The translations under genes were made by a program, and so were the position numbers. Shown here piece by piece: positions 1 to 64,000 of a stretch of 64,000 bases of DNA (the stretch's first letter is position 1; each line of letters begins with the position of its first letter). This stretch comes from Deroplatys truncata (lineage: Eukaryota; Arthropoda; Insecta; Mantodea; Mantidae). The notes under the pieces are model-generated. The model made no database searches, was not told where the DNA came from, and was given only the letters and a program-made list of their open reading frames with translations. The DNA lies in the NCBI GenBank assembly GCA_030765065.1, contig CM060982.1:15249630-15313629 (forward strand). Reading direction: 5' to 3'.

Positions 1-480
1 AAGCATTCCATGCCAAATTCCATTATAAAGGATGCTTATTATGATAATATTTTAAATGTATGAACTCATCTTTACTTTACAGTTCTCCACTGGTCTGTAT
101 ATGTATCAAATAAATGGAAAAGTTGCAATGAAACTGTCTGTAGGGTTAGGGAGGAGAGTGTCTGTCATAATTCCTAAAGTCACCTATACTCAATGTGGTG
201 ATACGACTGCTCTGTTTACTTACTGAAACTCCTCTACAGTTATAACGTATGTAAATAACACCCATATACATTGTTTTCCAAGAAATAACGTTTTCTTGCA
301 TTATTTGTTAAAAAATTTCAGTCCCAAACAAATCCTATCCTCAAGCAATGTTTTTAAGTTGGAATAATTGGAGCAGTAATCGTAATGTAAGTAGTTGTCA
401 ATAGCTTTGGAGCAGCCTGTACCAGCCTGGTGAAGCATTCAAATAGCAACATTCACATCCATTCGGTTAAGCTGGGGACT
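1..480. other. Anonymous AT-rich sequence
   Basis: No coding signal, tandem structure or recognisable transposon is visible here. It is the left flank of the 64-bp minisatellite. Confidence 0.5.
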
Positions 481-2400
481 GCATGATATCATCAACAGAT
501 GTATTTCTTGGCTGTTGAAGCTGATGAAAGAAACAAAGAGGCATGCATGATATCATCAATAAATGTATTTCTTGGCTGTTGAAGCTGATGTGAGAAACAA
601 AGAGGCATGCATGATATCATCAACAAATGTATTTCTTGGCTGTTGAAGCTGATATGAGAAACAGAGGCATGCATGATACCAGCAACAGATGTATTCCTTG
701 GTTGTTGAAGCTGATGTAAGAAACAAAGAGGCATGCATGATATCATCAACAAATGTATTCCTTGGCTGTTGAAGCTTATATGAGAAACAAAGAGGCATGC
801 ATGATATCATCAACAGATGTATTTCTTGGCTGTTGAAGCTGATATGAGAAACAACGAGGAAGCAATGATATCATCAACAGATGTATTCCTTGGCTGTTGA
901 AGCTGATGTGAGAAACAAAGAGGCATGCATGATATCATCAACTGATGTATTCTTGGCTGTTGAAGCTGATGTGAGTAACAAAGAGGCATGCATGATACCA
1001 GCAACAAATGTATTTCTTGGCTGTTGAAGCTGATGTAAGAAACAAAGAGGCATGCATGATACCAGCAACAAATGTATTTCTTTGCTGTTGAAGCTGATAT
1101 GAGAAACATAGAGGCATGCATGATATCATCAACAGATGTATTTCTTGGCTGTTGAAGCTGATATGAGAAACAAAGAGGCATGCATGATATCATTAACAAA
1201 TGTAATTCTTGGCTGTTGAAGCTGATGTGAGAAACAAAGAGGCATGCATGATATCATTAACAAATGTAATTCTTGGCTGTTGAAGCTGATGTAAGAAACA
1301 AAGAAACATGCATGATACCAGCAACAAATGTATTCCTTGGCTGTTGAAGCTGATGTAAGAAACAAAGAGGCATGCATGATATCATTAACAAATGTAATTC
1401 TTGGCTGTTGAAGCTGATGTGAGAAACAAAGAGGCATGCATGATATCATTAACAAATGTAATTCTTGGCTGTTGAAGCTGATGTGAGAAACAAAGAGGCA
1501 TGCATGATATCATTAACAAATGTAATTCTTGGCTGTTGAAGCTGATGTGAGAAACAAAGAAACATGCATGATACCAGCAACAAATGTATTTCTTGGCTGT
1601 TGAAGCTGATGTAAGAAACAAAGAGGCATGCATGATATCATTAACAAATGTAATTCTTGGCTGTTGAAGCTGATGTGAGAAACAAAGAGGCATGCATGAT
1701 ACCAGCAACAAATGTATTTCTTGGCTGTTGAAGCTGATGTGAGAAACAAAGAGGCATGCATGATACCAGCAACAAATGTATTCCTGGGCTGTTGAAGCTG
1801 ATGTGAGAAACAAAGAGGCATGCATGATATCATCAACAAATGTATTTCTTGGCTGTTGAAGCTGATGTGAGAAACAAAGAGGCATGCATGATACCAGCAA
1901 CAAATGTATTTCTTGGCTGTTGAAGCTGATGTGAGAAACAAAGAGGCATGCATTATACCAGCAACAAATGTATTTCTTGGCTGTTGAAGCTGATGTGAGA
2001 AACAAAGAGGCATGCATGATATCATCAACAGATGTATTCCTTGGCTGTTGAAGCTGGTGTAAGAAACAAAGAGGCATGCATGATACCAGCAACAAATGTA
2101 TTTCTTGGCTGTTGAAGCTGATGTAAGAAACAAAAGGCATGCATGATACCAACAACATATGTATTTCTTGGCTGTTGAAGCTGATGTGAGAAACAAAGAG
2201 GTATGCATGATACCAACAACATATGTATTTCTTGGCTGTTGAAGCTGATGTGAGAAACAAAGATGCATGCACGATACCAACAACATATGTATTCCTTGGC
2301 TGTTGAAGCTGATGTAAGAAACACAGAGGCATGCATGATACCAACAACATATGTATTCCTTGGCTGTTGAAGCTGGTGTGAGGAACAAAGAGGCATGACA
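481..2400. repeat. 64-bp minisatellite array, about 30 copies
   Basis: Near-identical units follow each other every 64 bases (for example the GCATGCATGATAT core starts at 541 and again at 605). Each unit holds an overlapping GCATGC/ATGCAT palindrome, an ATGATATCAT palindrome (or a GATACCAGCAAC variant), then CTTGGCTGTTGAAGCTGATG. Small indels make some units 62-63 bases. Two sub-types, GATATCATCAAC and GATACCAGCAAC, are interspersed rather than segregated, which suggests unequal exchange or conversion. The minus strand is open in several frames over hundreds of bases, but only because the unit lacks stops and is not a multiple of three. The array ends exactly where Penelope-like sequence begins. 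Confidence 0.95.
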
Positions 2401-2429
2401 AAACTTTTTTGAGCGACTTAACCTCCAAA

Positions 2430-3551
2430 TTAATAAAAAGCGCGTTACATTAAAGGAAGAAACTAACCCGGTTAAAGCATCAGAAGAATAGACGCCCTAT
2501 GATCCACATTGAAAGAAATGAAAACAATCTAGTGAATTTATCACAAGAAGATTTTTCAGCTTCGGAAATAAATCTCCTAAACAAAGGATTAAAGACATGC
2601 ATTAACTACAATAGAAACATTGACGAATATGTTGCCGACATCGAAATTGCGATAGCTAAACTACCAGAAGGCGAGAAGTGGACAATCAGTAACAAATGTG
2701 AACCTATTTTGAGAAAAAGAAAAAATACACTCCACACCAGTAACCCTTTCGGAAAAGTCGTAAAAAGATTAAATTTGAAAGATGTATCATTCCATAAAGC
2801 GGATAAAGGCAATAAATTGGTAATCTTGGACAGGTAAAATTACATACAAAGCATGAAAAATCTTCTAACAGCTCCTGAATACACCCTATTAAAGAAAGAT
2901 CACTTAAACAAATGCATTCAGCACACAAATAAAAGCCTAGCAACTGTCCCAATACAGTATGGTCGACAAAGATACAAATAGATTAAAAGTAGCCAACCCC
3001 TTAAATGCAAAAATGTATGGTTTACCAAAAATACACAAACCTGGAAACGAAATCAGACCAATTATCTCATGCATTGGAGCCCCAACTTATAATCTTACAA
3101 AATGGCTAATCCACAAATTTCAAGAATTCACAAAATTTGAGTCTTTAAGCATCAGGAATTCATTTGAGTTAATCACTAAGATAAAGGATTTTCAACTCGG
3201 AGATGGGGATACTTTAGTGTCTTTCGATGTTGTTTCACCTTTTCCAAGCCTACCTAAAGATAGGGTGTTAGACGTATTAAAAAATTGGTTAACTGCCATC
3301 AATAGAAATCCAACAGAAATTGAAGAACTCATTAATCTGACAAAACTGCATAGAGCAAACCTTCTTCAGCTTTGAAGGAAAATATTTTGAACAACACACA
3401 GGCCTAGCCATGGGAAATCCAATGTCACCCTTTCTGGCTGATTTATTCATGAGTGCTCTTGAGACAAGAGTAGTAAAAGCCTTTCCTTGGTTATTTAAAA
3501 CTTGGGCCAGATATGTCGACGACGTGTTCACAATAGTTAACAAGAAACATG
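2430..3551 (+). pseudogene. Penelope-like reverse transcriptase, N-terminal to palm part
   Basis: The protein is read in several frames. From 2499 it shows SASEINLLNKGL and ADKGNKLVILD, typical of the Penelope N-terminal region. A stop interrupts it at about 2835, and from 2959 another frame carries YGLPKIHKPG, RPIIS and the motif-A region LVSFDVVSPFPSLP with its catalytic Asp. A further frame from about 3370 has motif B (GLAMGNPMSPFLADLFM) and motif C (YVDD, about 3516-3527). The reading stops making Penelope sense at 3551, where the inserted transposon starts. It continues in phase after that insertion at 5119. It is a non-functional relic. Confidence 0.85.
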
Positions 3552-3553
3552 TA

Positions 3554-5118
3554 CTGTCTGTGACTCAGGAGTTTAGCTTTGTCCTTGAGGTTGACGTAAG
3601 CGAACCTGAGAGAGGGTTGTGTTATTCTTTCCTATCGCTTTATTGCTTACACCCTGTTCCAAAGGTACTTATCCTTTCTTTCCGCGACAACAAATATTAG
3701 GCGAAGTAACATCAATATTACATTATTACCGCATCAAACAAAACAATTATGATCATAATTTCAATAAGTGAACTTGTAAAGCGTGTATACATGTAAAACA
3801 GTATATTTACGACACTATACAAGTGGAATATTATTTTACTAACCTCATTAATCCGAAGGGTATGCAAGATCGATGCAGATGATTCGGAGTCCGAGTCATC
3901 GGATGATATCCCTTCTTGCTCATCAGAAGAACTGTCGTTTGCATTTGAAATAATAATCTGATCGATCACATCAGAAACCACACGATCCATGGACAGTAAC
4001 CATCTTCTAATTTTCTAACATGCCGGTGATATCCTACCCAGTGTTCTGCAGGTACCGCAGAGATTCCTTCGTTGGTTAAACTCAATAAACGAAATAACGA
4101 AAATTCCCCAGTAACGTTTCGCTCCCTTATGAAGTGCTTTACTATCGTCCATGCAACCTCAATGGGATAAAGATCGCAATTGTAAGGCGGCAGATACAGA
4201 GTGGAGTGTCCATGTGCATTAAGGATGCGGTCAATCTTAAATAACTTTTCACTTGGTCAATGAGTGTTTCCTGCACTGCCATCAGTAAGCACCCCTGTGA
4301 TCCCATCAGCTTTCCAACATTTCTTGAATGTTAAATTATTGTCCATCCACATTTCATCCAAATAAACGATATCCCTGCCTTGACTTCGGTATTCCTCTAG
4401 CTCAGCCAAGTATTTGCATCTCCATTCAAAAATTCTTGGCTTTTCGATTAAGATTGTTCGCTTTCCTCGGCACTTGCGCCATATAAATCCCAATTTCCGA
4501 ATAACTCTCCTTAACTCTCCCCCCAAGGAAATTGTATCTTACTTCTAACTACAGGAGTACCTTTCTGCATGTCGGAACTATCTTTTTATTGACGTAGAAG
4601 TCCATTATTGTCCGCTTAATGAGCACATGTTGAAATCGCCTATATTTATATTTCGTTCTGGATTTGGAGGTCTTATCTTGCCTGCAGTGCGTAAAGGGCT
4701 TCCTTCTGTTCTCTTCGCAATTTCTTGTCTTATATTCTTAATTGTTCCCACAGACACACCGCACTAATTGCCTGTTCTCTCATCCCTCGCGAAATCGGTA
4801 GAATTAGTTGTTTCTGCTCTGCTTCCTTTTTGCATTGCTCGTTTACATGGTTTATTATTTCGCGAGCCTCGCTATGAATGGTTTTTCCCTTTTTCCGAAA
4901 GTTAGCCATTTGACTAATGGATTATATTAATTTGACATTCGCAATACAACGCGTTTTAACACTGTAGCATCCTCTGACACTGCCTGCAGTAAGACTGCAA
5001 TTGTTGAGAATATTTTTGAACTGTTGGTGTTGCACTATCTACACCTTACGCAAGAAGCTCGCAGACCACTGCGCGCTTGCAGTTCAAGGACAAAGTCAAT
5101 CTCCTGAGTCACTGACAG
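3554..5118 (-). mobile_element. Tc1/mariner-type DNA transposon inserted in the Penelope element
   Basis: The ends are CTGTCWGTGACTCAGGA inverted repeats (3554 onward; complement ending at 5118). Similarity extends inward to about 50 bases per arm (TTTGTCCTTGA and GCG blocks shared). TA dinucleotides flank both ends (3552-3553 and 5119-5120), the target duplication of this superfamily. Length is 1565 bp. It carries one decayed transposase on the minus strand. Removing the element plus one TA joins the Penelope frame without a shift. Confidence 0.88.
3718..4909 (-). pseudogene. Tc1/mariner-type (DDE_3-like) transposase, decayed
   Basis: From an ATG at 4909 the protein begins MANFRKKGKTIHSEAREII, then a helix-turn-helix segment with VSVGTIKNIRQEIAKRTEG and LRTAGKIRPPNPE after a frameshift. 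At 4526-4257 comes the first catalytic region, IVYLDEMWMDNNLTFKKCW. The middle of the catalytic domain, where the second Asp should lie, is missing just after GVLTDGSAGNTH. The last region is HSTLYLPPYNCDLYPIEVAW, with the terminal acidic residue of the triad. An acidic Ser/Asp-rich tail (3990-3718) follows after another frameshift. It is inactive because of the deletion and shifts. Confidence 0.82.
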
Positions 5119-6074
5119 TACAAGATGCTCTCAAATTATTGAATTTGCAAGACAGTAATATTAAATTTACTATGGAAACTGAATTGGATAACCAGCTCCC
5201 CTACCTGGACCTAAAAATCATGAAGAAAACCAATAGATTAACTTTTGGAATATACAGAAAAAACACCTATACAGATAACTATATAAAAAACAATAGTTAC
5301 AACCCTCCATTACACAAAGTTGCAGTTTTTAACAGTTTGACCCATAGATTAGTGAACATCCCCCTCAAAGAAAAGGAATATAACTTAGAATACCAAGAAA
5401 TCTTAAAAACAGCTAGAAAAAATGGCTACATAACAGATATGGTGGATAGTTTAATCAAAAAATTCAGGCAACAAAAAATGATAAAAGAAAATACAACCCT
5501 CAAACCACACAAACAAAAGCCGACATACAAAAACGTCACATTTCATCCATGGGCACATAACAAATTCAAGAAAATTTTCAATGATATCAATGTGGCACAC
5601 ATCCCCAAAAATAAATTCAGCATAAAATTCCTCATAAATGCAAACCAAAAGGAAAAACTGCCAGCTCATAAAAAATCCAGGATTTACAGAATAGATTGCA
5701 AGGATTGTGAACAAATCTATATTGGTCAAACTAAGTGTAACATAGAAACGAGGCTTAAGGAACATTTTTGAAACATCAAATCCAGGGAAGAAGAAAAATC
5801 AGCAGTTGCAGCACATTTTTGGATACAGGGACATGAAATTGAGGACACAGTATCACTTATCAAGCAGGCACAAAAACCTACGGAATTAAACATTTGGGAG
5901 AAAATATTTCTTGGGAAATTTTGTCCAAGGTTAATGAATTTCGACATCCCTATGGACAAAAATTTGATTATGAAACTTGTAGAACCACCACTAGAGGGAC
6001 AAAGAGACACCTATAACCATCAGAGGAAAGCCAATCAATTGCAATCAGCTGACGATGATGAAGTGATTCCTTGA
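5119..6074 (+). pseudogene. Penelope-like RT thumb and GIY-YIG endonuclease part
   Basis: Directly after the transposon the frame continues the polymerase with DALKLLNLQ, then METELDNQLPYLDLKI and GIYRKNTYTDNYIKNNSYNP, which are conserved Penelope thumb motifs. The endonuclease follows at about 5680-5770: RIYRIDCKDCEQIYIGQT (the usual first Gly of GIY is Arg here), a CxxC pair and an Arg/His helix (TRLKEH). A TGA at 5769 breaks the frame. Reading on, NIWEKIFLGK supplies the family's conserved Glu, and the frame ends at 6074. The protein would nick target DNA and prime reverse transcription if intact. Confidence 0.85.
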
Positions 6075-6149
6075 AACTAGTTCTGAGGTATTGAACTTCT
6101 TTTAGTGAAATTGTATATTTGCAACCATTTCTATATATTATACTTGATC

Positions 6150-7060
6150 TTTTCACTATGTCTTCCGATTTAAAATTAACTGTAAGTTAGCTTCATAAAC
6201 TCCAATGACAAATTAATTAATCTTATGAAATTATTGTGCAATGATCTACAGAGTTTTTATAGTTAATCCTCCCCTTTACTCCTTATAATTGCAATTTCAT
6301 AAAGTCCCGATTAATCCAAATAACAGATGAAAAATCCCCCATTATTAATGCAAGGTGTACATATACAATGAAATAAGATTCTGCATTCTCAGGCCCCAAA
6401 TTATTCTCTTAGGAAAAGACACATAGTCTGCAACCATTAAGAAAAATAATCTCCTCAGTTAATATAAAATATTGGCTCATTGATTTATAAAGCTAGCAGT
6501 TCTCTCTGTTTATACAACCATTTAGCATTCCCTGCAAATGAACTTGATTACAACATAAATATGAAGGAAAGAAAGCAAAAAAGTTTACATGGGGTTATTA
6601 GAAGGTTTAGGCGTCCAGAAGCTTCAGTGCATAGATTTATAGAATTAGAATAAAGGTTATTCAGAGGTTTTGACATTGTTTCATTACACACACATCTGCA
6701 CTTTTTGTTAAGTGTCAATTAAAGAAAAAAATGTAACACAGGGTCGATTATCACTTTTTAAACTCTGCCTTCTGTTTGCTGAAATGTTACATTATGGCCA
6801 GCTATGTATATTCCTTGCAATAAAATGTAACCGACTTTTGTTACATTTTATTGCAAAGAATTCTGTGCAGCAACTATTTACAATCTATGCAGCAATAACA
6901 ACTATTTTCTACCCCATGGCATTCTCAACTAAAAGTCAAGACCTTCTTTGCAAGCATCCTCTTTTAGAACTCCAATGTGTTTGTACTCAAGTACAAGGGC
7001 TATGTAAATCTTTTTCAATTTTTTAGTAATTTATGAAATGAAATTAGATTGTATTTTTAG
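6150..7060. other. Anonymous AT-rich sequence
   Basis: No protein similarity, tandem repeat or terminal repeat could be recognised. A 104-codon open stretch at 6712-7026 on the plus strand has no family features and is treated as chance. Confidence 0.4.
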
Positions 7061-7192
7061 CCCCATATCCATCAGAATGAACTGGCTTTTCAATGGTGAA
7101 ATAATTATCAAAATCAGTTGGTGGGTTTTTGAGATTTCCCTATATATATAAACACACACAAATTTACTCTCTTTATATTAGTATAGATATAC
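7060..7192 (+). mobile_element. Probable 3' tail of an RTE-type LINE or SINE
   Basis: The stretch contains AAAATCAGTTGGTGGGTTTT, then TTGAGATTTCCC and a run ending CTCTTTATATTAGTATAGAT. This order matches my recollection of the 3' tails of many insect RTE-clade elements and their SINEs. No coding part is attached, so it would be a heavily 5'-truncated copy. Confidence 0.4.
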
Positions 7193-8059
7193 TGGGATTC
7201 ATTTTTATCCTTGATTTGCTATGCACCAATAGAGCAAGAATGACATCATAGTTGACTGGTGAGTCTACATTGGAGCCATAGCACTCTCTACTGAAAAGGA
7301 GCAGCAATTGTTTGCGGAAGAGAAAACAATCCAAGCGACCTCTGTTTAGAGTTGTGGGCATGTCGAACCATGTATTTAAAGACGCTATTATGTACTGATA
7401 TTTGATTTATCATATTGGCTCACCTTTATTTGGTTATGTATTTATTTCATGTTCATCAGTTTTGTGTTATTTTTTCCGTAAAAGTGTTAAAAGATGTTAA
7501 GGTTTATAAATTATAAACTTTTAGATTACTTTACTTTATTTACTTAATAAAGATATAAGAGCACTTTATTTTCATTTATTTACAGTATCTTTATTTGCAA
7601 AAATATTTTAAAAGAGAAACAACCCTGTTATTAATCTGAATTGCTTAGGTGTATAATTGGTGTATATGCATACTATACACCATCAAAAACAGCATGTTTT
7701 CATTTATTCATCATGTCTACATTTTGGTTTACATCATTAAAGCAAATAAGTTATAACTGCACAGCATGTCGAATTAGACACATTTGATATTATGCAGGCA
7801 ACACCGATACAATACCTACTCCAAACCATCAAGTATGAACACCTGCCATAAGAGGGCAGTATTCAAGTCACCTTATGAGTAATGGCATCACATTAAGTAG
7901 GATCCCCTGCTGCTGCTACAGGGACAGTACATAAACTCGCCTCATCAGTGTTGGCATTGCATTACATAGGATTTCCTGTTGCTACATAAACTCTCTTCAA
8001 CAGCAATGGCATCGATGATGACATTTCTTGCACAGAAAATTACAGATAAAACTGAACAC

Positions 8060-8060
<1 letters not shown>
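7193..8060. other. Anonymous AT-rich sequence
   Basis: No gene is recognised. Two diverged direct repeats of roughly 60 bases are visible around 7895-7930 and 7945-7985 (TGGCATCACATTA/TGGCATTGCATTA, then TAGGAT and ACATAAACTC), a weak local duplication. Confidence 0.35.

Positions 8061-8062
<2 letters not shown>

Positions 8063-8104
<42 letters not shown>
8063..8104. repeat. (TA)n microsatellite
   Basis: About 21 uninterrupted TA dinucleotides. Apparent reading frames across it (IYIYIY) are artefacts. Confidence 0.95.
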
Positions 8105-8110
<6 letters not shown>

Positions 8111-9180
8111 TCCAAATATACATTTAGGAGCAATTCTTCTTCTATGGAGTTATTATACCATATCTTGGCAAGTCAAGAAAGTGTCACTAGACTCTTCTAA
8201 TTGCATATCCATTAGAAATTTTAAATAGGTGAACTAACTCTTCCTTAATGTAATCAGCACAATTGTGAATTGTGGTATTAAATCATGCATTTGAAAATAT
8301 CATTAGCAAAGACTTCCAAATAGAACTCCTTTCTTCCATTTTATCAATGTGCACATTGTAAACATTTCTTTTGCTGAACTAAAATTCCACCTTTTTGGTA
8401 ATATCAATGATGTCATACAATAGATATAGGTAAACTACACCTCAATATAAAGTTAATACTGTGCTTTATCAGTTAGATACAATGATAGATATGTACCTCA
8501 TCAAATTTCTTTGCTGATTCTTCATCCAACATGCAGACCACAATGTATTTTGCTTTACGGTTAGTATTCCTGCAACAGTATGTCTTTGTCTTTAAATTCA
8601 GGGAGATTGGTTTCTAACTTTCAGCATAATTCACTAGGAGCAAATGAGCTATTGGCTAGGACTTTGTTACATACAAAACACTGGACATCAGGAGCATTTC
8701 CATTTTAAACACCTATAAAACCATAACTTAATAACTGCCATGATACTTATGGTTTGGTCTTCTATTTTGGTCCTGAACTGTGCACTTAAAGTTCACACTT
8801 TAAATTATTTTATTACTACTGGCTTTCTCTTCTTTTAATTCAGCTGCCTCAGAGGTACTAGGGGAACTTTTCTCTTCTTATTGAACTCCCATGTTTTAGC
8901 CATAAATCTATAGCAAAATAATTATATTCTTTCTTGTGTGATGTGTACTAAGCTACTTTCTAACTGAAATATGGCAACATTATTTTACCATTGTTGAGAA
9001 TAGTAGGAGAGGAACAGCAAGCAGTCAGTGCTAGCATTACATGTCATGTATGGCCAAATGAAATGGTTGCTTCCCTAAAGAAATTAGACATCAGCTACTA
9101 GAAGATATCCAAACCTAAAGAAATTTCAATTGCAATCCACCAAAATCATCGCAGAGCACTTGATTCACAGGACACTAATG
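8105..9180. other. Anonymous AT-rich sequence
   Basis: No coding signature or repeat family was recognised. Confidence 0.35.
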
Positions 9181-9215
9181 TTCCATGGGTCACAGTTTGG
9201 GAAACACTGCTCTAC
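9000..9215 (-). mobile_element. Possible hAT-like non-autonomous element end
   Basis: On the minus strand the sequence from 9215 starts CAGTGTTTCCCAAACTGTGA, very like the terminal repeats of many hAT MITEs. I could not find the partner terminus or an 8-bp duplication. The boundary at 9000 is arbitrary and the call rests on this one end. Confidence 0.3.
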
Positions 9216-10530
9216 AACAGGTGATGTTGGCGACATTTGTAGTGGGCTTAACAAAACAAGATAAGCCTACTTCAAATTTTACTGCAGTATCTTCACTGGT
9301 GTTACAATTGTTTAGAAAATGCCTGTTTGGATAGACCTGCACATTATTTATAATACATAATAAATGCACATTTATGAGGATGCCTATACTACAGAGCCTG
9401 TCAAAATGCTCATGGAAACATTGCAGCACAGGCACAGTTAATAGTGCAGAGCAAAAACCACATAATCTAGGAAAGATTGATCCTGGTTTCTGTCTGTTCT
9501 ATACCTCAAGTAAAATGGTATAGCTCTTTACTTCTCACGATCCTATTTTGCAATAAGTATCAAGGCAGCACATTTGTGGATTCACATTGGTGAACATGTA
9601 GGTACTTAAGCAGCCTAAAAAGTCACAAAGAAAAAGCACAGATTCCTCAACTCTCTGCCTTAAGTGACTGGATAACAGGCTTTGAGCACTTATCAGAATC
9701 TATATTTAATTCTTACTTTCCATCCTTCTTTATGTAATAGTGATAGGGATGTTGTAATTTCCATTAACATACAAGCATGGCATTATTACTTTTGTGTTTT
9801 ATAGTATTGTTTTTCTACAACATTGTGGACTATTGTTCAACAAATGAGCTATTCACTGAAGAAATGTTATAACATTATTAATGTTTATTTATGCTTATAA
9901 TACTTTTAAATTTATAGAGTAAATTCTGTTTGGGAACAGACAATACATTGACTGACATCAGTCTTATCTCATATCATTTTTATTTTGTCCTGACAATAAA
10001 TTTGGAAGCTAGTTGTCGGCATTACTAAGTTTTTTTTCTACTCAACACACAAAAGGGTTTTGGCAATTCACTTGTTTTGTTTCAATCACAATGACATTTT
10101 CTTAATGGCTTATGCCATGAATATTAATTGCTAAGTATTTAAACTATCTAAATTTCATTTTGGTCATTTAGTTATAAGTACTTTTGGTCTAAGAGCTGTT
10201 TTGCTTAATTAGCTTTTATATTTTGCAATCATATACTGATATAAATGATGTGTGCATTACAGCTTTCACAAATTTGATATGCAAAGCAATTTCAAGAAAA
10301 CAGACTTTTTGATGAAACTATACTTATTCCTCCAAATTCTTAATAGTTGTTATTTGAGTATGTTTCAACTTGAAAAAAGATGTAAAGTCTACTGTCCAAC
10401 TAGTCCTGCTAATTTATACATTAGCTAAGCATACATGAATGTATTACCAGTTAACCAGTTATTGAATTATTAAAAACAAAGTTATATAACAAAGCCAGGA
10501 ATCCTTTTTTTTTTCTAGAATTTTATTAAA
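9216..10530. other. Anonymous AT-rich sequence
   Basis: No gene, terminal repeat or tandem array recognised. Confidence 0.35.
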
Positions 10531-10534
10531 TTTT

Positions 10535-11525
10535 CTATTTAACAAATAATAATCTTTATTATACTAAGCCATGTACAAGTAAAATACAAGTGATATGACC
10601 GGCATTCATCCCTGGCTCTTTACCAGTCAATTCGTGTTACAATACTTTCTTTTATTTACTTACTTTACTTCCCATTTCCTTAACCATATTTAACCATATT
10701 TGCTGATCTGTTCACTGACCAAATCCATTTCTTTTTAGTTTTACTCAAGTATTGCCCTATACTGTTACTATCTTTTTGAATCATTTCAATTATGGCAATA
10801 TTTCTATCTACCTTAAACCATTTCTTTTTAATAAACTCTTTTCTCCAAATTTCTGTAGCTTTGAACTTAAATATTATATGTTCGACATCTTCATTTCCAC
10901 CACATGTGGGACATTGGTTTTGAAGTACACCCTTCCTAAAACCTCTTAGCCTCCATACTCCTGTTCTTACCCATGCAATGCTTTCTCGCTTGTCCTTATT
11001 TGCATTATCTACATATTTTTCCCTTCCCCATGTGTTTTTTATAGGTATGTAAAAAACTAAGGATCTCTTTTCGGCTGCTGTGCTAAATATGTTTTCTATT
11101 TCTATATCATCTAATCTCTTTCTTACCACTTTCCAAAAATTATTCACATTATTTTCCCTACTTCTCAATATTTCTCCTAACAATTGCTCTCCAAATTGTA
11201 CCTCACTCTATTTATCCATCCGCTATTCCCTAAATTTTTTCTTGGTATTCTAATCATAGTCTTAACACATTTTCTTTATTCAAATTTAAGATCCTAAACC
11301 AATATTTCAATGCTATTTCCATTGTGTTTCCCTTGCTTACCAACCTGCCCATTTCCATTTGAGCTACCAGTCTTGCAACTGTGTTTGGTAGCCTCAGCAT
11401 TTCTCTACAAAACATCCTATGCACCTCATCTATACTCTCGCATCCTGCATCTAATCCCCATATTTCAATACTGTACATCATTTTTGCCTCTACCACCAAA
11501 CTATATACTTTCTCCCTCCATTTAA
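10535..11525 (-). mobile_element. 5'-truncated non-LTR retrotransposon, C-terminal end of ORF2
   Basis: Two minus-strand open segments read as the extreme C-terminus of an insect LINE reverse transcriptase. 11499-11254 holds YSIEIWGLDAGCESIDEVH, FCREMLRLPN and ALKYWFRIL. 11183-10680 holds WRLRGFRKG followed by a zinc-knuckle-like CPTCGGNEDVEHIIFKF, where the expected later Cys is replaced. The pieces are separated by a frameshift near 11200. A 3' untranslated part with AATAAAG and an ATTATTATTT tail ends near 10535. The polymerase and endonuclease domains are absent, as expected for a copy truncated during target-primed reverse transcription. Confidence 0.75.
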
Positions 11526-11859
11526 ATTTAACAAGTAAGCTTTGCCTTTAAATAGTTTCCCTAACCTGTGTTTACTAAAAGAATAGACATTTTATTGTAA
11601 AACAGAACATGTTTAGCACCATGTCAAACTATGTCATCTATAACAGTAATTCAGCTTTTATGTTAACAGTTTTATATGTAAGGAATAAAATTTAATTGGC
11701 ATTAAATGAGTTGCTTATTTTCCAAAAAGTTACAAGCTCACACTATAGCCAACTTTGAATACAGTATGGAAGTGGCAGCTCTTGATCAGTTATTTTGGTA
11801 GGGCTTCATCAAGGTTAATGATCTTGAAAGGGATATAGTTTTACAATCCATATAATCAA

Positions 11860-11860
<1 letters not shown>
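11526..11860. other. Anonymous AT-rich sequence
   Basis: Nothing recognisable between the LINE fragment and the ATT microsatellite. Confidence 0.35.
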
Positions 11861-11861
<1 letters not shown>

Positions 11862-11950
<89 letters not shown>

Positions 11951-11972
11951 AATAATAATAATAATAATAATT
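11862..11972. repeat. (ATT)n microsatellite with inverted (AAT)n end
   Basis: A run of about 28 ATT units flips at about 11947 into AATAATAAT units. The complement of ATT is AAT, so the end can fold back on the main tract. Confidence 0.93.
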
Positions 11973-12199
11973 TGTTGAAAGGATTGCTACAGTATGTTAA
12001 AGATAATTGTTGATATTATATACAGACTCTTTCAAGCATTGTCAAGTACAAAGAAGAAAATCATTAATATTATATACAGGATCGTTTAAGAGATTTTTTT
12101 TAAATTTTTTTTTTGTTAATCTAATGCTGCTGCTTTCACTTTTTACTTCAATTGGTAGTCGAGTGTGCATATTGTAGCAGATCAATTTGAGTGCTGGGG

Positions 12200-12750
12200 A
12201 TTATGTCAGATGTGGTAACCGAGCAGAAAGTGTTGAAATGCGGTTACCTCAACACGGGCTTACTCAGGAATGCAGAGTCAGCAATGCCTAAAGTATTTAT
12301 ACTGCAGGAGGTTAGGCCATGTGTGGTCTGTCTGACCTACCGTCACGAGTGTATGACCCGCCGTCTGACGTCCGCCCTCGGCTGAAGGATATAGCTGACA
12401 CGGAGTGCTTCGTACACTCCCGCCCTAACGACCCACCAGCTTACCAGTGCTTCCGTCTCGACAGCAGTTATCTAGGTAAGAATGCTTCAACCTTAAGTTC
12501 TGCTTGCGCGGGCTTTCGCCCCATCAAAAGTTGCCCAACTGCGGGCCGTATGTATGGTATAGGCAAATACAACTTATAGGATTTATACATCCCATGTACG
12601 TTAGTTAGCTACCCCTATCCTGGAATGCCGCTCCGAACTACCAACCATCCTGGTACCAAAGCATGCCCCCTATCTCTGAGCTATCACTCCCCTAATGCAA
12701 GCAGCTACTGTGGGGTAACCACACCTGGTAGGGGCGCTACAATAAATAAA
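12200..12750. other. GC-rich island with a tRNA-like segment on the minus strand
   Basis: This stretch is clearly richer in G+C than its surroundings and holds many CpG dinucleotides (GACCCGCCGTCTGACGTCCG and similar). On the minus strand, around 12695-12620, GATAGCTCAGAGATAGGG resembles a tRNA A box and GGTAGTTCGGAGC a weak B box, as in a tRNA-derived SINE head. On that strand the left edge reads TGTAGCGCCCCTACC. I cannot identify it. It could be a SINE, an LTR, or a host regulatory or exonic segment. Open segments at 12191-12579 have no known motif. Confidence 0.4.
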
Positions 12751-12964
12751 CCAATTATAAAAGGATCTTTGTTTATAGATTTTAAGTTATAACTATTATG
12801 GTACAAGTGCACTTTACACCTTGTGTCATGACTGTGTATTTCACCATTTGTTTTAGGTTTGTGCAGTTCAATCAGACAGATTACTCTACATATGTACAAT
12901 GACACTACAGTAAACAGTTTTTCCCTTTTGAAGACTTCCTTACAGGATTCACGTTTTCCCATTT

Positions 12965-13222
12965 TGAACATACTTCTGATACATTTCTTTTGGAGTACTA
13001 GAACGCTCTGTATGAGGGTTTACTATAGCCACCCCATACTTTTATGCCATATTGGATGTGCGAATAAATTAAGCCGTTATATATAGTTTTGAGAACATCC
13101 ATGTTACATGTTTTTACAAACCCTCTCAACAGGTACAGGCCTTTACTAATTTTTTTTACATACGTTATCAATATGATTAGCCCATGATATGCATTTATCA
13201 ACCTGTATACCTAAGAATTTGT
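12965..13222 (-). mobile_element. Jockey-like LINE reverse transcriptase fragment
   Basis: The minus strand encodes, with one frameshift near 13155, KFLGIQVDKCISWANHID and then KKISKGLYLLRGFVKTCNMD and YSHIQYGIKVWGG. This is the conserved tail of Jockey-type reverse transcriptases that follows the catalytic YADD region. It is an isolated piece of about 85 codons without polymerase or endonuclease. Confidence 0.75.
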
Positions 13223-13895
13223 GTGAGGGGGATTCGTGTATCACTGATGATGCAGGAAATGAAATGATAACTCGGAAAGGATATTTGGGAGGGAAATGTT
13301 CCAGAAGGGCTCCTTAGAAGGCCTCTCCGGCATTTGCAAATTATGCCTGAAAGGAATATGGGAAAAAAGCTTAGGCAGGGAGAATGGATCTGGAAGTATT
13401 TGAACATATTTCTGTCCATGCCTTAATGACCTCAGCCAAATGTGTCAATACCTCTTCATTGACGAGTATATAAGAATTCCAAAATTCACTTTGCTTAAAC
13501 ATTCCATAATATGTAGCGGCTCTGTTGTTTTCTTTTTCTTCTTACATTTTTAACACTTCATAACAACGTTCATGTTACACATTCCTCCTTCTTGTTAACA
13601 AAATTGCCTAACAAATGGCAGCTTAATATGTACAAGAGAAGAATGACTGATGCGTTTACCAGGAGCTGATGCTGAAGCACAGCTGAAGATGAACCACTTG
13701 TCTTTAAAAGGATTTGAAATAGACTAGGTCTTTTAATGAATGATGTTTTATCAGCTACAAAGAACTACAGCATCTAATGTTGACTCACCTCTGTTTCCAT
13801 TTTATTGGTTTTTTCTCTTCTGTTAATTCCCCTGCTCCATACTGAATTATGCCCAAATAGAATTTTAAAAATATTTTCATTATGTATGCTTTAAT
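13223..13895. other. Probable intron or intergenic sequence upstream of the protease exon
   Basis: No coding feature recognised. If the protease gene extends leftwards this is intron sequence. The last bases form a splice acceptor for the exon at 13903. Confidence 0.4.
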
Positions 13896-13902
13896 GTTAC
13901 AG

Positions 13903-14062
13903 AGTGATTCAGGAGGACCAATTCTATGGGAAAACAAATACATAGATCGTGTTTTCCTCTGTGGTATTATCAGTTATGGCATCCACTGTGCCAATGAGTA
14001 TCCTGGTGTGAATACCCGTGTCACATCTTACTTAATGTCTTTCATTCTTGACAATACTCAAG
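13903..14062 (+). CDS. Trypsin-like serine protease (S1 family), internal exon
   Basis: An AG acceptor (13901-13902) and a GT donor (14063-14064, AAG|GTCAGT) bound 160 bases encoding SDSGGPILWENK, LCGIISYGIHCANEYPGVNTR and VTSYLMSFILDNTQ. DSGGP carries the nucleophilic Ser of S1 proteases. The Gly that normally precedes it is Ser here, though the exon edge makes that position uncertain. The disulfide Cys, SYG and PGVNTRV are also conserved. Acceptor phase is 0 and donor phase 1. Exons for the His and Asp of the triad were not found in the window, so the gene must have long introns or be a remnant. Secreted digestive or clip-type proteases share this exon. Confidence 0.78.
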
Positions 14063-14529
14063 GTCAGTATACAATTCTAATATTTAATTATTCAAAGAGG
14101 CAATATGTTATTTCTGTTAGAGAAATGAGAAAAATCTGTCTCATATGTTGGCATTAAATAATTTAGCTCAGTGGCAACCAGTGGTCTCAAAAAAAAAAAA
14201 AGATATGCCAGTGAACAGTGGGTATAATAAATAACTTATCGATAAATGTAAATTTGGAATATTTAAGAATACGCTGTCAGTAATTCATTAATTAATGAAG
14301 AAATTAATTAATTAATTTACACAGGCATATGAAACATTGCAGACTTGCTAAAGCCATGCAAGTTTCACCGTATTATGCCTATTGAATTTTTATAAACAAT
14401 ACAATTTAAAATGTTGTAAGCCCAACAAATATCTGTCAGAGTTCAAATAAACTGAGTTTAGAGAGCCACCTGTACAAATAACAATATTCATTTTTTTCTT
14501 TGTCTTTTATGTAGGTTATCAACCTGTTT

Positions 14530-14795
14530 TTCTTCACATTTTATCCTGGAGATTTACTAGATGTTGATTGCAGATCCTTTCTCCATCTTTTCTGTAGCCT
14601 TTCGATACTACTTCTTCTTCTTCCTAATGGCTTCATGTCCCTGGCTATTTTTGCCAGTCTATCATCTTTCATTCTTATAATGAGATTATTCCATTCCTTT
14701 TTTCCACAAATCTGTTAATATTGATTATTTCACACTGATCTCTTACATCCTTCTTTCTTATCCTATCACTTCTAGTCTTCCCCATTATCGATCCT
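14530..14795 (-). mobile_element. LINE reverse transcriptase C-terminal fragment
   Basis: On the minus strand the sequence reads MGKTRSDRIRKKDVRDQCEI, then RMKDDRLAKIARDMKPLGRR and RLQKRWRKDL, a conserved tail of insect LINE polyproteins. A frameshift lies near 14705. It sits in the putative intron between the two protease exons. Confidence 0.65.
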
Positions 14796-15103
14796 AAAAA
14801 TATTCATTTCCAGTGTTTGATATAACTGCTTTATTTTCTTCATGACAACTCAGGTTTTGGCTACATATTTCATTTTTGTTATTCATTTGTGCTTCATTAT
14901 TTAAGCCTGAAAATTCATCTAAACCTATATTTCATTTGTACCTAGTGAGATATAGTTTTTTAAATTAATAACAAAAGTTAATTGTTTATACACTATGTGA
15001 TTCATCTTACGAAAAATAATGTGTAGAAATTTGGATGTATTAGCCCAAATATGCTGATAATGACAACAAAATTAAGAGTGCTTTCATTTTATTCATCTTT
15101 TAG

Positions 15104-15174
15104 TATCCATTAAAAACCATGATACTCTTAATTTTTTCGCTGATGGGAAAGGAATTGTCAAAAAACAGGTATAA
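15104..15174 (+). CDS. Possible terminal exon of the serine protease
   Basis: A pyrimidine-rich tract ending TTTTAG (15103) is followed by 71 bases in the phase needed to continue the protease exon. They encode SIKNHDTLNFFADGKGIVKK and stop at TAA 15172-15174. An AATAAA lies at about 15431. Alternatively CAG|GTATAA at 15168 is a donor and the gene goes on. There is no family motif in this short C-terminal extension, so the assignment rests on splice signals and phase only. Confidence 0.35.
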
Positions 15175-15179
15175 CATTT

Positions 15180-16760
15180 AGTGTACTGCGATCACAGAAA
15201 TACCTCACACTGGCTTTCTTTTCAACAGAGTTATAAGGTGCTTGCCAATTGTAATTATGCAATTTCTAGTTACACAAGAAAAATGTAATCAACTGATCAC
15301 CTACTTGCATTTTTTCAGTTTATTATTTTGCAAAATACATGGGCACATTTTGTATGCAGAAATTTTACTATCTGGAAGTCATAATGAAAAATGTGAAACA
15401 AATTCATTTTTTATGAGCAAAAACTAGGAAAATAAAAGCTAAAGCACCAAATGCAATAAGGATATAACAAGCCATGAGTTAATAGATACTTTAAATATCC
15501 TCTTTTCATTAATAATCAGTTACTGTTATGACACATTGCAGAGGGAAATGCATAGTGCTTACTAATTGGCATAAGGTTTCCGGGTGTGTAATAATTCCGT
15601 AGAGAACGTAAGTGAATGGAGAAATGTTTGGTCTTTGTACTGTTGTAAATCAGGTATGCATGCCCATAGTTTTTAAGGCGATCCAAGTGAAAAAGATATG
15701 AGGGCTGGCCCACCAGAAAAAGAATATAAGGAGAGAAAATGCAACACCATCCTAAGGAAAGACAGCTATAAGTCCTTGTAAAAGCACCCTGGCCAATGAA
15801 TAAAGGTAGTTTAAACATATTTTGCACTAGAAGTTTTTCTATATAATAGCTGCCTGTCTTCTGCTAATTAAGGCTGGGCTTCTCGATACCGTGTCAACAC
15901 TATCACACTACTCGAACGCTGAGGTCATGACGTAACAGTGTGAGCCGCAACAAGCTCAGGAACTTCGGATGTTTCAAAGGGCATGTTAGTTGTATGAGGC
16001 ACCCGTTTGTTCCCTTCTCAAAGTAATAAACATTAACTTGACTGAGAGGCAAGCCGTTTCACATTTATTGAAGCTATATAGGTAAGTTTTAAGCCAGTTT
16101 GCGAAATAACTTTGCGTATCATTTGGTAATAGCTAAAATATTACGTTCCTTCCTATTAAATAAATTATTCTGAATGTCATAATCGTACATATAACTTACG
16201 TCACATTCTAGGTATTTATAGTGAGATATCTTATACTTTCATTTTCAAACTAATATTTTGGATCTCACTAAGTCTGTAAAGTTGCGTTTGGCGCTCGTGT
16301 AAGTCGTATTAGATATATATTTATGGGCGCTCAACTACGAGATCATTAGCGGTTGTGTAAGTCATAGCGTTCTAAAATATGCACACTTGCACCAACAAAA
16401 AAGCAATAATGTTATATTTGTATACTATATAACTATTTGCGCCGTGATCTTTGTTTTTAATTTACTTAATATGTTAAAAGAAAAAATACAAAAAGTGCGA
16501 CGTACTTAAATGTCAAAGTATTCAGAATAAAGTTTATGGAACTTAGCTTTGTTTATAATTCAAATGATGTAAACAATATGATTCGCTGATGGTGAAAAAC
16601 TAGCGTATAGTTACGATTCTGAAATTATTACACTTAGAAATATTGGATTAATTAAAAAACAAGAGGAGATTCGGCAATGATTCCGGTTTTATGCTGTATA
16701 GAACTAGTACTTGTATGAAAAGTACATGTACATTAATGATTTTTCACACATAAAAAACAA
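15180..16760. other. Anonymous sequence
   Basis: No confident feature. A 103-codon open stretch at 15516-15827 (minus) has no recognisable domain. The segment 15880-16000 is slightly GC-richer with a few CpGs. Confidence 0.35.
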
Positions 16761-16764
16761 ACAT

Positions 16765-16995
16765 TGACCTGAGCAGGATTTGAGCTGGAAGTCTTCAGGG
16801 AGTTACGTCAGTGCTTTACCATCTGAGCTATCCAGATGTACAATGGATTCGACATCAGTTATTGGAATTCAAGCAAACAAAGTAACTGATGCTTACCAAT
16901 ATATAATGTCTATAATACAATTTTAAACTTGATTAGGGCGCTGATGACCTTAGCTGTTTAGAGCCCTTAACTCCCATATCATCATTAAACTTGAT
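16765..16995. mobile_element. tRNA-derived SINE fragments
   Basis: On the minus strand 16852-16765 reads GGATAGCTCAGATGGTAAAG (A box) and later AGCTCAAATCCTGCT (degenerate B box), a tRNA-like fold with too many changes for a working gene. At 16937-16993 the plus strand has GGGCGCTGATGACCTTAGCT ending in ATCATCATT, which resembles a common insect SINE tail. Orientations differ, so these may be two separate fragments. Confidence 0.5.
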
Positions 16996-17105
16996 CGTTA
17001 TAATTTTTCTTTACATAGCCGCTAAGGCACCAAAACGTATTTTGAATCTAAACTCATGGGCATAAATCCGTAAGACATTTTGCTGCGATACTTTGAGGGT
17101 TCAAG

Positions 17106-20083
17106 CAGGACCCTCTGGATAATGGACCTGACACTGACATTCAAAATGGCGGCCGTATGTGGTGGGAATTTGGGAAATGCCTTAATCAGTTTTTGTGCTC
17201 AAGTTATGACTTCTCACAGTAAAATACAATTAATGTGGTGCAGTGACATGTCTTTTGTGTAGATAAAACGCTGTGCACAAAAACGCTGTCTTTAAAGTAA
17301 ACTAAATGCATTTTAACATTAAATGAAATATGTAACCTCAAACAACATTCATGCAGTCTACAGTTTTGCATGCTATAACTTAACAGCCTTTCTAAACTAC
17401 AGCTACTTATTTAAATTACAAAGGACATAGTTTTATAAACTGCAAGCACTGTAATACTTGCATGAAACACAACTGTTGATATTCAGATTGACACTGATTA
17501 AGAGTTCACTCAAAATTACGTGTCACTGTTTACACTGTTTATCACACTGTACTCAATATATATGCACAAAATATACACTGGATGACACCAAATGGCGTTG
17601 TTTACAGTAGGTAATTATCTATTAAATTTAGAAGCTTTAGGGTTACTTTTGCTTTCACTGAACGCTTTTCATTTATAAGTATGCAATAATTATTCAAAAC
17701 TATACCACTTAGCGACTTATAGCGTCCTTTACTAGTTTCTGCAGAGAGTCCACACCGACAGACTGAAATATAAGTAGCCTTAAACCAGCACTGCAAGTGA
17801 AATATATGAAGTACATAACCTTAAACAGCATTGCAAAACAACATTCATGCAGTCTACAGTATTGCATGCAACAACGTAACAGCATAAATACGATGGCTGA
17901 ATTAAAATAAACTGTCAGAAATGCACCATTCTGCAGTTTAACCACTTTCTTGGAACCGTTATAAAAGAACCACCCTAACGGAATTTATCCTTTCTTATAA
18001 CTAAGTCGGAAACAACGATGTATGCATACAGGTGAATCCTTCGAAGGCGTCAAGTGTTTACGATTTATGTATATTAACTGTTTTCTTTTAAATCTTTATA
18101 TTCTGGAAATATGAATGACAATACTCCGATATAAGATAATAACTGGGACTCACTATACACATACACACTCAAATACTCATAATTGTTTTATTGTATCTCA
18201 CAAATACACATAACTTAATATATTTTATAATTTAAATTAACACTGTATATAGCATATTTTAAATATTTATCACAATTATTTGCACCTCTATTCATTATAA
18301 TCAAAGTTCGATTTACATCCGGAAACATAATGGTGTTGTATGTTTTAGGTTAAGTATATTTACAACTATAACGTCCAAACTGTAACGATTTCTTTATTTC
18401 ATTCCAGTAACCGTGACACAAACTATATTCTCCGACATTATGCTCTAGTTGTGTCCCGCACAGCAGGACCCTCTAGAAACAACGGACCTGACACTGGGTT
18501 CGAGATTGAGAAAAATGGCGGCGGTAATTGGTGGTGATCCCTGAGGTGTTTACACTCGCTAACTGCTCGTGCTGTGTTTCCGATGCCTGTGATTTATAGT
18601 ATTTTAGCAACTGCGGCAGTTTGTAATCACATTAGCGAAGAAATAGTATTTGAAAACCTTTATTTGAACAATTTGGGAAACGGGAATAGTCCCAGTCATG
18701 CGTTTTCAGTGCCGTGTGCTTTCCAAGTGTTAGTTATGTTTGCTAATACATTACATGTAAATTATGGCTACATTAAATGTAAAGTATAATTATACATTTT
18801 GTAATTTATCTACTTGAGAATATAGTTTGTGTCACGGTTACTGTGGTGAAATAAAGAAATTGTTACAGTTTGGACGTTATAGTTGTAAATATACTTAACC
18901 TAAAACATTACAACGCCATTACGTTTCCGGGTGTAAATCGAACTTTGATTATAATGAATAGAGATGCAAATAATTGTGATAAATATTTTAAAATATGCTA
19001 TATGCAGTGTTAATTTGATTTATAAAATATATTAAATTTATGTATATTTGTGAGATACAATAAAACATGAGTATTTGAGTGTGTATGTGTATAGTGAGTC
19101 CCAGTTATTCTCATATACCGGAGTAGTGCCATTCATATTTCCAAAATATATTTACAGTTAACATACATAAATCCGTTGTTTCCGACTTAGTTATAGGAAA
19201 GGATAAATTCCGTTACGGTGGTTCTTTTATAACGGTTCCAAGAAAGTGGTTAAACTGCAGAATCGTGCATTTCTGACTGTTTTAATTCAGCCATCGTATT
19301 TATGCTGTTACGTTGTTGCATGCAATACTGTAGACTGCATGAATGTTGTTTTGCAATGCTGTTTAAGGTTATGTATTTCATATATTTCACTTGCAGTGCT
19401 GGTTTAAGACTACTTATTTGTTATATTTCAGTCAGTCGGTGTGGACTCTGCAAAAACTAGTAAAGGATGCTATAAGTTGCTAAGTGGTATAGTTTCGAAT
19501 AATTATTGCAAACTTATAAATGAAAATCGTTCAGTGAAAGCAAAAGTAACCCTAAAGCTTCTAAATTTAATAGCTAATTACTGTAAACAACGCCATTTCG
19601 TGCCATCCAGTGTATATTTTGTGCATATAATATTGGGTACAGTGTGATTAACAGTGTAAATAATGACACGTAATTTTGAGTGAACTCAATCAGTGTTAAC
19701 CTCAATATCAACAGTTCTGTTTCATGCAAGTATTACAGTGTTTGCAGTTTATAAGACCATGTCCTTTGTAGTTTAAATAAGTAGCCGTAGTTTAGAAATG
19801 CTGTTAAGTTATTACATACAAAACTGTAGACTGCATGAATGTTGTTTGAGGTTACATATTTCATTTAATGTTAAAATGCATTTCGTTTACTTAAAAGACA
19901 GCGTTTTTGTGCACAACAGCATATATTTACACAAAAGATATGTCACTGCACCACATTAATTGTATTTACTGTGGAGAAGTCATAACTTGTAGACAAGAAC
20001 TGATTAAGGCATTTCCCAAATTCCCACCACAAACGGCCGCCATTTTGAATGTCAGTGTCAGGTCCGTTATCCAGAGGGTCCTG
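17106..20083. repeat. Large inverted repeat (foldback-like), arms about 1.3 kb
   Basis: The left arm 17106-18440 and the right arm 18816-20083 are reverse complements over nearly their whole length. Both outer ends read CAGGACCCTCTGGATAA into GGACCTGACACTGACATTC and AAAATGGCGGCCG (right end complemented). Inner ends pair at ACCGTGACACAAACTATATT/AATATAGTTTGTGTCACGGT. Arms differ by scattered substitutions and small indels. A spacer of about 375 bases separates them. No open frame across the arms has a recognisable domain. Flanking target duplications were not found. Confidence 0.9.
18441..18815 (+). repeat. Spacer of the inverted repeat with a third terminal copy
   Basis: After the left arm's CTCTAGTTGTGTCCCG the terminal sequence CAGGACCCTCTAGAAACAAC starts again (18464), runs through AAAATGGCGGCGG, then passes at about 18533 into TGATCCCTGAGGTGTTTACA. 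From that point to about 18815 it matches the complement of 21270-21570. It therefore looks like an internally deleted relative captured between the arms. Confidence 0.75.
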
Positions 20084-20214
20084 CGCACAGCGATGACGAT
20101 GATGTATATTTCCAACAGATGTCACTCTATGTCAGACGCTTGACTAATACAATACTGTCAAAATATGAATAATTGATGCCACCAAAGCGCCGCAACTACG
20201 ACCACAGGGCGTAG

Positions 20215-20472
20215 CCAAGGGATGTTATATAACCTTAGGTTTATGAATTCACGGAAAATTAGGTTTACGTTACGTGTTTTTTATTTATATAACCTTGCGT
20301 TTCTGAATTCACGGAGGTTTAGGTTACTTTTCTTTTAATATAAGCTTAGGCTTCTGATTTACTTTTATACATATAACCTTATTTAAATTTGTTACCAGTG
20401 GTTACATAAAAGCACGCGAGCGAAGCGAGCGTGCGTTCTTAAGCTTACGTTTCTGGTTCACGGGAGGTTAGG

Positions 20473-20521
<49 letters not shown>

Positions 20522-20830
20522 CTTGTTTTAATTAGTTACCAGTGGTTACATCAAAGCACGCTAACTTCGCTCGCGTGCGTTCCTAAGCTTACGTTTCTGG
20601 TTCACGGAGGTTAGGTTAGGTTTAGTTTTTTTTATATATATATATTGTTTTAATTAGTTACCAGTGGTTACATTAAAGCACGCGAGCGTGCTTTCCTAAG
20701 CTTACGTTTCTGGTTCACGGGAGGTTAGGTTAGGATTACTTCTTTTTATGTAAGCTTACGTTTCTGAATTCAGGGAAGGTTAGCCTTAGGTTAGGGTTTT
20801 TTTTATGTAAGCTTTCGTTAACTATCTACC
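20215..20830 (-). repeat. Short CCTAA/HindIII tandem units of element Z
   Basis: Several diverged units contain AAGCTTACGTTTCTG, GGAGGTTAGG and three GC-rich segments (CACGCGAGCGAAGCGAGCGT, a mutated form, and a shortened CACGCGAGCGTGC). A (TA)n tract lies at 20476-20519. These are the minus-strand counterparts of the array at 38997-41690. Confidence 0.85.
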
Positions 20831-20907
20831 ACTGTTACGGTAAAGCAACTTCTTTATTACACTGTTATTACAATGGAAATAACCTCTTAATAAAATATAC
20901 TTTGACA

Positions 20908-21001
20908 AAAACTATTACAAACTTAAAACTTTGGTGCATATTCTTTTGCTGCTTAAAAACTATTACAAACTTAAAACTTTGGTGCATATTCTTTTGCTGC
21001 T
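20908..21001. repeat. 47-bp tandem duplication
   Basis: AAAACTATTACAAACTTAAA and the following bases, up to TTTTGCTGCTT, occur twice in perfect succession. Identity implies a recent duplication. Confidence 0.93.
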
Positions 21002-21255
21002 TTCAATTAGCGCATGGTGCAGCCAGTCTTTGAATGCGTTACGTTCTCAGCGGGAATAACACACGAAGAAAAACAAGAAGAAACACTACTAACAGCGCAT
21101 CGCATTTCTGGTGGATTTTCATTTAGGTTGGCGGTTCCCACTATACATCTTCAACGAAAAAATGGCTACGTTTGTTTTGTTTCGTACGCGATTCGCCTAT
21201 ATAAGTAAAACACCGTCGAGGGGCGGGTAGGTGAGCACAAACTATTGAACAGCTA

Positions 21256-21570
21256 CTTCGACGGGACACAACTAGAGTATAATTGCCATATTCTCAAATA
21301 TATAAATTAAAAAATGTATAATTATACTTTACATTTAATGTAGCCATAATCTACATGTAGGTAATATATTAGTAAACATAAGTAACACTTGAAAACACTG
21401 AAAACGCATGACTGAGATTATTCCCGCTTGATTGCTCAAATAAAGGTTTACAAACACTATTGCTTCGCTAATGTGATTACAAACTGCCGCAGTTACTAAA
21501 ATACTATAAATCACAGGCATCGGAAACACAGCACAGCAGTTAACGAGTGTAAACACCTCAGGGATCACCT
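21256..21570 (-). repeat. Inverted copy of the foldback spacer
   Basis: The minus strand from 21570 reads GATCCCTGAGGTGTTTACAC to CTCTAGTTGTGTCCCG at 21258 and matches 18533-18815 plus the left-arm inner end 18441-18458. The junction GGTGATCCCTGAGG is shared with the spacer, where different sequence precedes it. Here it directly follows the last THAP-gene exon and supplies its stop codon. Confidence 0.8.
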
Positions 21571-23120
21571 AGCCTACTAATTTGTTCAGAAGTTAGGAAA
21601 TTACTTAATGCCTCGTTTGTTTTTGCTATTTGCTCTTCCAGTCTCTTATTCTTATTTTCCAAAAATGCAACTCTGTTTTGCAGTTCTTGGATCATAATCT
21701 CTGGAGTTTTCTCTTCCCTTGTAGCTCCCACAGATACTGTCTCTTCAGAAGTGATTGCCAAGTGGGTTTCAATGCAAGTATTTTGCACCTAGGAGATAAA
21801 ATATCATTTATTGTCATTTCATAATATTCTCAGTTTATTGTCTAAATATGATTAACTTATACCTATATGATATTACTATGCAAATTTAATGTTTTAATGT
21901 GCAGAATGTACCATATGTTGTATCCTTAATTCAATCCAATTGATGTTACATAAATACTGATTTGTGTATGTAATAGCTTTTATCTTGGTAAAACCAATTG
22001 CAATGTAAAAGTTATTTATGATAGGATTAAGACTTTTACAAGAAGGTGATGTTTACATGGATAATCCTATCTCAAAGTGATGATAAAAATAATGTTGTAA
22101 TTGGATTTTAATTAATTTGATCCTCTTTCAAAAGCTGATTTATCTTAAGTGTATGGATGAAGCTCTATTAATGATTCTAACTGCAAATTTGTAATGAATT
22201 TACGATTACATAGCTCAGAATTTAATATGACTGCTTATGGTTAGATTCTTTTATATACATTTCATTTTACGGACTATTTACGGGGTAGCCTATTTTAGAA
22301 AATTAATGAAATAACAACATCAGAAATTATTTTAAATGAGTAAACCAGGAAGAAATTTCTGTGATATTTACATTCATTACTTTAAACAAATTCTTTAAAA
22401 TATAATAAAGCTTAATATCTATAGGCCTACTTACATCTCTTTTGTAAATGCTTTCTCTCTGGACTGCAATTCCAGGTGGTGGATTAGACACATTAAAAAT
22501 TGTTGGCACGGCATTAGGCTTGAGTTTACTTTTTCCATTAGCACCGTTTAGTTCAAATTGTTTTCCTCAAAATGCACCTGTGAAAATATTTAAATATTTG
22601 TTTAAATAATATTTTTATGCTAGACATAACATTAATAATAAGGTCAATAAAAGTTTAACGGTAATTTATAAAGTAAATATTTGGCGATTTCATATTAGAA
22701 AGAAAAAAAAAGAAAAAGGAGAAAAAAATACAACTGCTGAGATTCGATCTCACGCCTTAACAATCGCTAAACGAAGGATTTACCGACTGAGCCAATCTTT
22801 CGGTTATGTAATTGGCGCATCGAAATCAACTTAAGCAACTCTGCCGTCATTGACTTTGACTTTTAAATGCTAATGATATAAGTAGTTAGGTCGTAATGGC
22901 TACTGAATGAAAGCAATAGAAATTCTTTCTTTCTCCAAAACATTAATTATTCCTTTGTACTTACGTTACAAAGGTAATTATTTATTCTAGGTGTCCAATC
23001 CTTGCGCCTGGAATTTACAAGCCATTTCTTTCTTCTTTCGTTAGCACCAGGAAAACGATAAAACTTATATAACCCATGCCTACTGTTATTTGTGCAATTT
23101 GGAGCCGCACAACCAACCAT
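21558..23120 (-). pseudogene. THAP zinc-finger / coiled-coil gene, three exons, frameshifted and truncated
   Basis: Exons with canonical splice sites: 23120-22965, 22577-22435 and 21788-21558. Exon 1 encodes a THAP (C2CH) DNA-binding domain: MVGCAAPNCTNNSRHGLYKF, RFPG, ERRKKWLVNSRRKDWTP and the third Cys (YLCN). Exon 2 supplies the His (VHFEE) and the THAP-end signature KLKPNAVPTIF. One base is missing near 22560, which brings a stop in frame. Exon 3 encodes a coiled coil (IQELQNRVAFLENKNKRLEE). Such architecture is known from P-element/THAP9-like transposases and from host THAP proteins. Here no catalytic domain follows, since the frame ends at the junction with the repeated segment. A deleted P-like element is my preferred reading. 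Confidence 0.78.
22735..22810 (-). mobile_element. tRNA-like SINE head inside a THAP-gene intron
   Basis: The minus strand shows TTGGCTCAGTCGGTAAATCC (A-box-like) and GTGAGATCGAATCTCAGC (B-box-like) at tRNA spacing. The arms do not form a clean cloverleaf by eye, so this is treated as SINE-derived and not a tRNA gene. Confidence 0.45.
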
Positions 23121-23267
23121 TGCATAAATTAAGGTGTTAAAAATTAAAGAATATCCACACGAGAGATCTTCTGCCCAGTAAGAACAATGGAGCTTGGGAT
23201 TCACAATGGCGGATTGGTCTGCTCGTTTGATACAGTGCTTTAGTCCCGACTTGAGCTCGAAATATCA

Positions 23268-24373
23268 AGTAGTGAACTGTCCATTCCAAACCAGAGTGCC
23301 TTTCACTGAAAACAAACTCTTTGTATTATCCGCGCGACAGTAGTTCGCAATCCCCGCTCCTAATGGCTGCTTGTTCCCCTCTCACATACTTATTGAACAC
23401 TATTTAAATCTATAAAAACGCGCCCTGCGTGAGAATCATAGTTGATAATGCAACCTGAGGTAACAATCGATTTTACAAGATGCGGCAATGAACATTTTAC
23501 TTACGTCAATCACAAATCAAGGGCAAAAGTACAACACTCAAATCCAAATCCTCCGAAGATGACTCAGCTGCCGTATCGGAATCGAACTACTCTCCAAATT
23601 AATGACAAGCTTATCCACAGCACTATCGCACTTAAAACAAGTCCCCACATTTTATACTCTTCTATGTTCTATATGTCTGTTTATATTCCGTGCTCGTTTT
23701 GGTTACACTTCTCACTGAACGCCTGCAAAATCGGATATTAGTTTCACAATATTCACTAATGCAAGTGTCGGGTATTTTTCTAATAGTGCGTTGAATATAT
23801 GAAGTATTGTTTGTTTTTAGCCACTTTTGTTTCCCGCTTTTGTGTTTGAACAGTTTATTCGCACCACACGCACCTTCCTCTGCCATCTGAGCTCAACTGA
23901 CTAAATCACAAGATTTGACCTGAGCTGAGCATATGTGTGTTAGCATATTATGAATGAATGTTCGCTTATCATATTTCCTGTGTTACGCAAAGTGTTTATT
24001 CGGTACTCAGATAGCACCTCCGAGAATTCATTGCTGCGTTTCTTGTATATGTAAGAGAGTTTCAGTCACGCATACGGTTGATATTAACAAGCAAGATGCT
24101 CTCGGCGTCAGCGCAACAGCAGACGAAAATCATGTTTTGTAATCTCTTAAACAGCTAGTATATATCCATTACCTGTAACGATGAGTTCTTATGATAACCA
24201 CAATAAAATGTGCAGTTATATACCCTTCCTGCTCTAATATTTCATAATACAATACATGTATTAAGGAACTATTTACGTTGGCGTAAGAGTGTGTTCTTGG
24301 GTTCGTAATAACCAGAAGCACGTGCTTCTGTTTACATCAGAGGGTACTCTGGTTTGAAATGGACAGTACTACT
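23268..24373. mobile_element. 1.1-kb element with about 33-bp terminal inverted repeats
   Basis: The left end AGTAGTGAACTGTCCATTCC AAACCAGAGTGCC and the complement of the right end (from 24373) match at nearly every position. No transposase is recognisable inside, so it would be a non-autonomous DNA element. An 18-base perfect palindrome CAGAAGCACGTGCTTCTG lies at about 24313-24330 near the right end. Target duplications are unclear. It lies about 150 bp upstream of the first THAP exon. Confidence 0.65.
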
Positions 24374-24374
24374 A

Positions 24375-24900
24375 GTGTGGGCGTGGCTTAAGGGGCTCGA
24401 GCGTTGCCAACCTTAAGAAATTAACCGCGGAATATAACAACATTGTAACATTAAATTAGCGGCAGCATTGTGGCATGAAATTAGCCTTGAACTAATGCAT
24501 GAAAACAGCAATTTTTCCATGAAGTGATAGTATAGTTAAATGCAATGTTTTTTGTTTCACTTTTCTTTCTTCTGCGCTTTTCATAAATGGATTGTACAAT
24601 ATTTGGTGTTTATGTACTTTTTGGCTTTTACTTATGGGCTTTTAATAAACATATACTTCCTCTTTTTAAAAAATCGTCTTTTTATTCAGGGAAACTAAAA
24701 ATTTGTATATAGGTGCAACAGGATTTTGATATCGAACTTTTGGCTACTTGATACTATTAAAAGCTTTAGGAAATTAGACAAAATGGCCATTTAGACAAAA
24801 GTTATTCTAAATACCTAGAAGGAAAGGAAGCACAAAGGTCATACAGACAAAACAGAAGGAGGTTCGGATTAAGACTTTTTTTCGTTATATTGCATTGAAG
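24375..24900. other. Anonymous AT-rich sequence
   Basis: No gene or repeat family recognised. Confidence 0.35.
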
Positions 24901-24904
24901 TCTA

Positions 24905-25800
24905 GTTATTGTACAAAGTTAGCAAAACCTGCATGTTTATTCACACCCAGCTTAAATACCTTAATTTGGAGCAAACACATTATCGCATATATAAAATAAA
25001 AGGTGCACACCTTATTACACAAAAGCAGTGGCAGCATTGTTGTCATATTCCTTGAGCCACAAAGTTGTAGGACTGTTACTGAACAGCATCTTAACATATG
25101 TTTCAAGTGATTTGATGTACTATTATGGTTCATAATTATAAGTACCATATGTATTTGGATACAATAGGGTTTTCTAGACAGTTAAAAAATATATATTACT
25201 TCACTGCAATGAGCTGGCAATGAAAAATCTTATGGACACGTGTAAATTAGGTGAAATATAAGGTGCATACATTAACAGAAGCAGTGGTAGCATTATTGTC
25301 ATTGTCGTGAGCCAGAAAACACACATTGTTGTATTAATTTACTGCAATAAAAATTTAAATTGAGTTTTATTTATGGATGCTCTTTAACTGATGTGGTTCT
25401 TAGCGTCCCATTCTATATTGAGCTTGAAAGACCGGTAATTTTGCTTAGTTGCCCCTTTATCAGGCTTGAGGTTCTTTTACATGCCGTAAATCTACGACAC
25501 GGGACCACCGGCTTTACTTTCCTCCGAAGCATTGCTAAGGATATTTACGCCCAAAAAAATATGCATCGCCCTCCGCCGGGTTTGAACCCGCGACCTCGGA
25601 AACTAGAGCCTAGCATGGTAATCACTACACCACGGAGGACGGCTATTTACTGCAATGAAAAATCTGATGAACAGTACAAATCAATGACATATAAGGTGCA
25701 TACATTATTACACAGATACAGTGACAACATTGTTTCATTGTCTTTGAGCCACAAAATACAAATTTGTGTATTCCTTTACTACAATGAACATCATAACAAC
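24905..25800. repeat. About 150-bp diverged tandem repeat, three copies
   Basis: Copies at about 24905-25150, 25200-25348 and 25645-25800 share AAGGTGCATACATTA, GCAGTGGTAGCATT and TTGTC..GAGCCA blocks. The third is separated from the second by a SINE inserted at an ATTTACTGCAAT site. Confidence 0.6.
25349..25644 (-). mobile_element. tRNA-derived SINE (family 1), copy 1
   Basis: On the minus strand it starts GCCGTCCTCCGTGGTGTAGT, with an A box (GTGTAGTGATTACCATGC) and a perfect B box (GGGTTCAAACCC). It continues to a body with TTTGGGCGTAAATATCC, AAGCCGGTGGTCCCGTG and TTTCAAGCTCAATATAGAAT, and ends in ATAAATAAAACTCAATTTAA. A 12-bp direct repeat, ATTTACTGCAAT, flanks it (25337-25348 and 25645-25656). 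The tRNA-like head explains why a tRNA search may hit here. Confidence 0.9.
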
Positions 25801-26355
25801 AAACTGTTGACATTAAAAAAAGAAGAAACAGAAGTATACACCTTTAATGAATTCCACTTTAGTAAATTACATCTAGCAATGCTATGCAATGACATACAAT
25901 ATCACACCAAACATGTCTTGCCTCAAAAACGATTCCGAAAAATTAATTCATGAAGAGGGCGTCACTTGTACCAAACTGGTGCCGAATTTCTCTCTTCATC
26001 CTCATTCACATGTTTTCCACATTCCACGTATGGATGGAGTCGTCCTCGGGGTCAACGAAGTGCTCGTGGACATACACGCCCTCACGTATATGTTCTATAT
26101 TGGCATAGGAAGCTCATCCATCCGAGATCATGCGGCTTCCCACCGGCAAAATATGCTCTAGGATCAGCGCCTCCAGGACTACTGCCCTCCTGTCGGGCAC
26201 TTCCGCCAGGAAGCATTTCCCAGAGCCCCTCTCAATACCGCCGAACACCCAGTGGCCCTCACGTCACATCCCTCTGTGGTACTTGCGATAGAAGAACTTC
26301 AACTCAGCTATTTCTACAGTGATGGGCTCGTTGTTTTCGTCTACAACACTAATTG

Positions 26356-27687
26356 CGAGGCGTATTCCAAAACTAAGGTCCGTTTGATCATAATAAAAAC
26401 ATCACTCATGGGACAAGGATTTTATTGCAGTAATATGTGCCTACATATATGCTTTACTTTTCCACATAATCGCCGTCCACATCTATACACTTGCTGTAAC
26501 GCTGTACCAGCTTCTTTAACCCCTCGACATAGAAGTCCGCCGCCTGGGACTTGAACCAGTTTGTAACGCTCGTCCTGAGTTCATCATCGCTTTGAAATCG
26601 TCGTCTACGCAGCCACCGTTTCAAATGCAAGAAGAGAAAATAGTCGCGTGGTGCCAGGTCGGGACTGTACGGAGGGTGGTCAATAAGTTCCCAAAGAAAC
26701 TCTTAAATCTTCTCTTTGGTTTTGGCAGCGGTGTGCGGATGTGCGTTGTCGTGCAGGAGGATGATGCCAGATGACAGTTTCCCGCGGCGTCGATTTTGGA
26801 TCACACATCTCAGTTTGGTAAGCGTTGCACAGTACACATCAGCTGTAATTGTTGACACACGGTCCGTGAAATCAATAAAAAAAGACGTCCTTTTCGTCCA
26901 AAAACACAGTAGTCATCATTTTGTGATTCGTGTACGACGATTGCTTACACCTTTCGGTTTGGGTGAACCGGAACGGCTCCACTACATTAACTGATGTTTC
27001 GATATTACGTTGGTGTACGCTGTCCAGTCTCGTCGCCCGTAACAGTATGGGAAAACAAATCATCTCCATCTCATCTATAGCACTCCAAAAACTGCCGTGC
27101 ACTACGCATTCGTTGCTCTTTGTGTTGACCGGTGAGCAGTTTTGGCACCCACCTCGCACAAAGTTTCCGATATCCAAGCTGTTCAATGATAATTCTGTAA
27201 AGTGAGGTTCGAGCAACATTTGGGAATTCGTCAGCCAGACCACTAATCGTCAAACGCCGATCACTTCGAACGTTTTGGTTCACTCGCTCAACGATATCGT
27301 CGTTCCGAATACTGGGCCTACAGCTTCTTTGTTCACCGTGCACATTTGTGCGGCCATTTCGAAATTCTCGACACCAGTGTTCAACCTGTTTGTCACTCAT
27401 GATGTCCGGTCCATACACGAGACATAACTCACGATGGATGTGCTCAGTTGATGATCCTTTTGCCAGCAAAAATCTAATCACACAGCGCACTTCACAACTG
27501 GCGGGATCTATGATTGTCGCAGCCATTGCGATCTGCTCTCATCGACTGGCAAACGCCTACTGTGTCACGGCAACACTGCGGTAGGTTCCTTAGGAGTCGG
27601 TAGACAGCGCTGCAGGCGTGAAGCGTCATTCAGGCCTACCATCCGTTAAATATTGTTCACCGGACCTTAGTTTTGGAATACGCCTCG
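26356..27687 (-). mobile_element. mariner transposon inserted in the Merlin transposase
   Basis: Perfect inverted repeats of 27 bases, beginning CGAGGCGTATTCCAAAAC, lie at 26356-26382 and 27661-27687. Length is 1332 bp, normal for mariner. The right flank has TA (27688-27689); the left flank is TG, so one target base seems mutated. The element carries one transposase on the minus strand. Confidence 0.9.
26454..27526 (-). pseudogene. mariner transposase, frameshifted
   Basis: It opens at 27526 with MAATIIDPASCEVRCVIRFL, and a 151-codon uninterrupted part covers the two helix-turn-helix domains (QVEHWCREFRNGR, ISGLADEFPNVARTSLYRII, WVPKLLTGQHK). Beyond about 27070 it shifts frame several times, but the motifs remain: TGDET (first Asp), HDNAHPHTAAKT (second Asp) and YSPDLAPRDYFLF (third Asp). 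The spacing is that of the D,D34D mariner triad. A stop follows TKEKI. It is inactive as read. Confidence 0.88.
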
Positions 27688-28109
27688 TAAATCTGCATGT
27701 TCTTCCAACCACCGCTCGATTTTTTTCTTTTAGTAAGTTGCACCAGTCCACAGAGGTAAGGCAATTTGCCACTGAGGCTTCCCGCATCATGTATTGTGGC
27801 TGTTCAAAAGCACAGGTGTATACAAGAAATATCACCTGCTCCAGCTGTAACATGTTTCTGGAGAAGCAGGATCCATCCCGGATGAATTCCTCCTCCCGCA
27901 AGATGCATAAGACCACCACTTACCATCAACGTTGCCATTGTAATTGCTGGCAATCACTGCACATGTTGCTATTCGCAAGCAGTGTCCTCCGGTCTAGCCA
28001 CTGCAGAACTGTAAGTCTATTCTGCGGCACAGAATGGGTAACGACCAGTCTTCGCGAATCGCCGCTTGCCGGTCAAGAATTTCTTCTTCAGGCACAATTG
28101 TCTAAGCAT

Positions 28110-28845
28110 GTTGGGCCATGTTAACACAAGAGAGCAACATAACTGGGAATCTGTGCTTCTTAGAATAACTTTCAAGTATGACATTCGAGTAACATCTAGA
28201 GAAGTAATGTTAGAAGTAAAAGCAAGGGACAGCGCTTCGATACCTAAATTTTGTAATTGGCTACCAGGGATGGTGGACGTCACTCTAAAGAGTAGGGAGG
28301 GGATGGTAGTTGTCGAAAGGAAAGTGGGAGAAACATGAACTTTTAAGGTTGCCAATCCGAGGTGGACTTTCCCAAACAGAAGCACTGGAAAAAGAGCGAA
28401 GAGAAGTGGTAAATCCTTACTCTCTATAGAACACCTTGTCACCGAAAAATTATCATATCAACACATCTTAATTTGTTTACTTGCTTAGGTATCTGTTCTT
28501 TGACTTTATTATTGCTAATAAGCAGAAGTACCGCATATCATCCAAAAAGTTATATTGGGATGAGAAGATACACAAGAATATACGATATTGAATAGAGAAA
28601 TATATGTCACTGTAACACATAGGATAAACACCTATTCATTTAGTTTGGACTTGACGTTAAAATTACGAGAAAGTTGCAATGCCTGTTTTAATGTGTAATG
28701 ATTTCTTCGAAAGCTTATGCCGCTCTCATAATCGGAAACTCTAACCCCTCCCCCAAAAAAGAATACAAAATTAACGGTTGCTGAAGACAATAAAAGACTG
28801 AAAGCGTAATTCAAAGGTGCATGGAAGGCACATTTGTAAGTTAAA
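28110..28845. other. Anonymous sequence
   Basis: The minus strand is open from 28442 to 28017, but only the last 30 codons are part of the Merlin protein. The rest shows no family features. Confidence 0.35.
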
Positions 28846-28849
28846 CCTT

Positions 28850-29520
28850 TACTTTTGCTTTCTCTAGCACCTATCTGTAATAGGCAAAGGAAAGTTGTAT
28901 TTCATTAAAATATTATATATCAATATATCCAGAAATACAGGTTTTGAGATCCCCGAATAAATAAAAAAAATATTTTTAGCAAACGTGCGCGCCAATGTGT
29001 GTGTATCTACAGCATAACTGAAAAACAAAATCTAGGATAAATTACAAGCATGCTATTTAAGCTCAGTATATTTCAAAGATGCGAAACCAGGAATTTCAAG
29101 AATATCTTCCATCATAACCCTCCATTTAATTGGAACCTTTTTGGTTATTTTTTATTTTCTGAAAAATAGCTCCAACATTCTGTTAAAATAGGATGTATTT
29201 CAAATACATGACAAATACAATGTGTATTCTGAATTTTATTTGAATGGCTTACGAAGTCCTCTTCATTCGGAATGAATTATGCAGGACTTTGGTGTAACTG
29301 GTAAACCATAAGAGTTAGACAAAAACTTACAACAACTGTCTTTAAAACTTACAATGTATTCCAAATAATGTTTTTGTTGCATAAACCATTTCAGAGGTAT
29401 CCGCTGTTATTCTTTAATTCTTCAATACTTTATCAGCTTTGAAGTACTGTCCCATTCAGTTCTTTCTCGTGATGTCGTGGAAAGAATGTGGAATGTCAAG
29501 GACAGCATATAACGACCCTT
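28850..29520 (+). repeat. Family S interspersed repeat, diverged copy
   Basis: The order of blocks matches the fuller copies at 30915 and 48674: an ACTTT..CTCTA start, AATACAGGTTTTGAGATC, a short TGTGTG tract, CAGCATAACTGAAAAAC, TTCAAAGATGCGA, CCTCCATTTAA, AATAGCTCCAAC and AACTGGTAAACCATAAGAG. It is strongly diverged. Confidence 0.7.
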
Positions 29521-29543
29521 TCTGCTTTTTATACTACGTTTTT

Positions 29544-29865
29544 ACTTTCTCTAATACGTACAGTAAGTATGGAAAGTATTGTATTCCAACCAAAAATTCA
29601 TATGAGATTTCACTGGAAATACACGTTTGGAGGCCTCTGAATAAAAGAAAAAGCCTTTTTAGAAAAAGTCTGTGTATGTCTGTGAACAGCATTACTCTAA
29701 AACGAAAAGTCGGATCAACACCAAACTTGGTATTTAAGTTGAGTGCCTTCCAAATATGCGACACGAAGATTTTCAAGAAAATCCCCCCACACCAGACTAC
29801 CCTTTACATGGAAGATTTTTATAAAATTTACCAAACTTTAAGAGAATGACCAAAAATGAACCATT
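29544..29865 (+). repeat. Family S repeat, left half
   Basis: It starts ACTTTCTCTAATACGTACAG and follows the family to the CTACCCTTTACATGGAAGAT block. It meets an opposite-orientation copy near 29866. Confidence 0.75.
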
Positions 29866-30419
29866 CGATCGTTTAATGACAGATATTTCAAAAAGGCTCA
29901 TGCAACAAAAAAAATATTTTAAACATATGGTGTGTTTTAAAAAGATCTGCATTTTTTTGTGTAGTACGCTTTCGTCTATCGCTTAACGATTATCAGTTAC
30001 ATAAGGTTATACAAAATTCCTTCCGAATGAAGGAGACTATAGGCTATTCCCCGAAAATTCACACATTAGTCATGTAAATATCTTTAACATATGGTATTTT
30101 AGTCAAAATCGTTAGAGCCATTTTTAGAAAATAAAAATTTTTGCAAAATATTCCATGTAAAGGGTAGTTTGAGGTGGGAGGATTTTGTTGAAAGCCTCCG
30201 TGTCGCATCTTTGGAAGATATTGAATCTAATCCGACTTTTCGTTTTTGAGTTATAGTGTTCACAGACCACACATACAAACACACACAAGGACATGTTTCC
30301 ACAAATACTTTATTTGGATTCAGCGGGCCTCAAAACATGTATTTCCAGCGAAATCTTCGTATCGAACTTTTGGGTGCAATGCAATACTTACCCTACTTAC
30401 TATACGTAGTAGAGAAAGT
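29866..30419 (-). repeat. Family S repeat, inverted copy
   Basis: The minus strand from 30419 reads ACTTTCTCTACTACGTATAG and follows the family order to about 29866. With the preceding plus-strand half it forms an inverted pair. Confidence 0.8.
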
Positions 30420-30914
30420 AAAAATTAACAGATATGGACGAAACTTTGAATGTTTACACTTTGAGACTCTAGAAAATTCTGTAAACGTTAGAGAAATAAA
30501 ATCCTTTGAGGGTCCCTCGTGTGTTGGAGACCCAACTTTATGTTTTGTTTGCAACACTTACTAGCCACTGCTAGTAACGCATTGTCACAACTAAATGATA
30601 ATCTCAAAAGCTCGTCATTAAACATACACAAGTAAATAAATAAAATAATTTCCATTAAAAGTTTCTTTTCCCCTCAAAATATTGCTTAAAAATTAAGGAG
30701 TTGGGAACATCACGTTAGATATCTGTATGAAGTTTTTATTTTTATTTCACTCCTCACACTAAACGGATAAAACAGTTAAACTGCTATTATTCGGATATTA
30801 TAATAAATAATAATAAAATAATTAATGATAATAATAATAACACACATGCCGTCTATGTATACTAGGGTGGTCCTTATTTTTCGTATTTCTTCACGCACAT
30901 CCCCTAATCTTTTT
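30420..30914. other. Anonymous AT-rich sequence between family S copies
   Basis: No recognisable gene. An (AAT)-rich patch lies at 30790-30840. Confidence 0.4.
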
Positions 30915-31779
30915 ACTTTCTCTACTACGTATAGTAAGTAGGGGAAGTATTGCATTCCACCCAAAAATTCGATACCGAGATTTCACCGGAAATACACGTT
31001 TTGAGACCTCCTGAATCCAAAAAAAGCATTTTTGGAAACATGTCCGTGTGTGTGTCTGTGTGTGTGTGTGTGTGTGTCTGTGTGTCTGTGTGTGTGTGTG
31101 TGTGTCTGTGAACAGCATAACTCAAAAACGAACAATCGGATAAGCACCAAACTTGGTATTTAGGTTCAGTATCTTCCAGAGATGCGACACGAAGGTTTTC
31201 AAGAAAATCCCCCCACCCCAGACTACCCTTTACATGGAAGATTTTTCGAAAATTTTAATTTTCTCAAAAATGGCTCTAACGATTTTGATGAAAATATCAT
31301 ATGTTTAGTGTAATGTCATGACAAATGAAATGTATATCTCGAATTTTCTGGGAATGTCTCCAAAAGTATTCTTCATTGTGAACGACTTTTGCATAACTGG
31401 TAAACCATAAGAGATAGACAAAATTTTACTACACAAAAAATGTAGATTGCGTTAAAATACACAACTTATGTCATATACATTTCTTTTGTTGAGTGAACCG
31501 TTTTCGAGATATTGCTTGTTATTTCCTTAAATTTTCCAATACTTATACTTTTTCTCAAATTCGTTATTCATTTTTTTATGTCCTGGACATGCAAAGAGAA
31601 TGGAATGCGTCACATAGCAACCAGCGTTAAAATATTTGACTATCGCTTAAAAGCTACCATATTTTCCTTGCATCTACAAGAAAATTACCAATAAGATTGA
31701 CATCTCGATATCTCGATTAACATGAAGCATATGGAGAATAAGCGTTTGTAAAAATAGTTTGTACAAGAGTAGAGAAAGT
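30915..31779 (+). repeat. Family S repeat, near-complete copy with (TG)n
   Basis: The left end ACTTTCTCTACT and right end AGTAGAGAAAGT (31768-31779) form a 12-bp inverted repeat. Inside are a TG tract (about 31046-31109), GAACAGCATAACTCAAAAAC, CACCAAACTTGGTATTTAGG, CTACCCTTTACATGGAAGAT and AAAATGGCTCTAACGATTTT. The following CATGTGAGTGTAACACA is also shared with the 48674 copy, so the real right end may lie a little further out. No coding capacity is seen. Confidence 0.85.
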
Positions 31780-32109
31780 CATGTGAGTGTAACACATCAG
31801 ATTTTTTCCTTTTGTTTTAAGAAGAAGTTTATTGAAGCTGAAGAAGAGGAACCAATGCCGCAGTGGCCGGTAAGTTGGGTCATGTCTTTGTTTACATGTG
31901 GTTTATTCCTGCTTAGCTGCCATGCTGTCCACCTTCGGTTGAGCCTCGGTTTCCATCCGTTAACGTTGTGAATGTTTATTTATTCATGGCGAGTAGTTTA
32001 AGAAGTATAGACACAGTTACTTATTTAGTCGGAAGTTACGCACCAGATCAGTGGACATAAATTACCATCCAATCGATAGGTTATGTCAGTCTTGTTTTAT
32101 AACATACGC

Positions 32110-33605
32110 TAAGTAAAACTAACAGTGAAATTGCTAATTTAGTTGCGCGTGAATGTGTAATATTTTGGGAGAAGGCTAGAATTCCTACAAGAGCTTTACC
32201 TCATTGCACAAAGAAATTTACGGACCTGTATTCACAATGGCTCAATCTGCAAGAAGGTGTTCATAGAAAGATGAACACCCACAAAGAACGACAGCTTAAG
32301 TTTATTTGCAAATCTAAATAATTTGTTCGATGTTGCCCATGCTAATGCTTTGAAATGAAAATAGAATAGGATAAACTCTTTCTATTATACCAACGAGAGC
32401 CTGGCCGTAGAGGTTATCATGGAGGAGTTGACTGGAAGTTGGCGGCAAAAGAGGAAAGGGCGAGAATTAGAGTTATGAAAGAGGAGGTAGGCAACATGAA
32501 GGCTGATAACAGTTCTCAGTGTTTGGAAATTACTAATGATTCGTCTGAAGAAACAACTGAATTGAGTGACTCTGATGATGATACCGTTTTTACAAAATCC
32601 TCTACGAGCTCAGCTTTAATTTCTGGTAGTGATGCAAGCTTGAATGGAAATAAGATAAATTCAGAAAAGGAAATCCTACGGGGAAGAAAGTGTTTTATGT
32701 CATCAAAACTAGCCGCCGTTTTAGACAGGTGTCAGTTAAGTCAGAGAGATGCTGTGTTCGTCCTTGAGGCTACAGCTGAGACCTTGGGGCATAATGTTAA
32801 TGAAATAACACTTACTCGTAGTTAGGTTCAAAGATATCGAGAACAATTCAGAAAGAAACAAGCAAAAAATATTAAATATTTGTTTAAAGAGAGGAATCCA
32901 ACTTTTGTGACCGTTCATCAGGAAGGTAAGCTGGTACCACCGTTAAATGTCAGCGATTCAAGAGCTGAAAGACTACCAATCATCATAACTTATGAAAATC
33001 AGGAACAATTAATAGGTGTGCCTAGATTACCGAATTGTAGTGGGATGGCAGTTTGCAATGCCATAAAAGTTTGGGGACTGGAAGAGAAAGTTCAAATTGT
33101 TTGTTATGGCACCACCGCATCCAACACAGGTCGCTTCAGTGGAGCTGTTACTTTGCTGGAACAGTTAACAGCAAGAGAGTTTCTGCTTTTCCTTTGCCGT
33201 CATCACATGCATGAGCTAGTGTTACGGAGTGTATTCAAAAATGAGTTACCCCAAGTGGCAGTTAGTCCCGATGTAACATTTTTCAAAAAAAAACTTAGAG
33301 AAAAGTGGAATGGCATGGCTAAAGCAAATTATGAAGATGAGCATGAACATTGGCATGAGGCTTTCAGCGGTGTAGAAATTGACGAAGCACTTAACTTCTT
33401 CCGAAAATCACTAAAAGAAGAACACCTGAAAAATGATTACCTTGAACTCGTTGAATTGTGCATCATGTTTCTGGGGACAACTGTGGACTTGACTCTAAAA
33501 GTAGGGCCGCCTGGAGCTTTGCATCATGTAAGGTGGATGAAGATGTTCCTCTTTCGTTCTTAGCTGTCCCTCAGTGTTAGTGAATTAGATGGTCTTAAGA
33601 ACATT
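32110..33605 (+). pseudogene. Transposase-like protein with TTASNTG and CRHH motifs, first part
   Basis: Starting near 32110 the plus strand encodes, over several frames, VARECVIFWEKARIPTRALP, KLFLLYQREPGRRGYHGG, an acidic Ser-rich stretch (32500-32600), and LAAVLDRCQLSQRDAVFVLE. Stops occur at about 32322 and 32823. The long segment 32880-33563 has VTVHQEGKLVPPLNV, ERLPIIITYENQEQLIGVP, CYGTTASNTGRFSGAVTLLE, LLFLCRHHMHELVLRSVF and GALHHVRWMKMFLFR. I recognise this as a protein family widespread in insect genomes and apparently TE-derived, with an RNase H-like feel (D/C)xTxxNTG, but I cannot name the superfamily. Confidence 0.65.
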
Positions 33606-33619
33606 TGTTTGTTTGTGGT

Positions 33620-33973
33620 TGGGTACGCTTGGCTGGTTTATCCGCCCAGGTGGAGTTGTGAGACGCCTGGAGACTCTCCGGCACCAGCCATGAGGGATAG
33701 CTGGTAGACGGTAGCTAGAAACTGTCGCCTCCACCGAGGTTGTTCGATAGTCTCCCCCAGTAAGGTTCGCCCTGCTGGCATGACGCGCGTAAGTGGCGTA
33801 TCCACTTCCGTCCCTGTTTGGAAGGGGGCAGGACAAGTCCTAGCCTAAACTCGATCAGATATGGGGCGGTATATATAATAGGCACCGTCCCTAATGGAAA
33901 GGGCCCACGAGCAATCCTGGGTCAAGCGAGGGTGTGATCTCTGCGTTGGCAGACCCGGTCCCGTGTTTATAGA
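33620..33973. mobile_element. 354-bp GC-rich insertion with 14-bp target duplication
   Basis: TGTTTGTTTGTGGT occurs at 33606-33619 and 33974-33987. Between them is GC-rich sequence (GGGTACGCTTGGCTGG, CTCTCCGGCACCAGCC, GGGGCGGTATATATAATAGG). No poly-A tail or tRNA boxes are evident, so it is neither a standard LINE tail nor a typical SINE. Removing it with one target copy rejoins the transposase-like reading in one frame (VVKVYAKWWF across the site). Confidence 0.75.
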
Positions 33974-33987
33974 TGTTTGTTTGTGGT

Positions 33988-34725
33988 AAAAGTATATGCA
34001 AAATGGTGGTTTCTGAGTTCACCAGCAATCGCCGCACATTACGATGACTTGTGCTTTTTAAAAGAATTAAACTGTACGAAAAAGTAAATGCAAGGGTTTC
34101 TTCTAGTGCTCTAAAGAAGTTTTGTCAGCACTTATGGTATTTAAATAAGGAGATTTGTATATTATCACTGTTTTGCGACAACCTTAACAATAACACAAAA
34201 ACACGTATGGTTAGAAATCTGAGAGGGAAATCTTGGGGACCTAAAGGAGGTACACTGTTCTGCCTGTTGCAGTTACAAAAGTTTTGGGTAAGTTTTCCTT
34301 TTTGGCCTAATATAACTATATAACTTTAAATTTAGCTTGTTTTCATAGGTTATTCAGAACGCATAAAAGCATCTACTAACTGACTGAGGTTTGAATCTCT
34401 CCATTATTTCAGATAAGGGAATTGATAAGTACATTTCAGTAAAGAGTTGATGGTTGAAGAAGTCACATGTTAAGGAGTTAAGCATAGAGACTTTTTAAAT
34501 AAGGATCCAATTTCTTGAGACTCAAACACTTTCTACCTTAGTGCCAAAGAGACTGTGAAAAAATGTTAAGGTGGTAAAGGATACGGCAGAGAGAGGAGTG
34601 AAGTTAACGCAGGCTTTCCATGAACTATTAACGGTCGATGAAGAACCAAAACAATTCACTTTGCGATATGTGCAAGATCACGGGAGACAATACCCTGGCT
34701 GGAAAAAAGTAACACTAAAAACAAA
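33988..34725 (+). pseudogene. Transposase-like protein, C-terminal part
   Basis: The reading continues after the GC-rich insert with SPAIAAHYDDLCFLKELN, VSSSALKKFCQHLWYLNKEI and LSLFCDNLNNNTKTRMVRNL. It then passes through poorly conserved sequence and finishes with KDTAERGVKLTQAFHELLTV and FTLRYVQDHGRQYPGWKK. These segments match the C-terminal order of the same family. Frames shift at about 34060 and in 34280-34560. Confidence 0.6.
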
Positions 34726-34729
34726 TATT

Positions 34730-35250
34730 TGTGTTAAAACTAGTATTGATTTAAGCTGCATTCCCACATTTTGTATGTTCTATTACATCTTAATTACACA
34801 TTAATACTAGATATTCATATTAATATTACTTAAATTTCTTCCGTTTAAATATATGTAAGCATATTTTGCAAAACTTGTATAGGTTGGTGTCAATGTTTAT
34901 GGCAAATAGAAAAATACAAACACTCTATCACTACTTTGGTTTCTTTAGATATTTAAGCCCAGTGCGGCACAGGTTAATATTAATTAACTGTAATGAAATT
35001 TGCCACATTATCAAAACATGCCAAAAGTAAAAAAAAAAAAAAAAAAAAGCAGTGTGCGCGCTCAAAATTGATATTTTTATGTAGCCGCCCTATAAGGGCC
35101 ACCCTAATGTATACAAACTACAATGGCTTGCTCTACATTGTGTGCATGTGTTGGCCACATGTCATGCTTACAGCGTGTATTCCTTTTGCACGGTTGGTGC
35201 CAAGCGCTCGTGCCGTGTTAGCAGAAGACAGGCCGCTATTACTCAGCATA
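34730..35250. other. Anonymous sequence with poly-A tract
   Basis: A run of about 20 A residues lies at 35029-35048. Downstream there is nothing recognisable until the ATT microsatellite. Confidence 0.4.
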
Positions 35251-35255
35251 ACTGG

Positions 35256-35308
<53 letters not shown>
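35256..35308. repeat. (ATT)n microsatellite
   Basis: About 17 uninterrupted ATT units. The poly-Leu and poly-Ile frames across it are artefacts. Confidence 0.95.
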
Positions 35309-35309
<1 letters not shown>

Positions 35310-35940
35310 ACGATAAACAATATTTCGGCATTTTTAGGGAGGGTCCAGTCCTTCTGGTCCAAATAAATGGGCCCCATGCTACTATGGTTCTTTATCAAAA
35401 TGGCGGTTTCTTCACTCAATGAAAAAATAGTATTGTGTCCCTATGGAACAGAAGTGCATAATATTACTACAGTAGTTGTTTGCATCATATCTCATAGGAA
35501 TACAAACCGTAATTGCATTTTTAAAGAAACTATATTTACTGAAAGCTATAATTTTTGTTAAGTTTTATCACTGAAAAATTATTTCACGTCTACTTGAGTT
35601 TAAAATACTGCACTAGAACCAAAGAACCTATGTTTATTAAAGTGCTAAATGCTCACAAAGTTATGGCCAAGCTTAACCCAAGGTGTTTGCAAAGCCTTGT
35701 CACTACTGCACATGCTCGATGGAAAGTGTCAACCTAAATCAGAATCGAAATCCGCGGGTTGGCGATGTTTTCCTTACTTCTTATTCTTTATTTTGTGTCC
35801 CGCGACCATAAAGCAATGCGCAGCACCGTACTGTCGATAGTGCATAACAATAAGCAAATTCAGAAACCTTGGTAATTTAAACTCATATATATAATTAGCG
35901 TTGATTAGCCCGCTGATTACGGCTACAGTGATGGTCGAAG
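35310..35940. other. Anonymous sequence
   Basis: No gene recognised. CAAAATGGCGG at about 35397 resembles the motif near the ends of the inverted repeat at 17106, but the surroundings do not match. Confidence 0.35.
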
Positions 35941-35949
35941 TTAACGTAC

Positions 35950-36035
35950 TTTAATAGTGCAATGGTTAACGTGCTCGAAAGTCATTGTGTAGGTCGGAAG
36001 TTCAAATCACGCCTGCATATAAATGAGTTTTTTAT
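35950..36035 (+). mobile_element. tRNA-like SINE head
   Basis: AGTGCAATGGTTAACGTGCT resembles an A box and GGTCGGAAGTTCAAATCAC a B box at tRNA spacing. A T/A-rich tail follows. It is too degenerate for a tRNA gene. Confidence 0.5.
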
Positions 36036-36149
36036 TCATTTATGTTTATGTTGTGAGAACGTTCTAGCAAATCATGATTTCTTTCCGAGTGCACTGGAAA
36101 GCGGATTTGCCTATAAATACGAAGTTACAACCGTTCGTACTCATCGTAG

Positions 36150-36800
36150 AAAAATGTTCTCAAATAGAGAGTATCTGGACATGCTGTTAGTATACGGGGA
36201 AGCACAGCAGAATGCAACAGAGGTTTCTGCAGAGAACACTTCCTACAGATCACACGTTTTTGCGAGTTGCGAACCGCCTTCTGGAATCAGGAACAGTGCA
36301 CAAGACACCACATCCACGAAGAGATGACCCTGTCTGTGACCAAGCAACGACGGATTGTGTGACTGACTATGTCATTTAGTATCCGCAATTCACAGGCATT
36401 TCAATAATAGCCAATCTTCTGCGTGGAGAATACTACATCATGCAACGTTTTACCCTTATCATCTTCAACTACACCAGGAACTACTGCAGCAGGGAAATGG
36501 ACGGAGAGTGGCGTTCGCTAGGTGGATCATACGACAAACTGAACAAGATCCACATTTCTTGGCGACTGTGTTATTTATAGACGAAGCAGGGTTCCACCAC
36601 ACAGGCCGTGCAAATCGCCACAACGTGCATTACTGGAGCACTGTAAACCCACATTGGATGCGAGAGGCGGCCTTACAAGTCCGATGGGGTTTCAACGTTT
36701 GGGCTGGTGTATTCGGTGGTCATCTATCTAGGCCCATATTTTTATAATGGCGAACTCACTGGGAATCCGTTTCCTACTCTACTGTACCTCCAAGTAGTAG
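36150..36800 (+). pseudogene. Mariner-like transposase fragment (YGEA N-terminus type)
   Basis: The ATG at 36152 gives MFSNREYLDMLLVYGEAQQN, the N-terminal helix-turn-helix of a transposase group common in ants, aphids and other insects. Frames shift repeatedly. About 36430-36500 reads WRILHHATFYPYHLQLHQEL and 36508-36747 reads FLATVLFIDEAGFHHTGRAN, VHYWSTVNPHWMREAA and WGFNVWAGV, including the first catalytic Asp (IDEAGF). The last recognisable piece, YFYNGELTGNPFPTLLYLQ, ends near 36795. The remainder of the catalytic domain is absent. Confidence 0.75.
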
Positions 36801-37035
36801 TATTTGAACCTGAGACTTTCACCACTGAAGGCCAACACGCACACTGTTGTACTACGAGTGCAAGTCACTGCACGCACAGCGCTGCAAAGCAGTCATTTCC
36901 GCCGAAACTCACAGAACACCAAAGTATCCGAAACTGATATGACGCATGCAGTGAATAGTGTTTACAGTAAAGCCTGTTCAACGCCGAGACTGCATAACTT
37001 ATCAATCTGCAGGCTGAGAAGACTCGCCTGGTATA
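36800..37035. other. Anonymous sequence
   Basis: No feature recognised between the transposase fragment and the first isolated HindIII-type unit. Confidence 0.35.
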
Positions 37036-37110
37036 TATTTTTTATATATATATATAACCTAGCGCTAAACTTCCGTGAATTCAGAAACCTAAGCTTATTT
37101 AACTAGTGGG
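37036..37110 (+). repeat. Isolated unit related to the 54-bp satellite
   Basis: TATATATATAACCTAGCGCT leads into AACTTCCGTGAATTCAGAAA and CCTAAGCTTATTTAA, a single diverged unit outside the main array. Confidence 0.7.
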
Positions 37111-38020
37111 ACAAAATTCCGTACATAAAGGATGACCTAAGATGCATAATACTCAAGGAATTGATTCACTGTAGATGTCTCGAATAATCCGTGATGCCTA
37201 CCCACTCCAACTGGTGTCTTGTTTATATAGGCGAATTTGGCGATATTTCGATGCAGGTTCTGGAAACAACAGGTACTTTATCGAAGTACTGCAGAGAATG
37301 TGTGCAAATGTAGGGAACAGGGCCGTATTTAGAAGGGGCGGTTTAGGGTTCAACCCCCCCCCCCAAAAAAAGCTTCTGACGGCTTTATCTATTTAAATTC
37401 ATATCAAACCAATATGGGAAAATGTCGTTAGATAACAGTAGGTCTACTGCTAGTAGCTCATTTACAAGAAAAAGGGAAACATAAGTAAGGTGACCATACA
37501 TCCTGGTTTTCGAAGCAGTCTTGATGTTTTGTGCTGTAAGGTAGAATATCTTCATTCTGGTGAGCTTTTCCTGCCTCTATAATGTCTCCAAGCAATTTTC
37601 TTATCTACGTAACGTCTATTTACTATGGAGTAGGTACATGATAACTGTGTGGGGCACTGTTAAGCTTAGATCTAGTTATAGAAAACCCTCCACGAAATTT
37701 TTTTATGGGTTCGGGCATGGTAGGGAAATGAGGGTAGAAAACACGGAAAAGTTTGGTGTAAGTTTCAATAACCTCAAGCTGACTTTGAAAGTTACAAAAT
37801 AGACTGCAACGGTGTGAGCACCAATTATTAGCGTTCACTCGAAAGTTTTGGTAAAAGGGGGATAAATTAGCGGAAGTATTAATGCAACACGGTGTACTCC
37901 GAAGAGCAATTCGTTGCGAAAGATATGGAAACCAGGCTGATATGAGGACATGGAGGAACGGTTCTTATTTCTACTGCGGACACATCTTGAAGCATCGTTA
38001 AAGACTTCTCGTGAATCAGA
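37111..38020. other. Anonymous sequence with a possible hAT-like end
   Basis: CAGGGCCGTATTTAGAAGGG at 37318, followed by a poly-C tract, resembles ends of some hAT-type MITEs; no partner was found. Otherwise nothing is recognised. Confidence 0.35.
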
Positions 38021-38420
38021 AACCAAAGCTTAAATAAGTAGTGAATCATAAACCTCGCTAAGGTAGCGAGCGAACCGAGCGTGCATTGTGTAACCACTGG
38101 TTAATTAACCTACACTTATATTTAAAAAATCTAAACCTAACCTCCCGTGAATCAGAAATCAAAACTTAAATAAGTAATGAGTCAAACCTCGTTAAGGAAA
38201 TCACGCCCGCTTCGCTTGCGTGCTTTGGCGTAACCATGGTTAAATTAAGCTTATATTAAAAAAAACTAAACTTAACCTAACCTCCCGCGAATCAGATACC
38301 AAAGCTCAAATAAGTAGTGAATCATAAACCTCGTTAAAGAGCGAACCGAGCATGCATTGGTGTAACCACTGGTTAATTAACCTAAGCGTTTATTAAAAAA
38401 AACTAAACTTATTTAATTAC
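38020..38420 (+). repeat. Three diverged satellite-related units of about 125 bp
   Basis: Each unit has GTGAATCAGAAACC-type sequence, AAGCTTAAATAAGTAGTGAA, an AGCGAGCGAACCGAGCGTGC-type GC segment (one reads CACGCCCGCTTCGCTTGCGT), GTAACCACTGGTTAA and AACCTAACCTCCCG. They share all modules with the 38997-41690 array but in a different spacing. Confidence 0.8.
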
Positions 38421-38996
38421 TATGATACCTTTTTGAACAGCTTCTCTGACAAATGATGCCTAACATCAATAAGGTTGGTACGATTATTTTCCTTTTCATT
38501 AGAAATAAATGGATGTTTTGTTGGATCACAGAATCTGTAAATGTATCCACTTCAATTTAGCACAGCTTTGGCTATGGTTTTCGGCTAATATTATGTTATA
38601 GTGTGCCCGTAGAAAATGCTTATAAAATCAAAAGGAAAGCGAATAAATTACCTTAAGAGTGAGCTTAGAACACGATGTGGTCTCGTCTATAGCTGGTGCC
38701 CAACTGCCCGCCCGTTTAAGGTATTTTACTTATATAGGAAAATCGCGTCAGGAACTAAACAAACGTAGCCATTTTGCAAAAAATTACATGCAAATTCGGT
38801 ACTGCCAACGTAAATAAAAATGTGAAATCGGCTAAAAATGCGATGCGCCGTTGTTACCGCCATTTGTTGTTGTTGTTCTGCGATTTTGTTGAAACGCAAC
38901 GCGTGCAAATTAACAGTGCGTATTTAATATAAAGCAAAATGGTTTGCACGGGATGTGAGAATACTGTCTTTAGCATTCTAACTCAACACGTGCTAT

Positions 38997-40603
38997 GCTT
39001 ATATAAAAAAAAACTAACCTAAACCTAACTTTTCGTGAATTGAGAAACGTAAGCTTATATAAAAAAACTAACCCTAAATCTAACCTTTCGTGAATTCAGA
39101 AACGTAAGCTTATATAAAAAAACTAACCTAAACCTAACCTTCCGTGAATCCATAAATGTAAGCTTATATAAAAAAACTAACCTAAACCTAGCCTTTCATG
39201 AATTCAGAAACGTAAGCTTATATAAAAAACCAACCTTTAGTGAATTCAAACGTAAGCTTATATAAAAAAACCTAACCTAAACCTAATCTTCCGTGAATCC
39301 ATAAACGTAAGCTTATATATAAAAAACCTAAACCTAACCTCCCGTGAATTAGAAACGTAAGCTTAGGAACGCACGCTCGCTTCGCTCGCGTGCTTTGATG
39401 TAAGCAATGGTGACAAATTAAAACAAGGATATATATATAAAAAAACTAACCTAAACCTAACCTTAATCTTTCGTGAATTCAGAAACATAAGCTTATATAA
39501 AAAAACTAACCTAAACCTAACCTTTCGTGAATTCAGAAACGTAAGCTTATATAAAAAAACTAACCTAAACCTAACCTTTCGTGAATTCAGAAACATAAGC
39601 TTATATAAAAAAAACTAACCTAAACCTAACCTTCCGTGAATCCATAAATGTAAGCTTATATAAAAAAAACTAACCTAAACCTAACCTTTCATGAATTCAG
39701 AAACGTAAGCTTATATAAAAAAACCAACCTTTAGTGAATTCAAACGTAAGCTTATATAAAAAAACCTAACCTAAACCTTACCTTCCGTGAATCCATAAAC
39801 GTAAGCTTATATAAAAAAAACTAAACCTAACCTCCCGTGAATTAGAAACGTAAGCTTAGGAACGCACGCTCGCTTCGCTCGCGTGCTTTTATGTAACCAA
39901 TGGTAACAAATTAAAACAAGGATATATATATATAAAAAACTAACCTAAACCTAACCTTAATCTTTCGTGAATTCAGAAACATAAGCTTATATAAAAAAAC
40001 TAACCTAAACCTAACCTTTCGTGAATTCAGAAACGTAAGCTTATATAAAAAAACTAACCTAAACCTAACCTTTCGTGAATTCAGAAACATAAGCTTATAT
40101 AAAAAAAAACTAACCTAAACCTAACCTTCCGTGAATCCATAAATGTAAGCTTATATAAAAAAAACTAACCTAAACCTAACCTTTCGTGAATTCAGAAACG
40201 TAAGCTTATATAAAAAAACTAACCTAAACCTAACCTTTCGTGAATTCAGAAACATAAGCTTATATAAAAAAAACTAACCTAAACCTAACCTTCCGTGAAT
40301 CCATAAATGTAAGCTTATATAAAAAAAACTAACCTAAACCTAACCTTTCATGAATTCAGAAACGTAAGCTTATATAAAAAAACCAACCTTTAGTGAATTC
40401 GAACGTAAGCTTATATAAAAAAAGCCTAACCTAAACCTAACCTAAACCTTCCGTGAATCCATAAACGTAAGCTTATATAAAAAAAACTAAACCTAAACTC
40501 CCGTGAATTAGAAACGTAAGCTTAGGAACGCACGCTCGCTTCGCTCGCGTGCTTTGATGTAACCAATGGTAACAAATTAAAACAAGGATATATATATATA
40601 TAC

Positions 40604-40651
<48 letters not shown>

Positions 40652-41690
40652 GTAATTCAGAAACCTATGCTTATATAAAAAAACTAACCTAAACCTAACC
40701 TTAACCTTTCGTGAATTCAGAAACATAAGCTTATATAAAAAAACTAACCTAAACCTAACCTTTCGTGAATTCAGAAACGTAAGCTTATATAAAAAAACTA
40801 ACCTAAACCTAACCTTTCGTGAATTCAGAAACATAAGCTTATATAAAAAAACTAACCTAAACCTAACCTTCCGTGAATCCATTAACGTAAGCTGATATAA
40901 AAAAACTAAACCTAACCTTACCTAATCTCCCGTGAATCAGAAACGTAAGTTTAGGAACGCACGCTCGCTTCGCTCGCGTGCTTTGATGTAAGCTTTGGTA
41001 AAAAATTAAAACAAGGATATATATAAAGGTAATTCAGAAGCCTATGGTTATATAAAAAAACTAACCTAAACCTAACCTTTCGTCAATTCAGAAACGTAAG
41101 CTTATATAAAAAAACTAACCTAAACCTAATCTTTCCTGAATTCAGAAACGTAAGCTTATATAAAAAAAACTAAACCTAACCTCCCGTGAATCAGAAACGT
41201 AAGTTTAGGAACGCACGCTCGCTTCGCTCGCGTGCTTTTATGTAAACAGTGATAACAAATTAAAACAAGGATATATATAAATGTAATTCAGAAACCTATG
41301 GTTATATAAAAAAAACTAACCTAAACCTAACCTTTCGTGAATTCAGAAACGTAAGCTTATATAAAAAAAACTAACCTAAACCTAACCTTTCCTGAATTCA
41401 GAAACGTAAGCTTATATAAAAAAACTAACCTAAACCTGACCTTTCCTGAATTCAGAAACGTAAGCTTATATAAAAAAAACTAACCTAAACTTAACCTTTC
41501 GTGAATTCAGAAACGTAAGCTTATATAAAAAAACTAACCTAACCTTTCGTGAATTCAGAAACGTAAGCTTATATAAAAAAAACTAACCTAAACCTAACCT
41601 TTCGTGAATTCAGAAACGTAAGCTTATATAAAAAAAACTAACCTAAACCTAACCTTTCGAAAGCTTGCATAAATAAAAAATCTTATGTAA
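38997..41690 (+). repeat. 54-bp satellite with CCTAA-rich tract and HindIII/EcoRI sites
   Basis: The unit reads GAATTCAGAAACGTAAGCTT, ATATAAAAAAACTAACCTAA, ACCTAACCTTTCGT. About 40 units follow one another, 45-57 bases each, differing mostly in A-run length and in variants (CCGTGAATCCATAAACG, CCAACCTTTAGTGAATTC). Five times a GC-rich block GCACGCTCGCTTCGCTCGCG interrupts the units (after 39366, 39859, 40525, 40953, 41208), each followed by AACAAATTAAAACAAGGATA and a short TA run. This gives higher-order blocks of about 493, 666, 428 and 255 bases. Frames across it encode a KVRFRLVFLYK repeat only because 54 is divisible by three. Confidence 0.95.
40590..40650. repeat. (TA)n tract forming a palindrome
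   Basis: TA repeats interrupted by CCTT, then continuing to AAGG, so TATATACCTTTATATA and TATATATAAAGGTA can pair. Confidence 0.85.
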
Positions 41691-41924
41691 GCGTAACCTT
41701 CCGTTAATTCATAAAGCACAGGTTGTCTAAGATCCCTGGGCTACACTCTGTGGTCGTTTCCGCATTCGCGGCATTAATTTTCGTTTTGGCGGCATTAATT
41801 TGTTATATGTTGGCAGCATAAACATATGACATACGTGACATGTATTGAGCTAGTGCATGGCATAGTGTGACATCTGTTGGACAATATAACACATCATATT
41901 CATCGCCGTGGGGCACACTGTAAG

Positions 41925-42765
41925 ATGATATTGTCCTGGTTTTCTGTCTAGGGTAGAAAAATTCAGTTAATCACTTGCAATAAACGTTCTTCCCGATTTT
42001 TAAATGTTTTTTTCATGTTCTTGAAATACTGGGCAACATTACATTTCATGAGCCTTACCTCTGAGTGACTCACCGCAAACACAAAAAGACTTTGAAGGCT
42101 GACAATTCATTTTTCTGGACACTTTTAACTTGTATTGAAAAGCAAGATGACATTAAAATAACGCACATTTGCCACTGTACTGGACTGCTGAATGCAGGTG
42201 AGGAGGGAACCATGTCATGTGATATGCTGGTGGTGAGGAAGGGAGAAAGCTCTGGTCATGTATGTGCACACCACACCTAGTTTGCTCATGGTCTATCTAT
42301 AGTTGCAAAAAATGTTGATATGATTTCATAACTTGTATTATACAGTGAACAAATCGAATATTTGCTTAAAATTAATTTCATATTAGTTCTGAAATTTGAA
42401 ATTCTTTTATTTGTGCATAAATTTCACCTTGTATATTTGTATCCTTAAGATTGTGGTTTACAAAGAGATATCTATATAATAAATTCTCCCCTGTTAATGT
42501 TAATGATATATTATATGTTCATTTGACCACTTGAGTTGTTCTTTGAAATGAATAATACATGTCTGGCAGAAATAAAATGTCTAAGGCTTAGACTGCATAA
42601 ATGAATTCTATAGGTACAGCTATTCTTGCTCTAAATATTGCCTATAGAAATGATTCTAAAGTTTATATGTACACCACTATAACATTCAAAGTGGATATAA
42701 AGCAGTGCTTGTAAACTACTCATATATGGATGCAAAGCCCTTGAACCATATCCTTATACAATTCC
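41925..42765. other. Anonymous AT-rich sequence
   Basis: A 71-codon open stretch at 42065-42280 contains several Cys and His but no spacing that I recognise. No splice context decides it. Otherwise nothing. Confidence 0.35.
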
Positions 42766-42769
42766 TTTT

Positions 42770-43125
42770 CTTTTTCTACTACTTACCTGTGGTAGGGGAA
42801 GGAGGTATTGTATTCCACCTAAACAATCCTTTACATGGGAAAAGTATTTTTATTTATTATTTTCTCAAAAGCAGCTCCAATGATTTTTATAAAATGCAAT
42901 ATAAGATACTGGCCTCATAAATAAAATGCATATTTTGAATTTACTATGAATGGCCTATGAAGTCGTCCTCATTGCCACTAAATTTTGTGTAATTTTGTAA
43001 AATGAGCAACTAAGTGATAAACAAAGACTTATTGCAGGAAAAATAGAGCATATTGAAACACACAATCTATGTCAAGATTTTTTTTTTTTTTTTGTAGCAC
43101 TCATTTAGAAATATTCATTGTTTTA
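42770..43125 (+). repeat. Family S repeat, decayed copy
   Basis: TTTTCTACTACTTACCTGTG, GGGGAAGGAGGTATTGTATT and CCTTTACATGGGAAAAGT follow the family order, with the microsatellite half deleted. It ends past a poly-T run near 43093. Confidence 0.65.
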
Positions 43126-43597
43126 TGTTGAAGTTTCCCACCAGGCTGAATCCCATATTGGTTGCAATGTATAAATGTTTGAACATGTGCTTTTTTTTTT
43201 TTAATAGAAGAATCACTTTTCATATCAATAGTGCATACATAAAAGACACCTGTGAAATATTAGAGAGTAGTGAAAGCAGTGAGAGTACATCATGCATGGC
43301 CCATGCACATTTAGTCGCCCACCTTCACCTGTTGTTTTGTAAGTCAAAATATAAAGTTTCAAACATCCTTTGTTTCCTTGTAACTTTAAGCGGCTGTGTT
43401 ATTATGCATGTGGCACAGATAAACGTCGTCCACCTCCCATTTGAATAAGGATGTAATGTTTTGACTGTTTGAAATTGCATTATCATATTTTATTGTATCA
43501 AAATGAGTACAAATAGCTACAACAATGGATAATTTTATGTACTAATTAATTGTCAGTGTTCTTCTTTTATCATTTCAGTTTATTTCATATCAGTTGA

Positions 43598-44092
43598 TTG
43601 AATTACCTATGTGTGTTTGCTTGCAATTTGCAAAATGACTTACTTGTGGTAGTACATGTAAAAAGAGATTTAGTTATGGAAATTAGCAACATTTTCAGGG
43701 ACAGCTTTCTGGATAGAGAACAACCAGCAAAGAGAGCAATACAGAGTTTGGATAAAAGTGGCATGCTATGGAATATGTACAAAACAAAAAGAGACAGTTC
43801 CTTAGTTCAATTACCAGAAATTACAGTGATTTTTTTCTTTGGGGACACTTGAAGAGCAAGGTGTATGAAACAAACTCGCACAATAAAGAAATTGAAAAGC
43901 TACATCAGCTGTGAAGTTGCCATCAATACTGGTACTTTAGGCCAAGTGTATTATCTGAACATTATTAAACAGACAGAGTTATGTATTGATTCTACATGGG
44001 CCCATTTTCAATGCCTTCTGCAAATAGTGAGTCCTTTTCAGCATTTTACTTCTGCATTTTTACTTTATTCTGTACAACTTTACACAATATAG
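43598..44092 (+). pseudogene. Mariner-like transposase, internally deleted
   Basis: A short N-terminal piece (FRDSFLDREQPAKRAIQSL, 43690-43760), resembling the helix-turn-helix of mariner-like transposases, is followed soon after by the C-terminus. About 43820-44020 carries the FFLWGxLKSKVYET-type motif split over frames (IFFFGDT, RCMKQTRTIKKLKSYISCEV), then IDSTWAHFQCLL. The catalytic core is absent, so this is a deletion derivative or a solo relic. Confidence 0.6.
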
Positions 44093-44290
44093 AAATTGAA
44101 AGGCAACATCAGCTGTAAAGTCATCGCTGTCAATACCAGTACTTTAGGCCAAGTGTGTCTGAACATTATTAAACAAGCAGAGTTGTATATTGATGCTACA
44201 GGGGTCCATTTTCAACACCTTCTGTAAATAGTGAGTCCATTTCAGCACTGCACTTCTGCATTTTTACTTTACCCTGTATTTCCACTTGGC
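43895..44290 (+). repeat. Tandem duplication of about 195 bp in the transposase tail
   Basis: TTGAAAAGCTACATCAGCTG through TTTACTTTATTCTGTAC is repeated from about 44094 as TTGAAAGGCAACATCAGCTG through TTTACTTTACCCTGTA, with roughly one change in ten. The second copy preserves the peptide pattern (IKQAELYIDATGVHFQHLL). Confidence 0.85.
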
Positions 44291-44576
44291 TACTTTTATC
44301 TGCACAGTCAATATATATCATATTCAAATGGGAGGCAGACTACTTTTATCTGTGCTACCCTGTCCCACAGCATTTTTATTCTGATAATGCATTCACAGAT
44401 GTCTACATGAAGCATGGAGTAGGCTGTCCATTCTTTCAACAAACAGCAGAAATTAAATTACATTCCTAGATATATTTTCAGAAAATTAGTAAAATATAAG
44501 TTTGGCAAATATCAACAGTCCCAATAACTTTTTTATACACTAGCTATTAGCTATACCGTGCACAGCCAGATAGGTG

Positions 44577-44877
44577 TCATCCTCCGTGGGCTAGTAGTAC
44601 CATGCTAGCCTCTAGCTCACAAGGTCGCAGGTTCAAACCCGGTTCATGGCGATGGATTTTTTCGGACATAAAAATCCTTAGCATTGCTTCCTTTGGAAGG
44701 GAAGTAAAGCCGGTGGTCCCATGTCATAGATTTACGGCATGCAAAAGAACCTCAAACCTGATAAAGAGGCCTCTGTGCAAAATTTCAGGTCTTTCACGCC
44801 CAATATAGAATGGGATGCTAAGGACCATAGTAGTTAAAGAGCGCCCATAAATAAATCTCAATTTAATTTTAATTTAC
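44577..44877 (+). mobile_element. tRNA-derived SINE (family 1), copy 2
   Basis: It begins TCATCCTCCGTGGGCTAGTA with the B box GGTTCAAACCC and the same body as the 25349 copy (AAGTAAAGCCGGTGGTCCCA, CACGCCCAATATAGAATGGG). It ends AATAAATCTCAATTTAATTT. A perfect 12-bp duplication GCCAGATAGGTG flanks it (44565-44576, 44878-44889). Confidence 0.92.
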
Positions 44878-44889
44878 GCCAGATAGGTG

Positions 44890-46310
44890 CCTTTAACTTG
44901 ATATATCAAGAAATATAAATTACTAACTAAAACCTCTTTATTATTAAGTAACTGTATTATTATACTGTTTCCATAAATTTTAACAGCTGTTAAAACTTTC
45001 AAAGTGCGGCTGCTCAAAACATTTGAATTAATGTAGTATTGCCAAGACAACCCGTAAATAGTGGCAGGGTGTGCACTGCCAGGAGGCCTGTAGAAACCTA
45101 ATAAACCATAACAGGTTTAAATAATAAAATATGAATACAAATATATGCCACTTTAGCATGATAATATTGTTCTCTTCTACCTTAAGTCCCTTACCTTTCC
45201 AGCACAGTGTGGAACTTATGCCACTATGACTTTTCAGGTGACCCAGAATCTATGTGGATGGCTCTACATGTTACAACTGGACTCTCAAGATAATAAACAC
45301 ATGATATATTAAAGGTTTTCCTTTTTCCTCTCTTTCAGATGCTACCTACTGTGTCAGATGATGACTTCAACAAAATATATGTGATAAAAAGAAAAAAAAG
45401 CAGTAGTGGACATATAATAAAAAACACATGTTATTTTCCATGGGTATATTATTATTAAATTTTTATCCTCTCAGTTTACTCCTTCCTAACAAGGAAAACT
45501 ATTAATATGTTTTTATCAAACCTTTACTTAATTTTAAAGACAGAATGTACAGCTTGTTTGAATGCTGTACACAAATGCAACTGTTTTCATCTATAAAATT
45601 CAGAGATCAAAGTATTCAAAGATTTGGACAGCTATTGTAGCAAGAGCTACTACAATGTAGTCTGAGACAGATATGGCTCCAAATTTTGCCAATGTCAAGT
45701 GTAATTTGTGGCGATATTCTGGGATGTAGAAGTTGGTCTATAAATTATCTTCCTTCTCCCTTCCTTGCTGCTTAGTGAAAATTTCAAGGCATTTCTTCTC
45801 CTCTTCTCTTTTTTGGGGATGGGGTGCGGGGGAGGAATGGTGAGGTACATTAGCTTCCAAGAGCCTACTCTTTTAGAAAAATTCTGAAAAAAAAAAAAAA
45901 ATACACACACACGAGGATATTTACCGACACAGGTAGCAAAGGTTGTTAAGGTACAAACTGGGAACAGGAGGTCTGCATCAAATCCTGCCAGAACCATCCT
46001 CTCTGAATGTCTTTATAACTAGTAAATGCTGGGGAGGTACACTAAACATAGGCCCTGGAACATTTCCTTCCCAAATTTAAAATGAATAAAAAAATAAATA
46101 AATAAAACATTTTCCAAGAATAAAATATGATGCATAATGAAAGAACTTATAATTATTCAATACATAAAATGAACATAGTTATGCAAGAAAGATACAACCC
46201 CAAATCCCATTTTACAGCACAGTCAATTTAGAGAAGTATAAGAATTGAAAATTCTGAATCAGGAAAGCATTAAAAGCAGATAGATGGATGTTCTGAATTT
46301 GACAACAAAG
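44890..46310. other. Anonymous sequence
   Basis: No gene recognised. A 15-A tract lies near 45887 followed by a short CA run. Confidence 0.35.
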
Positions 46311-46317
46311 CTGTTTT

Positions 46318-46840
46318 TACTTTCTCTTTCACTTATAAATATTATGTAGAGGAAATACTGTATTCCACCAAAATTTTTATGTAATGAGAACACAGGAACT
46401 GAGCAAGGTGGCGCTGCGGTAATGTTTGTGACTCGCATTTGGGAGGTCCTGGGTTCAAATCCCTGGGGTCGACCAATTTGACTGAAAGTTTATTTGCAGT
46501 TTTCCTCAGTCACTAGGTGAATGCTGAGTTGGATAACTTTATCCATGAATTTTCTTATCATCACTACATTTCATTTCTTTCTTCCTTACGCATTGGGCTG
46601 ATCATCCATCCTGGATCTACTATAATCCAAAAGTTTGCTTGCTCCTCGATAGGTTACTGACCCAAGTTATTGGCTTATAGGCCCTTGGGTGTAAGTCCTA
46701 CAGAGAAGAGGGTAATCCATTGAAGAAAAGAGTTCACAGGAAATACATGTTTTGATGTCAAATCCTGGGGAAAAAAAACAAAAGCCATTTAGAGAGAGGT
46801 GTGTGTATGAGCGCACGCGCACATGGCTGAGGAGAGGATC
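46318..46840 (+). repeat. Family S repeat, decayed, split by a SINE
   Basis: TTACTTTCTCTTTCACTTAT and GTATTCCACCAAAATTTTTA lie to the left; CAGGAAATACATGTTTTGAT and a GTGTGTGT patch lie to the right. The 46395-46735 SINE separates them. Confidence 0.65.
46395..46735 (+). mobile_element. tRNA-derived SINE (family 2)
   Basis: GAGCAAGGTGGCGCTGCGGT (A-box region) and GTCCTGGGTTCAAATCCCTG (B box) form a tRNA-like head. The body has CAGTCACTAGGTGAATGCTG and TTACTGACCCAAGTTATTGG and ends GGGTGTAAGTCCTACAGAGA. It is distinct from family 1. A short imperfect duplication (ACACAGG/TCACAGG) may be the target repeat. Confidence 0.75.
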
Positions 46841-46844
46841 AGCC

Positions 46845-48670
46845 TGAATTTATGCCTGAGTAAGGATAACTGGTTGACTGCACATCAGTTCTTCCTTCAG
46901 CAGCTGAGCTATGATGTCTGTTTTGCATTCTAGACAGCAGGTATATCAGGTGAAGCCTTTCTTACATAGTTCCCCAAACTTGCAATGAAATATAAATTGT
47001 TTTAAATACTAATCATGTCATTAATTAGCCCTACTCTGTCTCTATTGACTTTAAGAGGTTAAATAGCTCTGAGTAAGTATTTATTCTTTTAAAATTACAA
47101 CAAAATATGAGTTGAACCTTTAACAGTCACTATTTTGCTGCACTTATCACTTTACTCCAAAATATTTTATGGGCTATTACCCATTTCTCAATTCTGTATC
47201 ATTTGCCAGAGTTTCTTCCTGATGGCATGTATGAAGTCTGTGATATCTTTTTGATGAATTCATTGAGCCATTCACCATTACTCAGCGACATTGAAGTTCA
47301 TTAGCATAGGTGTGAAAGTTTTCAAATAATTATTTTTAACTGAAACACAATGGGCAACATGCACCATTAAAAGTAAATTAAATTCTAGTAAATCTGGAAG
47401 TTATAAAAGAGGTCAGCATTTTCAAATGAAGAGTAAGGAACTAACAAGCAAATGCACTCAAGTAGTAACATTTTTATTTTCTCTGAGGAGTAAACGAGGA
47501 TACCAACACTGAGTGGGTTACTAGCTTAAATATGGAGTAAATACAACCAAGATTCAATTTATGCAGGTAAAGTAAAGTCTAGAAATAACAGCTGTACTCT
47601 CTTGCATTTGCAGAACTAATTTTTATTATTTAATGGATTGCCTGTACTGTGTACATACACCACTGTAGAGAAATAAGTTTGCATGCCTTTGCTAGGGCAG
47701 TTAAGGACAGAATAGCATCATTTGCACTGTGCATAGACACACTTTCCAAAAATGTTTGAGTTCCTTAGCCCACATGTTGAGTACTTACTACTCAGAACTT
47801 CTAGCAACATATATTTCCTATTGCTTTACAGAATTTCTGTCTTTATCTCTCTAATAATGACTGCACTAATGCAGCAGATACCAACTGATGCCACATGTGG
47901 GTGTAAGCAAAGTTTCTGTTAGACAGGGTATTGTCAATATCAAGCTTTTTTGCTAACGTTTATGTCCACTGTTCACTTATCTTTTAACCTACCTTTTAGT
48001 ATGTGGGGATTGTTGCATATTTGAAGTAATGAGAACTTAGTATTGCAACATCTCATCATCATCCTTATTGCAATGGAGACTATGCTGTCGTAACATTGTG
48101 AATGCTAAGGTCAAAGAAAAGTTTTTGATGTGTGGTATAGCATTATTCCAAAACAATAGTGGAAAAAACCTATGAGTTACTTAATAGGACAAGAATATTT
48201 ACAATTATATAAACAGCAGTAAGGTTTACTATAGTTTGTCAGAATATCAAGGCTAATGAACAAAATATGGCTGTTGAGGTTCCACCATTTAATTTCATCC
48301 AAGAAAATAAATGAAAATCGTTTTATGCAATTTGACTCTGTACATAACATGGAGAACTGACAGCAATAGTAATTATTTACATTTTTTTATTTGCTTTGTA
48401 GAATAATTACTTTATATACTTCCCGGCAAGCTTCACAACAAACAGCAGAATTAGCTGAATAAAACAATTTCTGTAGAGAATGCACCAGGAAAAGTTGTAA
48501 ATCATGTTTATGATGAACAAGCCTGAAAAATCAATGAATGAAGAATGTTTAAAAACAATTTCGCAGAAAGTACCAATATTCTTTTGGTTGAATGATTGCT
48601 AACAATAACACTGAGCTGCCTTTTTTTCAAAACTCAGATGCACAAAATGTTTTCTTAAAAACTAGCCTTT
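46845..48670. other. Anonymous AT-rich sequence
   Basis: Nothing recognised in either strand. Confidence 0.35.
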
Positions 48671-48673
48671 ATT

Positions 48674-48793
48674 ACTTTCTCTACTATGTATAGTAAGTAG
48701 GGGAAGTATTGCATTCCACTCAAAAACTCGATACCGAGATTTCACCGGAAATACATGTTTTGAAGCCTCCTAAATCCAAAAAAGTATTTTTGA

Positions 48794-48829
<36 letters not shown>

Positions 48830-48855
48830 GTGCGTGTGTGGGTGCGTGTGTGCGT

Positions 48856-48896
<41 letters not shown>

Positions 48897-49562
48897 CAAC
48901 ATAACTCAGAAACGAACAGTTGGATAAACACCAAACTTGGTATTTAGGTTCAGTATCTTCCAGAGATGCAACACAAAGATTTTCAAGAAAATTCCCCCCC
49001 ACCCCAGATTACCCTTTACATGGAAAATTTTTCGAAAATTTTTATTTTCTCAAAAATGGCTCTAACGATTTTGATTAAAGTACCATAAACAAATAAAACG
49101 TATATCTTGAATTTTCAGGGAATGTCTCCAAAAGTATTCATCATTGTGAACGACTTTTGCATAACTGGTAAACCACAAGAGATATACAAAATTTTACTAT
49201 ACAAAAACTGTAGATCACGTTAAAATACACAATTTATGTCATATGCATTTTTTTTTTTTTTTTTTTTTTTTTGTTGAGTGAACCATTTTCAAGATATTGC
49301 TTGTTATTCCCTTAAATTTTTCAATACTTATATTTTTTCTCAAATGGGAATTCATTATTCATTTTTTTTTGTCCTGGTAATGCAAAGAGAATGGAATACT
49401 CTACATAGCAACCAGCTCTTAAAATATTTGACTATCGCTTAAAGCCTAACAATTCCCCTTGCATCTACAAGAAAATTAGCAATAAGATTAACATCTCGAT
49501 TAACGTGAAACATATGGAGAATAAGCATTTGTAAAAATAGTTTGTACAAGAGTAGAGAAAGT
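48674..49562 (+). repeat. Family S repeat, near-complete copy with (TG)n
   Basis: Ends are ACTTTCTCTACT and AGTAGAGAAAGT. The interior parallels 30915-31779 block for block, with a TG/CG tract at about 48799-48894 and a long poly-T at 49248-49272. It is visibly similar to the 30915 copy along its whole length, making this the best pair for a consensus. Confidence 0.87.
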
Positions 49563-50200
49563 CATGTGAGTGTAACACAGATTTTTTTTTATTGGTAGTG
49601 TATTTTTTGTCCTACATTCTCCTCCTAAAACAGTTTCAGTGCACTAAAAAAAGAGGGGTTCATATTGTTAAAATAATGAACTAATGGAAAATGAAAATTC
49701 TAGGTTTTTCAAAATCCAATAGATGTTGATAATTTCCTGCTGAATGTATAATGCTTTGAAATATCTTCTTGCTTATCACTGTTTATTGTCAAGTTTAATG
49801 CACTGATTATTGAGCTATTTTCATTATACAATAACCTAACAATATGGGAGTTTGATTTTATTTCACATGTTGTATTTATTTCAATAATTTATTTGACATA
49901 TTATTTAGATGCTTCTTATTTTTATCTCCATAAAAATTTACTTGACAGTTATAGTGTAGGAATATTTTAATAGTGCTGACCATGCACTCCTTTTATTTTA
50001 TTTTTAATACTATTTTTACATTGATGTAATCATCTTTATTTTGTATGAACTACACACTAAAATATTTTCAGAGAATGTGGAAGTCTTAAAGAAGAAATTT
50101 GAAACAGGGGATGTATGGCCTATCTGTTCAAATTTTAAAGTTATGGCTATAAGTTTCAGTATGCCACTGACTCATGATGATACCATTCGAGAGCACAACA
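49563..50200. other. Anonymous AT-rich sequence
   Basis: No feature recognised. Confidence 0.35.
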
Positions 50201-50219
50201 CATGAAAATGAAAGGATGT

Positions 50220-50385
50220 TTCAGAGCATACCACTCTGATGCAATGCTTATGACATTAGCTTTCAAGTAAAGGTAGTTACTGTTTTCAAGTTTGAGTCTC
50301 GTTTACCCTCCCCCTGAGTAGGGCATATTAATGCACTTTCACCCTCACTTTTAAATTCAGTTTCAATTTATGCATTTTAATTTCA
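50220..50385 (+). mobile_element. Weak SINE-like segment
   Basis: TTTCAAGTTTGAGTCTCG resembles a degenerate B box, and a body with CCCTGAGTAGGGCATATTAA ends in AATTCAGTTTCAATTTATGC, somewhat like the family 1 tail. The A box is not convincing. Confidence 0.35.
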
Positions 50386-50609
50386 ACATTACAGTACAAT
50401 TAATTACAATACTTGCTAACAAAAGGTTGAATCATGCTTAATACTATCACATGCTTCCAACTAGGAAGTGGTTTAAAGCATGAAAACATACAAACATCAA
50501 AGTCTTTATGTCAGTTTTATAGGGACTGCTCAAAATAGCAACCTGCACTTTCATGGTGAAGTTGACGGCAGCAAAGGAACAATTGTTATACTCTATCCAA
50601 TATTTCTGG

Positions 50610-51807
50610 TGTATGTCAAATAGCATCACATGCTGCTATTATTCGGGCAGTTAAGTCCTCTTCTGAGGTGGCAGATGTTTCATACACCATAGACTTGAGG
50701 TGACCCCAGTAAAAGAAATCAATTGGATTGAGGTCCAGAAAGCTTGGCGGCCAAGCTGCTGTCGACTTCCCGTTCCAATCCATCAGGCAAGAAAAATTTG
50801 GTCCAAATGCTCTTGCACAGCCAGGGAGAAATGTGGCAGAGCTGCATCCCATTGTAGCCACATTCGATGATGAATATGCAGAGGTACATCTTATAAAAAT
50901 ACAGGTATAATGTTCTGCAGCAAATAAAGATAAACATACCTATTTAACCAAGAGAGAAGCAGATATGGGCCAATGACATGGTCTGAAATAATGCCGACCC
51001 ATACATTCCCTGAGAATGTTTGCTGGTGACTCTTCTCCACAGCATGTGAAATTAAATTAAATTGAGTTTTATTTATGGACGCTCTTAGACTGCTGTGGTC
51101 ATTAGCATCCCATTCCGTATTGGGCATGAAAGACCGGTAATTTTGTTCAGAGGCCTCTTTATCAGGTTTGAGGTTCTTTAACGTGCTGTAAATCTATGAC
51201 AGGACCACTGGCTTTACTTCCCTTCTGAAGGAAGTCATGCTAAGGATTTTTACGCCCAAAAAAATCCATCAGGTTTGAACCCGTGACTCAGAAACTAGAG
51301 GCTAGCATGATAACCTCTACACCACAGAGGACGACTCCACAGCATATGGATTGACATGTCCCATACAAGGTTGTTTCCTGAGTTGAAAACTAGACCATCA
51401 CTGGTGAACAAGGCCTCATCAGTAAATACTGACAAAAAGAATTCAGGCTGCTGGAGCAGAGCCCAATTAATAAAATTGTACTTGAGGACCAAAGTCTCCA
51501 AGGCTTAGTACTTGCACCTTTTGACAGTGAAATGGATAAAGTTGTTCTTCATGCATGGCTTGCCACATGCTAACATGGTTAGTACCCAGTGCCCTACAAT
51601 AGCACATGTGCTGATAGATGGCTCTTCTGCAATTCTTTGCAGAAAATTCTCCTCAGATTGCACTGTGCATCACGTGCATGAAACTCCTGTATCAGGGTTT
51701 ACCTTGAAGGTTCCATATTCTCACGGACGCATATCAATGGACTGGAAAATGGAGCAATGTGGTTGGCACCTATTGAGACACCATTTCTTGTACAGTGCTG
51801 CAGAGCT
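50610..51807 (-). pseudogene. Mariner-like transposase, main part, carrying a SINE
   Basis: On the minus strand, after the LTR element, the reading goes on with ALQHCTRNGVSIGANHIAPF, MEPSR, SMWQAMHEEQLYPFHCQKVQ, then 51480-51350 KYNFINWALLQQPEFFLSVF and TDEALFTSDG (first catalytic Asp). A SINE interrupts. From about 51030 it continues HAVEKSHQQTFSGNVWVGII, VIGPYLLLSWLNRYVYLYLL and, near 50850-50620, FLDLNPIDFFYWGHLKSMVY with the last catalytic Asp. Many frameshifts. It belongs to the YGEA-type group also seen at 36150. Confidence 0.78.
51046..51334 (-). mobile_element. tRNA-derived SINE (family 1), copy 3
   Basis: The minus strand reads GTCGTCCTCTGTGGTGTAGA, B box GGGTTCAAACC, then the family body and ATAAATAAAACTCAATTTAA. 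A perfect 11-bp duplication CTCCACAGCAT (51035-51045, 51335-51345) flanks it. It is inserted in the transposase pseudogene. Confidence 0.92.
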
Positions 51808-52837
51808 TGATGCAGTAATTTGTATCATAAATTATTTAAATGTAAAGAATGATTATAGTATGAATATGCATTTTTGTGTGACATTGATTTGAGATGTTTG
51901 TTGATTGTAATTATTGTTGAGAAGTAAGTTTATACGGCCTTACTGAAACTGACAATAATAGCGTGCAATAATGCAGCGTGGGGGTGAGCTGTTTATCATT
52001 ATTAGAGACGAGGAAGTTACGTAATATTGGCGCGTTTTTCTTTAGAATTTGCTGGAACATTTTCCCTAGAGCATATGTGTTCATAATTTTCATTGCATAT
52101 AAAAATAGACGCTAATGTTGGCGCGTTTTATTAGCCAATAGCAGTTCAGTTATAATCTTTAGGCATATCGGGGTGTAGGAGTATAAAAAGGGCTAGGTTA
52201 GAGGTAAAGTCCATCAGTCCGTCAGTTCGTCGAAAACATTTGTACGTTACACGTCGCCTTCAGTCCAGCAGAAATATTTGTACAGTACACGTCGGCTATC
52301 GATTCGCAGGTTACGCGTAGCAGAGTTATGAAAAATCTCAAGTGTTGTAAAGTTAATCACACAAAAAGTTGAAGTACGCGAATTAAGAATGATCAGTAAA
52401 TAAGTTATTATAACAGTTACAGTTTGGCGAGTGTCAAGATCAAAGTGTAAATGTGATAGTGAATGTGTTCGACAATAAAAAGTGTAAAACAAATTCCCTC
52501 ATCAGTGTTATCTTTAGATAAATGACTCCTTTCCGTTTACACAACCTGTATAAAGAGAAGTGCTCGACCAAAAGGATAATAGCTAGCCGGAGGACAGTGA
52601 ACCAAAATTAAATAAAATAACAGTAGCATTCTTTCAAACAAACACTAATACTGCTGCAAATTGCTAACACCAGATGGAGCTAACAAACCTAACAAAGAAT
52701 CACGTCACAAAATGGCTTCACCACGTGGAGTAAATACAAATACACAAACATTATAAATAATACCGTCGCAAATTGGCTCCCAAACGTGGGGCTCAATAAA
52801 CAAATTAAATAAATAACTTAACAAATATACCACCCCA
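51808..52837 (+). repeat. 5' LTR of G1
   Basis: Contains a TATA box (GTATAAAAAGGGC, about 52181), an initiator-like TCAGTCCGTCAG downstream, and AATAAAAAGTG at about 52473 as a likely polyadenylation signal. Near its end, AATTGGCTCCCAAACGTGGGG (about 52777) resembles the primer-binding site although it lies inside the LTR. Confidence 0.9.
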
Positions 52838-53280
52838 AATTGGCACCCAGAACGTGGGGCAGAATGACCAGGAAAGGAGCAGAATGACCAGGAAGGAGCA
52901 GAATAACCAGGAAGGAGCAGAATAACCAGCAAGGGGCGAAGGAACTAGGACGTGGAACGAATGGAGCAGTGAACTGAACTACAAGACGCAGATTCCAGAA
53001 ACAACTACAGGGACGACGGACTACGCGGATGAGTGGACATCGTAATTCCAAGATTACAAGGCAACAGGGGAATTCAACTACAGGACACCAAGACGACGTA
53101 GATTCATCATAATACGACGCAGAAGCGACATATAAATCTAGGAGAGAGGGGCAGAAAGCTGGACATCAAAGCAACATCAGCAGATAGCATCAAAAAGGTT
53201 AGAAAAGTGTGATTTTTATTCTAAAAAAAAGTGTAAAAATTTAAATGTACCTTAGGAGCGGTAGGATAAAGAAAACTATG

Positions 53281-54587
53281 TCCACTAATAATACAGAAGG
53301 AACCATAATGGAAGGGGCTAGTGTAACAGTTAGCTGTAATTCAATACAGGTTACCGAAAATAGCTCAAACAATGTAGTATTTGAGGGAGGAAATGTTAGT
53401 TGAGAAAGTGAGAATAGAACAGCAGGAAATGTAAATTTTGATGCTAGTATAATGATGGAAATGCTGAGAAATATGAATGAGAAATTAGAACAAAAATTAA
53501 CTCAGAATATGGAGAAGAATAATGAGAAATTAGAAAAATTAACTCAGAGTAATGAGAAATTAGAAAAGAAAATAGATCAAAACAGGGAAGATATGGAAAA
53601 GAATAATAGGGAATTGAGGGAAGATATTAGTAAGAGTATTACAGATCAATTAAGGGAAGAAATTGGTAAGAGTAATGAGAAATTAGAGCATAAATTAGAT
53701 CAAAATAGGGAAGAAATTGAAAAGAAATTCATGGAGATAGATAGTAGTATGATGAGAATGAGAAATGAAAATCAGGAAATGGTAGCAAATGAGATAGGGG
53801 AAGTTTTAAAGAGAATGTTAGACATGAGCAGGGAAATATCTAACCAAAAAAGTGAGGTTAATAATAAAATACAACATGTTGATGTAAAATGTACAGAGTT
53901 AGGTAGCCGAATGAGTAGCATTTCAAGTGAGTTAAGAGAGATGATGGAGGCTACAAATGCAGATTTAATTCAGGTGCAAGTTAATTTCAGAGGGGAAATA
54001 TCTGAAATTCAGAAGGAGCCAGAAACACAGAGAAATAAATTGTCTGAAGAAGTTAAAGACTTGTCTAAAGATTTGAATCAAAAGCTAACTTCTGAAATTA
54101 ACAAACACCAAGTTGTTCAAAATGAGAATAATAAAAAATTGGAACAGACAATAGAAAATCTGCAAGGTACTGTAAATAGGTTAGAATTGAATTCAGTGGT
54201 AAATATATGTGATGTGAATGTATCTGATGTTCAAAATAATGATAGAGGTAGTTCCTCAGTATGACAAATAATGTGAGTGATGCGGCAGCTTCATCTATAG
54301 CTAATGCTGAAACTCAGAGTGCACAAGTAACACTAGAGAATTTAAATATGGGAGTAGGGAATTTGCAAAATTACAATCATATCTTAAGTGATTTTCCACT
54401 TCCAAAATTTAATGAAAACTCCAGTCCAGTACAGTTTATTGCAGAATTATCAGAATATTTTCAAATTAAAAAGATACCTGAAGCATTGAAAATGATAGTT
54501 GTCAAACGATGTGTTGTTCAGGAAACTTTAGATTGTTTTCAAATGTTATCAGGGGACGAAATATCATATGAATCCTTTAAGAGGTGA
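53281..54587 (+). pseudogene. Gag-like coiled-coil protein of G1, interrupted
   Basis: A first ATG near 53279 starts MSTNNTEGTIMEGASVTVSC and meets TGA at 53401. The 270-codon main part (53452-54264) is almost wholly charged coiled coil, with repeated NEKLEKKIDQNREDMEKNN-type heptads. After a stop at 54262-54264 a -1 frame (54261-54587) carries the Gag-like core: LPKFNENSSPVQFIAELSEY, LKMIVVKRCVVQETLDCFQM, FKR. That core resembles the capsid N-terminal region of insect gypsy-type Gag proteins. There is no CCHC zinc knuckle. The overlap at 54261 could be decay or programmed shifting; the intact single frame in G2 argues for decay. Confidence 0.7.
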
Positions 54588-55395
54588 TTCATGAACAAAA
54601 TTTGGAAGGTTAGGTGCAGCTACGAGTAATGTTTAGCCACACACAATTTGATCCAGGAGGGTGAATAGCAATGAGATGTAAAGTAAATGCTGGATAGTTA
54701 AAGATGACCTGCAGAGCAATGTATTGGAATGTAAGAGGGTTAACTATTTATATATGTCATAGGTAAAGAGAAGTAAATTATATAAAAAAAAATAAATGTT
54801 TAAAAAAAAAATAACATTTTTTTAGTAACTGTAACAGCATTGGAAATGAAGCATGTAATAATTAAAACTTAATGTTATACTAAAGTAAAAGTACATAGAT
54901 ATAATTCCAAGAGTAGTGTGAATATAAAGTACAAAACAACAAAAATGGGGTACAAATAATTAAAAACAAATACTTATGTAGCAAACAGAAAATGTGAAAC
55001 ACTGTCTAGATTTAAGAGATGTAAATATATTTGTGTAGAGGGTAAATATTTTTGGTAAATATGTTTAATAATTACAAAAATTCTTGAATGCATAAATTTT
55101 TGTCAACAATATAAGAGAGTAAACTAATTTTGTAACAGTAAATAAATAATTCAAGGTACAGTATTTGCTATAAAAAAAATATGTAATGTCAGATTAATTT
55201 CTAAACACATTAAACCAGAGCCAGTCAATAGTGGCAAGAAAAAGGTAAAACATATGTCGTGTGTTTAAATACGTGTGAAGTGTTAAGTGAAAGTGATAAA
55301 TAGCGTGTGTTCCAAGATTTAGGAGACTAAAAACCCAATTATAAAATTTCCAAACAAGTTGTAAATATTTATAATTATGTTTCTAGTGGGGCATA

Positions 55396-56423
55396 TGATT
55401 CAGTAATTTGTATCATGAATTATTTAAATGTAAAGAATGATTATAGTATGAATATGCATTTTTGTGTGACATTGATTTGAGATGTTTGTTGATTGTAATT
55501 ATTGTTGAGAAGTAAGTTTATACGGCCTTACTGAAACTGACAATAATAGCGTGCAATAATGCAGCGTGGGGGTGAGCTGTTTATCATTATTAGAGACGAG
55601 GAAGTTACGTAATATTGGCGCGTTTTTCTTTAGTATTTGCTGGAACATTTTCCCTAGAGCATATGTGTTCATAATTTTCATTGGATATAAAAATAGACGC
55701 TAATGTTGGCGCGTTTTATTAGCCAATAGCAGTTCAGTTATAATCTTTAGGCATATCGGGGTGTAGGAGTATAAAAAGGGCTAGGTTAGAGGTAAAGTCC
55801 ATCAGTCCGTCAGTTCGTCGAAAACATTTGTATGTTACACGTCGCCTTCAGTCCAGCAGAAATATTTGTACAGTACACGTCGGCTATCGATTCGCAGGTT
55901 ACCGTAGCAGAGTTATGAAAAATCTCAAGTGTTGTAAAGTTAATCACACAAAAAGTTGAAGTACGCGAATTAAGAATGATCAGTAAATAAGTTATTATAA
56001 CAGTTTCAGTTTGGCGAGTGTCAAGATCAAAGTGTAAATGTGATAGTGAATGTGTGCGACAATAAAAAGTGTAAAACAAATTCCCTCATCATTGTTATCT
56101 TTAGATAAATGACTCCTTTCCGTTTACACAACCTGTATAAAGAGAAGTGCTCGACCAAAAGGATAATAGCTAGCCGGAGGACAGTGAACCAAAATTAAAT
56201 AAAATAACAGTAGCATTCTTTCAAACAAACACTAATACTGCTGCAAATTGCTAACACCAGATGGAGCTAACAAACCTAACAAAGAATCACGTCACAAAAT
56301 GGCTTCACCACGTGGAGTAAATACAAATACACAAACATTATAAATAATACCGTCACAAATTGGCTCCCAAACGTGGGGCTCAATAAACAATAAATAAATA
56401 AACATTACAAGTATACCACTTCA
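55396..56423 (+). repeat. 3' LTR of G1
   Basis: Nearly identical to 51808-52837. Visible differences include GGTTACGCGTAGC/GGTTACCGTAGC and CATTGCATAT/CATTGGATAT, and a diverged last 40 bases. Confidence 0.9.
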
Positions 56424-56505
56424 AGCTAAACCACTATTTCTTGATTCACCATATATAAGGTGATATCTGCAAGTTCAGGGAAGGTGTACATGTTCTCCAT
56501 GTTGT
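56424..56505 (-). pseudogene. N-terminus of the mariner-like transposase split by G1
   Basis: On the minus strand an ATG at 56500 gives MENMYTFPELADI. A shift then gives YGESRNSGLA, the N-terminal YGEA motif of this group, ending at the AGCT target duplication. The frame continues at 51807 on the other side of the LTR element. Confidence 0.72.
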
Positions 56506-56509
56506 CTCA

Positions 56510-57940
56510 CAGACAATCCTTAGCAAACCTCAGGGAGCCGAATCAAGGAAATGATAGTGGTGTCATTGCAATGGCCATCAGAATCGCATCCTGAGTATAT
56601 ATATTGAATTTAAAAAAAATTAACTGTATGATAGAAAACAAACCTATGGCCTTCAGGACATCAGTTTTTGGCATTACTCATTAAGCCACATGAGCAGTTA
56701 AAGAGTAGGCTCCATAATGCAAGAAGGTAGGTAGTTGATGTTCGGTGTCACATTGTCAAGTGATTAGTTCAAGATTTGAGAGATTTTTGTGGCATTAAAT
56801 CTTGAAAATGCTGATAACAAGCTGCTGAAAATTGATATTTCTATATTCGTGCAGCGTTTTAAAGACATTCTAAGCCAATTTTTCTTCTAGATTTGCTTTA
56901 CCATTAACTTATCAGCATCTGATACCAATGTATTTAAAACGTTGTAACTGTGTTATGTTTAGCGGTGTGGACCATGCATTGCCTATCTCAAATTGTTTAT
57001 ATCAGATACATCTATAATCTCTGAAATTATTTAGGTGCAGTTAATTACTACCCTCTAAAGGAGCAATATACCATGAGTATATAATATTGCATTATTAAAA
57101 ATGAAACTATAAATTAAGTACAATACATACATAGTAACTGATACATTTATATTTAAATATAGGATGCAAAACCAAAAATCACTATGACATCTTGAAGTAT
57201 GTGACAATATATCAGTCATGATCTCTTTCTGGCTACATGCATTTAGCAACATATCTTATGTATATACTAGAAACTCTGCATACCTATTTCATTTCATATT
57301 CTAGAGTTTGAGTATATGATTGCACATCACTCAGAAATATATAAACAATATAATGCACAATTAAATTAATACAATTTTCAAAATAGAAAAAGCAAAATGA
57401 CATCTCTCTAACTGTTCATAATTCATTATTGACCACTGTTTTTCAGATCCTTTGCGTTTTTCTGTATAGCTCTTCTAGCACATCCTTAAAACATTCCTTT
57501 TCACCTTCTGGAATTTTGAAAAACCTCATTAGATTTTAAATATCTTTTACTTTACTTGAAAGATAATCTGTCTTTTGAAGCTTACAGTGCAAATCCCCAG
57601 TACATGTCCATTATTTTCTTTGCTTTATTTGATAGTTTGCTTTATCTTTGCAGACTCTCTCTTCACCACCCTATGTTTAGAGATGATATACTTATGCACC
57701 TCAAAAGAAAACTGATCTTGGTCTATATCCTTTTATCATTTTTCTTTTTATTGCTTCATTTGTATCAGACCCTTTAACTTCTAAGGTAATATCAGGGGCT
57801 TTGACTTAAGAAACAACCTATGATGGTTTTACTTGCTGAACTGTAGGTTTTTTAGCATTGGCTTTTATTACATTTTACTCTTAAACACACTCACTCCCAA
57901 ACATATACTCTGCATAGGAAAGGAAATGATTCTGGTTAAA
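56510..57940. other. Anonymous AT-rich sequence
   Basis: No gene or repeat family recognised. Open stretches are short and without motifs. Confidence 0.35.
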
Positions 57941-57989
57941 GAAAAATTCCCTGCTCCAACCAGGAATCAAATTCGGGACCTCTTGGTTG
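57940..57989 (-). mobile_element. tRNA-like fragment at the G2 insertion site
   Basis: The minus strand reads CCAAGAGGTCCCGAATTTGA TTCCTGGTTGG, a B-box-containing half of a tRNA-like SINE cut by the LTR element. Confidence 0.45.
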
Positions 57990-58974
57990 TGATACGGTAA
58001 TTTGTATCATAAATTACTCAAATGTAAATAATTATTTTAATATGAATATGTATTTTTATGTAACATTGATTTCAGAGGTTTAATAATTGTAATTATTATT
58101 GGTAAATAATAATATACGGCTCTACTGAAACTGTTAACAATAACGCAATACTGCAGCAAGGGGATGAGTTGTTTATCGTTACCGGGAACCAGGAAGTTAC
58201 GTAATGTTTCGCGCCTTTTCAGTAAAAAAGCTTCCAGAATGTTCTCTAAAAGTAATATGTATTAGTGGTTTTCATTGGATAGTAAAATAGACGCTAATGT
58301 TGGCGCGTTTTATTAGCCAATAGCATTTCATTTATAATCTTTAGGTGTATCTTGAGGTAAGCGCATAAATAGCCAGGCTCGAAGTCGGTCGCCCCGCAGT
58401 TATACAAAATTCTCCGTACACTCCACGTCGATCCCGTAGTTCAACAAGATTCTTAGTACACTACACGTCGGCCGCTCAGTTCATCAAAATTTCGTGTACA
58501 CTACACATCGTCAGCCAGTCCTTCATTTCGTCAAGTTACACGAGAATTATTATAAAATATTATACAGTTAAATACACACAAAGTCGAAGTACGTGATTTA
58601 AAAGTGAGAAGTTATTACAAACAGTTTCAGTTTGGGCGAGTATTCAGATTAATATGTAAATGTGTTAGTGCACGTGTTCGACAATAAAACATTATAAAAC
58701 ACATTTCTTCACTAGTAATTTTTGGATAAAAGATTCCTTTCCGCTTCACAACCTGTAAGAAAAACATGCCTACCAAGATCAGATGATAGCTAGCCGGTGG
58801 ACATTTAAAACTGATACAAATTGCTACGCCAGAGGAATCTACAAACAGAACAAATGAACCAACCAACGTATGAAGTCACACAAGATGGCTTCGCGTGAGG
58901 TAAACACATATTTGCTCTCGTAAATTGGCTTCCACAACGTGGTGCTATAAACACGTAAAATTGTTATACTCGCA
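57990..58974 (+). repeat. 5' LTR of G2
   Basis: Has CATAAATAGCC (about 58363) as TATA-like box and GACAATAAAACATTATAAAA (about 58680) as polyadenylation region. It shares with G1 the block TGTTGGCGCGTTTTATTAGC CAATAGCA, possibly a promoter element. A primer-site-like AATTGGCTTCCACAACGTGG lies inside the LTR at about 58923. Confidence 0.9.
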
Positions 58975-59403
58975 AATTGGCACCCATAACGTGGGGCGAA
59001 GTGACCAGGAAAGGAATAAGATGACCAGGACGTGGGGCGAAGATGACCAGGAAAGGAAGGCGAAGCGACCAGGAAAGGAACTCGAGTAACCAGGAAAGGA
59101 TCAGAAATAACCAAGAAGAATTGAGAGGACCAAAGGAGGAATGCAGCGGTGAAATCATCTACAAGACCCAGATTCAAGAAACAACAGGAACAACAGACTT
59201 CGATCGTAATTCCGAGATTACGAGGCAACAGGGAATTCAACGCAAAAGCATCGAAACGACGTAGATTCATCACAACACAACGCAGAAGCGACATCAAATC
59301 TAGGAGAATGGGGCAGAACGCTGGACATCAAAGTAACAGCAATGGACAGCATAAGTAAGGTTAGAAAATCTCAATTTTTTTGTTAAAAAAAAAAAGCAAA
59401 TAA

Positions 59404-60477
59404 ATGTTAATGAGGAGCGGTAGGATAATAAAAACAATGGCTACCAATAATACAGAAGAAATAATTATGGAGGGAGATAGTGTAACAGTTAGCTGTGATC
59501 CAATACAAAGTACAGGAAATAGCCCAGATTTTTTGGGGTTTGAAGATGAAAATGTTAGTGCAGAAAGTGAGAGTAGAATAGCAGGAAATGTTAATCTTGA
59601 TACTATTGTGATGATGGAAATGCTGAGAAATATGAGTAGGGAATTAAGGGAAGATATGCAAAAGAATAATGAGAAAATGAGGGAAGATATGCAAAAGAGT
59701 TATGAGAAATTAGGACAAAAATTAACTCAGAGTATAAGGGAAGAAATTTGTAAGAATAATGAGAAATTAGAAAAGAAAATAGATCAAAACAGGGAAGATA
59801 TGCAAAAGAGTTATAGGAAATCAATTGAAAATATTGGTAGGAGTAATGATATATTAGAGCAAAAAGTAGATCAAAGCAGTGAAGAAAGTGAAAAGAAAGT
59901 TACGAAGCTAGATAGTAGTATGCCAGAAATGAGAGATAAAAATGAGGAAGTAATAGTAAGTAAGATAGGAGAAATTTCAAAGAAAATGCTAGACATGAGC
60001 AAGGAAATAGATAACAAAGAAAGTGAGGTTAATACTAAAAGTGAGGTTAATGTAGAATGTACAGAGTTAGGAAGTCAAATGAGTAGTATTTCAAGTGAAC
60101 TAAGAGAGATAAATGAGGTTAGGAATGTAGATGTAAATGAGGCGCAGGTTAATTTCAGAGGGGAAATATCAGAAATACAGAATGAGACAGTAATGCAAAG
60201 AAATAAATTGTACCAAGATGTTCAGAATGAAAACTCCAGTCCAGTACAGTTTAGTACAGATTTGTCAGAGTACTTTCAAAGTAAAAAGATAGCAGATGAA
60301 TTGAAAATGACAGTTGTTAAAAGATGTATTGTTCAAGAAACTGTAGATTGTTCTCAAATGTTATCAGGGAACGAAATGTCATATGAATACAAGAGGTCAT
60401 TCATGAACAATAATTTGAAGGTTAGGTTACGGCTACGAGTAATGTTTAGCCACACACAATTTGATCCAGGAGGGTAA
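59404..60477 (+). CDS. Gag-like coiled-coil protein of G2, intact
   Basis: 357 codons from ATG 59404 (a second ATG at 59437 aligns with the G1 start). An acidic N-terminus (ATNNTEEIIMEGDSVTVSC) is followed by long charged coiled coil over residues about 75-275 with repeated REDMQKNNEKM/LEKKIDQNREDMQK heptads. A Gag core follows (NENSSPVQFSTDLSEYFQ, LKMTVVKRCIVQETVDCSQM), then LRLRVMFSHTQFDPGG. Compared with G1, the segment between the coiled coil and the core is missing. No zinc knuckle, protease or polymerase follows. It presumably forms particles or joins those of an autonomous partner; that is inference. Confidence 0.8.
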   Translation: MLMRSGRIIKTMATNNTEEIIMEGDSVTVSCDPIQSTGNSPDFLGFEDENVSAESESRIAGNVNLDTIVMMEMLRNMSRELREDMQKNNEKMREDMQKSYEKLGQKLTQSIREEICKNNEKLEKKIDQNREDMQKSYRKSIENIGRSNDILEQKVDQSSEESEKKVTKLDSSMPEMRDKNEEVIVSKIGEISKKMLDMSKEIDNKESEVNTKSEVNVECTELGSQMSSISSELREINEVRNVDVNEAQVNFRGEISEIQNETVMQRNKLYQDVQNENSSPVQFSTDLSEYFQSKKIADELKMTVVKRCIVQETVDCSQMLSGNEMSYEYKRSFMNNNLKVRLRLRVMFSHTQFDPGG

Positions 60478-61326
60478 ATAGCAATGTGATGTAAAGTAAA
60501 TGCTGGATAGTTAAAGACGACTTGCAGAGAAATGTATTGGAACGTAAGAGGGTTAACTATATATATATATATCATTTGAAAAGAGAAATAAATGATAAAA
60601 TAAAAAAAAAAAAAGAGAAATGTTTAAAAAAAATGAATAAATAAATTTTTAGTAACTGTAACAATATTTGAAAAATAAGAATGCAAAGATTGAAACTTAA
60701 GATGATATTAAATTAAAAGTACGTAAATACAATTCAAAAAGTATTGTTAAAATAAAATTCAAAATAACAAAAATGGTAAAAATAATTCAAAACAAATACT
60801 TACGTAGCAAACAGAAAAGGTGAAACATTGTCAAGATTTAAGAGATGTAAATATATTTGCAAAGTACAAAATAACAAAAAAAAATTTGGTAAATATATTT
60901 AAAAATAATTGAAACAAATACTTATGTAGTAAACAGAAAATGTAAACCATTATCTAGATTTAAGAGATGTAAATATTTGTGTTGAGGGTGAATATTTTGG
61001 TAAATATGTATAATAATTACAAAAATCTTAAATGTATAAATTTTTGTCAACAGTTTAAAGTAAACAATTTGGTAGCAGTAAATAGGTAATTTAGGGTAAA
61101 GTATTTGCTATAAAAAAAATTTTGTGATGTCAGATGAATATCTAAATTAATTAAACCAGAGCCAGTAAGTAGTGGCGAGATAAAACATATGTCATGTGTT
61201 AAATGCGTGTGAAGTGTAAAGTGAAAGTGATAGCGTGTGTTCCAAGATTTAGGAGACTAAAAAACACAATTATAAAATTTTCAAACAAGTTATAAGTATT
61301 TATAATTATGTTTCTAGTGGGGCATA
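60478..61326 (+). other. 3' non-coding interior of G2
   Basis: AT-rich sequence with A runs and a local duplication: AATATATTTGCAAAGTACAA-type and AACAAATACTTATGTAG blocks recur (about 60780-60960), absent once in G1. It ends in the purine tract before the 3' LTR. Confidence 0.6.
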
Positions 61327-62308
61327 TGATACGGTAATTTGTATCATAAATTACTCAAATGTAAATAATTATTTTAATATGAATATGTATTTTTATGTAA
61401 CATTGATTTCAGAGGTTTAATAATTGTAATTATTATTGGTAAATAATAATATACGGCTCTACTGAAACTGTTAACAATAACGCAATACTGCAGCAAGGGG
61501 ATGAGTTGTTTATCGTTACCGGGAACCAGGAAGTTACGTAATGTTTCGCGCCTTTTCAGTAAAAAAGCTTCCAGAATGTTCTCTAAAAGTAATATGTATT
61601 AGTGGTTTTCATTGGATAGTAAAATAGACGCTAATGTTGGCGCGTTTTATTAGCCAATAGCATTTCATTTATAATCTTTAGGTGTATCTTGAGGTAAGCG
61701 CATAAATAGCCAGGCTCGAAGTCGGTCGCCCCGCAGTTATACAAAATTCTCCGTACACTCCACGTCGATCCCGTAGTTCAACAAGATTCTTAGTACACTA
61801 CACGTCGGCCGCTCAGTTCATCAAAATTTCGTGTACACTACACATCGTCAGCCAGTCCTTCATTTCGTCAAGTTACACGAGAATTATTATAAAATATTAT
61901 ACAGTTAAATACACACAAAGTCGAAGTACGTGATTTAAAAGTGAGAAGTTATTACAAACAGTTTCAGTTTGGGCGAGTATTCAGATTAATATGTAAATGT
62001 GTTAGTGCACGTGTTCGACAATAAAACATTATAAAACACATTTCTTCACTAGTAATTTTTGGATAAAAGATTCCTTTCCGCTTCACAACCTGTAAGAAAA
62101 ACATGCCTACCAAGATCAGATGATAGCTAGCCGGTGGACATTTAAAACTGATACAAATTGCTACGCCAGAGGAATCTACAAACAGAACAAATGAACCAAC
62201 CAACGTATGACGTCACACAAGATGGCTTCGCGTGAGGTAAACACATATTTGCTCTCGTAAATTGGCTTCCACAACGTGGTGCTATAAACACGTAAAATTG
62301 CTATTGCA
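61327..62308 (+). repeat. 3' LTR of G2
   Basis: Essentially the same as the 5' LTR. It is followed by AATTGGCTCCCATACGTGGG GC (62309-62330), a primer-site-like copy where none is expected after a 3' LTR. Confidence 0.88.
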
Positions 62309-62330
62309 AATTGGCTCCCATACGTGGGGC

Positions 62331-63262
62331 AGTTAAAGTTATGTAAACAAACATTTATTTGCAACATACAATTTGTTCTCTCGCAGTTGAGAACACTGAT
62401 CACTTGAGCACAGAAGTGATCTTGGTCTATTTTGTTCAATGACGGAAATGCTTGTGATATCTGTTGATGTCATTGTAAGACATCACAGCCACATTACATC
62501 ATTTCTTTCCCCTTTGGTGTTTTGTGAGTTGCACTCTAGACCTGTGCATTTAATTGATGGCAAATAATCTTTTAATTTAGAGTTTGCTTTTCTATCTTTG
62601 TTTCTTCATTTTCTACTCCCAGTATGTTCAGCAAAAACAGTATGATAATAATTAGAGCTCCCATCTTTCCTAGTTCAGTTTGGTTAGTAAGCTTCCCACT
62701 GTATCCTGTGTCAGAAAATAATTGCAACTATTGACTTGTGCATTCAGCAAATGTATCTACTGAGTTTTGAGAAAACTGCTGATATTCTTTACTTTCTACA
62801 CATGGCATGGATTGAGATATGCTTAATTTGTTTTCATGACTTAATGTGCATCTCAAATATGTAAATCAATTGCATAACATTTTGCATTCATGAACTTTTT
62901 AAATTAAGGGGTTGAGTACAAAAACCAGACAAGTCTAAAAAGCTAATTTTTCAGGAATTAAAAATAAAATTCCTCCCATCTACATATGACAACCAATTAA
63001 GCTGTAAAAACTGAACATAAAGTGGGATGTAGGTAGTTTTATGTTCTATGTTAATTCATATGAAAATAATTAGTAGTTTTGTGGTAAAATGCAAAAAACT
63101 ATTGGACTTGTCTGGTCTTGTAGAAATAAGACATAAATTTTTAATAAACGGTATTTTTTTATTGTTATCAAGCGAATTTAGCAAATACATGATTATAGAA
63201 ATAAAAGAATGGCTTCATGCATCATTTCAGTAAATATGGATTAAATACTCATGTTAATCTTA
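62331..63262. other. Anonymous AT-rich sequence
   Basis: No gene or repeat recognised. Confidence 0.35.
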
Positions 63263-63264
63263 GC

Positions 63265-63960
63265 TGAAACCACTTAAGAAATACCTTCACAGCCATCACT
63301 ATTGTCATCCTCATCAATCTCTGTGTTCATAACATTGTTTTGTCCATCACAATGCTGATGAGCATTACAGATGTCTTCATAGAAAGCCTTGTTCCTAGGA
63401 TTCTTCAAATACTGAGTTAAATTCAGGAGATCTCTGGCTTTTGCTGGCTGGATACCAGAATTACTGCTGTACAATGGACGTAGTTTTAAAATGTTGTCTG
63501 TGATGGAAGTTCATATATGAATGATGTGGACCATGGTATGAACTCCACAGCATAATGTGCGAGACTGCTGCATCAATCCTGATCATTCGCACCTGTTGCA
63601 GCTTGAGGAGTGGTTTAGGAGATCTTAAAAGAAAGGCACGGTAGCACATTTCATATCAATGAAATCGTAATATTTCATTGCTTTCAACCTGGACGCATTG
63701 GGTAACTTGCATGCTTCAAGAATCTTAATATACCATGTTTTGGCAACTTCTGAATTTTTTGTTTTCCGTCTTTTGTTTCCTATAAGTGAAAAATCCTGGT
63801 CATTTGGCAAGTAACTGTGCCCTCTTATTGGAACTAAATAGGTAACTCTTTTATAAATTTTGAGCACATGTACTAAACAATACAAGAACTGAGCATTATT
63901 TTGTTTTGAGCAGAACAACCGTCGCTGAGCAGAAAAAGATCATCTGTATGGTTTCAAGTA
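63265..63960 (-). pseudogene. Transposon-derived protein family, C-terminal fragment
   Basis: On the minus strand: SDGCSAQNK, FLYCLVHVLKIYKRVTYLVP, IRGHSYLPNDQDFSLIGNKR, YIKILEACK, then after frameshifts LKLRPLYSSNSGIQPAKARD and DLLNLTQYLKNPRNKAFYED, ending with an acidic tail before TAA near 63274. I recognise this order (SDGCxxQNK, PVRGHSYxPND.DF, LY...K..DLLNL..Y) from a family frequent in insect genomes and apparently mobile-element derived, but cannot name it. The N-terminal part would lie beyond about 63960 or is lost. Confidence 0.6.
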
Positions 63961-64000
63961 GAATGTTATTTATATAGTTTAAAATCACTGATGTAACTTC

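Follow-up and report, generated by a model that had tools for sequence, protein, structure and literature searches.

The 54-bp tandem array in the stretch of Deroplatys truncata DNA that was analysed here (the window, 64,000 nucleotides) is very probably the interior of a non-autonomous DNA transposon of the Merlin (IS1016/IS1595-like) type and not telomere DNA. The element is bounded by terminal inverted repeats (TIRs) and an 8-bp target-site duplication (TSD), it carries the start of a transposase gene that was cut by a deletion, and the same deletion junction is found exactly in several hundred places in the genome (Table 1).

The array and the element around it

An earlier note, made from the letters of the window alone, had described a 54-bp satellite with a telomere-like tract and GC-rich near-palindromes. 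The tandem array is real, with a 54-bp period and larger blocks; TRF called it at 39002-41659 with 49.6 copies, and 44 segment starts were obtained when the array was split at the HindIII-type boundary. With at most two mismatches allowed, the window contains 34 copies of the tract CTAACCTAAACCTAACC, where shuffling predicts 0.01; the array accounts for 32 of these, including 24 exact ones. The tract had been placed in every unit, and most units do contain it, but short units (CCAACCTTTAGTG...) and CTAAACCTAACCT units do not. The window element contains 39 HindIII sites and 25 EcoRI sites. The CpG-rich GC segments that had been noted are also present, as five identical copies in the array (expectation 0) at the irregular intervals of 493, 666, 429, and 254 bp, and a unit ending in the CTCCCGTGAAT type precedes each of them.

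The window holds further copies of the 54-bp repeat at three places (Table 1), and both array flanks recur in reversed orientation at the 20-kb locus, where 38673-38976 matches 21260-20949 and the sequence from 41699 onward matches that from 20256 downward, with scores of 196 and 170 compared with shuffled maxima of 77 and 85. Since the flanks recur together with the array, the repeated entity extends beyond the array itself. When we scanned blindly for GG...CC inverted ends (GG being required by the scan) with an 8-bp TSD, one solution was obtained around the array, 38583-41936. Aligned copies start with GGCTAATATTATCTTATAGTGTGCCC and finish with GGGCACACTGTAAGATGATATTGTCC, and a degenerate array unit in the 3' flank is clear, with none of 200 shuffles scoring as well. 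The strict scan gave no TIR and TSD pair at locus A, locus C, L072, L073, and L074.

Rfam gave no match at the gathering threshold, and the 26-nt unit pattern had no match in viral contigs. The 23-nt hairpin had one match there, in a GC-rich contig with no array nearby, which we read as chance. At L001, an isolated exact motif, the similarity was limited to 19 nt of the unit and one weak match of 75%, with no array and no flank.

Table 1. Coordinates of the window element, its parts, and related sequences in the window
Feature	Position	Strand	Evidence
Left 8-bp TSD TGGTTTTC	38575-38582	.	Copy comparison; sole solution of blind scan
Whole non-autonomous Merlin element, 3354 bp	38583-41936	+	21-copy comparison; blind TIR and TSD scan
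5' TIR GGCTAATATTATGTTATAGTGTGCCC	38583-38608	+	Copy comparison; blind scan
Merlin transposase ORF start, 18 codons, MVCTGCENTVFSILTQHV, cut by founder deletion	38939-38992	+	5' 410 nt match L063 596-1009, 91.6%
Deletion junction, CTCAACACGTG then CTATGCTTATATAAA	38992-38993	+	304 exact genome copies, control 0; exact in 21/21 complete copies
54-bp tandem array, larger blocks	about 38993-41659	+	TRF, repeat comparison, segment splitting
GC hairpin 1, S form	39371-39393	+	
GC hairpin 2, S form	39864-39886	+	
GC hairpin 3, S form	40530-40552	+	
GC hairpin 4, S form	40959-40981	+	
GC hairpin 5, S form	41213-41235	+	
Array-free 3' end: degenerate array unit first, 3' TIR (41911-41936) last	41660-41936	+	Copy and shuffle comparison
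Right 8-bp TSD TGGTTTTC	41937-41944	.	Copy comparison; blind scan
Older relative, same lineage: remnants of the 5' flank and of the transposase C-terminus, GC-block-bearing array 20225-20819, 3' flank	20080-21260 (limits approximate)	-	No TIR/TSD pair by strict scan
Array unit of the type of the second Merlin family (L068), 52/60 identical	37042-37102	+	Repeat comparison
Relic, 140-bp period, with variants of the GC hairpin; matches L068-type module at 300/368 and window-type array at 285/344	38013-38408	+	TRF, alignment

Copies in the genome

We searched the window's own assembly (4,289,915,091 bases in 818 contigs) with the 5' flank and obtained 2640 first-look candidates. The best 40 were scored; all were at least 98% identical, and most matches begin no more than a few bases from window position 38583. 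Twenty-one complete copies were then compared, namely the window element and L039-L058 (ranks 2-21 of this search), a set that over-represents young and well-kept copies as it was chosen by the 5' flank from the top of the ranking. All 21 TIRs begin with GG. The TSD is an exact 8 bp in 12 copies, a 6-bp match in one, and absent in eight, and when each 5' flank was paired with the 3' flanks of the other copies as a control, exact 8-mers appeared in two of 420 pairings. Among the copies without a TSD, L045, L053, and L056, together with the pair C14a/C14b, lie within one outer repeat and have shifted or inverted flanks, pointing to TSD loss through rearrangement after insertion in L045, L053, and L056; L043, L044, L047, L048, and L057 stand outside the outer-repeat explanation. 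One further locus, found through the repeat itself (L002-L008), has a 5' flank of 98.4% identity and has lost its 3' end at the array edge.

The 26-mer across the founder junction occurs 145 + 159 = 304 times in the genome, both strands counted, and its control gave 0. The uncut gene context, with at most two mismatches, was found 41 times genome-wide. One founder deletion thus outnumbers the gene-bearing relatives about seven to one, with the reservation that the mismatch limits of the two counts differ.

Several local groupings were seen along the way. One outer repeat hosts five copies (L045, L053, L056, L061/L030, and L062/L031) whose flanks are shifted or inverted, and there the Merlin element either spreads as a passenger too or was rearranged. 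On C1, three founder junctions on the same strand (21058446, 21061580, and 21064700) are 3134 and 3120 bp apart; these may be whole elements in tandem, a step towards a satellite. Thirteen of the 41 transposase-context matches fall in one 3-Mb stretch (C15:105.58-108.73 Mb), on the same strand and with the same two mismatches, perhaps a locally amplified Merlin copy.

Transposase-bearing relatives

The transposase domain PF12762 (DDE_Tnp_IS1595) gave 826 first-look candidates in the genome, of which the best 150 were scored and all 150 exceeded the cut-off; one of 14 control genomes had matches. A match beside an array at C1:20.08 Mb, designated L063, has a GG TIR followed by a 324-aa ORF with the domain (E=3.3e-16). 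The 5' 410 nt of the window element matches L063 596-1009 with 91.6% identity and runs through the first 18 codons. In L063 the end of a nested element, in inverted orientation, interrupts the array at the first unit. L067 alone among the transposase-bearing copies was read over its full length between both TIRs; a TIR, an ORF that has lost its start codon region, a 3' UTR, nine array units, and the 3' TIR follow each other in 2217 bp, and the target duplication, judged by eye, is imperfect by 1 nt. In L066 the 324-aa ORF is open and two GC blocks lie in the array, but the 5' TIR is damaged and another repeat truncates the 3' end. In both L066 and L067 the array sits in the 3' UTR. Of 1108 candidates the best 40 were scored; 15 of them, L063 among these, match over the full length with at least 97% identity across the rest of the ORF and the 3' UTR.

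The candidate residues EIDES, SDCW, and TIES, which would be those of the putative DDE catalytic motif, are the same by eye in L063, L064, and L066. The dN/dS value between the L063 and L064 ORFs was 0.36, consistent with purifying selection on these two subfamilies, while that between L063 and L066 was 0.89 on 13 changes, too few to interpret. Compared with these transposase-bearing relatives, the window element lacks the gene from codon 19 to the array and is, as judged from this alignment, a deletion derivative of a Merlin transposon. We suggest that it would be mobilised in trans by the transposase of full-length relatives, through putative binding of the transposase to the element ends.

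In the excerpt of PMC8101967 used here, Merlin elements are recognised by GG ends, 8-bp duplications, and the DDE_Tnp_IS1595 transposase. Our assignment to Merlin was made on these ends, the TSD (8 to 9 bp in the superfamily), and the transposase domain: the GG TIR is found in 21/21 copies, the exact 8-bp TSD in 12/21, and the domain in the transposase-bearing relative L063.

At four loci (L064 at about 1903, L065 at about 3104, L066 at about 2820, and L072 at about 1575, with L066 and L072 counted on the reversed strand) we also observed a repeat that starts near TGATGTGTTACACTC and abuts an A-rich part of a Merlin array or flank. It is perhaps another element that prefers such A-runs.

Changes of the array and the hairpin among copies

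The terminal flanks of the 21 copies diverge by a mean of 0.6% (5') and 1.7% (3'), and the element length varies from 1198 to 3354 bp with the unit number. Two pairs of copies have common flanking DNA, of 1025 and 585 nt upstream and of 600 nt and more downstream. When the elements of these pairs were compared, C14a and C14b differed by one 203-bp gap in the array and a 1-nt gap with no substitution, and C1a and C1b by three substitutions and gaps of at most 12 bp. Array length would thus shift by gain or loss of whole units, through unequal exchange or replication slippage. We then compared 249 units of 52-57 nt, and the mean difference was 0.0675 within copies and 0.0651 between copies; 488 of 500 label shuffles lay at or below the observed within-copy value. 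Homogenisation within copies, which we had considered, was not seen. Since units are no more alike within than between copies, the unit variants and the block order would have been present already in the founder and carried along by transposition. The CCTAA-like tract would be a part of the old 3' UTR repeat and not captured telomere DNA with a telomeric function.

These results bear on the suggestion that a conserved alternation reflects selection or a copying mechanism acting on blocks. The alternation is explained by descent. Copying stands in the form of transposition of the founder array plus gain and loss of whole units, for which the flank divergence, the C14a/C14b pair, and the unit comparison speak; selection is not shown by these data. 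We also considered an origin of the array unit from the subterminal transposase-binding region and rejected it: the best score was 33 in the 5' subterminal 120 nt, 8 of 200 shuffles were as good, and this was one of eight comparisons.

The 21 copies contain 51 GC blocks found by a pattern that misses strongly altered blocks, and 32 of them have the S form, GCACGC-TCGCTTCGCTC-GCGTGC. The others are seven with a perfect 10-bp stem (loops TTC, AAA, or TTT), nine S forms with one or two changes, and three of other lengths. The hairpin arms in their context occur 612 + 677 = 1289 times genome-wide in both orientations, with a control of 0. By eye, the 100 places listed, all on C1, comprise 65 S forms, 15 exactly reversed I forms (12 if neighbouring places count as one, with a duplicated pair among the 12), five perfect-stem forms, and 15 others that look like S with one to several changes. 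Five isolated GC-block loci picked from these 100 (L070-L074) were all Merlin-related. Seven of the 11 inner positions distinguish S from I, the perfect stem combines half of each, and the variant TAGCTTCGCTC could be a step between S and the perfect stem. When folded with RNA parameters, S, I, and the perfect stem gave -10.1, -12.2, and -18.4 kcal/mol, respectively. We infer that the forms may have arisen by inversion or by arm-templated correction at an extruded hairpin; the CpG-rich hairpin would be copied along with the element and now and then inverted or corrected from one arm to the other, an outcome expected of template switching at a hairpin.

Telomere and satellite explanations

(TTAGG)n telomeres fit an arthropod, and this genome carries pure (CCTAA)n, with 13694 + 14562 occurrences of (CCTAA)8. 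Among the matches listed, a run on C1 starts at 338.618 Mb of 338.633 Mb, 14.8 kb before the right end, and no (CCTAA)8 was listed near the left end; short interstitial pure runs on C1 (26875264, 114255474, 169042858, and 219778931) are far from contig ends. The tract CTAACCTAAACCTAACC resembles this repeat, and the array could be a telomere-derived or telomere-associated satellite in which the tract marks subtelomeric DNA or recruits telomere proteins. We regard this as very improbable. The 304 exact junctions, as far as they were listed on C1-C5, are dispersed along the contigs, and the 89 exact founder junctions listed on the four contigs C1-C4 show no significant end bias: two lie within 1 Mb of a contig end, somewhat above the 0.7 expected (P=0.15), five lie within 5 Mb (3.4 expected, P=0.25), and the relative distance to the contig end is uniform (P=0.29). 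Along the contig their distribution is mildly uneven (P=0.025), perhaps due in part to local duplicates. The last exact junction listed on C1 is at 327.4 Mb, compared with the telomeric run from 338.618 Mb. A sister family has CTAACCTAACGCTAACC in place of the tract, which shows that other parts of the unit are better conserved. The telomere link that the earlier note had raised is thus not supported by the location of the exact junctions on these contigs. An ordinary tandem satellite, dispersed by chance and not a transposon, would share the tandem structure and the higher-order blocks seen here; it is the explanation that we would give almost no credence. Both TIRs, the same junction, and the same flanks are present in 21/21 copies, and 12 have exact TSDs. 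A classical satellite would appear as arrays without transposon ends, whereas TIRs bound all 21 copies, a set retrieved by means of the 5' flank.

A second Merlin family with the same module

The transposase of a second family (L068 and L069) is 44% identical to that of L063 (134/304), and with 11 of 46 fourfold sites identical between L063 and the L068-type gene these sites are saturated. Its short elements, L070 and L071, are bounded by TIRs of another sequence and by exact target duplications, GAGAAAAA and GGAATTTC. Nucleotide comparison of L063/L067 with L068-L071 gave no significant match, the 5' UTR included, except in the ORF, the array, and the degenerate unit at the start of the 3' end. 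The 3' UTR of the second family nevertheless contains the same array, whose unit consensus is identical at 50/54 positions (93%; for single units, 77-89% when gaps are included), and behind it a GC block in which 34 nt are identical. L064 is a closer relative of L063, with 246/321 identical residues in the transposase (76.6%) and 67/94 identical fourfold sites. At the corresponding 3' UTR site it has only degenerate unit sequence (83/104), no GC block, and, by eye, a different 32-bp array. The order of module similarity therefore reverses that of the transposases: the module is closest to the L068 type and the transposase to L064, in a comparison of three families with one to a few copies read in each.

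Module exchange between Merlin families best explains this discordance, as the sequence comparison suggests; we treat it as a lead and not as proof. Near-identity in two saturated families could also come from functional constraint on the array and hairpin, as binding sites for the transposase or a host factor or as a 3' UTR RNA element. The contrast between the well-matched unit and GC block and the 44% identical transposase speaks for this, as does the lack of a significant match in the 5' UTR and in the 3' ends outside the array. In L072, L073, and locus A, which contribute one, one, and two units found with a pattern that favours well-kept ones, the units also seem closer to the window consensus than the flanks are; judging from the 5' flanks, L072-L074 are related to the window element but older, and the units of L074 are not clearly closer. 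Constraint fits poorly with L064, where the unit is less similar and the GC block is missing despite the closer transposase, and with L067, which inserted without a GC block, and L058, which did so with a 15-nt remnant only; the likeness of the unit to the 5' subterminal region is weak, as described above. Since the module order clashes with the transposase order, exchange is favoured over constraint, which we consider rather unlikely; constraint with loss in L064 is a possible alternative. Our tentative proposal, which we put forward at somewhat less than even confidence, is that a portable module, made of the 54-bp array and an invertible CpG hairpin, passed between deeply diverged Merlin families, became the main cargo of the deletion derivatives of both families, and spreads partly independently of the transposase lineage. 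Perhaps a derivative with the module is mobilised more readily or evades silencing.

Other features of the window

Other repeats and gene fragments were observed in the window. A 64-bp tandem array of about 30 copies with 92% matches lies at 480-2397, and a frame-broken reverse transcriptase (RVT_1) and a GIY-YIG piece, both just under the cut-off, lie at 2454-5771 in a layout that we take to be that of a Penelope-like element. An imperfect inverted repeat of about 3 kb (17105-20084), with several arm pairs that are 89-99% complementary, adjoins the older Merlin relative at 20080. The minus strand of 27074-27538 encodes a Mos1-type HTH domain (PF17906, E=1.7e-8), a mariner transposase fragment. 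Long direct repeats about 2.6-3.6 kb and 6 kb apart occupy 51808-61709 and include similar glutamate- and lysine-rich ORFs at 53404-54264 and 59404-60477.

Relation to known systems and meaning

Insect DNA transposons tied to tandem repeats or satellites include terMITEs of termites and Tetris of Drosophila virilis; to our knowledge these are not Merlin elements, and we liken them here by description. In a literature search, a weak test, we found no report on the element or on module sharing among Merlin families. According to the excerpt of PMC8101967, several Merlin families contain tandem repeats, which could spread as proto-satellites. The elements described here agree with that superfamily in the GG start of the TIR, the 8-bp TSD, and the DDE_Tnp_IS1595 transposase; compared with what the excerpt describes, here most of a high-copy non-autonomous element consists of the array (44 segments in the window copy), which carries an invertible CpG hairpin, and the same module occurs in a second, deeply diverged Merlin family. 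Likewise, the review PMC12628747, in the part used here, describes the Xenopus MITEs miDNA4 and Xstir as inverted-repeat elements with internal tandem repeats, of variable copy number in miDNA4. However, miDNA4 belongs to Tc1/mariner and its tandem repeat was proposed to be captured, whereas the array described here is found already in the 3' UTR of relatives that carry a transposase.

What had looked like a telomere-like satellite thus becomes a recently spread transposon family with 304 exact founder junctions. With one founder junction, transposase-bearing relatives, and near-identical copies, the resizing of an array and its transport by a cut-and-paste element can be observed in one system. 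If it is true that the module moves between Merlin families, non-coding repeat cassettes would be tradable among transposons, and the question would become what benefit they bring.
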